Positions 1-64,000 of a stretch of DNA of 64,000 nucleotides are shown piece after piece. Position 1 is the stretch's first letter; each line of letters starts with the position of its first letter. The stretch lies in contig NC_060254.1 of NCBI RefSeq assembly GCF_921293095.1, positions 4,526,001 through 4,590,000 of the forward strand. Reading direction: 5' to 3'. The notes under the pieces were generated by a model. That model saw only the letters and a list, made by a program, of their open reading frames with translations, ran no database searches and was not told the DNA's origin. Position numbers and translations under genes: made by a program. Source of the stretch: Ischnura elegans (taxonomy: Eukaryota; Arthropoda; Insecta; Odonata; Coenagrionidae).

Positions 1-1146
1 TTCCCTCTTGTCTTTCCAAACCACTAGTAACACCTCACCTTTACGAGAGAACGTGCTCTGTCCCTTTTTCAAAGTTTTTGCCTCGCTCTTCAACGTGGGA
101 GGGAGTCCCCGATTTGGTCTTATGGTTCCACACACTCTTACTTTGTTATCTAAGAGCAGTTCTGCAATTTTCACACTATTATAATAGTTGTCTTGATAGA
201 CATGATGCCAAAGATTGAGATGTGGCTTCAAAAGAGACAAGATAGTTTGTTCTAATTTTTTCCCCTCGGCTGAATAAATTTCTAAATTACTAATGTAGCC
301 AGAATCACTTTCACAAACGATTCGAACTAGTAAACCATATTTTACAATTTTTGCAGGATTATAGGTCTTGATTTTCAATCTTCCTCTCCATGGAATCATG
401 GCTTCATCAAGTGACAATTCCTGCTTTGGTTTATACACATTTTGAAATTTTTCAACTAAGTATTCCAGGGTGGGTCTTATTTTATATAGTCTATCCGAAG
501 TATCTGAGAATGCTTCGTTATCACTAAAATGCCACGCTTTCCATATCTGCTCAAATCTGTTTCTCGTCAGTAGCTCTCTAAATATTTTTGTTTCGATGAA
601 AGGATCTGTACTCCAATACTCCTTCAGTGTATCTTTCCTCACTTGACCCATCAGAATCAAAATAGAAAATAATTTTTTCATTTCAGCCATGGTTATGTTT
701 GACCACTTCCCTGTTTTTGGCGATTCTTTGTATTTATGCTTATTTTGACAGTAATACAAATTGGATTGATGGCACATCATTTCAAAAAAATCATTACCAA
801 GAAATAGTGAGACTACGTCAAGGATGTAATTGGAATTTTCTGGTAATCGCTTCACTCCAGGTTGGCCCAAAAATTGCTCTAAATGTCTCTCAAAATCTAT
901 TTTTTCCCATGAAGTAGAACTTCCTGCCAAAGTATTGTCTTCATTTTCACTCGCATAGGAGTCACTTTCACTGATAACTAGAGGAATACGTTTTCTAGTT
1001 TTCATATTCACCACAACATCAGAATCGCTTTCACTTTCGTCGTTATCTTCGTCATACCCTAATGGTACATCTGACAAATCATCAGCACACAAGTCTAACA
1101 GAATTTCTTCTTCATCCAAAGTGTTGTCCTTCCGATGTGATGCCAT
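1..1146 (-). CDS. piggyBac transposase, N-terminal 382 codons (3' end outside window)
   Basis: The transposase cuts and inserts the element at TTAA. The frame starts with ATG at 1146-1144 (MASHRKDNTLDEEE) and I read it open to the left edge, checking the phase at several points. An acidic N-terminal region comes first (DEDNDESESDSD, about residue 30), as is usual in this family. The DDE_Tnp_1_7 type core follows: MAEMKKLFSILILMGQ, then LSLDEAMIPWRGRLK with the first catalytic Asp, then VYQDNYYNSVKIAELL with the second. The third Asp and the C-terminal zinc-binding region, if present, lie outside the window. It sits in intron 2 of the dsRBD gene copy A, in the same direction. No stop or frameshift was seen, so the element may be young. 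Confidence 0.92.
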   Translation of the reverse strand, partial: MASHRKDNTLDEEEILLDLCADDLSDVPLGYDEDNDESESDSDVVVNMKTRKRIPLVISESDSYASENEDNTLAGSSTSWEKIDFERHLEQFLGQPGVKRLPENSNYILDVVSLFLGNDFFEMMCHQSNLYYCQNKHKYKESPKTGKWSNITMAEMKKLFSILILMGQVRKDTLKEYWSTDPFIETKIFRELLTRNRFEQIWKAWHFSDNEAFSDTSDRLYKIRPTLEYLVEKFQNVYKPKQELSLDEAMIPWRGRLKIKTYNPAKIVKYGLLVRIVCESDSGYISNLEIYSAEGKKLEQTILSLLKPHLNLWHHVYQDNYYNSVKIAELLLDNKVRVCGTIRPNRGLPPTLKSEAKTLKKGQSTFSRKGEVLLVVWKDKRE

Positions 1147-1879
1147 AATATGGAATATTCTTATGAGTGGTTTTTAGAGCACAAATGCGTGCAAACCTTC
1201 AAGCGAGAAAAACTTGACACCAAATGTTCTATTCACTTGGACTCAGGGAAACACCAACTGCTCTTGACACATTAGGAGAGGAAACTAACCCAGAGGCAGG
1301 AAACAAGTAAGAGAGCATCATCTCCCTCCATGGCATGGACGAAAAGAACTGGGGGCCTCATTGTGAGTCCCCCAGTTCCTTTTGTCGAGAATGTTTATGT
1401 TGACGGAGCAGAGCAGTCCACTTGCTGAGAGTGCATCTCGAAGAAGCGGCGATGAAGATAAGGGTCAAACTCGCTAGATAAAACAAGGCCATGTGGATAA
1501 ACTCTTTGGAAATAATAAGCCAAGTGTGTGGGGTAACTCAAGGAAAACGATAAATAAGAAGCCAACGCTGGTAAGAAGAGGAACGCCGATTCTGGGTGGA
1601 GGTGTTGAGAATGGAAATATGTGCCTATTCGGGCGTAATGCCTTTGGTTTAAACATAGTTAAAAAGCTAATGTTTAGAATATAACTTTACCCAATCAAAC
1701 TTAATGATGTATCAATTCATTATTAATAACGAACAACAACTGATAACGTTCTAACGAATACGGATTGCACGCTTTAAAATTGTTTTGGTTGACGTGCCTA
1801 AATGACGAGAATCTTCGTCATCCGTCCGGAACGTTCGGGAAAAAAATGACGAGAATTCTCGCCATCCGTACGCAACGTG
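1..1879 (-). mobile_element. piggyBac-like DNA transposon, right part (left end outside window)
   Basis: The element ends at 1879 directly before TTAA, the obligatory piggyBac target. Read inward, the terminus is CACGTTGCGTACGGATGG, followed by two sub-terminal repeats built on ATGACGAGAAT (about 1802-1812 and 1846-1856). The boundary is confirmed by the duplicated locus at 62172, which has the same flank starting at TTAA without the element. The transposase lies on the minus strand and runs off the left edge. Bases 1147-1879 are non-coding; the short frames there match nothing I recognise. Confidence 0.9.
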
Positions 1880-1883
1880 TTAA
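1880..1883. repeat. TTAA target site of the piggyBac element
   Basis: TTAA joins the transposon end to flanking DNA that continues colinearly with 62172 onward, where the same TTAA has no transposon beside it. The second TTAA copy would be left of the window. Confidence 0.88.
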
Positions 1884-2105
1884 TAATCCTTATTAATCCA
1901 AGTGCTATCTGCTAGCAGGTTACTCTGCTACCTGCTAGCAGCCTGCATCGTAGCAGTGCTCATAGCCTTGCACCAAGGTGGCAGCCAGAATCAGAATGAT
2001 GTCACATGGATTTTTCCCAGCATTCAAAATTAGATGTTGCGTTTTCGCATGCTTGAAAATTTTCACTTTTCATTTAAACGCGAAAAATAGATTAAAAAAT
2101 CATAA
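1884..2105. repeat. Interspersed repeat family X, partial (copy A)
   Basis: This is the terminal part of a repeat seen also at 27355-27820 (inverted), 46975-47270 (other end) and 62033-62397. Shared landmarks are the alternating ctgctagcaggt / acctgctagcag words and a stretch with gcgaaaa. The remainder would lie left of the piggyBac insertion, outside the window. Confidence 0.65.
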
Positions 2106-2144
2106 AGCGTGAAATAAGTACTCCAGGAGTACTTATTTCACGCT
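2106..2144. repeat. Near-perfect 39-bp palindrome
   Basis: Nineteen-base arms (2106-2124 and 2126-2144) around a single central base, with GCGTGAAATAAGTACTCC as the left arm core. It is the same in the twin at 62398-62436. It lies next to the end of repeat X and could be a terminus or recombination scar. Confidence 0.85.
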
Positions 2145-2254
2145 ATAGTACATCTTTTAATTTAGGCAATAAAAAAAATAGGAAACCATCCTATTGCATT
2201 TGGTGGTCGATAGCAATACCAGCATTCCGTCAATAGTCAGCATGTGGCTTAATA

Positions 2255-2352
2255 TTGTTGCACTCACGTTATTAATGAGTGTGGATGTCCGGAAGTAATG
2301 ATATCTGATAATGGTGCACAGTATGTAGGCAAGGTATTGAAAAGAGTTGTTT
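2255..2352 (+). pseudogene. Ty3/Gypsy-type integrase fragment (second catalytic Asp region), copy A
   Basis: One frame reads THVINECGCPEVMISDNG followed by AQYVGKVLK. This fits the conserved integrase block G-C-P-E-x-x-I-S-D-N-G that holds the second catalytic Asp. No RT, RNase H or LTR is visible nearby and the frame closes soon after. The preceding part of an integrase of the same type lies at 55806-56000 in the other copy, separated by inserted repeats. It is a decayed retrotransposon scrap. Confidence 0.7.
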
Positions 2353-3475
2353 GGCATTCCTCTGCACCACACTGCTCCTCCAGTGGCATTGGCTGGGGTA
2401 TATTATCTGAGTGATGGGGATTTGCGTTTTGGTTACAGAACGGGACTTTAGGCACCGCGGAGAGAACCACAAAGGTTGCAGAAGTCGAGACAGCTAGTGA
2501 GTCAACAGCTTGAGGTGTTTCCTTTCCATTTACCTTCCTTTTTCTACCCCCTCTCCCTTCCTTAGAGATACAGGACTCGGGACACTTGAAGAGTGTAAGT
2601 CACCGAGGGAATCACAAAAAGGACAAACCTTTCATTCCCTTCACCTCCAATCAGAGTGCAGGCAGATTGATCCTCAACTCACCTTTCCTGCACTGGCACC
2701 CTTATTTGCACCTTGGTTATCAGATTCTAGTGATTTGAGCCACTCGTCATCAACCACATCCAAAGCTAAGCAGGAGAAACAGTGCCATATTACGAAGTGT
2801 TTAGAGAATTTTCAACTCGAAGCATACCTCTCCATTAATGCTTGGGAGTCTTCTAGCTTTCTGTCATAAATCTAAAAATTGCCGAAGGAATTGAATTAAA
2901 GGTAAGATCAGCAATTTATGGATTTATGGCATCAAAAACTAAAATATGAACAGAATGCTGACAGAAATTCTACACTGTTTCACATTTTCATGAAAATATG
3001 AAAAATGCTTACTCAAGGCCTAAGATATTGAGTTCCATTCGATGGCATGTTATGATACTCATAACGGAATAACCTAAAAACTATAGAAACTTTGTACAAA
3101 TAGAAAATAGAGGTACAGTAGGTAAGGGGTCAATCACATAACTACATTTAGTCCAATATTACATCATCCAGTTCCTTCAGCACCTCGGTACATTGACAAC
3201 ACATTAAGTAATTTTTGAGCACTTTCCACGACATAAAAACCAGCAGAAATGGTAACTAACAGAGAAATCATCCGATAAAATATTACCTCCCAGTGATATT
3301 CACCCACATGGCACTTGAATTCTTTGGTTAATCACGCTTGCATGAGAGAGGTCGTAATGACAAAATCAATTAAAAATGGCTTTCTCTTGCAAGCGGAATC
3401 CCCACTAAAAGGACCGGATACAAAAGGAAAAATGATCACAATAATGAAACCAAAAGTTGGAAAAAACGCACTTAC

Positions 3476-3605
3476 ACTTTTGTGGTAACGCCACTTGTAA
3501 CCAGAAGCTGCGCACGAACTAATTTATCAGAATTGGCCAATGTTTCCAAAGCCTTTAAGGCAGCATTATGCTTCGCCTCTTTCTTGGACCGTCCACTTCC
3601 CGTCT
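3476..3605 (-). CDS. dsRBD gene copy A, exon 2 (second half of dsRBD 1)
   Basis: The exon is bounded by acceptor TTTTAG|AGACGG and donor AAAGT|GTAAGTG. It joins exon 1 in phase (CGA G + AG ACG) and encodes ETGSGRSKKEAKHNAALKAL, the classic C-terminal half of a double-stranded-RNA-binding domain with the lysine-rich KKEAK motif that contacts the RNA backbone. It ends in phase 2, as in the twin exon 63768-63897. Exons 3-7 of this copy are not in the window; by analogy with copy B they would lie left of position 1, beyond the piggyBac insertion. One base differs from copy B (GGTCC versus GTTCC near 3594), which falls in the SK part of the motif and changes a serine codon in the third position only if the frame given here is right. 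Confidence 0.85.
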
Positions 3606-3676
3606 CTAAAACAGAACAAGTTTTAATAGCAACGAAAAGTTTGAGTACTTCATAAGCAATGGATTATCGCCCATAC

Positions 3677-3818
3677 CTCGGACATTTCCTGCTGTCACGA
3701 CGTACTGAAAGAAAGTATCGTGTCCAGCACTATCCGTAATGAGCTCATACTGAGGAGTAAATCCCTTTCTCAGCATATACTCATTCAAAGTTGACATCGG
3801 CGTTTTGGCCGTGGCCAT
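3677..3818 (-). CDS. dsRBD gene copy A, exon 1 (start codon, first half of dsRBD 1)
   Basis: ATG at 3818-3816 opens MATAKTPMSTLNEYMLRKGF, then TPQYELITDSAGHDTFFQY and VVTAGNVR, ending at donor CGAG|GTATGG. KTPM-x-L-NEY...PQYELI is the first helix and strand of a dsRBD of the PACT/TARBP2/Loqs/R2D2 type. The exon is 142 nt (47 codons plus one base). The start is chosen because it is the first ATG after a possible acceptor (TTAG near 3843 or 3861) and the domain begins at residue 5. The same exon recurs at 17046-17187 (inverted) and at the right edge. Confidence 0.88.
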
Positions 3819-3939
3819 GATGTACCGGTTTACGCCCCAATTCTAAGGGAGTGTTTCTACCTAATACACACAAAATAAAGGGCATGATAGTTAACCAATT
3901 CACTACAACCATAAACACGTGAGATGACTTATTACATAC

Positions 3940-3995
3940 CTCTTAAATTATTCAGCACAATACACTTGTCACGACACACAGTTAACCACCAGCCC
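3940..3995 (-). other. Probable 5' untranslated exon of dsRBD gene copy A
   Basis: A good donor (AAGAG|GTATGTAATAAG) lies at 3940, about 80 bases upstream of an acceptor-like TTAG before the ATG exon. This suggests a small non-coding first exon. The 5' limit is a guess. The mirror copy is at about 16865-16921 on the plus strand. Confidence 0.4.
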
Positions 3996-4230
3996 CGATA
4001 CCGAGCGCGTTCCGAGATTCACTGGCAGTACTGCCGGTGCTGCCAAACCGTTCCGAAATCAAATGGCAGTACGGGCAGCAAGGGGCCGACAGAACTGCGA
4101 TATATCGTATAGAAAACCTCTTTCGATTCGATTTTTCCGGAGCCCCAGTGGTCCAACGGCCTACCCAACATAGAGGCGCTGGTGTAGCCTGTTTTTCTGT
4201 GCAGTAATGAACTGGGGGCTGCCATATTGA
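3996..4230 (-). promoter_or_regulatory. Probable promoter region of dsRBD gene copy A
   Basis: A GC-richer island lies directly upstream of the putative first exon, in contrast with AT-rich surroundings. It contains the 12-bp palindrome GGCAGTACTGCC and a repeated ACTGCCA word. No TATA box is obvious. It is conserved in the inverted arm (about 16630-16865), with a 3-bp difference near 4075. The call rests on position and composition only. Confidence 0.35.
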
Positions 4231-5595
4231 ATCTCGATGTAAACAAACGTGATATTGAGGCTTATTGATAATCATTAGTGTTAACTGCAGACTTTTTTTA
4301 TTGCTTACAGTGTCCCTTACGATTTTGGAATGTGCTCGATGAAGGATACGAGTCTCAATGATCTTGGTTATTGCAAAATTGCATGGGTATGAAATGTATT
4401 TGGTTATGAAAATGTGAGTAATTCTGTTTCCTTCATTATTCCATTTTGATTTCAACCTGTGATTAGCTAACCTTTCCTCATGTTTTCAAAATTTTATGGT
4501 GTCTTGTATTCCTTATATTTCAATATGTTTTTCATTGTACTAGCAGTTTTTCTAGTGTTCAAACTACTCATTTATCGCTAGTGCTATGCTTTCGTTTGTT
4601 TAATGCTAATCATTTTGTTGGTTATGTATGTAATTTGCTATTTCAACTCTGTCCTTTCAACTGTTTAATTGTCATTAATTGAGCATTATTCATTAAGTGT
4701 TCTACGATGTTTACATTTCTTAAAACTTTAATCTCTTTCATTTTGAAGTAAGAACTTAATTTCTACTACATTGGTATAAAATATTCTTCACTTTTCTCGT
4801 TTTCTACTTTTGGAATACTTTCTTTCGTATAAGTGATTGATATTAACTTATAAGAACCTTTCATTTTAAGACTCCTCTGCCAAGATATGTTGCATATCTT
4901 AATGGGTACTCATCATGAACAACTTCCTACGAAATAATGTCCTCCTTTCATAATTAAATAATTATCTTCCATGAAATGATATCCAAACTTGCATGCTTAT
5001 TTCTAGTGAAGTATTGTTATGGTCTATGGTTTCAGGATTAGCATTGTTTTCCCTGTACCAGAGCTATTGCAAGATACATCTACCTCAAGGAAAATTGGGT
5101 CACCCTCTTTGTCTATAACTGTGGAGTGTTTACTTAAGTAATGGAATCTTTCTCCTATTACGCAAAGGCTGCTCATCTCATGTTGTCATTGATATTTGTT
5201 GCTTGTGCATCTCATGTGCTTGTAGAATGGTTAACTTTCTCAGATTTCATCTCTAGTATGTCATATTGAAATTGTTATTGTTGTATTTCTTTTGCCAGTT
5301 ATTGTATCAATAAATACTAATGTCCACTGAAGTAAGATTTCCGAGATCATTATTCTTACCAACCACCAGATCGCCAGTTGACTTTGTACATTAATCTTGT
5401 ATTATGGTTACTGCTTTAGTAACCTGGGGAAGTTCTTCAGGAAGATTTTCCTACATTCACTGCTTTTAAGTTTCTCGCAATTGCAGTATCATTATTAGGC
5501 CTGAATAGCACGCTCTATCGTGACGCGTAAAAAAAATTGAAACACGCGCCGAGATGTGCATTCAAACTTCGCGGCAGCATTGGACCACTGGCATA

Positions 5596-6599
5596 GGGTG
5601 CGGTCCGTTGAACGCTACCAATGCTTCGGAGCGCCACCAAGCGGTCCGTTATTCGCTACGGAGCGCTACAGGTTAGGCTGTGACGTCACGGCAAACGTCA
5701 TACACCCGTTTCCCGCCTCGCTCCGGACCAGCTCCAGACGCTCCCCTGAAAACTTGGGTCAGCGGAGGAGCGAGTCAATTTTTGGCGGAAATTCGAAGGG
5801 AATGCACTGAGGCAATGGAGAGTTTACTCACGTTGCAGATGATGGACGCTGAATGTGGACGCCTTTCTCCTATATAAGTGACTACGAAGTAACGGAGTAG
5901 ACGCGTTTAGTAAATAGATGTAAATTTAATTGTGATTTAAATAAATATATAGCAAGAACTAAATATCGACAAACATTCTCGTATCTCCCCCAAAATGAAC
6001 TCAAATGTCTTTGGAAGCAGCCTTTACATACAAAAGGCAACAAAAATTATTAAAAGGGGCATATAATATAAAGAAAGGATTGTAAGAACATATATCGACA
6101 AATTTACTCATGCAATAAATTAAAATCTGAAGAAAAATAGGATATACATGAAATAGATTAATGTTTTTTAATAGTCATTAGCCATTATAAGTTAATATGT
6201 TTCAACTGGGAAAACGGTAGAGTACCTACTTTTTCCTTTACTAGGGTAATGAGTTTCATTGAGAAGGGTAGGCGAGGGTTGGTGTGAGAAATACAGTCCA
6301 AAGTTTCTTCCTTTACTATTTGGAGCCTCGGCATTGAAAAATAAAATTCATTTTAATGATATTCAAACATATTTATTAATATTCAATGATCATAGTCACC
6401 TCAATTCGCAATTAAAACCACATCTTCGATTTCATAATCCCAGTTTGCCCACCCTCGTTCATTTCCGCCATCTTGACTTCGCTCCTGACCGGTCCGAAAA
6501 GAAATTCTCGTAGCGAACGTAGCGCCTATGGACCGGTGCTCCGGAGCACTTCCGTCTGTAGCGTCTGGTAGCGAAAGTAGCATTCATTGGACCGCACCC
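5596..6599. mobile_element. PIF/Harbinger-like non-autonomous transposon (1,004 bp)
   Basis: Termini are GGGTGCGGTCCGTTGAACGC and, from the other end, GGGTGCGGTCCAATGAATGC. The flanking ATA at 5593-5595 is repeated at 6600-6602, and arm C shows the empty site with a single ATA (near 15026). A 3-bp duplication with GGGTGC ends points to PIF/Harbinger, although ATA is not the usual TWA. Sub-terminal words such as cggagcgc and gctac recur at both ends. No transposase frame is present. Confidence 0.82.
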
Positions 6600-7723
6600 A
6601 TAGATGGCACTGGTGTATCAAAACCTATACGCATTATCCTTATGGGTATGTCGCCCCCTTGGCACGGGGGCCTTCACAGTTCGGCGGTTCGGCGTTGCGC
6701 AGAGTCCTCTGGATGGCAGTTCTCTACACTACTCCCTCATAGGGTCGAGTCGTTCCATACACTTCCACTATGGGAATTGAGACGTCCGCCATTTTAGTTC
6801 TTCCGTCTCTATAGAGTCTTATGGGGGAAAGTGATATAATGCCAGTTTTTTCATAAATACGCGATTCCTGTCGCATTTTCGGTAATTATAATATATTCAG
6901 TCTTGAGGTACTAGGAACACTTTACTATCAATTTGTAAATTTTAAATCGTGAAAAATAACAAATATTCGCGCTTCAGTTAAGTTTTGATTCTTTTCACAG
7001 GACGTTTTTCTAGATATGAAACTCTCATATTTATGTCTGAAACAGGGTAAATTGTTTCCAAAAGTACAATTACTGCTCCCAGGGCTACTATATAGCGTTT
7101 TGTTCTCGTCAAAGGAATAATTTCAGATTTTGAAAAGTACAATATCAGCTGAGAGAGAATTGTTATCTTCAGATCGGAAGAGATTTCGCATGTACTATCT
7201 GAGTTAACTTCCATGAAAACAGCGCAATGGATATTATACGAGGAATTTAAGGACAAGTCTGGTCAATTCTTAGTGCCGAAAAATCGGAAATATTATCCTA
7301 CCTCAAAATTAGACAAGAAAAACTAAATAAGTCACAAGCTGTCATGCAGTTTATGTACTTTTCACGAGAGTTGCAGATCATAAAAGATATCATCAAAGGA
7401 GGTATATAAAAGAAAAAAATCACATTTTTCCAAAGTCTATAATGTACACACACCACAAATGTTACATTTTAAGATTTCCAGAATGATTTAACAATTCCAT
7501 TGAAACTAAGATTATTTACATAATGCAAAATAAAAAATAAATGTTAAGTGCACAAGATGTAACATTTCTATTAAAATGGATTCAAATTAGTTGGAGAGAA
7601 TGATGAATAGGTGATGACAGCTGCCACACATCTTGCATTCTTCTCAATGTTGCTATGTTCCTTTACCACCAATGACATTGACTACTCGAGTATATGAACC
7701 TGTAATTAAAAATATAAATAAAA

Positions 7724-10400
7724 TTTCGTTAACTACACCAAAAGCATTAATTCACAAGTAATTTTAATGAACAGCATCTCAGTGATACATCAAATTCTCA
7801 CAATCAACAGTCATGATAAAGTTCTATAATGTGTTAATGTTTATTAAACTTGCAATCACTTAAGTTTCTATATCATATTTCATGGTTTGAGCAATAGGAA
7901 ATTAATAAATTAAATTTCAATTGGCAGACAACTTTCGGGAAATTAATTCTATTACCAAGATGGCAATCTTCCTGTCAGCATACAAAATTATAAAAAGGAA
8001 TAATATGACATTAACATTCCACAACACTGTTACTCAGTGGCATAACTACGGGGGGAGGAAGGGAAAGATCCCTCCCCAAAGCCTCAGAGAAATAAAAAAA
8101 TTATTTATAATTATTTTATATATTGAACTGCATCGACTAAAAGTTAAATCTTTAGTGCCAAAATGATTTCAAATGTATTTCCAGGAATGTTATTCTTCAA
8201 AAATTTTCTTGGACTGATTCGTTGTCTGATGGGGGGAGGGGGGGTGCCACCCCAGGCCATCCTATCCTTCCCAAAGCATATTCCTAGTTAATTTCATGAA
8301 CATAATAACATTTCATACATACTAATTTCCTCTGCAAAAATAAGGGGGTACTTCGTAACTGGAACTTTAAAACTTGACTGAAGGATAAAAAGCAGTGGCT
8401 TCATAGTATGTGGTTTACAATATCATTGATTAAAAGATTCAACCATGTTGCAATGACCTATTGCAAAATTATTTTAACCATATGCTGAAGTAGAAAATTG
8501 AAAGTAAGAATTACAACTCTACAGCATGCTTAAAACACTCTGTTGTACTTCAACCATACAGTATAGTAGGCCCTTATAATGTATTCTACTGAAGACAAAA
8601 TGATTCTTTGGTGTTCTATACAACAAATACGAGAACTAAACAAGAAACCCAAAAATTACATTTAAATATGAATTATCTTCTGCATGTTTATCGATGAAGC
8701 CATAATATCTTTGGAAAAGAATGACGCCAATCTTAAAATGATAAAAATTCAGCCAATCAGTGATGTATAAAAAAAGTAAAGCTTATGCTACAATTAAAGT
8801 TAAGTTCGAACTCAAAGAGAACCAATGCGTCTAATATTTATATGCCACTTTCATTATGAGGTGTTTGGCTTTTACTTTGCAGTGCACCATTTTCCTGTAG
8901 GAACTCTAATGAATTACCTTCAACAAATATATTCAAAGCTACAGACACTAACCTCAACCCTTAAGAAACAAATAAATGGCAATGTGGTACCCTATTCATA
9001 CATACTGGTGAGAAAGGGTAGTTGAACGTTCAATGTCAGGGTATTTCGTGTAAAATGTAGAACTTGCCCAATCAGTAATTTTAGCATCGTGCACTAGTTC
9101 TTCCTATGTTGCTCCCTCGCCACATGACACCCTTGGAACCTGCTTGAACAGCAGCAGCAACATGCAAGTGATAATGCAAATCAAATTTATTAATTTATTC
9201 CAATGGTAAACATTACTAATCACTAGAATATAGAATCAACGCAAAAGGAAATGGCAGAAAGTCCCCCTACGGCTTAGGATAAACACCATAAATGGATTTA
9301 GGAGTACAATATCCTAGGTTTATCGCAACATATCACTAAGAAATGCATTTAAAGAAGTTTTTATTGCAACAGAAATCATGATATCTCCAAGATATCATTA
9401 AAACCGTATTATTTTCACACAATACCGCATCAGGTCTTGAATAAGTTATATCTACACATTAACAATAAGCTTCCACTCCACTCTTAATAATCACTATTTT
9501 TATGAGATTTATAAAAGCACAATTAAACGCACAGGCTTAATAAAAGTAAATATAAAAGTAAAACAATAAGTTCTAGAGAAATGTACATGAATAATATAGA
9601 CACTGACAATAACGCATTGAAATTGAAATGGTGTACGAAGAAATAATCAAAAACTCCTAGTTATCCATAGCCATATTTTTTTAATAACTCTCAATAATTA
9701 GGCATGAATGGTACCGTCCTCTTTGATAATCACTGAAGCCATTTCAGAAAAACCTAATTAATTATGTATTTCCATATTTTACAATTAGTTACTAAGCTCG
9801 AATACGTACCACAAGTAAATATTCGGCCAAAGATGTTGAAACTTCAAGTACACAGGAGCAGACAGCAGTATAAGCACTGGGCCACGACAAAAGTTCGGTG
9901 TTGATGTATTTTTCCGTTTTAACCAGCCCTAGGAATGTAATCCTCTTCAAACAAAACTGGAATTAAAAATTCGGAATGAGTCAAGGAAAAGATCAGTCGC
10001 AATAGCGACTCGTCGAGATTTTAATTGCATCCTAAAATTAAGCATTCACACTACTTCGAAATATAATAGTCATTCTTCTCATGAACAACACACAAATAAA
10101 GCAATGAAAAGCGGAGTTTCGTCCACTAATATGTATCCGGATATGCAGATTCTAGTCAAAAACGTAATTGTCTTTATTGTTGTAAATGACCGTAAGATTA
10201 CTTCATACCGGCATTGACAAAAACAAATATTTTTTTTAATACAAAACTAGCAGCACTAATAGTTATTGTTACACTTTGGTACGTAGTAAAGAACTAAGTC
10301 AATCATCTCTGCAACCCAGACTAAATATTATATTTTTGTCACAAAATTTCACATATTCCATTGATGAATAGAAAACACACAAGCACAAAAACACTCGTCA
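7724..10400. other. Spacer of the inverted repeat, no gene seen
   Basis: AT-rich sequence with only short frames. Near 8040-8280 two G-rich/C-rich words (actacggggggagg and ggggggagggggggtg) resemble ends of an eroded DNA transposon, but no target duplication was found. Nothing else is supported. Confidence 0.6.
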
Positions 10401-13060
10401 AGAACCTGGCCGGATTATCTTAAGAATTTGTTCTTGTTGTAAAATAGATTTTTTGTGGGTATAGTTAAATGCGGAGTTATAATACAAAAGCAAACATTCT
10501 TGTAATAAACTCGATTTTAATGTGTAGTCATAAATATGCGATATAACTTACATTAGTGATAATTCTTGTTTAAAAATAGATTTTGTTGCGCTGCAGAAGT
10601 GAAAAATCTTGTAATAAACTACATTTTGGTACGCAGGTAGGAAAATGAGAAATGATGATACAAAAGTGAAAATACCATTCATAAACTCAACTTCAGTGCT
10701 CAAGTAAAAAAATGCAAAATTGTTATGCAGAAGTTAATATTCCTGTTATAAATTTGAAATATTCCAATATGACGGAAGACAAATTTGATATAACAATTAT
10801 AAATAATAAAAGCAAATTATTTCTCAAACTGGATATTAGAGTGAATGAAAAAAATGCATAATGAGAGTATAGAAGTGGAAATTTTTGCCAGGACATTTAA
10901 GTGAAAATTGTTATATTCTCAATTTCAATGCACAGAGAGAAAAATTCAAAATAATAAGTATTGACATTTAGCATTTTATTTGCTTTCGCATTCAAATGAG
11001 TTTATATCAGAAATTTTACCTTCTTTATTTGCATTCTGCATTTTTCTACTTCCGCAAATACATCGATCCCATAACAAAAGAAAATTCATTCTGTATTTTC
11101 ATTTTGCATTCATCTTCCTTTGCACAAAAATCGAATTTTTAACAAGAATATTCATTTTTGTCTAATGTTTCAGCTTTATTCTTCCTATACGTACGTACAG
11201 CGTACGTATAGGAAGTACGTACGCATTACGCATACTTACGTACGCATACATTACGTATACGTACGTACGCATTACGCATACTTCTTTCTGTGCACTAAAA
11301 TCAAGATTTAACAAAAAATAGATCGCTTCTGTATCATCATTTTGCATTTCCTTCGTGCGTCCTGAAATCACGTTTATAACAAGAATTTTCACTTCAGTAT
11401 CAAAATTTAGTATACTTCCCTACTGCGCACAAGAATCTTGTTTCTAACAAGATTTTTCATTAATTCCTTTTAATCGTTTTGCACTTTCCAGTCCTCGAGA
11501 TGATTGTAAGAATTTCCACTTTCGTATCATCATTTCGCATTGTCCTCTCGTGCACTGGAATTTTTTTTGAAAGACATGAATTTTCACTTCTCTATCAGTG
11601 TTTTCACCCCATCGCACTGAAATCACGAGATCATAAGATGAAGATTTGGTGCTATGTGGACATTCATTGTGTGAAATATTTGGTGAAAAATTTGGTGCTT
11701 TGAGGACATGTATTGTGAGTGTGAAAAATGGTATTTTGAGGGCTTTTTAAAATTTGTTTTCTACTTTGTATTTTGGGTTATGTATATTATTGTGTCTTAA
11801 TGCACTTCCTAAATCTATGTTACCACCCGACTTCATGGTCGACTTGTAACTAAATATTTTAATAATAATAACTATCATCCCGGATTCCAATGTGAAGACT
11901 GAATGATGATGACAATAAAGTATGAATTACTACTGTGCACACCACGTACAATAACGATGATTCATTTTTTAAATATGATTTTAATGTGAAGGAAGATTAG
12001 TGTGAAATAATGACCAAAGGTTAAAATTGCCTTTCTAAACGCGAATTTAGTGTGCCGAAAGAAATATGGGACACGACATTACAGAAGTGATAATTCTTTT
12101 TTTGAACTCGATTAACTGCCTCGGTATAAAATACAAAATGAAATTATAATACTATAATGTAATATTAGCTGACTAAATAATATAATATTAGAAGTTAATA
12201 TTCCTGCTACAAATTTTATTTCATTGCAAAAGAAGAAAAATGCAAAATGACTTTACAGAAGTGAATATCCTTTTCATTGCTAAATTTCAATGCGAAGGTA
12301 CATAAATGTGAAATAATAATATAGAAATGATTTTTTTGTAAACTGGATTTTAGTCGGAATCCAAAAAAATGCGAATTATTATCACAAAAATCATTATCCA
12401 TTTTAAGAACTTAATTTTCCTCTCTTTAAATTTAGAAAAATGCTGGTTTCTACTCAATTTTAAAAGTGCGCAGCAGGCAGAAAAATGTTAAATAAAAAGT
12501 TATCATTTTTTTTACATTTCCTTCAATTTTTGTTGTAAACTCCATTTTAGTCCTTGGGTAGAAAAAAGCGAAGAAGCATCACAGAAGTAAATTTAATTTG
12601 GCTCGATTTTTAGGGGTAGGACGTAAAATGGGAAATGACAAAAAAGAAGTAAAAGTTATTTTTATAAATTCGATTTTAGTCATGGGCAGAAAAATGCAAA
12701 GAGACATTCCAGAAGTGAAGATTCTTGTCATAAACTCGATTTACGTGCACATGAAGGAAAATGCAATATGGAAATATTTTTTGTTTAATGAACTCTATTT
12801 CTGTGCAAAAATAGAAGAAAGGATCGTGTAGACAATACCGAAGTTTTAATACCTTGAATTTAAGAAGGAGGAATAAAAATGGGGAATTAGAATAAAGAAA
12901 GGAAAATTCTTGCTATAAACTCAATTTTAGTGAAAATGAAGAAAAATGCTAAGTGAAAAGTCAGAAGCCAAAATTCTAATTATAAACTCGATTTCGTTGC
13001 TCAGGAAGAAGGTTGCTAAATGGTGATTCAGAAGTGATACAAAAGGCATTGAATTATATC
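10400..13060. repeat. Degenerate tandem repeat, about 70-80 bp unit, with strand switches
   Basis: A recurring unit contains words like gaaaaatgcaaaatgat, acagaagtgaaaattctt, gttataaactcgatttta and gtgcac. It reads forward at about 10400-10960 and 11950-13060, and as the reverse complement (ttttgcatttttc, gtgcactaaaatc, aagaattttcact) at about 10970-11640. A stray reversed copy sits at 18370-18430. Units are diverged, so this is an old satellite-like array. Confidence 0.75.
11188..11282. repeat. ACGTACGC-type simple repeat
   Basis: Alternating purine-pyrimidine sequence made of tacgtacg, cgcattacgcatac and related words, with several nested palindromes. It interrupts the reversed block of the tandem array. 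Confidence 0.85.
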
Positions 13061-13074
13061 TACGGTTTCGTTTG

Positions 13075-13740
13075 AAACTACAGAAGTGTTCATTGACCTT
13101 ATCTCTCCCAAAAAGATGTATTAACGTTATATAACGTATAAAGGTTCATGGGCGTACCCACCGAGGGCCAGGAGGGGGAAGCTGCCTCCCTAGAAGCAAA
13201 AATCACAAATGTCTTTAAGGAGAATAATATTTTTTCAAGCAAACAATTTTAAAAACTAATAAAGAGCTGTTCGAGTTTCCTTAAATGGTTGGTTAGCTTG
13301 TCCCCCACCTACCCAGTTTTGATCCTGTGTATGCCTTGTATGGGTTTGGGTGAAACTTTCGACAAGGTCATTGACCTCTCTACCCCTAAAGGAGGCCCAG
13401 TGACCTCTCTTCTACCAAGAAGGTCATTCACCTCATCATTCCCAAAAACGTCATCAAACCTTACAGGGTAGTGAAAAACGGCGGACAGGGTCATTGACCT
13501 CTTCACTCACAAAACAGTCATTGAACCTTATGAGTTAGACTTAAACTACAGACAATGTCATTGACTTACACCAACTTAAAAATTTCGTTGACACTAGAAT
13601 TATGAAGTTGTTTCCGAAACAGAGTCCACTACAAAAAAGATCATTGAACCTTACGAATTTGAGAGTGAAGCTATGAACAGGGTCCTTGACCTCAGAACGA
13701 CCCAAAAAGGCCATCAACCTTCCTGCTAGTTCACATGATC
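13075..13740. repeat. Second degenerate tandem repeat built on CATTGACCT
   Basis: The words gtcattgacct and tcattgaacctta recur with spacings of roughly 60-80 bases (13370, 13490, 13517, 13557, 13640, 13687), separated by stretches like gaaactacagacaa. It is distinct from the array to its left. The short frames here are repeat artefacts. Confidence 0.65.
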
Positions 13741-15691
13741 ACCACCGGCAGAGCTCCTGTATTCTTTCTGTGAAAGACAAAAAATACAGTGTGCTTTAAG
13801 TAGAGGCTCGCAAAAGCCGTTCCGCTCGAGTCTCGCTCTCGGGAGTCAAACTGGTAGTCTCACTCCCGGGAGCGAACAATCCCGGATTGCGGTCTCGGTT
13901 TTATTTATATTTATAATTACAGGTTCATATACTCGAGTAGTCAATGTCATTGGTGGTAAAGGAACATAGCAACATTGAGAAGAATGCAAGATGTGTGGCA
14001 GCTGTCATCACCTATTCATCATTCTCTCCAACTAATTTGAATCCATTTTAATAGAAATGTTACATCTTGTGCACTTAACATTTATTTTTTATTTTGCATT
14101 ATGTAAATAATCTTAGTTTCAATGGAATTGTTAAATCATTCTGGAAATCTTAAAATGTAACATTTGTGGTGTGTGTACATTATAGACTTTGGAAAAATGT
14201 GATTTTTTTCTTTTATATACCTCCTTTGATGATATCTTTTATGATCTGCAACTCTCGTGAAAAGTACATAAACTGCATGACAGCTTGTGACTTATTTAGT
14301 TTTTCTTGTCTAATTTTGAGGTAGGATAATATTTCCGATTTTTCGGCACTAAGAATTGACCAGACTTGTCCTTAAATTCCTCGTATAATATCCATTGCGC
14401 TGTTTTCATGGAAGTTAACTCAGATAGTACATGCGAAATCTCTTCCGATCTGAAGATAACAATTCTCTCTCAGCTGATATTGTACTTTTCAAAATCTGAA
14501 ATTATTCCTTTGACGAGAACAAAACGCTATATAGTAGCCCTGGGAGCAGTAATTGTACTTTTGGAAACAATTTACCCTGTTTCAGACATAAATATGAGAG
14601 TTTCATATCTAGAAAAACGTCCTGTAAAAAAAGAATCAAAACTTAACTGAAGCGCGAATATTTGTTATTTTTCACGATTTAAAATTTACAAATTGATAGT
14701 AAAGTGTTCCTAGTACCTCAAGACTGAATATATTATAATTACCGAAAATGCGACAGGAATCGCGTATTTATGAAAAAACTGGCATTATATCACTTTCCCC
14801 CATAAGACTCTATAGAGACGGAAGAACTAAAATGGCGGACGTCTCAATTCCCATAGTGGAAGTGTATGGAACGACTCGACCCTATGAGGGAGTAGTGTAG
14901 AGAACTGCCATCCAGAGGACTCTGCGCAACGCCGAACCGCCGAACTGTGAAGGCCCCCGTGCCAAGGGGGCGACATACCCATAAGGATAATGCGTATAGG
15001 TTTTGATACACCAGTGCCATCTATGCCAGTGGTCCAATGCTGCCACGAAGTTTGAATGCACATCTCGGCGCGTGTTTCAATTTTTTTTACGCGTCACGAT
15101 AGAGCGTGCTATTCAGGCCTAATAATGATACTGCAATTGCGAGAAACTTAAAAGCAGTGAATGTAGGAAAATCTTCCTGAAGAACTTCCCCAGGTTACTA
15201 AAGCAGTAACCATAATACAAGATTAATGTACAAAGTCAACTGGCGATCTGGTGGTTGGTAAGAATAATGATCTCGGAAATCTTACTTCAGTGGACATTAG
15301 TATTTATTGATACAATAACTGGCAAAAGAAATACAACAATAACAATTTCAATATGACATACTAGAGATGAAATCTGAGAAAGTTAACCATTCTACAAGCA
15401 CATGAGATGCACAAGCAACAAATATCAATGACAACATGAGATGAGCAGCCTTTGCGTAATAGGAGAAAGATTCCATTACTTAAGTAAACACTCCACAGTT
15501 ATAGACAAAGAGGGTGACCCAATTTTCCTTGAGGTAGATGTATCTTGCAATAGCTCTGGTACAGGGAAAACAATGCTAACCCTGAAACCATAGACCATAA
15601 CAATACTTCACTAGAAATAAGCATGCAAGTTTGGATATCATTTCATGGAAGATAATTATTTAATTATGAAAGGAGGACATTATTTCGTAGG

Positions 15692-15984
15692 AAGTTGTTC
15701 ATGATGAGTACCCATTAAGATATGCAACATATCTGGGCCCATAACCTCTGTTGGTATTTTATTGGAAAGCACTGGTAGTTGTAAATGAATTAAATGCAAT
15801 AACTCTTCATATTTTAAAAGTTTTAGTAGTACCGTATTTTAACTTCACACACATAAGGATTGTTAACAAATACAGATCAACAAACAATCTTGGTAACCAA
15901 CCAACAGAGACAAAACACAACTGAAAATTACAAATGTCAACAAGTTGTTCATGATGAGTACCCATTAAGATATGCAACATATCT
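15692..15984. repeat. 43-bp direct repeats flanking a 207-bp insert in arm C
   Basis: The sequence from aagttgttcatgatgag to gcaacatatct occurs at 15692-15734 and again at 15942-15984, but once in arm A (about 4876-4920). The 207 bases between (15735-15941) are absent from arm A. Forty-three bases is far too long for an ordinary transposon target duplication, so a template-switch or tandem duplication followed by insertion is more likely. Confidence 0.8.
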
Positions 15985-16984
15985 TGGCAGAGGAGTCTTA
16001 AAATGAAAGGTTCTTATAAGTTAATATCAATCACTTATACGAAAGAAAGTATTCCAAAAGTAGAAAACGAGAAAAGTGAAGAATATTTTATACCAATGTA
16101 GTAGAAATTAAGTTCTTACTTCAAAATGAAAGAGATTAAAGTTTTAAGAAATGTAAACATCGTAGAACACTTAATGAATAATGCTCAATTAATGACAATT
16201 AAACAGTTGAAAGGACAGAGTTGAAATAGCAAATTACATACATAACCAACAAAATGATTAGCATTAAACAAACGAAAGCATAGCACTAGCGATAAATGAG
16301 TAGTTTGAACACTAGAAAAACTGCAAGTACAATGAAAAACATATTGAAATATAAGGAATACAAGACACCATAAAATTTTGAAAACATGAGAAAAGGTTAG
16401 CTAATCACAGGTTGAAATCAAAATGGAATAATGAAGGAAACAGAATTACTCACATTTTCATCACCAAATACATTTCATACCCATGCAATTTTGCAATAAC
16501 CAAGATCATTGAGACTCGTATCCTTCATCGAGCACATTCCAAAATCGTAAGGGACACTATAAGCAATAAAAAAAGTCTGCAGTTAACACTAATGACTATC
16601 AATAAGCCTCAATATCACGTTTGTTTACATCGAGATTCAATATGGCAGCCCCCAGTTCATTACTGCACAGAAAAACAGGCTACACCAGCGCCTCTATGTT
16701 GGGTAGGCCGTTGGACCACTGGGGCTCCGGAAAAATCGAATCGAAAGAGGTTTTCTATACGATATATCGCAGTTCTGTCGCCCCCTTGCCCGTACTGCCA
16801 TTTGATTTCGGAACGGTTTGGCAGCACCGGCAGTACTGCCAGTGAATCTCGGAACGCGCTCGGTATCGGGGCTGGTGGTTAACTGTGTGTCGTGACAAGT
16901 GTATTGTGCTGAATAATTTAAGAGGTATGTAATAAGTCATCTCACGTGTTTATGGTTGTAGTGAATTGGTTAACTCTCATGCCC

Positions 16985-16990
16985 TTTATT
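16985..16990 (-). terminator. Candidate polyadenylation signal AATAAA for gene B read-through
   Basis: TTTATT on the plus strand gives AATAAA on the minus strand. I saw no other canonical AATAAA on that strand between the stop codon of gene B (17291) and this site. Use of the site would place antisense exon 1 (17046-17187) inside the 3' UTR. Confidence 0.35.
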
Positions 16991-17045
16991 TTGTGTGTAT
17001 TAGGTTGAAACACTACCTTAGAATTGGGGCGTAAACCGGTACATC

Positions 17046-17187
17046 ATGGCCACAGCCAAAACGCCGATGTCAACTTTGAATGAGTATATGCTGAGAAAGG
17101 GATTTACTCCTCAGTATGAGCTCATTACGGATAGTGCTGGACACGATACTTTCTTTCAGTACGTCGTGACAGCAGGAAATGTCCGAG
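17046..17187 (+). pseudogene. Inverted copy of dsRBD exon 1 (copy C)
   Basis: ATG at 17046 opens the same 47 codons as exon 1 of copy A and ends at the same donor, CGAG|GTATGG. The duplicated segment stops 39 bases after the donor, so exon 2 does not follow. Promoter and putative UTR exon are retained upstream, so the fragment might still be transcribed, running rightwards and antisense to exons 7 and 6 of gene B. I call it a pseudogene fragment because no matching downstream exon exists on this strand. Confidence 0.85.
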
Positions 17188-17290
17188 GTATGGGCGATAA
17201 TCCATTGCTTATGAAGTACTCAAACTCTCCACATGGTGGTCGACTGCACCACCGTTATTTGAAAAAGCGCAGAGCTGCTGCGCTTTATGG

Positions 17291-17442
17291 TCACCTCTCC
17301 TCGCAGCGCCCGATCATCATCATCAGAGCGTGAAGAAGATTGACCGACGCCATCTCTTCAGCTGCACTCTTGTCAGGACCTTCACCAAATTTCACCAACT
17401 CCGGAGTGGTACCCAGACTAGCAGCGCACAATGCATTCCCAA
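17291..17442 (-). CDS. dsRBD gene B, exon 7 (end of third domain, stop)
   Basis: Acceptor TTGTACAG|TTGGGA follows a pyrimidine-rich tract (ctctccc). Joined to exon 6 (C + TT) it reads LGNALCAASLGTTPELVKFG, then EGPDKSAAEEMASVNLLHAL and a TGA stop at 17293-17291. The EGPDKSAAEEMA segment sits where canonical dsRBDs have GxGxSKKxAK, so this is a divergent, probably protein-binding, domain. Only 64 bases separate the stop from the breakpoint of arm C. Confidence 0.87.
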
Positions 17443-20400
17443 CTGTACAAGGGAGAGCAGAATTAGGTCAACGCGTACATCAACCCACGACTTGTTCTTT
17501 CAAAAACACCATTGAACAACAACTGAGATTACCCGGCTAATTTTTGCAGTTTCTTGAGTAAGCTAAAGGTTTCTCAGGCATCAAATCAAATTTATCCTTT
17601 CAACAAAAATTCAAAGTTTCACCTTCATTCTTCACTCAACATGGAATCTTCTAAAAATAGGTTGAATATAATGTAGATTTGAAAAAAATGGAAAAATCTC
17701 GCGTTTATGAAAAAATTTAAGTTAGGAAAATAGTTTTAGCTTCTAATTAAATTGTTATCGATAAAAGCAGAAGATTCCGCAACAGTAAGAGGTTTATGAT
17801 AGGATACAACCCAACTAGAGGCCACACCCCACCCAAGGGAGAAAAAAAATACCTTACCAGAAACCAAAAATTCTGCCCTGCAAACCACTGCAATTAGGAG
17901 TGGCAATTAAGAGACTTTGGTTTGAATCCAAACTGAGCCACCAGAGTTTTTCACAGCCAGCATCAGCCTTGATTGAAACCCACTTTGCCTAACTGTGTGG
18001 GAAGTCACTTTTCAGAAGCAGTGTTTGGAAATAATGTTAAAGAGCTGCTCGAGTCAGCCACACAGCATACACAAGAGTGCACTTACGATTAGATTTCATG
18101 AACATGTAATCAAGAGGAAGGTCATTCCCTTCTGCAAACTTCTCCAAAGTCTCCTTGGGTGTGTGGCTCAACGCAAACTGAAAGCAAAGACAAGCAGAGT
18201 GTTACAAGAGTGGTTTCCAAAAATAAATGCATCATTCTCTCTGCTGGCTACTTATTGACTTGCCAGCCATCTAACCAATGGAAACACTTGGACCCAAAAT
18301 CACAATTCCCCAAAAGAACTCAGTACACGTAAGGAGGAAAATACAAGTTACGTCAGAGAAAAATCTTCGCATTGAAATTTAGCAATGAAAAGGATATTCA
18401 CATCTGTATAGTCATTTTGCATTTTTCTTCCTTTTCTTACGTGAAGATGCCAACAAATCCTTCACTTTCACCATTTCTTCTCACTCTATCTTAATTAAAA
18501 CAAGACATCAAAGTGCCAAAAGCAAGGAATTTGGATGATTGAAAACATTTTACACCATAGCAGTCATTGAGGCATCGAAGATCCTGCCAGTATCTAGCAG
18601 GTGCATTCCCTGAGGTATTCAGCTGTAGTTCGTACATCCTTTCATTCAGAATTAATATCATCTCCACTATACACCATTCACTGGCTTGTCGTAATAAAGA
18701 CATAAATAGAGGAAAAACATTGATTGCATTGATGAAACACTGACATTCTTTACAGTATATGGTGCTCGGGGGTAACTGGGGCATAGTTTTTCAATGTGAT
18801 AGTACCATTTCATTTTCAAATATGTATTTATTGTACAGATAACTCCAGTGAATGGGTGAAAATAAACACGTAGATTTGACAATAATATGACTAGCACATC
18901 ATGTGACTTGAATTTAATTACTACCATTAAACAATATTTTATATTAATATTATTTTCACATCTCAGTTGACCCCACTTACCCCACTACTTGAGGGTAACT
19001 GGATCACCCCATGGCAAATCCCATTTGAGCACTGCCACAATTATTTTGGATAACTGGATCTATCAAAGTACTTTAAATTATCAGAAAAAATATTGGTTAA
19101 CACAGCTATTTTGATTATTATGAATGTAAAGGCCGTTGTATCAGAACGGTTACGGAGACCTCACGGATTTCCCTTTCAAAACACAAACACCAGAGGCGGA
19201 CTCTGCCAAGTCGAACATTCTGAGTTAGTGCTTCAGAGATTTCAATCGGTGGGGTGAATTCTCAGCTGAAAAATGCGCAGTAAATTCTCGGTGAAGCTTC
19301 ATTCAATTCACTGCAATATTCATGAACTCTTCCGCGCATTCTTACATTATTAGATATAAAATCAATAAACATTAATATAGTCTAAGAGTTGCATCTCGAG
19401 CATTGCCAATCAAAATGCGTAATATTATTCCCCGAATTGACCGATCCCATGGATTCAGGAAAGTATGGTATCTCAGCGCTACATTACTAAACTGAATACT
19501 TAAATTGATTCATTATGTTATACTGCGATCAGGGTTCCCACTCTACCTGAACAATGAAATTCACGGCTTTTTCCAGGTTTTCACGGTTATTTTTCACGTT
19601 TTCACGGTTTTTTTAAGGTTTTCACGGTCTCAATTTTGCTAAATTCACGGTCCGTTAATAAGCCAACAATAAGAAAATCACTGGCCGTATATCAACAGAA
19701 AATTAACGTACGCGAAAAACGCCGTGAATGTTAACGCCGCAATGAAAAGTGATATCTGTTATGACGTGATCTATCGTTTGTAAAATTCAAGGCCGACTAA
19801 AGGACCAGCCCAACCGCGCTCTTGCCCGGACGCCGAATACCCTTCGGACCTTCTTCCGTCCGGACACTCGAGGTCCTTTTTTAATTCCTCGCTGAGAGAT
19901 TGTTTTTTGCGCACGTTGTTATTACTGCACAGTAACCGAATTTCCCCCACCCCAATATTTCTTATTTAACAGAAAATATTTTATTTAAATTGTTTATAGA
20001 TTATAATAAATTGATTCTTTCTTATTCAGCGGAAAATATTTTATGAAAATTGTTAATAGAACATAATAAATCGAAAAACAATTTCATACACCGTATTAGC
20101 ACGAATCTAAGACAAACACGATTCTAACTCTACCCTCCTTTTTTGGAACTCCACTAGGGGACAATTTTTCTTTATTAATAACGATACGATTATAAAATGA
20201 ATGCGGAAAAACGATCAATGCTTAATTTTTTTGCTAGATTGCCTATGTCCCAGGAAACGCAGGATTTTGGCGAGTAATTAAGAAATTCATTAAAGGTTTC
20301 AAAACAATATTTTAGATAATAACAGGAATAGTAGTACTTTATCAAGATACATACGTCATATTGTTGATTCGACCCATGTCTCTTTCAAAATTCTGAATGT

Positions 20401-23400
20401 TTGCTCTCCACTCGGCATTTACACTGCTATTATGGATTTCAGTCAGATGTAAAAATTCTTATCCATCAAACACCATTTCCAGTACACGTATTCACGAGAG
20501 CAATGTGCATGTTGTGCCTAAAACAACCGCATTCGCCGGTGCAGTGACTGGTTTTGAGATGGATCACGAAGGCCAAAAATAGTCAATTACTTGAATTGTT
20601 CCTGTCTAATGAATATATTTTTAATACAATTGAGGTAGTGTGTAAAGCGTGAACAATGTTGCGTTAATCGTCAGCGGCACGCCCACCTGGATCTTCGCCT
20701 TCATATCTCTACTTGTTTTCTCCAGGTAGCTCACTCTACCCCCACCCCTACCGTCATGTGCTAGCGGACAACCCAAGGCGCTCGGCAATATTCATGCGCA
20801 TCTAGCCCGGATTCTTTTCTTCATGTTCAATTATTTTCAGTCCATCTCTTAAAGTTCTCAATAGTTTCTTCGGAGGGGCCATGGTCGGAAGACGACTAAA
20901 ATTAAACTAGTGAAAATGACTCTATTAAACTCACATGGAAAACACTCGGTGGTTCGAAGTCCAGCCACCCCGGAAAGTAGGGAACCACTCGTACGAGGTG
21001 AAGTTCGGAACTGATGCTATCGCGTACGGGGGTACGCAGAGCACACTGCAGAGGGCGAAGCGTGACCATATGACTGCGCCATGAAATTTTTTACCCTAAA
21101 GATGCCCATTCTTTTCTAATTAGCGTAGAGCAAGATGATCAGATGAATTCGGATTGTTAGTAGGGAGAAACAAAAATCCTGAGAAGATATCCCTTCGTCA
21201 GTAACTCTGACAAGTGAGACTACTAGTAGTAGTATAGCTCGTAAATTGATAACTGATAACAACCTGGTATCATGTTTTCGGAACAAAATGCCGAATTAAC
21301 TGCCGTAAGCTCAGCTACGAGGATATCGCGTTTCGCCAAAAATCACCATCGTATTTTTCCATCTATTTCCTTGCTTAAAATACGTCATGTGTGGTCTCGT
21401 TTTTTTTTAACGTGCAAATTACTAACATTTCAATCTAATAAAAGCATAATAGCAATTACTGAATATCATTGTTAGATACCTTTTGGGCTAATAGGTGATT
21501 CATGCAGCAGTTGACCTCCATAAACTGGGAACTTTAGGCTGAAAAAGGTCAGTTGGTGAGAAGAGGGGGGAGCGCGAAACACGTTTCTATTGTTCTCGTG
21601 TAACTCGATATTTTTTTCGAAGCTAAAGTCTTCGTAATAAGATCCCTGCGCGAGCTGGGACCTGTTTTTATTTTGAAGAAGAGAAAAGCGTCAGAAGGGG
21701 GGAGGCGAATGGTGAATGGAGGGGGATAAAGGTTCTTGGGAAATGCGCTAATGTTACTTTCCCACGGCACTGAGCTTCTCCCAATGGTAGTTCCATCTCT
21801 TGGAGAGGATTCCAACTACGTGCTTGTCGTTATTAGCCATAAATGACACATTGTATTTATTTCGTCTCATTTTCGTCAAACGATGGATGCGGGAAAATTC
21901 TGCGTCGGAACCGCGATCTTCAAACGATCAATGCGAGAAACGATACTTCAGGGAACGATAGATGCGGTAAAAAATTAAATTGTCTATAAGGAACTTTATT
22001 TGGGACCAGAAACGGCGAACGATCAATGCGGGAACGATAGATCGAGGTTCCACCGTATAACTTTCTTTTGAAAGCGGCAGTGTAATGACTTCTTTTCTCT
22101 GCTATTGTAATACTCTGAAACCAAAACTGAATCGATCTCTCTAATCAGAGGCAAATCATGTTCCCTTCTTACCGTTGCTCTGGGAAAAATGGAACGACTA
22201 TGTAGCATAATTAATCGTAGAGGGCGTAACTTGGTGGAAATCCATAATATCACGAATACAAGGATCAAGGAAATAGCAAAGTTCTTGATCCTTGTATTCG
22301 TGAGACTATGTAGCAGTTTATATCGCGACGGCATTGAGGCTTTAACGTCACAAACAAACAGCATTACCTTAGATAGCACAAAGCGGAGGAACTGGATCCC
22401 CACCGACAGTAAATAACTCCACACAAACTTTCCGGTTGCGACGTAAAACTGGCAAGTTCCAGGTCGACGCATGCGACAATCGTGTAATGCTGTGTTGCCA
22501 TAAGCGGAAATCTTCTCTCGTTTTCAGGGCCGCAATGCGCGAGAATTAGTAACGTCACGCCGAAAGCTCGCTGTCACCCGGTTCAAACGCAGGGAGCGTA
22601 GTGTCCACAGCGCATGGCAGGTTGTCAAGGCTAGCGGTCTTCCAGTCGTAGGATTGAGGGTGTTGAATAAACGCTCAAATTTTTCGACACAATGACCAAC
22701 TAGATTTAGTTTCGAAAGTGGTCGCTGCAGCCAGTGGGAAGGCTAATTGGGTGGAAGGGGGACTAAGCAGTGACCGAGGGAGGGGAAACCAAGCCATTTG
22801 AGGAAAGTAAGCAAGCTGATGAGAAGTGGTGTCATATTTCAGGAGGGGGAGAGAAAAGGCCTGCGCTGGGGAAAGATGTTTTTTTCTTCAGGCAACATTC
22901 GTTCCCACGCTTTTCTGACCCATACGACCGCATGCGACGATGCTCGCCACAATGAATAGAAGTGCGCTAGCTACGAACGAAGATGAAAATTTCTGGGAAG
23001 GTATTATTATCAAGATTGAGATATTTTTCAGGTTTTAAGACGAAATTCACGGCTATTTCCCGGTTTTTTCACGGTAGAGGAAATTCACGGCTAATTCACG
23101 GTTTTAAGGTTTTCACGGTTGAGTGGGAACCCTGGCGATCTAAGGGCCCATAGTTTGCATTGTCTACTTGCCTTTAATCATTATATCTTCTGCCTTTTAT
23201 ATATTACGTACATTGACGAATCCGGTGGTTTCACTGTCACAGTTAATACATGCACGAGGGGTTTCAAGGATTACGAGCAAATAACACAAAAAAATACCAG
23301 TAAATCACTATATTCTTAGACACATCCACACGCACATACACTCAATCTTTCACGCACACAAACATACTTTCATTCTCTCATATCTCAATAAAATGATGTG

Positions 23401-26400
23401 AAAATATAATCATTTGAATAATTACTTCGCTGGAAACATCGAAGAGTATTTCAAATGCACGAAGCTAATAAAAAGTGAGCTTTTATTCAGCCAACTCCGT
23501 CATTAACTTGCAACAAAGTTAGTGGGGAAAAGCTTTCAATAACGCAGTATTCATTTACATTGGCACACAATATGAGAGAAAGAGAAAAATCAGCTGAATA
23601 AAATCTTTGCAAAATACAACACGGTAAATCAGTCGTCAGAAACATGTAAACAAGTACGCAATTAATATCGTGTGTCAACTTTTTCTTCACTTTTTCGCAG
23701 CGTTCATTGCTAACACTCAAAATTTCAATGCCTTCACGTGGGTGTCAACTAATTCTTTTCCGCAATAAAGATTTCTGCTCGTACTTCATTATCTTTTAAT
23801 TCCACAGATGGAAATGTCCAAACTTAAGGATACAATTTCTAATGTTTGAAAGTCGGAGTTGGGGTGCGTATGCTGTGTAACAAGCTGTATCCTACAGGAG
23901 TGAGCGCAACCACTTCCATTGCTCGAACTGCAAATTTTCACGTTGATTGGTGAACTGGGATTTATAAGCGATTTTTCTACAGAAATAAATGAAAATTCCT
24001 TCGAGGAATGATAAAAAAAATGGGTCACTTTATTTTGTTTAGCACGTAAAAAACTCGATAACTATTCGATATTTTTTCTGCCATTTGGGTATAAGAGCGA
24101 ATATCTACTTCATCGCGCTCTTCATTCAAAAATTGATGTAATCACTTGAAATACGGTTATCACTTACGTAAGTACGGATTTACGTAAGTCGAGACATACG
24201 TAACTCGGGGGATGCCTGCAGTTAATTTAGATCATTAATTAAGCGTGTACCTAGTGGAAATACGGTTTGAGACGTAATTTTTGCCGTCATAGGTTATCGG
24301 GCGATTGACTTCCAGGCAGAGGGTCTACACTAAAGCCTTCAAGGTTTCGGTATTCATGGGGGAGAAATGGAGCGGTGGCTGAGTTGCGTATGAATAGCAT
24401 AAACACATAAAAGGGTCCGCTACAGAATCTCAAACACAATGACTTCATTCCCTCCCAGCAGTAGTAGGCACTCTGCATCTCAAGTATACAGTGCAGCAGT
24501 TGCCCAGCAGTTGTTTCGATAGAGCCATACAGTGTAAAAACCAAGAGAACAATGGCAAAAAATAGGAATACAGATAGAAAAATCAAGAAGTTATCAAGAA
24601 AAACCATAAACCAAGAAGAGAAATTGAAAGAGGTCAATTTCTTTGAAAATTGAGAGTGTCAAAGCGATATTGCGTGGAAGTTTAAACTCACGATGCTTTA
24701 TTCTGAATAAAGACAAAGTTAAACATCAGTGACCTCAGCCGTACCAACTTCAACCAAGCGGTCAACACTTACGGAAAGTTCATCGTGAATCTGTACAAAA
24801 AGACAGGGGTGGTAATCGCTCCGAGACATTTAGTGAAAGCTCCAGTTGGTTCCAGAGTTTTAAACGGCAGGTATTTTCAGTGCGGCAATATCAGGTGAAT
24901 CTGAAAGTGTTGATAGTGCAGTCACCGCAACATTTTCTGATGAACTCCAAGCAGTGATTGAAATTGGTTCCTTTCCCCCTCAACTAGTGTTGACGAGACA
25001 ATATTGTTTTGGGAAAGAATGCAATCTCGTTCATTCATTATCAGGGAAGGAAAACTGGGTCAGGTTTCAAGGCATTAAGACTGTTTCACATATCTGCTAA
25101 TGCCGTGGAGGACTTCAAATTAAAATGATTTATCATTCACAAACTCTGCGAGCAATGAAATGGTATTCAAATTAGCACTAGCCTGTTATTTGGATGAGCG
25201 ACAAAGGGGCCTGGGTGACACAATAATGGTTTTTAGGCTGAATTGAAAATTCGTCAACTGCCTACAATGCATTACGAACCCCTGAGATAGCAAATGGTAG
25301 ACCACACGCACAACAGGAGGGAATTTCAAAAGCACGTGCAAATTTTTTTTTACGAGTATAAAAGTCTTTGAATGCGTGCCCACTATCTTTAAAGTAGAGA
25401 TGTGCGAATAGTATCCGCGAATACTCGAATACCTCGAATATTAGAAAGTATTCGATAATCGAGGTTTCGAATAGTTATGCGAAAAGTACCGCCTCGAATA
25501 CCTCGAATACTTTGAATTTCGCGTCATACACTGTCGCACGCACGTCGTTGGTAGTTGACTCGGAAAAATGTAGAGAACTAGTCATTTAGTGCTCGCAGCG
25601 CCGTTTTACGCAAGTTGACGAATTACATCAAATTCGTGGATTTTAGCGGTGAAAAGAGTTCGAAGAGGGGAACCGAAAATGGTCGGGTGAAAAAATCCGA
25701 AAATCCCCGATTCCCCCCACCAGGAGAACCTCAGTGCCGTGGGATAGCAACCTTAGAGCATTTCCCACGATCCGCTATCCCCCTCCATTCAGCACTCGCC
25801 TCACCCACTCTGACGCTTTCCTCTTCTCCGAAATCAAACAAAAGGTCCCAGCTCGCGCAGGGATCGCATTATGAAGACCCCTGCTTCGAAAAAAATATCG
25901 AGTTACGAGAACAATAAAAACGTGTTTCACGCCCTCCCTCCTTTTCTCACCTACTGACCTTTTTCTGGCTACCTGCTTCGAAGTTCCCCATTTCTGGAGG
26001 TCAACTGCTGTGCGAGTACCGTGGGATACTTACATTAGCGCATTTCCCAAGATCCGGTATCCCTCTCCATTCAGCACTAGCTCCCCCCCCCCCCCCTCTG
26101 AGGCTTTCCTCTTCTTCGAAATAAAAAAAAAAGTCACAGCTCGCGCAGGGATCATATTACGAAGACCTTAGCTTCGAAAAAATACCAAGTTACACGAGAA
26201 CAATAGAAACGTGTTTCCGGCTCTCCCTTTTCTCCCCCACTGACCTTTTTTTTCCTACCAGCTTCGAAGTTCCCCATTTCTGTGGAGGTCAACCGCTGCA
26301 TGAGTCATCTATTAGCACAAAAGGTGTCTAAGAATGACTTTCGTCAATTGATGTTACACCTTTATTGAATTGAAATATTAGTATTGTGCGCGTAATTTCA

Positions 26401-29400
26401 AAAAGAATAAGACCAAACACGACGTATTTCTGAGTTTATTTAAGCATTTTACGCAAAGAAATAAATGTCAAAATACGACGGAGACTTAGCATTCTGGCGA
26501 AACTCGATAAGAGCAGCAGAGCTTCTCGGAAGTTGATGCGGTATTTTTTTCCGAAAGCATATATCAAGTTACAATTAATGAGTGGTGCTATAAATCTTAA
26601 TTGTTACAGTCCCAGACAAATTTTTTTATATTTTCTCAGAATATTTGGTTTCTCCCTGATAGCAATTCCAATTCATCTTCTTATCTCGTGAGAACTCCCA
26701 AAGATGGACTGAAAATAATTGAAGAAAATCCGGTAGAATAGAGCTTGTATTTTGCAAAATGCCTCAGATTGTCAGCTAGCACTTGGCAGCAGAAGTGGGG
26801 GTAAAGCGATGTTAGTTGAATTAATGATATGCCCAATTGTTTCCATAAAATTAAAATATTCATTAATCAGCTAAATTCCTGTTCGAATCATTTAAAGGAA
26901 ATCAAAATTACTCCCCAAAATCTTGTGTTGCCTGCTGCATAGGCAACCGAGTCAAACATTCCAGCATTCATCATTTAGTATTCGAGGTATTCGAAATTCG
27001 AGGTATTCGAATATTCGAGCAATGATTTAATATTCGAATTCGATATTCGAATTCGAGAAATCTGCTATTCGACCCATCTCTACTTTAAAGACATTTTAAA
27101 CTTTAAACAGTTTATATGAATAACGTTTTTTAAGGCTATTAACATGAATATATCTGGTTTAGAGGAAATTCAATACCCAACACCACTGCTACCAGGAACG
27201 CATCCTATCTTCCCTATGTTAAAACGCTCTCATATAACGCAAATTTGTATAGCGCAAAGACCCCAAGGAACGCATCCCTTGCGTTATACGAGGCATGGGT
27301 GTACATATTTCACACTTTTAGATGTTTAAATGACGATATCTATTTTTTGAGATTAAATGAAAAGTGAAAAATTTCAAGCGCACGAAAATGCGATGGTTAA
27401 TTATGGCTGATGGGAAAAGCCTGTGCAACATCTAGCTGTTTCTGTGTGAGGCCACCTGGGTACGAGGCTATGACCGCTGCTACGATGCAGGCTGCTTGCT
27501 GCCAAGCATGGCGGTAGCGTAGAGTACCCTGCTAGCAAGTAGCGCTTGGTTTAAATAAGGATTATAAATTCCCTATCAAACGAAGGAAACTTTCCGACCT
27601 TAGCCAGTTTTAATAGGTGGTTATTAAGACATGTTTCCCTGAGCTCTGTGCCTCATGCATGCATTGGTAATCTCAGATGACGTAAAACTCCTACCTACTC
27701 GTATAGCATCTAGTGATGTCATGTGGAGTGGCATCGCATGGCTGCCAATCTGGCCTTTTTCAAATGAGGTTAAAAGTGACCATTAACAGTGGTCTAAACT
27801 GGGATTTCTAAAACCAAATACAGTGGAACTTGGTTAGTACGTTCCTCCTTAGTACGTTTTCCTCCTTAGTACAGGGATTTCCCTCGGTCCCGGTACCATC
27901 CGAACAAAATACAGGTAAAGGCATTTGGTTAGTATGTTTGAAAAAATTGCGCTTTCCTGGTTAGTACGCTCAATTGCTTGCCGTGACGCAACCCGCAATT
28001 CGTTCTCTAGTATCTTCTTAAGGGTCGCAAAAGTCTAAATTCATGATTTAATTTATTATTATTAGCCATTAACATTCTTCCATTCGTTCCACATCTCTTT
28101 CTTCGACCGTAATTTATCCAAATGCATTTCTGAATTCTTGTGATGTGCTGAATAATAAAATGCGGCCATTTTTCGGGAATGCCTGACTATGAAAAACTAC
28201 AGCCAATACGAAGCCCCAACTTTCCCCACCCCAAGCTCCTCGCCTTCTGTTGCCTTTTGAGCGCTTGGGAGTGCCCACTTCTGCGCACAAAGTTCGTGAG
28301 TGGGCCATTGTTGCTATTGCACGAGTTATCATGATGAAGAAATGAGTCTTAACGGTCTTAGACGATTTCCACATTATCTAAAGCAGTACTGCTCCATACA
28401 CTCGACGTCGTGCGTATTTACTTGACTACTGTTGCGGGAGCAGACGATCCTCTGGATCTCCACGCGAAGCTCAGCTTAAAAACACTTGATTTCGGAAAGA
28501 AAGCAGACGACATTAGACAAATTTTGAAAGTAAATTTCAACTGTTTAATATAAAATTTTCTTGCAATTACGTCGCAATCTAATAATCTTGCGTGTCATCA
28601 ATCGATATATCGATCGATTTTACTATCGATATGGTATCATTCCAGAAGCGAATGTCTACGGCTGTTGCCGTAATTTTAAAGTCAATATAAGTTTTCCCAA
28701 TTTTTATGATGCTTAAAAAACCAGTTGACTTACTCCGGGTTGTTGTTATATTCTACGAGTATGCTGTGAGAAAGGAAATGACTTGTCTTCGCTTGTCTGA
28801 GCTTCACTCGTCCTCGTTCTGTTAATATACAGTAGAACCTCGCTTTTACGCCCCCGCAATATACGTTTTCCCGCAATTTACGACATTTTCGTCAAGTCCC
28901 GATGATTTAAGTATCTCTACAATGTTAAGTCTTCCCCGCATTTACGCTAACGAAATTTCAAATGACCCGCTATTTACGCCAAAGGGAACATGGCGGATAG
29001 CGCACCGTAATCAAGAAGAAAGAGAGTTAGCGATTGGAGGTAGGGATAAACTTTTTGCAAGAAGGTTGTAAATATAGGAAAAGAAGTTGTATTTACAACC
29101 TCCTCGCCTTTTTTGGCATACCTGTCACTAGCGCCATTATCATTAATACGGCCTCTTTGAACTTCTAGAATAATTCCTTCATCATTTGTTTCTGACCACT
29201 CGCGGGATTTCCTAAGACAGGTTGTTTGCGAAGTTTTAATTTCATTCCATTTGTTGGTGGTAAGTATTGTAGGTTTTCCACTTCACTTGTAAGCATCGTA
29301 GTTACGAATATAGACGCTATGTTTATATTCGTGGTCGTTCTCGTGATGATCCACGCACTGGGTGTTCTCCTTCGCGTACATTATTACCAAGTTCTTCGAT

Positions 29401-32400
29401 TAATTTTCATCATCATTAGTCAACAATCCTAAGATTGGTTTGACGCTTTTTGACGATAATATTGACGATTAATTTAAAAGTTGTTTTAATCGTAATCTCT
29501 TTTTCCCTGCTTCTTTTTGTGACAGCATCTATAAACGCGAATCAAATACGGAATGGCCCAGAAACGAGAGAGGAAAACTTTTTCAATAGAAGATAAAATA
29601 AGAATTTTGGGAGGAGTTGACTCGCATGTAGGTTCACGCGTTTCCCTTGCCAAAGAACTTGGGATTCCAGTGTCCACATTAAACACTGCTGTTAAAACTC
29701 GCAAAAACATAGAAACCAGTGCAGTGGAATGCGGACCCAGTGCAAAGAGGCGAAAATATGTGAAGTACTCGAAATATGATAGACTAGAAGAAATTTTAAA
29801 AGAATGGTTTCAGTGCACCAGGTCCTCTAACATACCCATCAGCGGAGTTATTCTGAAGGAAAAAGCGCAACATGTGGCAATGAGGCTGGGAATTGAAGAC
29901 TTCAAGGCTTCAAACGGATGGTTAAGCAGGTTTAAGACTAGGCATAATGTTGTATACAAAACAATTTGTGGTGAGTCCAATAGTGTTGATCCCCAAACAG
30001 TGGCACAGTGGAAGGAACATTGTTTAAGTGAGCATACAGAAGGGTATGCTCCAAAAGACATTTTCAATTTAGATGAGACAGGCCTTTTTTTCAATACACT
30101 TCCCCATAAGACTTTAGAGTTTAGAGGTGAATCTTGCCATGGTGGAAAGCATAGCAAAGCTCGTTTAACAGTATTGTTTGGCGCTAATGCTAATGGTAGT
30201 GAAAAGTTGAGGCCATTTGTCATTGGAAAATCCAAAAATCCCAGATGTTTTAAAAATATCAAGACATATCCCACAACTTATGCCGCTAATACCAAAGCTT
30301 GGATGACGTCACATTTATTTCAGGAACAAATGCAGGCTCTAGATGCCAAGATGGGTGGACAAAACCGAAAAATTGTAGTATTTTTAGACCAATGCCCAGC
30401 CCACCCAAAAAATATGAATTTGAGGAATATAAAACTGGTGTTCTTCCCACCAAATTGTACCAGCCAATTACAGCCATTAGATTTAGGGATAATCCATGTA
30501 TTCAAATCCAACTACCGCAGGATTCTAGTGAGAAAAGCAATTAATCTTATAGATAGTGGGAGGGACCCTAAGAACTTCAAAGTATCTGTTTTAGATGCAC
30601 TACACTACGTAGCACGAGCATGGAAAGAAGTTGATGAGGGCACAATTGCAAATTGTTTTAAAAAAGCAGGATTTAGTTTTTCAGAAGACTGCAACTTTGA
30701 ACAGGACTATGAAGAATCATTAGAAGAAGGGAGAGGTGGTAATATAGCATTGGGAGCCGATGATCAGTTGTCATTATTTGGAGATGAAATAAGTTTTTCA
30801 GACTTTGTGGGAGTGGATGAGATGTTATCAACATGTAAGTCACTTACTATTGATGAAGCTATTGACGTGCATGACAGTGATGAGACAGCAAGTGAGGAGG
30901 ATGATGATGATACAGAAATGCCAAAAGAAAGCACAATCAATGCTATGTCTGCTGTCAGTGCACTGAGGCAACATTTATCAACTGTTGCAGGAAATGAGAA
31001 AGAATTAGAGCTGTTGGACGTAATAGAAAAAAAGAGTAGAAATAATTTGCACTAATAAAATGACTAAGCAAACAAAGATAATGGAATATTTCCAGAAGAA
31101 GGCTAGTTAAAAGAACATATTGTAATGGTGCTTCTTTTTTCATCACTTAATTCACCCCAGAATGTTTAATAAATTCTGTGATATATATTTAATTGCTTTA
31201 AATTTTGAGAAGACTTAGGAGAGTTTAAGTTGATACATATTGTTTTTAATTAAATGTTAAATGGATTTTAAGTCAAATATTTTTGTTTAGTTTGTCCAAA
31301 GGTTAAAATATTTTTACTTTAGAAGATTCTTTTATGTTTATGGAGCTAATGGAAAATGTTTATCCGTATTTATCAGTATTTACTTATTTATCGTCCTGTG
31401 TTAAAGGATCTCTTTCAGAAGACTGATGTTTTGTATGATCTACCTCACTGAGAATTCAGTACTAATAAAGAATTTTTTGTTATCATAATTTAAGGTTTTG
31501 TACTTACTATTCATTTAGAACATGATTCATATGAAAAATAGAACATTTAACTATATATAAGGGGTTATTTTTCATTAAATTGTGCCTAACCTCGATTTTA
31601 CACTTTCCCGCGATTTACACTTTTTTCCCTTGTCCCCCTCAAAAGTGTAAAAGAGGGGTTTTACTGTATATAGGATAAATCACGGGAGATAGACGCCGTA
31701 ATCATGGAATCGTCTTCGGGAAATCTATGAAAAATTGCGATTTTTATTCACATGGTATAGTTTTTCAATGTAGCGCTCATTTTCTTGATTTTAAATGTGA
31801 AAAGAGTTCAGGAAGGCGATCCTATGAGAACTACCGATATTAATTGTAATTATGACGACTTTTTCAATGATTGCCATAACCCCGACAGCTATATTATATT
31901 ACTGCATAACAATGAAAACCAGCTATTCTCACTGAGACAGGTCGTTGCTTTGAAAAATCTCCACATTAAAATTCCACAGTAACCCAAATTCACTAAATGG
32001 CTCGAAATGAGGTAAGATGTTGCTCAAAGAACAAAAGAAGGAGAAGTACGATTGCCAACCAGATAAACTTAACATTCCCATAAATATGCAATTTATCGAC
32101 CCATGCCCCAGTTACCCCGGAGCACGTTACCTTTTTAATTGCATGTAATTGTATTTCCTACAAAACCATCTCAAAAAATTCATGCTAATAGGATTTTTCT
32201 CTGGGATAGGTCGACATTTAGCATGAAAAAGAGCCAAAACATGTATTTCGGAAAAAGCAAGTAAAGTTCGCAAGACCAAGTAAACTTCACTCCATCTTGT
32301 TCTCGTGGTTTGCAAAAATTCACGCATACACAGTAGGGTGGGCCGAAAAAAGGTTTTTTTTCCTTTGTTGAAAGGTTGAATTTCTTGTTTTAAATAGCTC

Positions 32401-35400
32401 CACAGGTACGTAATTCGTCATTATGATTGATGATAATTTAAAATAATTCACCTTATTTTTACTTTTTGTGGGATTATTAACTACCATATGAAGACTTGCT
32501 AAAAACTTAAATTCAATCGAAATAAATATCATTTTAACTGCGATTTAGCCCCCAAAATGGAATTTTAGAAACGTATGCAAAAATGAGTTTTGTTGTGCGG
32601 GTGGTCTATACTACAATTTTGTTGTTAACTCATAGACATTGTTTGAACCGTATATTTTGTCAAATAAACTTCAAATTTCATTTTTATAAACTATAAACAT
32701 GTATCCACTCTTTGATATTATCCATTATCCCATATTTTCATTAAATTCGTCTTCATAGCCGTTTTATTCTGAAATCAGCCTGATTTTTCACAAAATTTTA
32801 ACCCTTTCGCGCCGGACCTTCGTTGAAGGAAATTCTTCCTCAATACGAGTCTCTTGAAAGTTTTCTTTACTCCTCTGTACGAAGCCTTTCCGCGTCGACT
32901 AAAGGCAGTGGGTACCTCCCTAACCTTTTTTGGACCCAACTCAGAGGGCACCGATCCCTTTCCTCTGCCTCTGTCCCAGACCCTAGAAGGATTAAAAGCC
33001 CCTTCCTAGCACGAGTTCGCGGTCAACTGGCTAAAATGTTAATGCAAAATATATGAAAATATTTGTTGCTCGCACCGATTTTTTTACATTCAAAATGAAT
33101 TTTGTGTTTTGTTTCTGAGCGTGGAGAAATTTTAAACGAAGTTCTAACGTTGATTTAGACGGATTTAATGTAATTACTTGTAGTTCTATAACTCCGTTGA
33201 GATTAACGTTAGAATTTTGTTTGAAATTTCCATGTGGTCAGCAAAAAAAGATGAATTCATTTCTAGCATTGAATTTCAAAAGTACGCAACAAATATTTTT
33301 TTGGAAAACACACTGCAAATAACAGTAGTTGACCACGTGGAGAGGATAGGAAAGGGTCGACCTGAGCGGCCGAAGAAGGGACTGGGCTCGCGCTAAGGCG
33401 GATCACAAGGGGCGACCGCGTCCGTGGGTCTATTGTGTCCGCCACGGTCACTTTTTTCGACCTGTGCCGCACAGGCGCGGCATTCGTTGGTTAGGGTAAG
33501 AACATTCAGGACGCACTGGTGTGGCATTCGTAGTTGAGGAAAAAAAATCCTCGCCGCACAGGTGCGGGATTCGGCACGAAAGGGTTAAACTTTAGAGCTC
33601 GGGTGGCAGTGGTTAATATTATCCGATTTGAAAAAAAATTTGTTTGCGAGATCCTTATATCTTTTCGCAACTTTCCCGCATAGGGCAAATTTGATCAGGA
33701 AAAAAAACCTTTTTTCGGCCTACCCTAATGCACAGTCCTCATCAAGTATAGCTTACGGAGATGGAATGATTTATTGGGAGGTGTTTTTCAGGTTCTAATG
33801 CATCACTTCAAAGCATGTACAGTCCTCATCAAGAGTTTTTATTTATCACTATCCAAAACCAAACCATTAACCCAACTGCCCTGACCTGCAGAGCAACGCT
33901 CGACCGCAAAATATACCCCATCGAGCCAACTATGTACACACACACTTACACCTCTCAAAATTGACAGCTGAGGACCGTAGAGTTCTTGCAGCATCAGGTG
34001 AGACGTGCTGAGCGTTTGGCTCACATTCTTGCCAGCTGAACTCCCACCATCTTTATCCTTGATGGAGCAGTAGCCATCAATGGCAGCCTGATAATTTTTC
34101 TCCTCAAATTTCACCTGCCATAATAAAAATAAAAGTAATGATAACCAAGGAAAAGACCATCGTCCAGAAAGTCACTGAGGAATAAAACATCAGGTTCACA
34201 CTCATTCCAACAGCACAACTGAATAAATAGCATAACAGAATAACATGACTTGAATAGAATAGCAAGAAAAATGTGGACAGATATGAAAGCACGTCACCCA
34301 AACTCTCCAATTGCAAGGTACATAACGTACATAAGAAACGTACATAAAACGAGGAAGAGGCAGGAGAGAATTAACATTAATCTTCACAATAAACACATTG
34401 AAAAACTTAGAAATTACGTCAGCAGACTCCCGATTATCCGGCTACGGTTTATCCGGGTTCCGGATTATCCGTACATGTTTTCACTCTCGCTCAATTCTTC
34501 TGCGATCTTTATAAAAAAATAAAACTGAACATAAAATCACCAGAATCACTCCATTATAATATGTACCAGGATACACTGCAGTCATTATTTCCCTTCGTAA
34601 AACGGAAGCAATCAGACCCAAGCTGCATTCACGGGAGCACCGTGTTCCTGTTTTCCAAGCCTCACAGAGTATGACCGCGCTCCATGATCACGGACACATG
34701 TCCCGCAGCAGTTGCAACGCGGGCAACTTGTGCGAGATGCGACTACGTGGCATGGAGCCTGACAGTGTAGTTTCCGACGTCACGCAATGGTTTTGAAGCA
34801 TTTGTGCAAACCACTTTTCAGTATCCGTTATCACACAGCCACGGATGTGTGGTTTTCGAAACCAGGCCTTACATGGAGCATTAATTATACGAGTAAAAGC
34901 ATATTGTCGCCGATAAAAAGACCGCGAACTGGCGAAGAAAGCTTTCAATGAGTCCGGGAAGCACTCTTAAATAACAGAATAACTGCATAAATAATAATAT
35001 ATTGTTTGTTTTACGTAAATTATGAACATTGCAAGACATTTGAGAGAAAGTTTGGATAATCCGCGTTTTTCGATGATTCGTGTCGTATCTCCCCATCATT
35101 AGTCCGGATAATCGGGAGTGTATTGTACTTCTTCTATAATATGAAACAAGCACTCTCCATAAGTCCATAAAGAAATATAATGACAAATGCTCACCACTGC
35201 ATGGTAAACAGCGAGTGTAAAAATAGCAGGAGAGGAGGAGAGTGGATGATGGAGGAAACAGCTGTATGGAATGTTTTCTACATCTTCCTTCATCAAAAAT
35301 GTATGGACACCTTACAGTCAAATACCTGATTGAAACTGATGGTGCAATAGCAGCTATACAAGACAGGCTTATCAGCGCAAAAAATCATAGAAAATTTATA

Positions 35401-38400
35401 ATGAAGGATATAATCGCATAACAAAATGTGAAACAAAATGTGAAACGCGTTATGCACACTGAAATTTTTTCAGGTACAAAAAGGTCACTCCTTCAAAATA
35501 TTTTTCATTCTTTCCTACTCGTCAGCTTCATAATACGATCCTCTGAACATATGAAACCTCCCAAGATATTGCCGATGTGATCATCTTTTTTGACAATGAG
35601 TCAGTCAGTGTTTGCAGTTTTTTATACATCGATATACAAAGTGAGACTGAGCAATAGCCGTTTATCTGTAGATATTCCTTAAACTATCTTACTACTAATG
35701 CTAAAATTCAGGCAATTGGTGCATTTTTAATTGCTTATAAAGGTACCAAACGAGCCATACTAGGAAGGAATCTGAGTGAGCCCAGATGAGAGGTTGAGCT
35801 AACATGGATTGCCACAGTTATACCGTATAAGCGTGTGTAAGAGGCGCACCCCTATTTTGAGCATCAAAGCTATGAAGAAAAAAATTTTGCGGCATTTTTT
35901 TTATACTATCCCGCGGTGTTGCAGACGTATATTCGATAACTGTCGAAATTCCAGTACAGTACACCTGGAATTTCGACAGTTATCGAATTTTCCTCTTTCA
36001 ATATTAATTGAAAGACGAAATTTTGATAACTGAGGCGGTAATAGCGGCATAAGAGAGAGTAGAAAGAGTTCCGATCCTCTCTTCGCATACGCCGTTGCTC
36101 TACGATGCTTGTCCTATTCACGAACAATTTAGTTTAAATGCTCTCGCAGGAGTACTGCAATAGAATTGCAGCCGTGAAAATTTTAAGGCAATACACGACA
36201 GGCACATAGCATGAACCTTCCCAAGAGCTTATACAACAATCGGGGCAATCTCAGCGCCGTAGGATAATAACCACGTCGTAGATTTAGTGGAGTCACATTC
36301 GGCCCCCCATCAGCCAATGCCTCTGCCGTTTTTCTTCCTTTCCGAGACCCCACAGGAAAATAGGTAAACATCAAGTTACAGGGGAACAATGGAAACGTGT
36401 TTCATCCCTACCCCATCTCACTAACTGACCTTGATCGATCTCCCAGTTTATGGAGGCCAAATGCTAGGTGAGTCATCTACTGAGCCCGAAGATATCTCGA
36501 TAGCTTTCAATAATTGAATGACACTCACGAGGTTGAAAAAAAGAAAGAGATCTAACGCGATGCATATCTGACAGAATTTAAGTTTTTTAAGCTCTAATTG
36601 TTTGACACAAAGATTTATAGTTACAACAAGGCTACTAATATTCAAAATAGTCCCAACAGGACAATTTCGGAAGAAACAAGCATAGCATAAGCGCATTCAA
36701 ACAAGACGAGATGGACTGGAAACTTAAGGCAACGCAAACTGCGAATATCACATTGCTGCGCCTTCGCCCCTTTGCTTTGAATACAACGACGTCACATGCA
36801 AGATCGGACGTGTTCTTCCCGTGCTCCTTCGCTCATAGCCTCGTAGCTTGAAATACGGAGGGGAGGGAGCACGCGCGCTCCTTCCCCTCCGTATTTCGTT
36901 GCTTGCTTCGAAGACGGAGGGATCGCGCTCCTTCCCCTGGACCTCTCCTTCCGCGCTCCTCACTTATAAGCATTCCTGATTTCTTCCATCCACAATTTAG
37001 TCCAACAATGAACACACTCGTTTGAATTTTTTAAAGCGCAGGTTTTGATACCAATATAATTTTCAGTTGCAATAATCCTCATATTAGCGTCTGCAGATGA
37101 TTTTTGAAAAATCATGTGCTCAGCGTAATGGTATGTCCTTCAACACTATGCATTTCTCTACGTTTGATAAGCGATTACTATGTGCAGTATAAATGCCGTG
37201 GGATGCCCACTCGTGGCAGTAAATTTTGCGAGCCCTCCGGAGCGAAAAACCCTGCGCGATCTTCCATGTTCACCTCTGGGGTACCGACGTGACGGCGCAA
37301 TGCTTAAAAGAAATTCAAACAGGAGCATTTTAAAAATACGTCACTAAGGGAGTAACTCCCCTGCCTGCCGCTTGTTTTTGACCTAGGGTTTCAGATGACT
37401 GACTCACACTGAAAACCAAGGCCACTCAGTTCCCCTTGGACTTGCGACCGGTGAAGGGGAGGGGGGGAAGATAAGAAGTTTGTGTAAGAGGCGCACCCTC
37501 ATTTTCGGCTGCAATTTCTGGGAAAAAAGGTGCGCCTCTTACACGCACTTATACGGTATTTCTTTTAATTTCACTGTACAGCAAAATATACTTCTAGTGC
37601 AACAATACACCCCCGCAATACGAAGTGGGGAATGGAAGTGAATAACCGTGAATAGCTATTGCACACAACTCAATCACACATACAGACATGATTTGGAGTG
37701 AAAGAATTAAAGAATGCCATTTCAAGCTCCCAAGTATGTTTGCAAAGGCAATGCTTAATTTCAATGTTCCCCTACTCGGGTAGTCATCCCGCCACAGGGA
37801 TAGAATACATTCTCCATTTATTTTTCATTTTTAGCAAGTGCCATAGCGAAGGAAACATTCATGAACAGGAAAGAGAGCATCATTACGTATGAGTAAAAAG
37901 AAAAGTCTAGCGAAGGGAGCACAGCACAATTCAGAGCCAAAGCATGGTCTACACTTGGGAAGGAGGAAAGGAAAAGACCTGAGGGATTTGGGTTCAGGGG
38001 GTAACTGAGACGATGATGCTGACGAAGATTGACCACAAAGTGCTGGACATGGGGGTGAGGAGAGAAAGCTTAAGATACGGAGGAGATGGAAGGGGTGGAT
38101 GTAGGGAGTACTGAGTGGGGAGGGGATGTTGAAAACAGCGTTAGATTAGGGGAGAGTGTTAGACAAGCAAGAAAGGGGAAGAAAGAGATTAGGATTAATC
38201 GCTGGAATGAAATAAAGTAGGCCTCGTAGAGAAGCGGAGAGGGAAGTCGAACTTGGGATGGGACTTGCCACGCTATTCTCATATTGATCCATGTTGTACA
38301 GTAGACTCTCGTTAATATGAACATCGTTATTACAAAGTTCTTGTTATTACGAAGCAAGTCGTTGGTCCCGACGAAAAGGCCTACCCAATCTAATGTAAAA

Positions 38401-41400
38401 TAAAAATTAATAAGAAATCTTCATTATTTTGAAAATACGAATCTGATCCGGTCCTGGCAATTACAAAATGAACTTTATTACGAAGTTCCACTAGTAGTAG
38501 GCAACGGCATTTAGGTGGAAATAGACTACGCTACTTTATCATCATTGCACTCCATTTAAATTCTCCTTGTGCATTGTGCCCAAGAGCGTCAATTATGGTA
38601 CTTCATTCAGTAGGGGATATGTACTTCAGTATGCACGCAACATCAGATACTAAGCTTCATTCCTGTGGAATTATGGTGACCCACTCATTAATGCTCGCAA
38701 ATTGGACGTCCAGTTAGTCCTCTTCCTACGCACATTGGATTTACGAACTTTCAGAGATATGACGTTTAAAAAAATTCAAGAGTGCCCAAAATTTAAAATT
38801 TGGTGCCTATTGAGTTTGCCGATGCGACACGACATGATGTACAGGAACTCGCACTTTGGGCTGCACAAAGTATCATTTAATCTGGTTTGAAGTCAGGAAC
38901 TGTTCAGCGCTTCGCCCGTTCTTTCTTCCCGCACAAAGCGAATTTTTTCGGCACCGGCTACATTGCAAGCTAGATCAGTTAGTCACAATCGTGAGTTAAC
39001 GCACGATTGTGATGCAGTGTTGCATTCTGCAAGATCTCTCGATGCCTTGTATAGGTTTATCAACTTACGAGCAAGGTCTCGGAACGCATCTTCTTCGTAT
39101 ATCGAGGACTTGTGCATAATTTAATCGCGTACATTACACACTTGACTCTGAAGATTATAAGTTTAGGAGATTGAAGAGACAAGAAATTTTGACAAAGTAT
39201 GTTTTTTTTTATTCGATGATTCCTAAAAGAAACATTCATACGAACTTCGTTATTACGAACCTCTGCTTTTTCAGTCCCGTGAATGTCGTAATAACGAGAG
39301 TCTTCTGTAGTCTACATAAAATGGAATAGCTAGAATACTTTACTAGATAACCGAGTATCAGATAAAAATTTAATAAATTTGAGTCATCTAAACTATTTAA
39401 TTGAGTGGCACAATAGGTATGGAGACCAGTAAAAAGGATGCACTAACCTTCTCAGCTTGCTTCACCGTTCTCGTCTCACTGATCAAAGGTGAGGCCATGG
39501 CCAGATGTTCCCTTATCTTGTCAATCATCAGCTTGGCAGAAATTTGTTTGGCTTGCTTTTTTGTGCGAGCCTTCCCTGGAAGCAAAATCATAATTCCATG
39601 ACTTTTACACTCAAACATCATCATCATAACAAACATCCGTTCCACAAAACACCTCTGCACAGCAAATATACATCATGGCCCCAATCACCCTCTCATGAAC
39701 CACACCTCTTCCCAAAAAGCATTTCTGTGCATAAAAATTAATTGGTGGCACACACAAGATTTTTCACCTGTTTAGAACAAAATACATAGCAAGATTTGGT
39801 CACTGACATTCCCAATTATGCCATCACAGAGCACAATGCCGAAGAGTAGCTAAAGAAATATGAAACGAACGATATGATACATTAATGCGAACAACCTTAT
39901 TACCAAGTTTTCATTATTAGTACAGTCTGAACAAAGTATCAATTAATCCATCATGAATTTAAGAACTGTTCAGCATTTCACCCATTTTTCCTTCCCCACT
40001 GATGGCAAATTTTTTTCGGCTCCAGCCACGTCGCACGAGCAGCTAGATCAGTTTGTCACCATCATGAGTCTATGCAAAATTGTATTGCAGTGTTGCATTA
40101 TGCAGGTTAACCAAACTTTTCAATGCCTTGCATAGGTTAATCCATTTATGAACAAGGTCTCGGAACAGACTTTGTGCGAAATTCAGTCGTCTAATTTTAA
40201 ACACTTGGCTCTTAAGCTATTCCGCAGTGCAACTATAAGTACGGGATATTAAAGAGACAAGGAATTTTGGCACAGTATGTTTCTTTGAGATGATTCCTGA
40301 AAGAATCATAATTACAAACTCCATTATTACGCACCTATGGTTATCGGTCCCACGAACTTTGTAACAAAGAAAGTCTCCTATAATTCCTTTTTCATTCCTG
40401 TGATTTGAATGGTGTTGAAGGCCATTAAAAATGCACATATCCAGGAAAAAACATTTGAATTTTTTCATGGGAATTTTGGAAAAATTCCTCACTTTAGCTG
40501 CTGCTTGTTGCAATGTAGCTTGATTTAACTCACTCCCAATAATTGGCCAGGACATATGAGCCAAAATATTTTCTGTACAGTAAACAATGAGTTTTTATTG
40601 CCTTAGAATTAGTAAGCTATACAGCAAACACTTCCATGCAAAAAGAAATTTTTAGTCCCAAAAAGTCTGTTTTAAAGATATACTACTGTATAAGCCTGTG
40701 TAAGAGGCACACCTTTGAGGCAAGTGATTTATGGCCTGTGGCATCTTGGAAAGGAAAAAATCAGAGGCATTGGCTGATGGAGGGCCGAGTGTGGTTCCAT
40801 GAAATACGGCACTGAGATTCCCCCAATTGTCGCTCAATCTCTTGGGAAGATTCAAGCTATGTGCCTGCCGTGTTTTGCCTTAAAAATTTCCACCGCTGCA
40901 ATACTCCTAAGAAGGTGTTTAAACAAAATTGTTCGTGAGTAGGACAAGCATCGTAGAGCAACGATGTATGCAAAGAGAAGATAGGAACTCTTTCTAATCC
41001 CTCTAATGGGACATTGCATTCATGAAAGCAATGATTTAAAATTTCGGATTCATATTGAATTTCCTCAACAAATTTGGATCCTAAGTATAAGGTGAAGGGC
41101 ATTATTCGTGGAAATTTGGATCCGAGGTATCCGATCCGACCATACCTAGTAAGCATCATAAGGTTAAGACTATAAGTGAATACCTACATATCACCGAGAG
41201 CCATACGTATCATGAAAATTAGGCTGAAAAAATGCCGCGTAAATTTTTAGTACTGAAAGAGGAAATTTTGATAACTGTCGAAAGTCCAGGCATACGTCTG
41301 CAACACAAACGATAACACAACAACGATAGGATAAAAAAATGCCGCAAATTTTTTTTTCTTCAGCTCCGACGCTCAAAATATGGGTGCGTCTCTTACATGC

Positions 41401-44400
41401 ACTTATACAGTAACAGAATCATACTGAATAACTCAACACACTGCTGCATTTTAAGCATGCTGGAGAGCTATCAGATGTGCAAAAAATACACCTGCAGACT
41501 GCAGTATGACTTGACAGCTTGTCATGGCATTTTGTGCATTTGATCACAATTTTTCATTGTTTCTTGTACTCTAGGGATGCGTTCCAAATCACACATCATG
41601 TGCATCCATGTGGGCATGCATAGAGCATATTTTGAGGTTCCGGAAGCATCAACTCACATTGGCTAACATCAGAAATTCTTGATGCAGTTGATGCAAAGGC
41701 AAGAACGGGCACTGCCCATAAAATTGTGATGGTGTCTTTGGAGTTAGCATAGGATGTTTATATTGTGCTCCTAAAGTTATAGGAAAGAGTTATAGTTATT
41801 AGTTTTTGATATAATTAGTCCATCTATAATTGAAAATTTGGAATTCTATACCTATGCGTTGAAGTGAGCATGTAAGTAACTTGTTTACGCCCATTCTTAA
41901 TTTCACAGGTAGCAAAGAATGCAATATACAATCTATAATTTGACTCATTGAGATGCAAGCGTGGTAGTTTTAACCAAAATTTTGCTTATATACACTAAAT
42001 TGTGGAAATTTCCAACACTTAAATGTTGTATTGCAAAAATATTAGTTTACTAGGGAATGTTTAGAGGTGTGGTCAGAATTATAAATTGGCTCCAAGTTGT
42101 ACGTATTAGGGAGTGGTTATAACATAATACATAAAGTAAACTCTCGATTATACGAAGCAGGATTTTACGAAGTTTTCGATTATACGAAGTGATATTGCGG
42201 TCCCGGCGAAAAGCCTATGCTAAATACACGGTGCTATTCGATTATACGAAGTTTCGATTATACAAAATGTTTTGAATTTACGAACCCCGGATTGGTCCCC
42301 AGGAGCGAAAGGCATTCATTTATACGAGCTATGGCAAAATATTTGTCAACAAAACTAGTTACGCCGGCGTATGAAGCTAAAAAAATCAGCGCTTCCAACT
42401 GTGGTTCATCAAAAGTGTGAAATCGTAAATGATAGTGCAACTTAGGAGAGAAAGGGTTCGCCTAAAACCTCATGGTGGAAATTTAGGGGAAGTAGGAGTT
42501 AAGTAAAATATCGCGACTGACATAATGCCCCTATTGACGTGCCTATTCGTAAACATCGCATCGACAATACTTCATAGTTTAACATGTCAGGAAGGTCGCA
42601 CGGGGTATTTCGTACACTCCTAATTAACCCTTTGCACTGCTGTGAACATATCTGGTACGTTGCTACTGTTAAAGTACTTCGAAGACTACTTGACTACCTA
42701 CTTTTTGCCGAAGCACTTCGAAGGGTCCCTAATCCGGGACCCTTTCCTCGACGAGCTCACCCTCGCTGGCCCCTCTCTTCTACCCTCCGAGCCTTTCTCC
42801 CCAAAAGTGACCGCTCTGACTACATTTTGAAAATCTATCAATCAATGCCATCATCAAAAAATAATTGTTTGCATCGCACTCCTGCCAATCAGGCATTCAA
42901 GTACGTCTCTGAACCGTGTTTCTGCGATGAGAAATAACGATTTTGTTAACTTTGCTAAAATGGCCAAGTTAATAAAACTGTCATTTTTCATCACAGAAAC
43001 ATGGTTCAAAGTCGTACTTTATTCCCTCCACTACAATCGCAAATTGCTGGAAATCGGCCAGATTCTCTTTGATAGCGCATCATGAGGATGTTCTCGAGGT
43101 TGGTAATTGATATAACTAGCCTACTAGTAATTCTACCGCTATAATATCACGGCTATGGTTGATTCGTTACGTTATACCTTCAGGAAGATGCAGCGGATAA
43201 AATTGCGGAGGAGATCAGAGGCTTAAAAGATGATTTTGAAAAATTCTTGGAAAAAGCAGGAAGAGCACAGCGCGCAACATCAAACGATTATATTTACAGC
43301 ATCAAGTTATTTATAAATGTATGCATTTTACACAGTGATCATGGATGTGAGCTTGATTTACAGAGATATGTGCTTAAAGAATCCCATTGAGGTGATTGAG
43401 TATTAAGTGCAATTATTTTTTTTTCAAAGCACGTGATTTGGTAAGCCTTGATAAAAACTTGCGGTCAGAATTATAAATTGGCTCCAAATACTATTTGATA
43501 CTATAAATACTGCATTGATGACACGGCAAACTCATTTTCAGTATCCTCCCAAATGCTATCTAACTATAGGCACACTCCTATCAATGGTATCAAAATTAAT
43601 GGGTTTCTAAAATGGTTCTCAGCTGCACTCGGGTATTTAATTTGTTTTAAGAAGCTGCATCATCAAACATTGAAGAGTACCGGTGATCACTATCTTAGTA
43701 GTGATTACTGATTTTCAATGTTTATATTGAATTTTCAAATATAATTGCTCCATGTAAAACTTTCTGATATCAGAAGGAAGTGCAAAATTCTGTCTCAAGA
43801 CAGCCACTCTAAGTGTATGAACAATCTCCAATGATGCATTTCACAAAATGCTCAGTTTTGTTGTGATTTAGGTTTTCTATGGACTCGAAACAGTTCAACA
43901 CGTACCTCTTTTTAAAAATGAGACTCAAAACATCCTTTTCATCTGAGAACAACAGTACATTAGCGGTTGCCACAAAACATGTTGTTGCTATTTATTTCTT
44001 AACTTAGCAACTAGGTTAAAAGTACAACACCCTCCCTCCAACTACAGTAAAACTCCGTATTTGCGTTATCGGAATTTACGTTTTCCCGCAAATTGCAAGT
44101 TTTTTTCTGGGTCCCGTCATATTTCCTATCTCTCCAATGTAAATAGAACCCTGTATTTACGCCGTGTTTTTTTCGTTTTCCCGCCATGTGCATCACGACG
44201 TGCCGACTAAAAAAAAATTTTTTGCGCACTTAAACAATTAATCGCGCATATCAGCCCTTAAAAACTGTCTTTTGGCTTCCTTTCGCGCATTTTTATTTAG
44301 AAATCCAAGAGAGAGAGACGTAATGAGAACTATTTTCGGGAAGAATTTGAATGTGGCGGGACAGAACGCCACCAACGTCGGAAAGTTGAACTACGTCATC

Positions 44401-47400
44401 TCGTTTTCTGTCAGCGGCGAAAAGATTCACGATATGAAAGTAGGTGTTTTGAGCAATCAAGCTATGTATTAATTATAATGCAAGAACTCCTGAAGGAATG
44501 TTGACAATAATCATGTAGTCGATAATATGATACGAGAGTTTGAAAGGAAACCAGACGTGATAAACTATAAAACTTGGCCGACAACTGGGATCATTTGCGC
44601 TGACTTCATTCAACAGTTGCGTAGCAATTATAGGTTAATTAAATACTTAAAAAAAAACTTATTTAAACTTGAATTATCCCATTCAAATAGCAGTGTATCG
44701 CAAACTATTGTAACTTTCAAAAATTATGAAGTCCCATGACTGTTTGTACTATACGCATTTGATCGCCGAGGGGTAGTTCAGATACTCGTGTGTTGCCGAG
44801 TTACCCTCAATTCGAATGGGAAATAGAATTGATCCGGCTTGAAAATGGAAATTCGAGGTGAAAAACGGACATTTTTAATTGACGAGAAAATGAAAATTTT
44901 AGAGATAGTTGATTCCCACACCGGAACCCGCATCGATTCAAACGCTGGCGAAGCAACTCGAATGTTGAGACTGGCAATCCGATCGGATTTCCAGTCTCAA
45001 CATTCAATACCGTGGTGAAAAATCGTGATGCCATTGTAAAATATGCAAACCAGTGCGGACATTTATCAAAAAAGAGAATATATGTGAAGAATTCCAGGTA
45101 AGAATAAATGGAACGAATTCTAAAAGAGTAGTTTTTAGGTGCAAGATCATCAAATGTCCCTGCAAATGGTGTCATCTAAAGGCCTGTTTACATAGTACAT
45201 TAACCCGTACAAGTTAATGTCTAAATTATGAACACGAAAATGCACCGTGCATTCACCCAACTTGTGCGTATGCATGAACAGAAAATAGAACCTGTTCAAA
45301 TTTGGTTCATGCATTCATAGTCGGATTTAGGGGCAGGGGACGTGCCCCCCCAGATGCTTAAAAAAATAGACAAAATTTGAATACGGTTATCATAGGAGGA
45401 TCTATGGGAGGGGGGGCACGTGCCCCCCCAGACACTTAAAAAATATGCAAGATTTTTAATACGGTCCGGTTATCATTGCGTTCGTTTTGTATAACGTGGT
45501 ATCATTGCGCCTCCAGAACAAAATCACGGCATTGCTTGTGCCCCCCAGAAAGAAATCTTGGATCCGCCCCTGATGGTCATCATTACGTTCGCTTTGTTTT
45601 GTATATTACCCAAGGAGGCTCGATCATTTAATTCAATAAGAATAACTTTGATATAAAAATAAAGAGAATTTTGTAAAGTCATTGTTATATCTTGTTTTTA
45701 ATCTCAATTAAGACAAGATCTTTTGCCTGTCAGGCCCTCTGTGCCCCTCCCAGAAAAAAATCCTGCATCTGCCCCTGCCTACATTCGTACATGTCCCGTT
45801 CCGGTCCACAAAAATCATTCATGCAAGCAGAAATTAACACGTACGTGTTAATGTATTGTGTAAACAGGCCCAAAGGCCCTTGAGAAAAGGTATTTCCCAA
45901 CAAGATTGGGAATCGAAGATTCCACAGCATCTATAATGGTTGGTTGGATAGATTCAAAAATAGGTACAGTCTTGTATATAAGATGGTGAGTGGTGAAAGC
46001 AAAGATGTTAACATAGAGACAGCAACTCAGTGGAAAGAATCTGAATATATTAGAGTTCTGAAAGGTTACAGCCCAAAAGATGTTTTCAGTGCAGACAAAA
46101 CAGGATTATTTTTTAATTTTTGCTGCCAGCAAAAACACTGTGCTTCAGAGGGAAACAATGTTATGGCATAATGCCTAGTGAACAATTAAAAAATTAACAT
46201 TTCCAAAGCCAACATATGAATAAAAGTGAAAATTCTCTATTTCCCACTATTTGCATTTTCCCGCAATTTACACTTTTTTTCTTGGGTCCCTAGAAAAGTG
46301 TAAATAAGGGGTTTTACTGTAGTTGCTTCCATCAGCTACAAGATTCTGTTGATTAATGCAGTTCCCACGCTTGAAATTGTAAAGCCCCTTTGGTAAAACA
46401 TATGCTACCATATATATTATGTTGACTTGTATTCAGCAATTATTTTTCCTACGGCAACAGTGCTTCTAACAAAATCGTGTCTAACCTCTGTGCTTTGACC
46501 TTTCCTTGATGTATCCAAAATTTGCATTTTTTACTCCAGACTTGTCATAATTTCATTAATGCACCACATCACTACCAAGTATTTTAATGCAGTTCTTTCC
46601 AACGATTCCTTGTATAACTCTGGAGACTGTAACACTATTTTTTGCTCCAGCTGCCAAACTTACATACCTACTCGCCTTCTATTGCATACATGGCTACACA
46701 TCACTGCTCTTTGTTTTCCCAGGCTACTGCTCCATTAGCTAACTTAAGTTTATCCAGTGCAGGATACTCCATTCATAGTATGGCATTCCGTTAATAGTAT
46801 GGCATTTTGCAATGTGGTAGGTTGCCATGATATTTTTTATTTATGTTTTTTCAAACAGTTTGTTTTGCTAATTTTTGTTGGAATTTGATATAAAGTGTAT
46901 GGTGTGTTGTGTGTTTCTCCTAATTAAAACTGTTCACAATTTGGACTAAAGGACTGTAATAATACATATTTATCAGGTTATGGAAGCCCAGGAACCCTTT
47001 GGTCAACATTGGAAATTCTGAATTGGAAATTGAAGGCTGATGATGAATCATGACTACTCATATAGAAACTAGGTCCCTGTGACGTCACGTGGAGTGGCAT
47101 CATATGGGCGCCAATCTGGCCTTTTTCAAATGAGGTTAAAATTGACAATTGCCATTCGTCAAAACTGGGATTTCTAAAACCAAATACTTTGTATATTACG
47201 AATACACTAATGGTGGGTAACGAATCGCAATCAATGCCTTTTGTTTTCTTTGACAAAGGAAACTACCCTATTTCATGATATACCGATAAAAATGTCTTTC
47301 ATTGTGTAGAAACATTTTTATTGACAATAAGAGACCCATAAGCGTGCACGGTGACGTGAAACTGTCGTTAGGGAGTGCAAAATCCACCTCAACGCAACTG

Positions 47401-50400
47401 AAGCATTTGAGGGTGGAACACAAGTCAGTATGTGATGAGAAAGTGACAAAATTCAGGGGAAACTTATGTGAGGAATATCAAAATTAAGTCAAAGGTTTCT
47501 TTCAAAAGTTTCTGAAGATTGAACCTATTTTCATTTCCAAACGCAAGCATAACGGTTTACGTCCTGAGCGTGTAAAAATTTTATCATTTTTAAAAATGAT
47601 CTGAAAGCTTATAAAAATGATTTTTTATCGGTAAAAATATTTAAATGTGTATGTAAATCTAAATAGCATTCCTTTGATTGTATGTACCCAGAAGAAACTT
47701 GAATAACTACTTCGTTTCATAGCAGACAATTGAAAATGCATTTGGATCCGAAAATATCCCGAGATCCGGGTCCTAAAAAAATCCTGGATTTCGCCAGCCT
47801 CAGAATCATGCGTGGCACATGAATGACAGTTGTTTATTTTCCTTCTTGAAAAATGATTAACCTACTTTTTCATTCATTGAGCTCCAACAATCATGAAGAT
47901 GAATTCTCCTGACGTTGACATACACTCATTTTGCAGCAGTAAGAATCAGCATTTTCTTTCAAATACTGTTCTTCAGATGCCGTTTCTGCAAGTGAAAGCA
48001 CTCTTTTCCAATCAAGGGTTCATATATTTTTTTGAAAATCCACGAGCGAAATAGCCAGTTGTTTCAAGTGCAGACAGTGCTAGTTTTTCCCAAATTACTC
48101 CCATTCTCCACACTTATAAGATTAGCTGCGACTACTAACACTAAATTAAACAGTTCAAATTCACAATCGGTTACTATTTACAGTAACTTGCCGTTGTGGG
48201 ATAACTCCTTTCGGAGGATTTGATTATTACCAATAAGTTCATGTCCGTGGTCATGAAAATGATACGGAATTTGCGACAGGTGCTCATTGAAAAATATCGA
48301 GGTGCAAAATACTGATGTTCTAGTTTTATTGTAAAAATATTGTGCCATTTTTCTTCCATTTACAGGTAGTCTCATCCAGATTACTTTCACAACTTCTACC
48401 TTCACAATTTACAGAGGAAGAACTTTTTCAAATGTTCTGAATCTTTTTTAATAACTTTTAATCATACATGTTATGAATTTGAACGGGTTATTCTAATCAC
48501 TTGTCCCTTTACACAACAATTCATCATTTCCACTGATGCCAACGTACGTTCCGAACAAAATACCGTATAAACGCGTGTAAGAGGCGCACCTTTTTTCCCA
48601 GACATTGCAGCCAAAAATGGGGGTGCGCCTCTTACACAAACTTCTTATCTTCCCCCCCTCCCCTTCCCCGGTCCCAAGTCCAAGGGGAACTGAGTGGCCT
48701 TGGCTTTTAGCATGAGTCAGTCATCCGAAACCCTGGGTCAAAAACAAGCAGCAGGTAGGGGAGTTTCTCCCATAGTGACGTATTTTTAAAATGCTCCTGT
48801 TTGAATTTCTAGTAAGCATCGCGCCGTCATGTCGGTATCCCAGAGGTGAACATTGAAAAGATCGCGCGGGGTGATTCGCTCCGGAGCGCACGCTAAATTT
48901 ACTGCCACGAGTGGGCATACCGCGGCATTTATACTGCATATAGTAATCGCTTATCAAACGTAGAGAAACGCGTAGTTTTGAAGGACATACCTGGTTAATA
49001 GTCAACATCTGTCTTGCCGAGAAATTTCCATTGCGCTGAGCACCTGATTTTTCAAAAATTATCTTCAGACGCTAATATGAGGATTTTTGCAACTGAAAAT
49101 TATATTGGTGTCAAAACCTGCGGTTTAAAAAATTCGAACGAGTGTGTTCATTGTTGGATTAGCGCTGAAGGAGAGGTCGAGGGGAAGAAGCGCGCACCCT
49201 CCCCTCCATATTTCAAGCTACGAGGCTACGAGCGAAGGAGCAAGGGAAGAACACGTTCGATCTTGCATGTGACGTCGTTGCCTTTAAAGCGAAGAGGCGA
49301 AGGCGCAGTAATGTGATATACGCAGTTTGCGTTGCCTGAAGTTTCCAGTCCGTCTCGTCTCGTTTGAATGCGCTTATGCTACGCTTGTTTCTTCCGAAAT
49401 TGTGCTGTTAGGACTAAGTTGAATATTAGTAGCCTTGTTTTAGCTATAAATCTTTGTGTCAATCAATTAGAGCTCAAAAAACTTAAATGCTGTCAGATAT
49501 ACGTCGCGTTAGGTCTAATTCTTTTTAGAACCTCGTGCGTGTCATACAATTGCTGAAAGATATCGAGATATATTTTCGAGCTCAGTTGGTGACTCACCTA
49601 GCATTTGACCTCCAGAAACTCGGAGAATTGAACCTGGTAGACCGAAAAAGGTCAGTTGGTGAGATGGGGTAGGGATGAAATGCGTTTCCATTGACTGTAA
49701 CTTGATAATTTCCTATTTTCCTGTGGAGTTCAGGAAAGGAAAAAAGTCCCCTTGCACACACACCGATTTTGGATGGCCGGTAAAAAATATCGGCCGATAT
49801 TTTACCGGCGAAGCGATGCTTGCACACACGCCGGATTTTAACCGGTCAAACGATAAGTTGCTATGTTTTTGAGCCGGCGACGGCGATCCACAGTGACAAT
49901 GGCCGGCAGCTAACCGGCATTTAGCCGGTGCCGGCGCGTGTTCGGTACGTGTGCAAGCTCCAATGCTCTCCCATTGTTCACTATTGGAATGTGGACGGCC
50001 GATATTTTACCGGCCGTCCAAAATCGGTCAGTGTGCAAGGGGCCTTAAATATATGAGGTGGTTATTATCCTAAGGCGCTGAGATTGCCCCGATTGTTGTC
50101 CAATCTCTTGGGAATGTTCATGCTATCTGCCTGTCGCGTTTTGCCTTAAAATTTTCCACGGCTGCAATTCTATTGCAATACTCCTGTGAGAGCTTTTAAA
50201 CAAAATTGTTTATGAGTAGGACAAGCAACGTAGAGCGATGGCGTATGCGAAGAGAGGATCGGAACTTTTTCTACTCCCTCTTATGCCACTATTACCGCCG
50301 CAGTTATCAAAATTTCCTCTTTCAAACAGTACTGAAAGAGGAAATTTCGATAACTGTCGAAATTCCAGGCATACGTCTGCAACACCGCACGATAGGATAA

Positions 50401-53400
50401 AAAAATGCCGCAATTTTTTTCTTTATAGCTTTGATCCTCAAAATAGGGGTGCGCCTCTTACACGTGTGCGCCTCTTACACACGCTTATAAGGTAATATCA
50501 TGAGTTGCAGTGTTTACAAATAGGTAACAGATTTATTCACCATTAATGTCATTCATCCAGAATGCATTCTGTCCCAAGCATTTGTAAGTTGCCGTGACTC
50601 TCTCATCATTGTCATCATCCATCAGAGAAGGATAGGAAGAGTTGCACAGAAAATAAGTCGGGAAATTTCGGGAAAACTAACGCTTTATTCTCACTTCATT
50701 AACAGACCCACGTCGACTGAATGCTGTGCCATTGTCTCCCTCTCGTCAGTGTCGTAGACATTTATTTCAATCATTTTACATCCATGCTACATGAACTCAA
50801 TCACTGAATCATGAAAGAAGACATCTTGGAAAGAAAAATAACATAATGAATAAAATCAAAGGACCCAAAATAAAAAGAAAGACAAGCCATTAACAACTAC
50901 TTGACTCCATTTCAACATAGTGTGCGGCAATTCGCTGCTAGTTCTTCTGAGGTATGATAGATAGCATCCAGTACGCACTAGTTTTTTTATACGTACACCA
51001 TTTAGTAAAATTTTCATTGATCTTTCAAAATTTCATGAATCTTGTTTTTGCTAATTTTTTCTGTTATCCGGCCTTAAGACTCCCTGACATCCCTTATGTT
51101 CGATTCAAGTCAAGTTCATTTCAAATCCCTTGAAAATGCATCATAGATTGTCATCATGATGATGACAATAAACAATGGCTACTCACCCTGCTCCCTTAGC
51201 GTAAGCACCTGGCAGAGAATGACAAATGTTTTCGAATGCGCAGGACCAGACTCAGCCACCAGTTGGTACTCTGGTTCTTTGAGGTTCTGTTGCGCACACA
51301 GCTCTGCCAGCGCACCAACAGAATTCTCCGTCACCTGCTCAGCATACGGGGAGACAGCCACAGACGCAGCGTCATCCTTATCAAGTGCCCTGCAACACAT
51401 GCACACCCATCACCACAAAGAACATATCAAAACAGTAATTCAATCCAGCTTGTGGAACTTTTCAATCACGACAGTTCAATGATACGATATGATGACTCTT
51501 CTTTCTTGCTTGACAACAAATTGCTTTCCACAACCCTTGCAGAACAATCAGACAAAACCTTCCTGCAAAACCTACCTCAAAAACTACGCATATATGGTTT
51601 AAGCGAATTAGGCTGGGAACCGCTTGAGACTTGGGAGGCTGCACGCACTAGGCTTAGTTTGCTTGAACAATTGAGAATGGATATCTTTAAGAGTGACACA
51701 GAGAACATAATATTAGAGCCACACTAAATTTCTAGGTCCGATAGAAGCGATAAATTAAGAGAGATGTTTTGCCGAATGGATAGATATGGGAATTCGTTTT
51801 TTCCCCGAACCATAAAGGACTTCAATAAATGCTAGTTCCATCTTCGTTAGAGCACTTCATTTTTTATGTGTATATGGCTGGTGTCCTAACACCCCCTGCC
51901 ACACGTCTTTCAGGCGGCTTGCAGGGTATTATGTAGATGTAGAAGTATCCTGGGAGTAGCCACGGAGATAACTTTACAGGAGTCACTTGCAAAGCACAAA
52001 TTGTACGAAAAATTCACAGAGAAAAAAATCATTTGCCTTGACCGGGATTTGAACCTGGATGCCCCTATCTCTGGTCAAATGCTTTAGCCAACTAAGCCAC
52101 CGAGGCATCATCCCTCCCACTGGATATTTGCGGACACTACCGCACAAGGTGTGGACACTACCACCTTGTCCAGTTATGTCCACAAATATCCATAGGGATT
52201 AGGGATGTGTGAGTACTCGAAAATTCGAGTCGAGTAGTTGGTACTTAACTCAAGTGATTCGAGTGGCATTACGAATGTTGAGTCGAGTCGAGTAGTTTCG
52301 GTTACAGTGTTGTCGATGCCAGTAAGTTCAAAAATCTGCCGACAGGAAGCGCTATCATGAAGCATTATCACAATGGTGCAAATGCTTTTACTCAGGGCTG
52401 TTTCTGGCAGTTCGGCTACATATACATATAAATATTAATTAAATTCACCACATATTACCATAGGTTAATTCATTCCCATAGTGCTTATGGAACTTTTCAA
52501 GACTCTTTAATTTTCATTCATTTCCTAATACAGACGCAATTACCATCAACATTCCTCATAATCTTTCACTTTTTACATCAAGCTAAGCATTCAGGACAGA
52601 AAATTCACAAAGGGATTTGAAAATTAGAATATGTTGTCGCATATATATTATCATATTGCCAGATCCAGAGATGACCAAACTCGACTCGACTCGATACTCC
52701 TGAGTAGTTTTCAACTCGAGTCGAGATCAACAAGCACTCCTTGCACATCGCTAATAGGGACGAATGATGCCTCGGTAGCTTTACAGGCTAAAGTGCTCAA
52801 ACGGAAATAGGGGGGGGATCCAGGTTTGTCTGTGGATTTCTCCCACTACACATATTTCCCACCCTTAAGGGTGCCTTCATAGCTCGGCGTTGCATACTTG
52901 GGGGCAGAGCTAACTCATCGCAGCAAGTTGGAGCCCATCACAGTTCTGCGTTGCGAAAACAAATGAAAGGCAAAATGCATTGGCTCCTAAAAATCGGCAT
53001 GGGAGCATATCATCTTATGATTTCGAGCAAAACACACTATACATATGTTGTTTTGTGTATTTTTATGCAATTTCATTTCTTAAAATATTCTTCGCAACTA
53101 TAAATAGCATTTGAAGTTAATATGGCGACCATAATTTCAATAATCATGCATGTAATGATGGCCCTTGCCTATGCATTATTATGATCTTTAAATTTTATTT
53201 CCCAACTTGGAATATTCGAAAAATAGCTATTTACATACACTCAGTGAACATGAGTAACTTGGAATGTTATCAGGAATATTTATTAATGATAACTGTTGTT
53301 CAAATAGATTCCCCTAGTCATGTTATCTAAATAGCTCTAACTGAGTAGATCATGGGGGCACAATTATTAGATATCAATTGGAATTTAAACGACCGTAGTC

Positions 53401-56400
53401 ACCAACAAGGAGCTCTCAAGCCGTATTTAGCTTGTGATACAATTGACGGGTATGATTTATGCTAATCTACGCTCCTCAGTGATTGTAATATAATTTAGGG
53501 TTAACATTTATCCTATGTTTAGGAAAGATACGAAATATCTATGCTTAACACTTCAAAATAATAGTAAATAAAGAAATAAACAGCATTTGTCACTCCCATT
53601 GGAGCTAATCTTGCATATTTGTATACCTAAGCTTCCCATAGACAAACACCAATTCGAAATCGCCGGCGTACTGCCGCCTTCACGCAGAGAAAATCCGACA
53701 GGTTCAGTTTTTCTGCGACGATGCAGCGAGCTGGAGACGTGACGTCATCAATTCTCAAAGACAGGCTCTGATGGGCTCGCTAGCTGCGGCGTCAACGCAA
53801 CGCCGAACTGTGAAGGCACCCTAACCCTTTCACTGCCAGCCCATTTCAGGATATGGGATGTATGAAGACTGCCAAGGCTATTTTCCGGAGTTAGCAACAT
53901 TTCACATTTAAAAATTTTTCAGCTACTTAATTATATTTAAGGTCTCGATTTTTTTCCCAATTCTTAAGATATGTTTATATCTTATAACCATAGATATATT
54001 ATGGGGGTTTGCATAAATTACAGCCGTTGAAAAGGCCACAATCACGAAAAAAAAAGTGAAATTATTTAGGCCGATTAATCGGCCCCTGGCAGTTTCCGCT
54101 CTACCAACGGTGGCAGTAAAAGTAGAGATGTGCGAATAGTATCCGCGAATACTCGAAAACCTCGAATACTTCGAATACTCTGAATTTTGCGGCCTACACT
54201 GTCGTTGGTAGTTGACTTAGAAAATTGTAAAGAACTCAACGTTTAGTGCATGCAGTGCCGTTATAGACTAGTTGACGAACTACATCAAATTCGTAGATTA
54301 CAGCGGTGAAAAGAGTTCGACGTGGGGAGCCAAAAATGATTGGGTGAAAAAATCCAAAAATCCCCGCTTTCCCCACCAGGAGAACCTCAGTGCCATGGGA
54401 TAGTAACTACATAGCACAATTCCCAAAATCCGCTACCCCTCCATTCAATAGCCCTCGGCCACTCCTCCGATGCTTTCCTCCTCTCCAATATCAAACAAAA
54501 GGTGAAAAGGTCCCAGCTCGCGCAGGGTTCGCATCACGAAGACCATAAATGAAAAGCTTCAAAAGAAAATATCCAGTTATAAGAGAATAATAGAATCGTG
54601 TTTCACCCTTCCCTCTTTCTCCCTCCAAAAAATATGAAGTTACACGAGAACAATAGAAACGTGTTTCGCGCCCTCCCTTTTCTCACCCACTGACCTTTTT
54701 CAGCCTACCTGCTTCAAAGTTCCCAGTTTCTGGAGGTCAACTGCTGCATGAATCACCTATTACCCCAAAAGGTGTCTAACAATGACTTTCGGCTTAGCTC
54801 ATTAGCGTCTGATTGCGGCCAGCTCAGGAACTATTTGAAACTCATTCATCTTCCAAAATTTTGTCCTCATAATATTCTCATACAACCGGGCATTTTCCAA
54901 CAACACAACTCTTCAGCCAGGGAAATTCAATCATGTGCCGTTCAGTAAGACAAAGTGTAATAGACCCAAGAAAGAATTTTTCCGAAGTATCCCAGCCCAC
55001 ATCCCACCTTGAATGGAATATACTCTCGTTGGAACATCAGTGAACACAGATGACATTTTGGACATTGAAACTGCTATAGAGCACAATCGTTCCCATGGTG
55101 TAGTGTGTTAAGTATCATGCAACAAAATAGAAGTTTTAAAACAGAAAATAACCATTGAAAATTATTGTGATGAATAAACACAAGTAAATCGGTGCTTAAA
55201 GGTGCACATATATTAGTAGTAAACAATCAAAAAGTGAATAGAAAATGATGGTTAATCATCAAACGTTTTCCATAGGGCAGATTGTTAGTTTCCATAAATA
55301 TGCTTTCCTGTGCCCCACATCTCATTGGAAAGAAAAACCATAGGATCATAAAACACCAGTGCACTTCTTTCTATAGGCATGTGCGTGAGCATCACTCATG
55401 TGCATGGAATGAAATATTTAAGCAAACCATTTACATCTTACTTTGAAGAGAAGAATTCACAAGCTCATTCAGTTCTAACTAAGGGCAGGGTTGTACATTC
55501 ATATAGATGAATCCAGTTTTGAGAAATTTCACTGGAAATTTTTTATATAAACGGTTGGGGGTGGGAAGCTACAACGGCAATTTGTTCCCCGTTTTGCTGC
55601 CATGGCCTCTTGACTGATTTGCTGAGAAAGAAAAGCCTGGCACCCATCTAGAGGGGGGGGGGGAAGAGGGAGAGAACAAGATGAGGCTTTTAGAAAATTG
55701 AAAAATGCCTTTAGAAAATAGAAAGCAGCTACTACAGATTAATCATTTCAGCAGAAGACTTATGGAATTTTCAAAACATTGAAAAATATTCAAAAATTTT
55801 ATTTCTGGCCCGGGTTTAGGCATGACATGAGTCGTTACGTGTGGGAATGTAAAAGCTGTCAGAACATAGTGATCTGGCCGGTTTGATGGAATCACAGAAG
55901 ATGATTAAACATTGGACAGTAGAGTCCATGGATATCATCATCCCCATGCCCAGGTCTAGGCAGGGATCCCATTACATTCTGATGTTTGTTGAAAATAGGG
56001 TAGTTTCCTTCATCAAAGAAATCGAAAGGTAGTGATTAGAGATGGGTCAAAAAGAACCGAACTGCCAAAACGAACTGTTCACTGAAATGAACCAGTTCGA
56101 AAATGAACCGTTCTCTAAAACACCCTGTTCACTGTTCATGTTGGCACTGCACAATTGCGGCGTACTCGGTACAGTAGGTATGATCATCAAGAGGCATTTT
56201 GAACTGCAGCTTACTCGAGCAAGTACGTTGTGGGTACAACAGATGGCGGTTACGAGGGAGGCCATCCAAGGCCGCCAAAGTGCGTCGTAGACGACCGAGC
56301 CCCTCCCCTTCTTTCTCTACTATTCCCCTCCGATAGCCACTGAACCGTTCGTTCTAACTAATATTTGAACTGATATTTAAAATATTAGTTCTTTCGAACC

Positions 56401-59400
56401 GTTCGAAATAACTAATATTTGAACTGATATTTAAAATATTAGTTCTTTCGAACCGTTCGAAATAACTAATGTTTGAACTGATATTTAAAATATCAGTTCT
56501 TTAGAACCGTTCGAAATATTAGATCAAATATTAGTTTCCTCGGGGCGTTCAGTTGGGATATCGCGTTCATTTTGCTTTCGTATTTTGAACATTTGTGGAT
56601 CTGTGGATGCATCTCCAAAAATATTGTTTAAAACGCGATTCATGAACTTAGGAAACGATTGAACACATGATTGTGAAACATTTTTTTCGGTCCCTTTACC
56701 AAGTTGATATTTGGACTTAGTTTTTGGCGCCTACGATGAAATTTTAATTTTTTAAGTGCGCTGTATTGTGCAATGTGGATGCATCTCCAAAAATGTTGTT
56801 TACAACGCGATTCATGAACTTAAGAAACAATTAAAGTCTTTGGACTTTGTTTTTTCAGGTGCATCATCTAACTAGGAGTTTAATCGTTTCTTAAGTTCAT
56901 GAATCGCGTTTTAAACAATATTTTTGGAGATGCATCCACATTTCACATCACATCGCACTTAACCCTTTCGAGACCGCGGAGTTTTCGTCTTAGCTTGACT
57001 GCTGTACCGCTCCCCAAGAGACTCTTCTTTCTCGTGGTACGGAGCATTTTTGGAGGGCATTCGTTAAGAAGGGTCTCGCTGAACCTTTTTCGACCCCTCC
57101 ACGGTGGGACTCCGTATTATCTCGGACTCCAAGAGTAGTTGTGCTCCCTCCTTTCCGGGTTTACGACCATACCTGCGGCATTGGTTCGCGGTCAACTTAT
57201 GTATTGCTTATATGTATTTAGCAAATGGATAATTGTTGCTTGCACGTAAATTACAGGCATTGAATATAATTCCTCATTTTTATCTGAGCATTGTCAAATT
57301 TTAAACGAAGTTCTAAGGCCATTATCAAAGCATTTAACGCAGCAACAATTTCCATGTTGATGTTTATACATAACTCGAGATAAGTTAATATTTGTCGTAG
57401 AATTACGTTTAAAAATTGTAAACGCTGCTCAAAAGACAAACAATTCAATTCTTAGTTTATATTTCTTGAGAAATGAACAAATATTTATTTCGAAAATTGA
57501 CTCTATAAACAATTGTATGACCGCTGTCCCTTACCGCTGAGAGAGGTTATAAAAGACGAAGGGTCCGGGTACCTGCTCCCGGATTCGGAGGGTTAATCCT
57601 AAACCCCGAAGCGTTGGGTCCCGAGACAAATGCGACCTAAACCCACGACAGTCCTGAAAGGGGGAGAGCTCGAAAACGTATATATACGGGTTTCGTTTTC
57701 TTGACCGGGAAAATCTCACACGTATATATACGCCCGTGGTCTCCCGGGTCAGGAAACGTCCACACGTATATATACGTGTACGGTAGGGAAAAGGTTAAAA
57801 AATTTCATCGTAGGCGCCAAAAACTAAGTCTATAACTAAAAAAGAGTATATGATGACAATATAAAATGTGTACATTGTATCCACTATTTATGTTTTTCTT
57901 AGGTTGGTCGTACAGATATTTACTTTTAACTGGTTTAATCTATATTTTACCCTGCGTCGCTTAAGAGTTCTCAACTGATGATAGTGGGAAACACATATTT
58001 GGCTCCAAATTACATCAAATTACTTGTTTGTATCTGCAAACTTTGGCAAGCTTGTAATAACCTATTAATCGCACACCACACTAAGCTTTCATGTACTCTA
58101 AACGCATGATTAACAATATTTTCTACCAGATGACCCTACCTGTTCACTATGAACCGATATTTTGAACTGTTCTTTTTACTGAACAGGATCAAAGTGAACG
58201 GTTCATAAAAATGAACAGTTTAACCCACCTCTAGTAGTGATTGTGATTCGTTACCCACGATTAGTGTCTTCATAATATACTAATTATTTGGTTTTAGAAA
58301 TCCCAGTTTAGACGAATGTCAATGGTCATTTTTAACCTCATTTGATAAAGGCCAGATTGGCGCCCATGCCAATCCACTCCACGTGACGTCACAGTGGCCT
58401 AGTACAGTAAACTCTTGATTTTACGAAGCAGGATTTTACGAAGTTTTCGATTATACGAAGTGATATTGCGGTCCCGGTGAAAAGCCTATGCTAAATACAT
58501 GGCGCTATTCGATTATACGAAGCTTCGATTATACGAAATTTTTTGAATTTACGAACCTCGGCTCGGTCCCTAAGAGCAAATGGCATTCGTTTATACGAAC
58601 TACGGCGAAAAATTTGTCAACAAAACTAGTTACGCCGGCGTAAGTAGCTAAAAAATCAGCGCTTCCAACTGTGGTCCATCAAAAGTGCGAAATCGTAAAT
58701 GATAATGCAACTTTGGAGAGAAATGGGTCGCCAAAAACCTCACTGTGGGAATTTAGGGGAAGTAGGAGTTCGGTAAAAATATCGCGGCTGACATTATGCC
58801 CCTATTTACGTGCCTGTTCGTAAACATAGCATCGACAATAATTCGTAGTTTAGCATGTCAGGAAGGTCGCGCGGAGTATTTCGTACCCCCCTAATTAACC
58901 CTTTGCACTGCTGTGAACGTACTTCGAAGACTACTTGGCTACTTTTCGCCGAAGCACTTCGAAGGGTCCCTAATCCGGGACCCTTTCCTCGACGAGCTCA
59001 CCCTCGCTGGTCCCTGAAACAGGGCTATTTTTTAAAGCATTACCTGACGCAACCCTGGGTTTCAAAGGGTAAAGGTGCCATGGGGGGAAAAAGAGTAAAG
59101 TGCGTGTTACTGTGGGGCTGTGCGTCAACCAAACGGGCACGGAAAAAATCAAGCCCGTTGTCATTGGGAAATTTGAAAGGCCACGGTGCTTAAAACATGT
59201 AAAATTGGAAGCCCTCCCAGTTTTTTACCATGCAAATAAAAACAGCTGGATGACCCGAGAAATTTCCAGCAAACGGTTATACGTCTACAGAGAAAAATTG
59301 CTGGAGAGAACCGCAAAATTGTTTTAATAATGGATAATGCCACCGTCCATAAATACGTGGAAGATCTAAAATTGGCTTATGTTCGAGTCCTTTTTCTACC

Positions 59401-62400
59401 CCCGAACTCGACTAGCAAGTCCCAGCCCTTGGACCAAGGCATTATCCAGAATTTTAAAGTCCTGTACCGGAAGAAGCTTGAGCGGTATTACTTGCGATGG
59501 ATCGGTATGTATATATTCATCTATTTTGCTCATGTGCGTTTGGATATCGATTTAGATATTTTTATTCATGATTATCATTCTTACAAATCTATTTGCCACT
59601 TTTAGAAATGGGAACAGAAATTAATAACATCCCGAAATGGACGTTGATACATGCAATCCGCGCCATAGCCGAGTCCTGGAGGGAGATTTCCTCCACTACC
59701 ATCGCAAATTGCTGGAAATCGGTCGGATTCCCTCCGATAGCGCATCATAAGGATGTTCCCGAGGTTGATATTTGATACAACTAACCTCATAGTAATTTTA
59801 CTGATTTAATATCACGGCTCTGGTTGAATCGTTACGTTGTACCTTCAGGAAGCTGCGGCAGATGAAATCGCGGAGGAGATTAGTGGCTTAAAAGAAGATT
59901 TTAAAAAATATTTGGAAAAAGCAGGAGGAGCACAGCGCGCAACATCAAGCGATTATATTGCGCTAGATGATAATCTCCAGGCTTGCGACGATTCGACGCC
60001 GGTGCCTGTGTCGGAAGAAGCAGCGGCCGGGCCTAGTCAGAATAGCAGTGACGACGATGATGAAAGTGAGGAAGTAATTCCACCTAATAAAAAAGAAGTA
60101 TACGCTGCCTTCCAAACATTAAGACATTTTGATCTGGCTAACGATTTGGACCCCCAATTTAATTACCACTTATGCAAGTTAGAAACCATGGTGGAAGCGG
60201 CGATGGAGAAGGGAAAAAGGCAAAAAAAAAGTTTTTTTTTTGGTAATATAATTTCGTGTATATATTGACCTTTGTGAATAAACAACTTAATATATCTTAA
60301 GTATTGGGCTCTATTTACCGCCAATTTATATTTCAGGCTTCTCGTAATGAAGACGCACTTCCAATTCTAGCCATGAACTTTCTTCTCACGCGCTTCCCAG
60401 TTCTCCCATGCTGAGAGTTTTTTCTTTCCAAAGCCAATTGTTTACTCCCTCCTGCCGCCTTTGGCTGATCTTGCTGACACCCACCTTAAGCATCCCAAAC
60501 CCCTCCTTCCCCAGCATTTCCCATTCATTCCCTTCCTAAGGTCACTGAGCTTGCGTGCGTCGTAACAAAATACGGCCCCCAAACGTGGTCTGAGGCAGAG
60601 CTGAAGGACCTTTCCCCACCCTTCTTTCTCCTGCCCCCTTCACCACTCCTTATGCTGACCACACTTCTTTCCTCAGGCAATCCCTATCCCACTCTTTATT
60701 CACCCCACCCACTGGGAATGTTCTCCGACTGTGGAGAAGGGCATGGTTCATCTTTACCGGCAACGGGGGTAAGTTTTTAACCGGAGAGAGGCTGGAGAAG
60801 TATCTTCCACTATCGGGGAAATGGTGCCGTGCTTATAAAATTCTCTCTTCTTCCCTGCTGACTTTAAAATTGAAATTTAATTATTTTCTCTTCGCTGCCC
60901 ACTCTATATTTATTTACGATTATGGCACGCCTATTTTTTAGTGCTAAAACTAAGAAAATCTTCGCTCTATGTCAATGATCCTTTGCATAACTTTCAATAC
61001 GGCGGAAAAAGAAACACGAAAACTAAATGAGGTGAAGGTACAGGTTTTTGCGTATCATTTTTGGGAATTCACGCAAGTGAACCAATACGTTACCACGTTG
61101 AGAAATGATAAAACGTCTCTTGTCGGAAAACAATCAATGTGGATAATAATGTTTCTCTCTCTATTTCTCCGATACTGTAAGATGTTTCTCCTGTCGTTTT
61201 CCGGTTGGAACCTTGCTCCTGTCGGCATAAAAGGAGAGAAACATACTATATGAACAGGTCACCTCACACCCGGTATGAAGAATATGGTCCTGAGGAAGAA
61301 TTGAGTCTTTTATGGCAACGTCTGCAAAGATGATGGAACACAGTAGTCGGACGGAGAACAGAATTTACTTCAAATATTCGCCAGAAGATAATCAAATCCT
61401 ACTTTATTTATGATCGTTATTGAATCTCAGTGAAAATAGAGCACATTCTGCTGAAAATACGAAGTAACTCGAAATATTAACTTACGAAGGTTATTTTGGA
61501 AACGGGCTAAGACCGTCGTTTTTCTTTTTTTTCTCGTCACTGAGCGATAGAGGGCGACGTAAATGGCGGTTAGGCCGGCGGCAGCTAAAATTCCGTGGGT
61601 GTCAGAAACAAATATCTATCTTCAGCATACTTAATAGTTGCTATTCGCTTCTAACCAAAAATTTATAACATAACTTTCTTATAATAAACATTGCAATTCA
61701 TTATTTGATTACGTTTTCTAGACTGGTCGGGAATTTCTTTAGCGATCGTTGATGTTGAAGTATGAACAAGAAATGGGAATTTTATGGTGGAATAATTATT
61801 TAACGATTTTTCACATCATAAATCGATAGCAAAAAGCCTTTTCTATGAATTATACCAAGAATAACCACCGAAAACATTTAAATAAGACCGCTAAAGACAA
61901 AAAACGGCGGAAGAAACATAAGCGAACATTTTTTTCGTGACTTATGAAAAAGTTTTGAATTTACGAAACTCGATTTTACGAAGTGCCAATTTTCCGGTCC
62001 CACTGACTTCGTAAAATCAAGAGTTTACTGTATCTACACGAGTAGATAGGAGTTTTACATTGTCTGAGATTACCTATGCGTGCATGAGCCACAGAGCTCA
62101 TGGAAACATGTCTTAACAATCAACTATTAAAACTGCCTATGGTGGGAAAGTTTCCTTTGTTTGATAAGGTATTAATAATCCTTATTAATCCAAGCGCTAT
62201 CTGCTAGCAGGTTACTCTGCTACCTGCTAGCAGCCTGCATCGTAGCAGTGCTCATAGCCTTGCACCAAGGTGGCAGCCAGAATCAGAATGATGTCACATG
62301 GATTTTTCCCAGCATTCAAAATTAGATGTTGCGTTTTCGCATGCTTGAAAATTTTCACTTTTCATTTAAACGCGAAAAATAGATTAAAAAATCATAAAGC

Positions 62401-64000
62401 GTGAAATAAGTACTCCAGGAGTACTTATTTCACGCTATAGTACATCTTTTAATTTAGGCAATAAAAAAAATAGGAAACCATCCTATTGCATTTGGTGGTC
62501 GATAGCAATACCAGCATTCCGTCAATAGTCAGCATGTGGCTTAATATTGTTGCACTCACGTTATTAATGAGTGTGGATGTCCGGAAGTAATGATATCTGA
62601 TAATGGTGCACAGTATGTAGGCAAGGTATTGAAAAGAGTTGTTTGGCATTCCTCTGCACCACACTGCTCCTCCAGTGGCATTGGCTGGGGTATATTATCT
62701 GAGTGATGGGGATTTGCGTTTTGGTTACAGAACGGGACTTTAGGCACCGCGGAGAGAACCACAAAGGTTGCAGAAGTCGAGACAGCTAGTGAGTCAACAG
62801 CTTGAGGTGTTTCCTTTCCATTTACCTTCCTTTTTCTACCCCCTCTCCCTTCCTTAGAGATACAGGACTCGGGACACTTGAAGAGTGTAAGTCACCGAGG
62901 GAATCACAAAAAGGACAAACCTTTCATTCCCTTCACCTCCAATCAGAGTGCAGGCGGATTGATCCTCAACTCACCTTTCCTGCACTGGCACCCTTATTTG
63001 CACCTTGGTTATCAGATTCTAGTGATTTGAGCCACTCGTCATCAACCACATCCAAAGCTAAGCAGGAGAAACAGTGCCATATTACGAAGTGTTTAGAGAA
63101 TTTTCAACTCGAAGCATACCTCTCCATTAATGCTTGGGAGTCTTCTAGCTTTCTGTCATAAATATAAAAATTGCCGAAGGAATTGAATTAAAGGTAAGAT
63201 CAGCAATTTATGGATTTATGGCATCAAAAACTAAAATATGAACAGAATGCTGACAGAAATTCTACACTGTTTCACATTTTCATGAAAATATGAAAAATGC
63301 TTACTCAAGGCCTAAGATATTGAGTTCCATTCGATGGCATGTTATGATACTCATAACGGAATAACCTAAAAACTATAGAAACTTTGTACAAATAGAAAAT
63401 AGAGGTACAGTAGGTAAGGGGTCAATCACATAACTACATTTAGTCCAATATTACATCATCCAGTTCCTTCAGCACCTCGGTACATTGACAACACATTAAG
63501 TAATTTTTGAGCACTTTCCACGACATAAAAACCAGCAGAAATGGTAACTAACAGAGAAATCATCCGATAAAATATTACCTCCCAGTGATATTCACCCACA
63601 TGGCACTTGAATTCTTTGGTTAATCACGCTTGCATGAGAGAGGTCGTAATGACAAAAAAAATTAAAAATGGCTTTCTCTTGCAAGCGGAATCCCCACTAA
63701 AAGGACCGGATACCAAAGGAAAAATAATCACAATAATGAAACCAAAAGTTGGAAAAAACGCACTTACACTTTTGTGGTAACGCCACTTGTAACCAGAAGC
63801 TGCGCACGAACTAATTTATCAGAATTGGCCAATGTTTCCAAAGCCTTTAAGGCAGCATTATGCTTCGCCTCTTTCTTGGAACGTCCACTTCCCGTCTCTA
63901 AAACAGAACAAGTTTTAATAGCAACGAAAAGTTTGAGTACTTCATAAGCAATGGATTATCGCCCATACCTCGGACATTTCCTGCTGTCACGACGTACTGA
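17291..64000 (-). CDS. Three-dsRBD protein, R2D2/Loqs/TARBP2/PACT-like, gene copy B (span of seven exons)
   Basis: The exons listed separately join without phase conflict: 142 (inferred from copy A) + 130 + 203 + 128 + 165 + 91 + 152 nt = 1,011 nt, 336 residues plus stop. dsRBD 1 covers residues about 5-72 and dsRBD 2 about 113-184; both end in lysine-rich helices (SKKEAK, TKKQAK). A third, divergent domain (about 258-330) lacks the lysine cluster, as in the Dicer-binding third domain of Loqs and TARBP2. In this family such proteins bind siRNA duplexes or pre-miRNA and help Dicer load Argonaute in the cytoplasm. The size fits (about 310-370 residues in relatives). Whether it is the R2D2 or the Loqs orthologue cannot be decided by eye. 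It spans at least 46.7 kb with introns of 0.07-15.8 kb full of transposons. Confidence 0.85.
17443..18086 (-). other. Intron 6 of dsRBD gene B
   Basis: 644 bases from donor at 18086 (GTAAGTGCAC) to acceptor at 17443. No repeat or gene was recognised in it. Confidence 0.75.
18087..18177 (-). CDS. dsRBD gene B, exon 6 (start of third domain)
   Basis: Bounded by GCTTTCAG|TTTGCG and AATC|GTAAGT, 91 nt. It reads FALSHTPKETLEKFAEGNDL then PLDYMFMKSN, which resembles the first helix and strand of a dsRBD (P-x-E-x-L-x-x-F...PLDYMF). It starts in phase 0 after exon 5 and ends in phase 1, matching exon 7. Confidence 0.87.
18178..19529 (-). other. Intron 5 of gene B, distal part without recognised element
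   Basis: Intron 5 runs from 18178 to 33949. This part holds a lone reversed unit of the tandem array (18370-18430) and otherwise nothing I can name. Confidence 0.55.
19530..23134. mobile_element. hAT-like DNA transposon with CAGGGTTCCCACTC ends (3.6 kb)
   Basis: The left end CAGGGTTCCCACTC and the right end (its reverse complement) are flanked by a 5-bp duplication GCGAT (19525-19529, 23135-23139). Both sub-termini are filled with direct copies of ttttcacggt / aaattcacggc. CAGGG ends suggest hAT; a 5-bp duplication is shorter than the usual 8. No coherent transposase frame was seen. Internally, 21497-21800 carries an inverted copy of the module shared with other families here. Confidence 0.7.
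22250..22303. repeat. Perfect 20-bp hairpin with 14-nt loop
   Basis: TCACGAATACAAGGATCAAG (22250-22269) is followed, after a 14-base loop, by its exact reverse complement (22284-22303). It lies inside the 3.6-kb CAGGG element. Confidence 0.9.
23140..24640. other. Intron 5, no gene; one transposon-end-like sequence
   Basis: Mostly unassigned AT-rich intron sequence with a CA-rich patch near 23325-23375. At 24165-24220 the words cttacgtaagtacgg and ctcgggggatgcctgca look like one end of a Tc1/mariner-superfamily MITE; its other end was not found. Confidence 0.45.
24650..25090 (+). pseudogene. Possible Tigger/Jerky-type transposase remnant
   Basis: With frameshifts, the plus strand yields SETFSESSSWFQSFKR and then SGESESVDSAVTATFSDELQ followed by AVIEIGSFPPQLV. 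This resembles the stretch before the first catalytic Asp in Jerky/Tigger transposases (WFxxFKxR...GEAxSAD...F..EL..II..G..P.Q.FN.DETG). The DETG box itself is lost. Assigned by resemblance only. Confidence 0.4.
25395..27082. mobile_element. hAT non-autonomous element with CGAATA-rich ends (1,688 bp)
   Basis: Termini TAGAGATGTGCGAATAG and TAGAGATGGGTCGAATAG are flanked by a perfect 8-bp duplication CTTTAAAG (25387-25394, 27083-27090). Sub-terminal regions are arrays of cctcgaatac / attcgagg. The interior contains two tandem copies of a roughly 280-bp module (about 25715-25990 and 26018-26310). No transposase was seen. A truncated relative is at 54123. Confidence 0.9.
27355..27820. repeat. Interspersed repeat family X, inverted copy
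   Basis: Reverse-complement match to the family at 62033-62400 and 58242-58402, for example catgtggagtggcat and aactgggatttctaaaacca. It is interrupted at TA 27819-27820 by a Tigger-like terminus. Confidence 0.7.
27821..28500. mobile_element. Tigger-like left end (third Tigger family), partial
   Basis: CAGTGGAACTTGGTTAGTAC begins right after TA inside repeat X, followed by repeated ccttagtac words and the tggtcccggtac motif typical of Tigger termini. The right end was not identified, so the limit at 28500 is arbitrary. Confidence 0.55.
28830..31666 (+). mobile_element. Full-length Tigger/pogo transposon (2,837 bp)
   Basis: Left end CAGTAGAACCTCGCTTTTAC and right end (inward) CAGTAAAACCCCTCTTTTAC are flanked by the TA duplication (28828-28829, 31667-31668). 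Imperfect sub-terminal repeats (tttcccgcaatttac) occur on both sides. The single intact transposase gene is at 29553-31055. Flanks 28850-29550 and 31060-31660 hold no other gene. It sits in intron 5 of the dsRBD gene, antisense to it. Confidence 0.93.
29553..31055 (+). CDS. Tigger/pogo transposase, intact, 500 aa
   Basis: It catalyses cut-and-paste transposition at TA. Residues about 8-55 form a CENP-B/psq-type helix-turn-helix (FSIEDKIRILGG...SLAKELGIP), residues 75-140 a Tc5/CENP-B-type second DNA-binding domain (SNGWLSRFKTRHNVVYK), and residues about 170-370 the DDE_1 catalytic domain. Catalytic acids are D174 (NLDETGLFF), D279 (VVFLDQCPAHP) and D310 (LQPLDLGII), spaced DD30D as in pogo/Tigger. 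The C-terminal part is acidic (SEEDDDDTE, near residue 450). Length and motifs are normal for the family. The start is the first ATG and lies just before the HTH. No stop or frameshift was found, so the enzyme could be active; the usual Asn after D279 is Gln here. Confidence 0.95.
   Translation: MAQKRERKTFSIEDKIRILGGVDSHVGSRVSLAKELGIPVSTLNTAVKTRKNIETSAVECGPSAKRRKYVKYSKYDRLEEILKEWFQCTRSSNIPISGVILKEKAQHVAMRLGIEDFKASNGWLSRFKTRHNVVYKTICGESNSVDPQTVAQWKEHCLSEHTEGYAPKDIFNLDETGLFFNTLPHKTLEFRGESCHGGKHSKARLTVLFGANANGSEKLRPFVIGKSKNPRCFKNIKTYPTTYAANTKAWMTSHLFQEQMQALDAKMGGQNRKIVVFLDQCPAHPKNMNLRNIKLVFFPPNCTSQLQPLDLGIIHVFKSNYRRILVRKAINLIDSGRDPKNFKVSVLDALHYVARAWKEVDEGTIANCFKKAGFSFSEDCNFEQDYEESLEEGRGGNIALGADDQLSLFGDEISFSDFVGVDEMLSTCKSLTIDEAIDVHDSDETASEEDDDDTEMPKESTINAMSAVSALRQHLSTVAGNEKELELLDVIEKKSRNNLH
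31669..32325. other. Intron 5, no recognised feature
   Basis: AT-rich sequence between the Tigger and the next hAT element. It may belong to the interior of the third Tigger family whose left end is at 27821, but no right terminus was found. Confidence 0.4.
32334..33727. mobile_element. hAT-like element with TAGGGTGGGCCGAAAAAA ends (1,394 bp)
   Basis: Left end TAGGGTGGGCCGAAAAAAGG and right end (inward) TAGGGTAGGCCGAAAAAAGG are flanked by ATACACAG (32326-32333) and ATGCACAG (33728-33735), an 8-bp duplication with one change. The interior is largely a nested piggyBac MITE (32802-33584). No transposase was seen. Confidence 0.82.
32802..33584. mobile_element. piggyBac-like MITE nested in hAT (783 bp)
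   Basis: Termini CCCTTTCGCGCCGGA and, inward from the right, CCCTTTCGTGCCGAA lie between TTAA sites (32798-32801, 33585-33588). The interior is GC-richer than the host element and has no coding capacity. Confidence 0.85.
33950..34114 (-). CDS. dsRBD gene B, exon 5 (linker between domains 2 and 3)
   Basis: Bounded by ATGGCAG|GTGAAATT and AGAGGT|GTAAGTGT, 165 nt, phase 0 at both ends. It reads VKFEEKNYQAAIDGYCSIKD, a Ser/Gly-rich stretch (DGGSSAGKNVSQTLS), then TSHLMLQELYGPQLSILRG. It links the second domain to the divergent third. No known motif was recognised in it; assignment rests on phase, splice signals and position. Confidence 0.82.
34423..35125. mobile_element. Pogo/Tigger-type MITE with CCCGATTATCCGG ends (703 bp)
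   Basis: Inverted ends CAGACTCCCGATTATCCGG and CAATACACTCCCGATTATCC, with further ggattatcc words inside. TA follows the right end (35126-35127); the left TA is mutated. No coding capacity. Confidence 0.75.
35128..35820. other. Intron 4, no recognised feature
   Basis: AT-rich intron sequence with only short frames; no repeat ends or conserved protein were seen. Confidence 0.5.
35823..37556. mobile_element. TA-flanked transposon family with CCGTATAAGC ends, copy 1 (1,734 bp)
   Basis: Left end CCGTATAAGCGTGTGTAAGA and right end CCGTATAAGTGCGTGTAAGA (inward) share gaggcgcacc just inside. TA flanks both sides. The interior holds a 24-bp perfect hairpin (35931-35988), the shared module (about 36190-36480) and a GC-rich inverted sequence near 36860-36900. 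No transposase was recognised, so the superfamily is open; TA flanks favour Tc1/mariner. Confidence 0.8.
35931..35988. repeat. Perfect 24-bp hairpin with 10-nt loop
   Basis: The arm at 35931-35954 (core ATAACTGTCGAAATTCCAG) is exactly complementary to 35965-35988. The related copies at 41260 and 50340 carry the same motif with a different partner. Confidence 0.92.
37559..38298. other. Intron 4, purine-rich unassigned stretch
   Basis: About 37900-38260 is strongly purine-biased on the plus strand (gggaggaaagg, gagagggaag). No gene or transposon end was identified. Confidence 0.5.
38299..39307. mobile_element. Tigger/pogo MITE with GACTCTCGTTAATA ends (1,009 bp)
   Basis: Left end CAGTAGACTCTCGTTAATAT and right end (inward) CAGAAGACTCTCGTTATTAC are flanked by TA (38297-38298, 39308-39309). 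Internal attacgaa words and a ggtcccgac motif are typical of Tigger termini. A diverged second copy lies at 39870-40385. Confidence 0.85.
39448..39575 (-). CDS. dsRBD gene B, exon 4 (second half of dsRBD 2)
   Basis: Bounded by CTTCCAG|GGAAGG and GAGAAG|GTTAGTG, 128 nt. It joins exon 3 as CAG G + GG AAG and reads GKARTKKQAKQISAKLMIDK, then IREHLAMASPLISETRTVKQ. TKKQAK aligns with SKKEAK of domain 1, the RNA-backbone contact. It ends in phase 0, matching exon 5. Confidence 0.9.
39870..40385. mobile_element. Diverged second copy of the 38299 MITE family
   Basis: Internal sequence matches 38880-39290 (for example ggaactgttcagcgcttc versus agaactgttcagcatttc, and agcaaggtctcggaac versus aacaaggtctcggaac). 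Termini are eroded (gaacaacct on the left, aaagtctcc on the right). Confidence 0.7.
40686..41410. mobile_element. CCGTATAAGC family, copy 2, internally deleted (725 bp)
   Basis: Ends CTGTATAAGCCTGTGTAAGA and CTGTATAAGTGCATGTAAGA with TA on both sides. It keeps part of the shared module (about 40750-40860) and the gataactgtcgaaa motif (41270) but lacks about 1 kb relative to copies 1 and 3. Confidence 0.78.
41413..42130. other. Intron 3, no recognised feature
   Basis: Unassigned AT-rich sequence. Its end (42068-42093) carries one copy of a 26-bp direct repeat that recurs at 43463-43488. Confidence 0.5.
42134..43310 (+). mobile_element. Tigger family 2, internally deleted copy
   Basis: It begins near GTAAACTCTCGATTATACGA and follows the element at 58405 until about 42745. 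It then jumps to the region corresponding to 59690-59960 and stops. The deletion junction holds about 280 unrelated bases that include an imperfect inverted repeat (42898-42935 against 42985-43022). The remaining coding scrap includes FEKFLEKAGRAQRATSNDYI. A 26-bp direct repeat brackets the whole region (42068, 43463). Confidence 0.72.
43490..44042. other. Intron 3, no recognised feature
   Basis: AT-rich, only short frames; nothing recognised. Confidence 0.5.
44820..46171 (+). pseudogene. Broken Tigger family 1 transposase
   Basis: Pieces in several frames match the intact 500-aa transposase: NVETGNPIGFPVSTFNTVVK, KRIYVKNS, then after the nested insertion WIDSFKNRYSLVYKMVSGES and KGYSPKDVFSADKTGLFF. 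The first catalytic Asp is kept but the box reads ADKTG instead of LDETG. The domain with the second and third Asp is missing. It is clearly inactive. Confidence 0.8.
45183..45870. mobile_element. TIR element nested in Tigger copy, ends GGCCTGTTTACA
   Basis: Left gcctgtttacatagtacatt and right (inward) gcctgtttacacaatacatt form long inverted ends. The surrounding transposase fragments resume on either side. Interior words (tttaggggcagggga, gtgcccccccaga, ggatccgcccctga) suggest yet another element inside. The target duplication is unclear. Confidence 0.65.
46322..46974. other. Intron 3, no recognised feature
   Basis: Unassigned intron sequence; no conserved frame or repeat end was seen. Confidence 0.5.
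46975..47270. repeat. Interspersed repeat family X, partial copy
   Basis: It shares gtgacgtcacgtggagtggc, gccaatctggcctttttcaa and aactgggatttctaaaacca with the copies at 27700 and 58300. It ends near aaactaccctatttcatg. Confidence 0.7.
47271..48560. other. Intron 3, no recognised feature
   Basis: About 1.3 kb of AT-rich sequence without transposon ends or conserved frames that I can support. Confidence 0.5.
48563..50492. mobile_element. CCGTATAAGC family, copy 3 (1,930 bp, inverted relative to copy 1)
   Basis: The left end CCGTATAAACGCGTGTAAGA and the right end (inward) CCTTATAAGCGTGTGTAAGA are flanked by TA. The interior matches the reverse complement of copy 1, for example both encode the scrap MRLCYACFFRNC. 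The terminal word is doubled at the right end (gcgcctcttacac twice). A 0.3-kb MITE (49744-50046) interrupts the shared module. Confidence 0.8.
49744..50046. mobile_element. Palindromic MITE with CCCCTTGCACAC ends (303 bp)
   Basis: The ends CCCCTTGCACACACACCGAT and CCCCTTGCACACTGACCGAT lead into long complementary arms rich in ccggtaaaatatcggcc, so the element could fold almost end to end. The target duplication is unclear. Confidence 0.75.
50495..51186. other. Intron 3, proximal part, no recognised feature
   Basis: Unassigned intron sequence up to the exon 3 donor (GTGAGT, minus strand 51186-51181). Confidence 0.55.
51187..51389 (-). CDS. dsRBD gene B, exon 3 (linker and first half of dsRBD 2)
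   Basis: Bounded by GTGTTGCAG|GGCACTTG and GCAGG|GTGAGTAG, 203 nt. It follows exon 2 in phase (AAA GT + G) and reads VALDKDDAASVAVSPYAEQV, then NSVGALAELCAQQNLKEPEY and QLVAESGPAHSKTFVILCQV. The block N-x-V-G-x-L-x-E-L...P-E-Y...ESGPAH...F is the hallmark of the second dsRBD in Loqs, TARBP2 and R2D2. Confidence 0.92.
51540..51945 (+). mobile_element. 3' end of a non-LTR retrotransposon (CR1/Jockey-like LINE)
   Basis: The frame reads LRIYGLSELGWEPLETWEAA then RTRLSLLEQLRMDIFK and, after a stop, RMDRYGNSFFPRTIKDFNK. The LGW-x-x-LE...RL-x-LL and NSFFPRTI-x-DWN pattern is the C-terminus of ORF2 in CR1/Jockey-type LINEs. It is followed by a short 3' UTR and an atgtagatgtag tail. 5'-truncated and inactive. 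Confidence 0.72.
52032..52106 (-). repeat. tRNA-like head of a SINE or tRNA pseudogene
   Basis: The minus strand from 52106 reads GCCTCGGTGGCTTAGTTGGC, with D arm, a T arm (GGTTCAAATCC, the B box) and a mostly paired acceptor stem (GCCTCGG with TCAAGGC plus A). The anticodon stem is weak and position 33 is not T, so a functional tRNA is unlikely. Confidence 0.65.
52200..52753. mobile_element. hAT-type MITE with CGAGT-rich ends (554 bp)
   Basis: Ends TAGGGATGTGTGAGTACTCG and (inward) TAGCGATGTGCAAGGAGTGC are flanked by ATAGGGAT (52192-52199) and ATAGGGAC (52754-52761). Sub-terminal gagtcgagtag words are repeated. Confidence 0.8.
52764..52838 (+). repeat. Second tRNA-like head, inverted relative to 52032-52106
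   Basis: GATGCCTCGGTAGCTTTACA and the following A-box region resemble the first copy but point the other way. The B box is degraded (atccaggtttg). The two heads bracket the hAT MITE. Confidence 0.5.
52869..53821. mobile_element. PIF/Harbinger MITE with GGGTGCCTTCA ends (953 bp)
   Basis: The ends GGGTGCCTTCATAGCTCGGC and (inward) GGGTGCCTTCACAGTTCGGC are flanked by TAA (52866-52868, 53822-53824), a TWA-type target typical of the superfamily. No coding capacity. Similar end sequence occurs at 6667-6700 in arm A and in its mirror in arm C. Confidence 0.87.
53825..54122. mobile_element. Probable piggyBac MITE remnant, cut by two other elements
   Basis: It begins CCCTTTCACTGCC, and the Harbinger element splits a TTAA (TTAA at 52865-52868, TAA at 53822-53824). 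The right side shows the inverted partner ggtggcagtaaaag just before the hAT end at 54123. The right TTAA is missing. Confidence 0.5.
54123..54796. mobile_element. hAT CGAATA element, truncated copy
   Basis: The left end TAGAGATGTGCGAATAGTAT and interior match the element at 25395, including one copy of the shared module, up to aaaggtgtctaacaatgac. The right terminus is absent. Confidence 0.8.
54797..55800. other. Intron 2, no recognised feature
   Basis: Unassigned sequence with a G-run near 55650. It may include decayed retrotransposon DNA, since integrase motifs start just after it. Confidence 0.45.
55806..56000 (+). pseudogene. Ty3/Gypsy-type integrase fragment (zinc-binding and first catalytic Asp regions)
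   Basis: Frame one gives WPGFRHDMSRYVWECKSCQN, the end of the HHCC zinc-binding domain (YVxxCxxCQ). After a frameshift the next frame gives WTVESMDIIIPMPRSRQGSH and YILMFVEN, the block with the first catalytic Asp (W-x-x-x-x-x-D...P-R-S-x-x-G-x-x-Y-I-L). The sequence then breaks into repeat X. The second Asp block follows 6.5 kb later at 62547. Confidence 0.78.
56001..56028. repeat. Repeat family X, left fragment
   Basis: tagtttccttcatcaaagaa matches the end of the copy near 47240-47265 in inverse. The family continues at 58242 after the hAT insertion. Confidence 0.6.
56037..58233. mobile_element. hAT-like element with TAGAGATGGGT ends (2,197 bp)
   Basis: Ends TAGAGATGGGTCAAAAAGAA and (inward) TAGAGGTGGGTTAAACTGTT are flanked by a perfect 8-bp duplication GTAGTGAT (56029-56036, 58234-58241). 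The interior has an extended inverted repeat centred near 56865 and a triple repeat of gttcgaaataactaat (about 56345-56530). A piggyBac MITE is nested at 56963-57794. No transposase was seen. Confidence 0.9.
56963..57794. mobile_element. piggyBac-like MITE nested in hAT (832 bp)
   Basis: TTAA at 56959-56962 and 57795-57798 flank ends CCCTTTCGAGACCG and (inward) CCTTTTCCCTACCG. The opposite arm of the palindromic hAT interior (56740-56765) keeps the empty site with one TTAA, confirming the insertion. It contains several cacacgtatatatacg repeats near 57680-57775. Confidence 0.87.
58242..58402. repeat. Repeat family X, middle fragment
   Basis: Continues the family after the hAT insertion (attcgttaccca, aaatcccagtttaga, ccacgtgacgtcaca) up to the TA where Tigger family 2 is inserted. 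Confidence 0.75.
58405..62030 (+). mobile_element. Tigger family 2 element (3,626 bp)
   Basis: The ends CAGTAAACTCTTGATTTTAC (both sides) are perfect inverted repeats flanked by TA (58403-58404, 62031-62032). Internal ttatacgaag and cggtcccgg words are typical of Tigger termini. The coding region is decayed (58980-60268). From 60300 to 61950 no gene is visible. Confidence 0.9.
58980..60268 (+). pseudogene. Broken Tigger family 2 transposase (catalytic and C-terminal parts)
   Basis: Fragments in different frames: RVTVGLCVNQTGTEKIKPVV, then after a shift and stop MDNATVHKYVEDLKLAYVRV and SQPLDQGIIQNFKVLYRKKL, then WTLIHAIRAIAESWREISST and the acidic tail SSDDDDESEE. The second and third catalytic Asp lie in MDNATVH and QPLDQG, about 32 residues apart. 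The N-terminal DNA-binding part and DETG box are not recognisable. One long gap (about 59517-59604) could be an intron. Inactive as it stands. Confidence 0.78.
62033..62397. repeat. Repeat family X, right fragment (copy B)
   Basis: Continues the family after the Tigger, ending near the 39-bp palindrome. It contains the uninterrupted TTAA (62172-62175) that carries the piggyBac element in copy A. Confidence 0.75.
62398..62436. repeat. Near-perfect 39-bp palindrome, copy B
   Basis: Identical to 2106-2144, between the end of repeat X and the integrase scrap. Confidence 0.85.
62547..62644 (+). pseudogene. Ty3/Gypsy-type integrase fragment, copy B
   Basis: Same CGCPEVMISDNG block as 2255-2352. 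Together with 55806-56000 it shows an old integrase split by insertion of repeat X and its nested elements. Confidence 0.7.
63768..63897 (-). CDS. dsRBD gene B, exon 2 (second half of dsRBD 1)
   Basis: Twin of 3476-3605 with the same splice signals. It encodes ETGSGRSKKEAKHNAALKAL and ends in phase 2 (AAA GT), which fits exon 3 at 51389 exactly. Intron 2 is thus 12.4 kb. Confidence 0.92.
63969..64000 (-). CDS. dsRBD gene B, exon 1, last 32 bases (rest outside window)
   Basis: The minus strand reads the final codons of exon 1 (QYVVTAGNVR) to the donor CGAG|GTATGG, identical to copy A. The start codon should lie 110 bases beyond the window, judged from copy A. Confidence 0.88.

Follow-up and report, generated by a model that had tools for sequence, protein, structure and literature searches.

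Why does a gene for a putative RNA interference (RNAi) cofactor carry, closely behind its stop codon, an inverted copy of its own gene family's promoter and first coding exon, and what would become of a transcript that ran into it? The locus lies on chromosome 9 of the damselfly Ischnura elegans (assembly ioIscEleg1.1), in the stretch of 64,000 nucleotides at C9:4526001-4590000 that we call the window, which is free of any N; the genome searched comprises 1,722,721,009 bases in 110 sequences. The geometry that an earlier note had read from the letters is borne out in most respects. Gene B, on the minus strand, does end at 17291 with a TGA codon, and the inverted copy, said to start 64 bases after it, begins 64-66 bases further on at a junction (17225-17226) with a 2-bp CT overlap. 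The first AATAAA on that strand is indeed the one at 16990-16985, past the antisense exon; weaker poly(A) variants precede it at 17289 (CATAAA), 17108 (AGTAAA) and 17001 (AATACA). The claimed coding overlap of 142 nt was recovered as well, and it grows to 184 nt when the 5'-UTR part of the inverted exon 1 is included. The inverted arm (Table 1) is longer than the interval considered in that note, and its length and identity exclude chance; the inverted-repeat geometry is confirmed as real. What had to be amended is the partner. The copy had been taken for B's own promoter and exon 1, and exon 1 of B, as read in the flanking genome (locus L026), is indeed near-identical to it: 3 of 184 bases differ, and a single one of these is coding (ACG to ACA, which leaves a G.U pair in RNA). 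Within the window, however, the full-length partner is the neighbouring gene A; the promoter of B and the greater part of its exon 1 fall outside the window, which holds only 32 nt of that exon.

Table 1. Coordinates of the features of the locus (positions in the window)
Feature	Position	Strand	Remark
Counterpart of the arm in gene A: upstream region, promoter and exon 1	3638..7723	-
Junction J1	13898..13899	.	no overlap; arm abuts the ~155-bp terminal inverted repeat (TIR) of a different element
Inverted arm: upstream region, promoter, exon 1, 39 nt of intron 1	13899..17226	+	reverse orientation to genes A and B
Insertion private to the arm, 250 bp	15692..15941	+	203-bp high-copy element (15739-15941) and 47-bp duplication
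First AATAAA downstream of gene B	16985..16990	-	past antisense exon 1; downstream G+T 0.35
Inverted exon 1, 184 nt	17004..17187	+	ATG 17046-17048; antisense in gene B read-through transcript
Junction J2, B 3' UTR / inverted intron 1	17225..17227	.	2-bp overlap (CT)
Gene B native 3' UTR remnant, 64-66 nt	17226..17290	-	native ATTAAA and cleavage site missing
Gene B exon 7	17291..17442	-	stop codon 17293-17291
Gene B exon 6	18087..18177	-
Gene B exon 5	33950..34114	-	in isoform P0002, not in P0001
Gene B exon 4, end of second dsRBD	39448..39575	-
Gene B exon 3, second dsRBD	51187..51389	-
Gene B exon 2, end of first dsRBD	63768..63897	-
Gene B exon 1, last 32 nt	63969..64000	-	remainder to 64152 (extended coordinates) past window edge

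Gene B is intact as a coding unit. Its seven exons have GT-AG borders and encode 336 amino acids in an undisturbed reading frame, and the product equals the annotated protein P0002 except at residue 2. Both P0002 and P0001, the annotated I. elegans proteins homologous to the genes of the window, carry the name 'RISC-loading complex subunit tarbp2-like'. The order of exons 2-7 is confirmed by five spliced, intron-less retrocopies and that of exons 6 and 7 by a sixth. Two further candidate exons were dropped: a 33-nt mini-exon and a frame at ~2,790-2,680 in copy A, neither of which is used by the retrocopies or the annotated proteins. P0002 contains two N-terminal dsRNA-binding domains (dsRBDs; PF00035, two stretches, 101.1 bits against a Pfam cut-off of 23) and, at its C-terminus, a candidate for the third, Dicer-contacting dsRBD-like domain, which stays below the cut-off (Staufen_C, 18.7 bits against 27) with a weak match to TARBP2 (E 0.92). 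Matches to solved structures, obtained with a query that contained the wrong 11-residue mini-exon and lacked exon 5, had E-values of 3.8e-24 for TARBP2, 2.6e-23 for Loqs and 2.5e-8 for R2D2. This favours a product closer to TARBP2/Loquacious than to R2D2; a further protein search on the Loqs versus R2D2 identity gave no decisive names, and one with a partial query gave no match. The earlier assignment to the family that handles dsRNA together with Dicer can thus be kept at the level of sequence, by which B encodes a TARBP2/Loqs-type dsRNA-binding protein.

The arm reproduces the region of gene A listed in Table 1 in reverse. The two differ by 14 mismatches over 3,076 aligned bases (99.5% identity) and by four indels, namely a ~988-bp TIR transposon present in A only, the 250-bp insertion present in the arm only, and differences of 2 bp and 3 bp. 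The TIR element occupies 5597-6584 (more broadly, 5597-6603) in copy A and has 11-bp ends GGGTGCGGTCC; the arm has the empty site. The 203-bp element in the arm's own insertion is high-copy and almost uniform throughout the genome (40 of 245 candidates scored), and the insertion adds a further minus-strand AATAAA at 15763. Like an hpRNA locus, the arm is a long inverted repeat that matches a protein-coding gene. Among the 94 matches of the whole-genome protein search (99 of 99 candidates scored), only one, in this arm, has exon 1 on the opposite strand; the uniqueness applies to the gene-derived part only, as positions 13899-14924 are a dispersed repeat (40 of 1,479 candidates scored). An older fragment (~95%) of the gene's upstream region is found on a different chromosome (L042, C7:3621600-3624800).

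Comparison with the six sister copies covered on both flanks shows that the arm has replaced a native stretch, which measures ~4.9-5.0 kb in two of them (L014, L017) and 7.2 kb in the other four (L015, L016, L018, L019). Neither junction has extended homology, and at J1 the arm side lies inside the dispersed repeat. The arm looks like a product of end joining or of template switching between repeats. Different parts of it are closest to different copies, one segment to A (2 differences in 1,100) and another to the chromosome 6 copies (4 in 1,274-1,285, versus 10 in 1,285 for A), and hence exchange between copies has occurred. Two other origins were abandoned. A duplication-inverted triplication-duplication of A, arm and B is not called for, A and B being merely two units of a seven-copy array, and the idea of a retrotransposed antisense transcript ending in a retroelement fails because the repeat continues past J1 in five dispersed copies and DNA was lost at the site.

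The array to which A and B belong is part of a young family. The whole-genome protein search found 12 gene copies, seven on chromosome 9 (4.47-4.93 Mb) and five on chromosome 6 (91.45-91.81 Mb), plus one 5' fragment, a thirteenth locus, on chromosome 6, in which nothing but a split exon 1 and an exon 2 is present. When scored exon by exon, exons 1, 2, 3, 4, 5 and 7 are each present with an open frame in 12 of 12 copies; matches to exon 6 extended into introns, so that this exon was not cleanly scored. A 281-bp stretch of the second-dsRBD exon is listed as 100% identical in all 12 gene copies (17 of 17 candidates scored, the other five being retrocopies). In exon 2 none of the 13 loci has more than one difference in 130 nt, and one of these differences alters an amino acid; the 11 sister copies have no more than two in the 152 nt of exon 7. 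Flanking DNA diverges by 0.1-0.8% both within and between the two chromosomes, partially aligned copies being left out. A distant relative with 35% identity is located at C5:9458044-9458238. The six processed retrocopies (L020-L025) fall into five that share their 3' flank and a separate sixth; because of the shared downstream flank we count the five as one insertion that was later copied. Other members of the array have also been altered. Directly behind the stop codon, four of the seven chromosome 9 copies (L009, L010, L012, L013) carry an insert of ~4 kb that starts with an (AAT)n tract and has a 5-bp overlap resembling a target-site duplication, and another chromosome 9 copy (L028:2099-5207) has an independent inverted duplication of the promoter region that does not include exon 1, with arms 98-99% complementary.

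What distinguishes B within this family is its 3' end. The 11 sister copies and the six spliced retrocopies define the native one, with ATTAAA at ~+131 and cleavage at ~+155 nt after the stop codon: beyond the first 66 nt of the 3' UTR, 11 of 11 sister copies continue with the same sequence, and in 6 of 6 retrocopies the A-tract begins at ~+155 with ATTAAA before it. The native UTR stands directly after the stop codon in seven of the 11 sister copies and is separated from it by the ~4-kb insert in the other four, so that the 12 genes have seven native 3' ends, four with the insert and one, that of B, with an inverted exon. In B, antisense intron 1 and exon 1 follow after 64-66 nt of native 3' UTR, and the native poly(A) site is consequently gone. 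As both its signal and its cleavage site are missing, B transcripts are likely to read through into antisense exon 1. The AATAAA beyond that exon has a downstream G+T content of 0.35, compared with 0.525 at the native site, and with so weak a downstream region a read-through RNA may lack stability or terminate at another position; it could also be spliced or retained in the nucleus.

It had been proposed that such an mRNA would pair with its own first coding exon, and folding supports the pairing as a prediction. In the modelled B read-through RNA, cut 20 nt past the AATAAA at 16990 and with exon 0 left out, 182 of the 184 exon 1 bases are paired with the new 3' UTR (1,379 nt, MFE -680.0 kcal/mol), as against six such pairs in the version with the native UTR (1,213 nt, MFE -399.4 kcal/mol). 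The predicted hairpin is near-perfect, and the start codon lies inside the duplex. Scanning ribosomes should be halted by a long stem over the start codon, and according to the modelled fold the masking of that codon would alone suffice to prevent translation of B. Long intramolecular duplexes are moreover described as typical substrates of insect Dicer-2 in the form of hpRNAs (PMC10317233). As to possible targets, the 165 21-mers of the inverted exon have 132 exact matches in each of 10 of the 13 exon 1 loci and 114-128 in the other three. Since the sister exons share most 21-mers, siRNAs, if any are made, could act in trans on the family. A self-limiting loop confined to B, as the earlier note had pictured it, is too narrow: exon 1 is common to 12 copies.

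Taken together, we tentatively favour the view that B has become, by accident, a hairpin locus of the Lgc1 or hpRNA kind that silences B itself, perhaps with effects in trans. A rearrangement would have exchanged the DNA behind the B stop codon, including the poly(A) signal, for an inverted family promoter and exon 1; B transcripts would then run on into antisense exon 1, and the RNA would fold back into a hairpin of ~184 bp over the start codon. We infer that B would yield little protein and that its RNA would instead serve as an hpRNA-like substrate for Dicer, with exon 1 siRNAs that could also target the 11 sister copies. We take the arrangement to have arisen when a young array rich in repeats broke by accident, and not as an evolved regulator.

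Are there precedents for such a locus? In rice Lgc1, loss of the terminator is reportedly the cause of read-through. Loss of DNA between the end of one glutelin gene and its inverted homologue (GluB4/GluB5) created a transcribed inverted repeat that elicits RNAi against the family (PMC10647759). The damselfly locus resembles Lgc1 in its highly similar multigene family (12 copies and a fragment) and in the loss of a transcript end, along with the native DNA, beside an inverted homologous sequence. Lgc1, however, consists of two whole genes tail to tail, whereas here a promoter-exon 1 fragment stands behind the stop codon; pairing would be with the first coding exon, the host is an insect, the gene itself encodes a putative RNAi cofactor, and silencing is a prediction. 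Drosophila hpRNA loci such as D. simulans hp88 and the ballchen hpRNA are young inverted repeats built from pieces of protein-coding genes, situated near or in existing transcription units and matching members of amplified families (PMC10317233). For these, Dcr-2-dependent siRNAs and target derepression are documented there, whereas the damselfly hairpin is predicted from DNA and, unlike them, would be part of the message of a gene whose coding sequence is intact, with the start codon inside the stem. In D. miranda, GAPsec and S-Lap1 are amplified, X-linked GAPsec copies are without AATAAA, and the authors propose read-through antisense RNA and RNAi (PMC6690552); the antisense RNA there hits a neighbouring gene and small RNAs were seen, whereas in B the antisense sequence matches exon 1 of the same gene. 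Insects also offer, in Aedes loqs2, a case in which the first dsRBD of an RNAi cofactor gene was duplicated; loqs2 is a new protein-coding gene (PMC10809485), whereas the damselfly fragment is exon 1 only and inverted. Lgc1, the Drosophila hpRNAs and, as proposed, GAPsec/S-Lap1 work on the principle that we predict for B. What is new is that the gene is an RNAi cofactor by sequence, that its promoter and first coding exon form the inverted part, and that the locus belongs to an array.

But need the arm do anything at all? The main rival to an accidental hairpin locus is that the arm is a neutral scar of a young tandem array, with B poorly expressed or its read-through RNA degraded or retained, and with no siRNA effect. 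The damage elsewhere in the family speaks for this, namely the stop-codon inserts in four of the seven chromosome 9 copies, the split 5' fragment on chromosome 6, the independent inverted promoter duplication in L028 and the transposons private to single copies, as does the lack of extended homology at either junction. We nevertheless consider a neutral scar somewhat unlikely, as the coding frame of B is intact and the layout is just that which triggers RNAi elsewhere. Regulation in the proper sense, in which the cofactor mRNA with its antisense exon 1 would be diced only at high levels of the cofactor, with siRNAs capping all 12 copies and so offsetting the amplification, appears decidedly improbable. 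A further reading, improbable as the main account, turns on the promoter in the arm, which might drive a plus-strand RNA from ~16.9 kb into the 3' end of B and thus create a convergent cis-NAT and a small truncated frame. The arm does have the same upstream region and exon 1 as active-looking copies, and a plus-strand open frame of 103 codons (17022-17333) would encode half a dsRBD with an unrelated tail; yet the ~250-bp insertion lies ~1 kb upstream, and both the activity of the promoter and its transcription start are putative. Transcription from the arm is compatible with a hairpin in the B transcript and may act together with it.

Two readings would keep the arm out of the mRNA or out of the genome altogether. 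A cryptic poly(A) site in the remaining 64-66 nt, for instance at the CATAAA directly after the stop codon (17289-17284), would end B transcripts before they reach the arm; the earlier note had itself raised a poly(A) site before 17226 as a counter-explanation. The sister copies have the same CATAAA, yet 6 of 6 retrocopies, which go back to two insertions, extend to the distal ATTAAA site, which makes CATAAA unlikely as the native choice and led us to reject it as the normal signal; that it serves B in this way is very improbable. Likewise raised before, an assembly error, with the arm being chimeric or misplaced haplotype sequence, gains some credit from the difficulty of assembling long arrays at 0.1-0.8% divergence. 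The arm, however, has six substitutions (two, one and three per segment, at 13913, 14628, 15580, 17006, 17015 and 17054) that are shared with none of the sister copies aligned over at least 90% of the respective segment (10, 9 and 10 copies, partial ones dropped), the other copies having 0 to 6 private substitutions per segment; three of the six lie in exon 1, where they lower the pairing slightly. In addition, the 203-bp transposon is present at that site in none of the sister copies covering it, the junctions lack long homology, the window is unbroken, and the 3.3-kb arm is shorter than the 12-20-kb sequenced fragments (PMC9975421). We regard an assembly error as very improbable.

If the hairpin in the B transcript is diced, the locus would be a natural case of an RNAi cofactor mRNA that is a substrate of its own pathway, an hpRNA caught as it arises within a coding gene, and a single-locus test of whether RNAi can cap extra dosage of an RNAi gene. 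Even with an inert hairpin, a recent amplification of a TARBP2/Loqs-type gene to 12 copies on two chromosomes is unusual. Among the best matches listed in searches of the literature on Odonata RNAi genes and Ischnura tarbp2, there was no report of the amplification or of this locus, which is not proof of absence. The amplification is relevant to the efficiency of RNAi in Odonata and to their antiviral defence. Finally, the introns of both genes hold other sequences: that of A a piggyBac-type transposase on the minus strand (window 1-1880, extending past the window edge; PF13843, 220.4 bits), which adjoins a TTAA where the similarity between A and B ends, and that of B a weak tRNA match on the same strand (52034-52106; 33.2 bits, gathering score 29), perhaps a tRNA-derived repeat.
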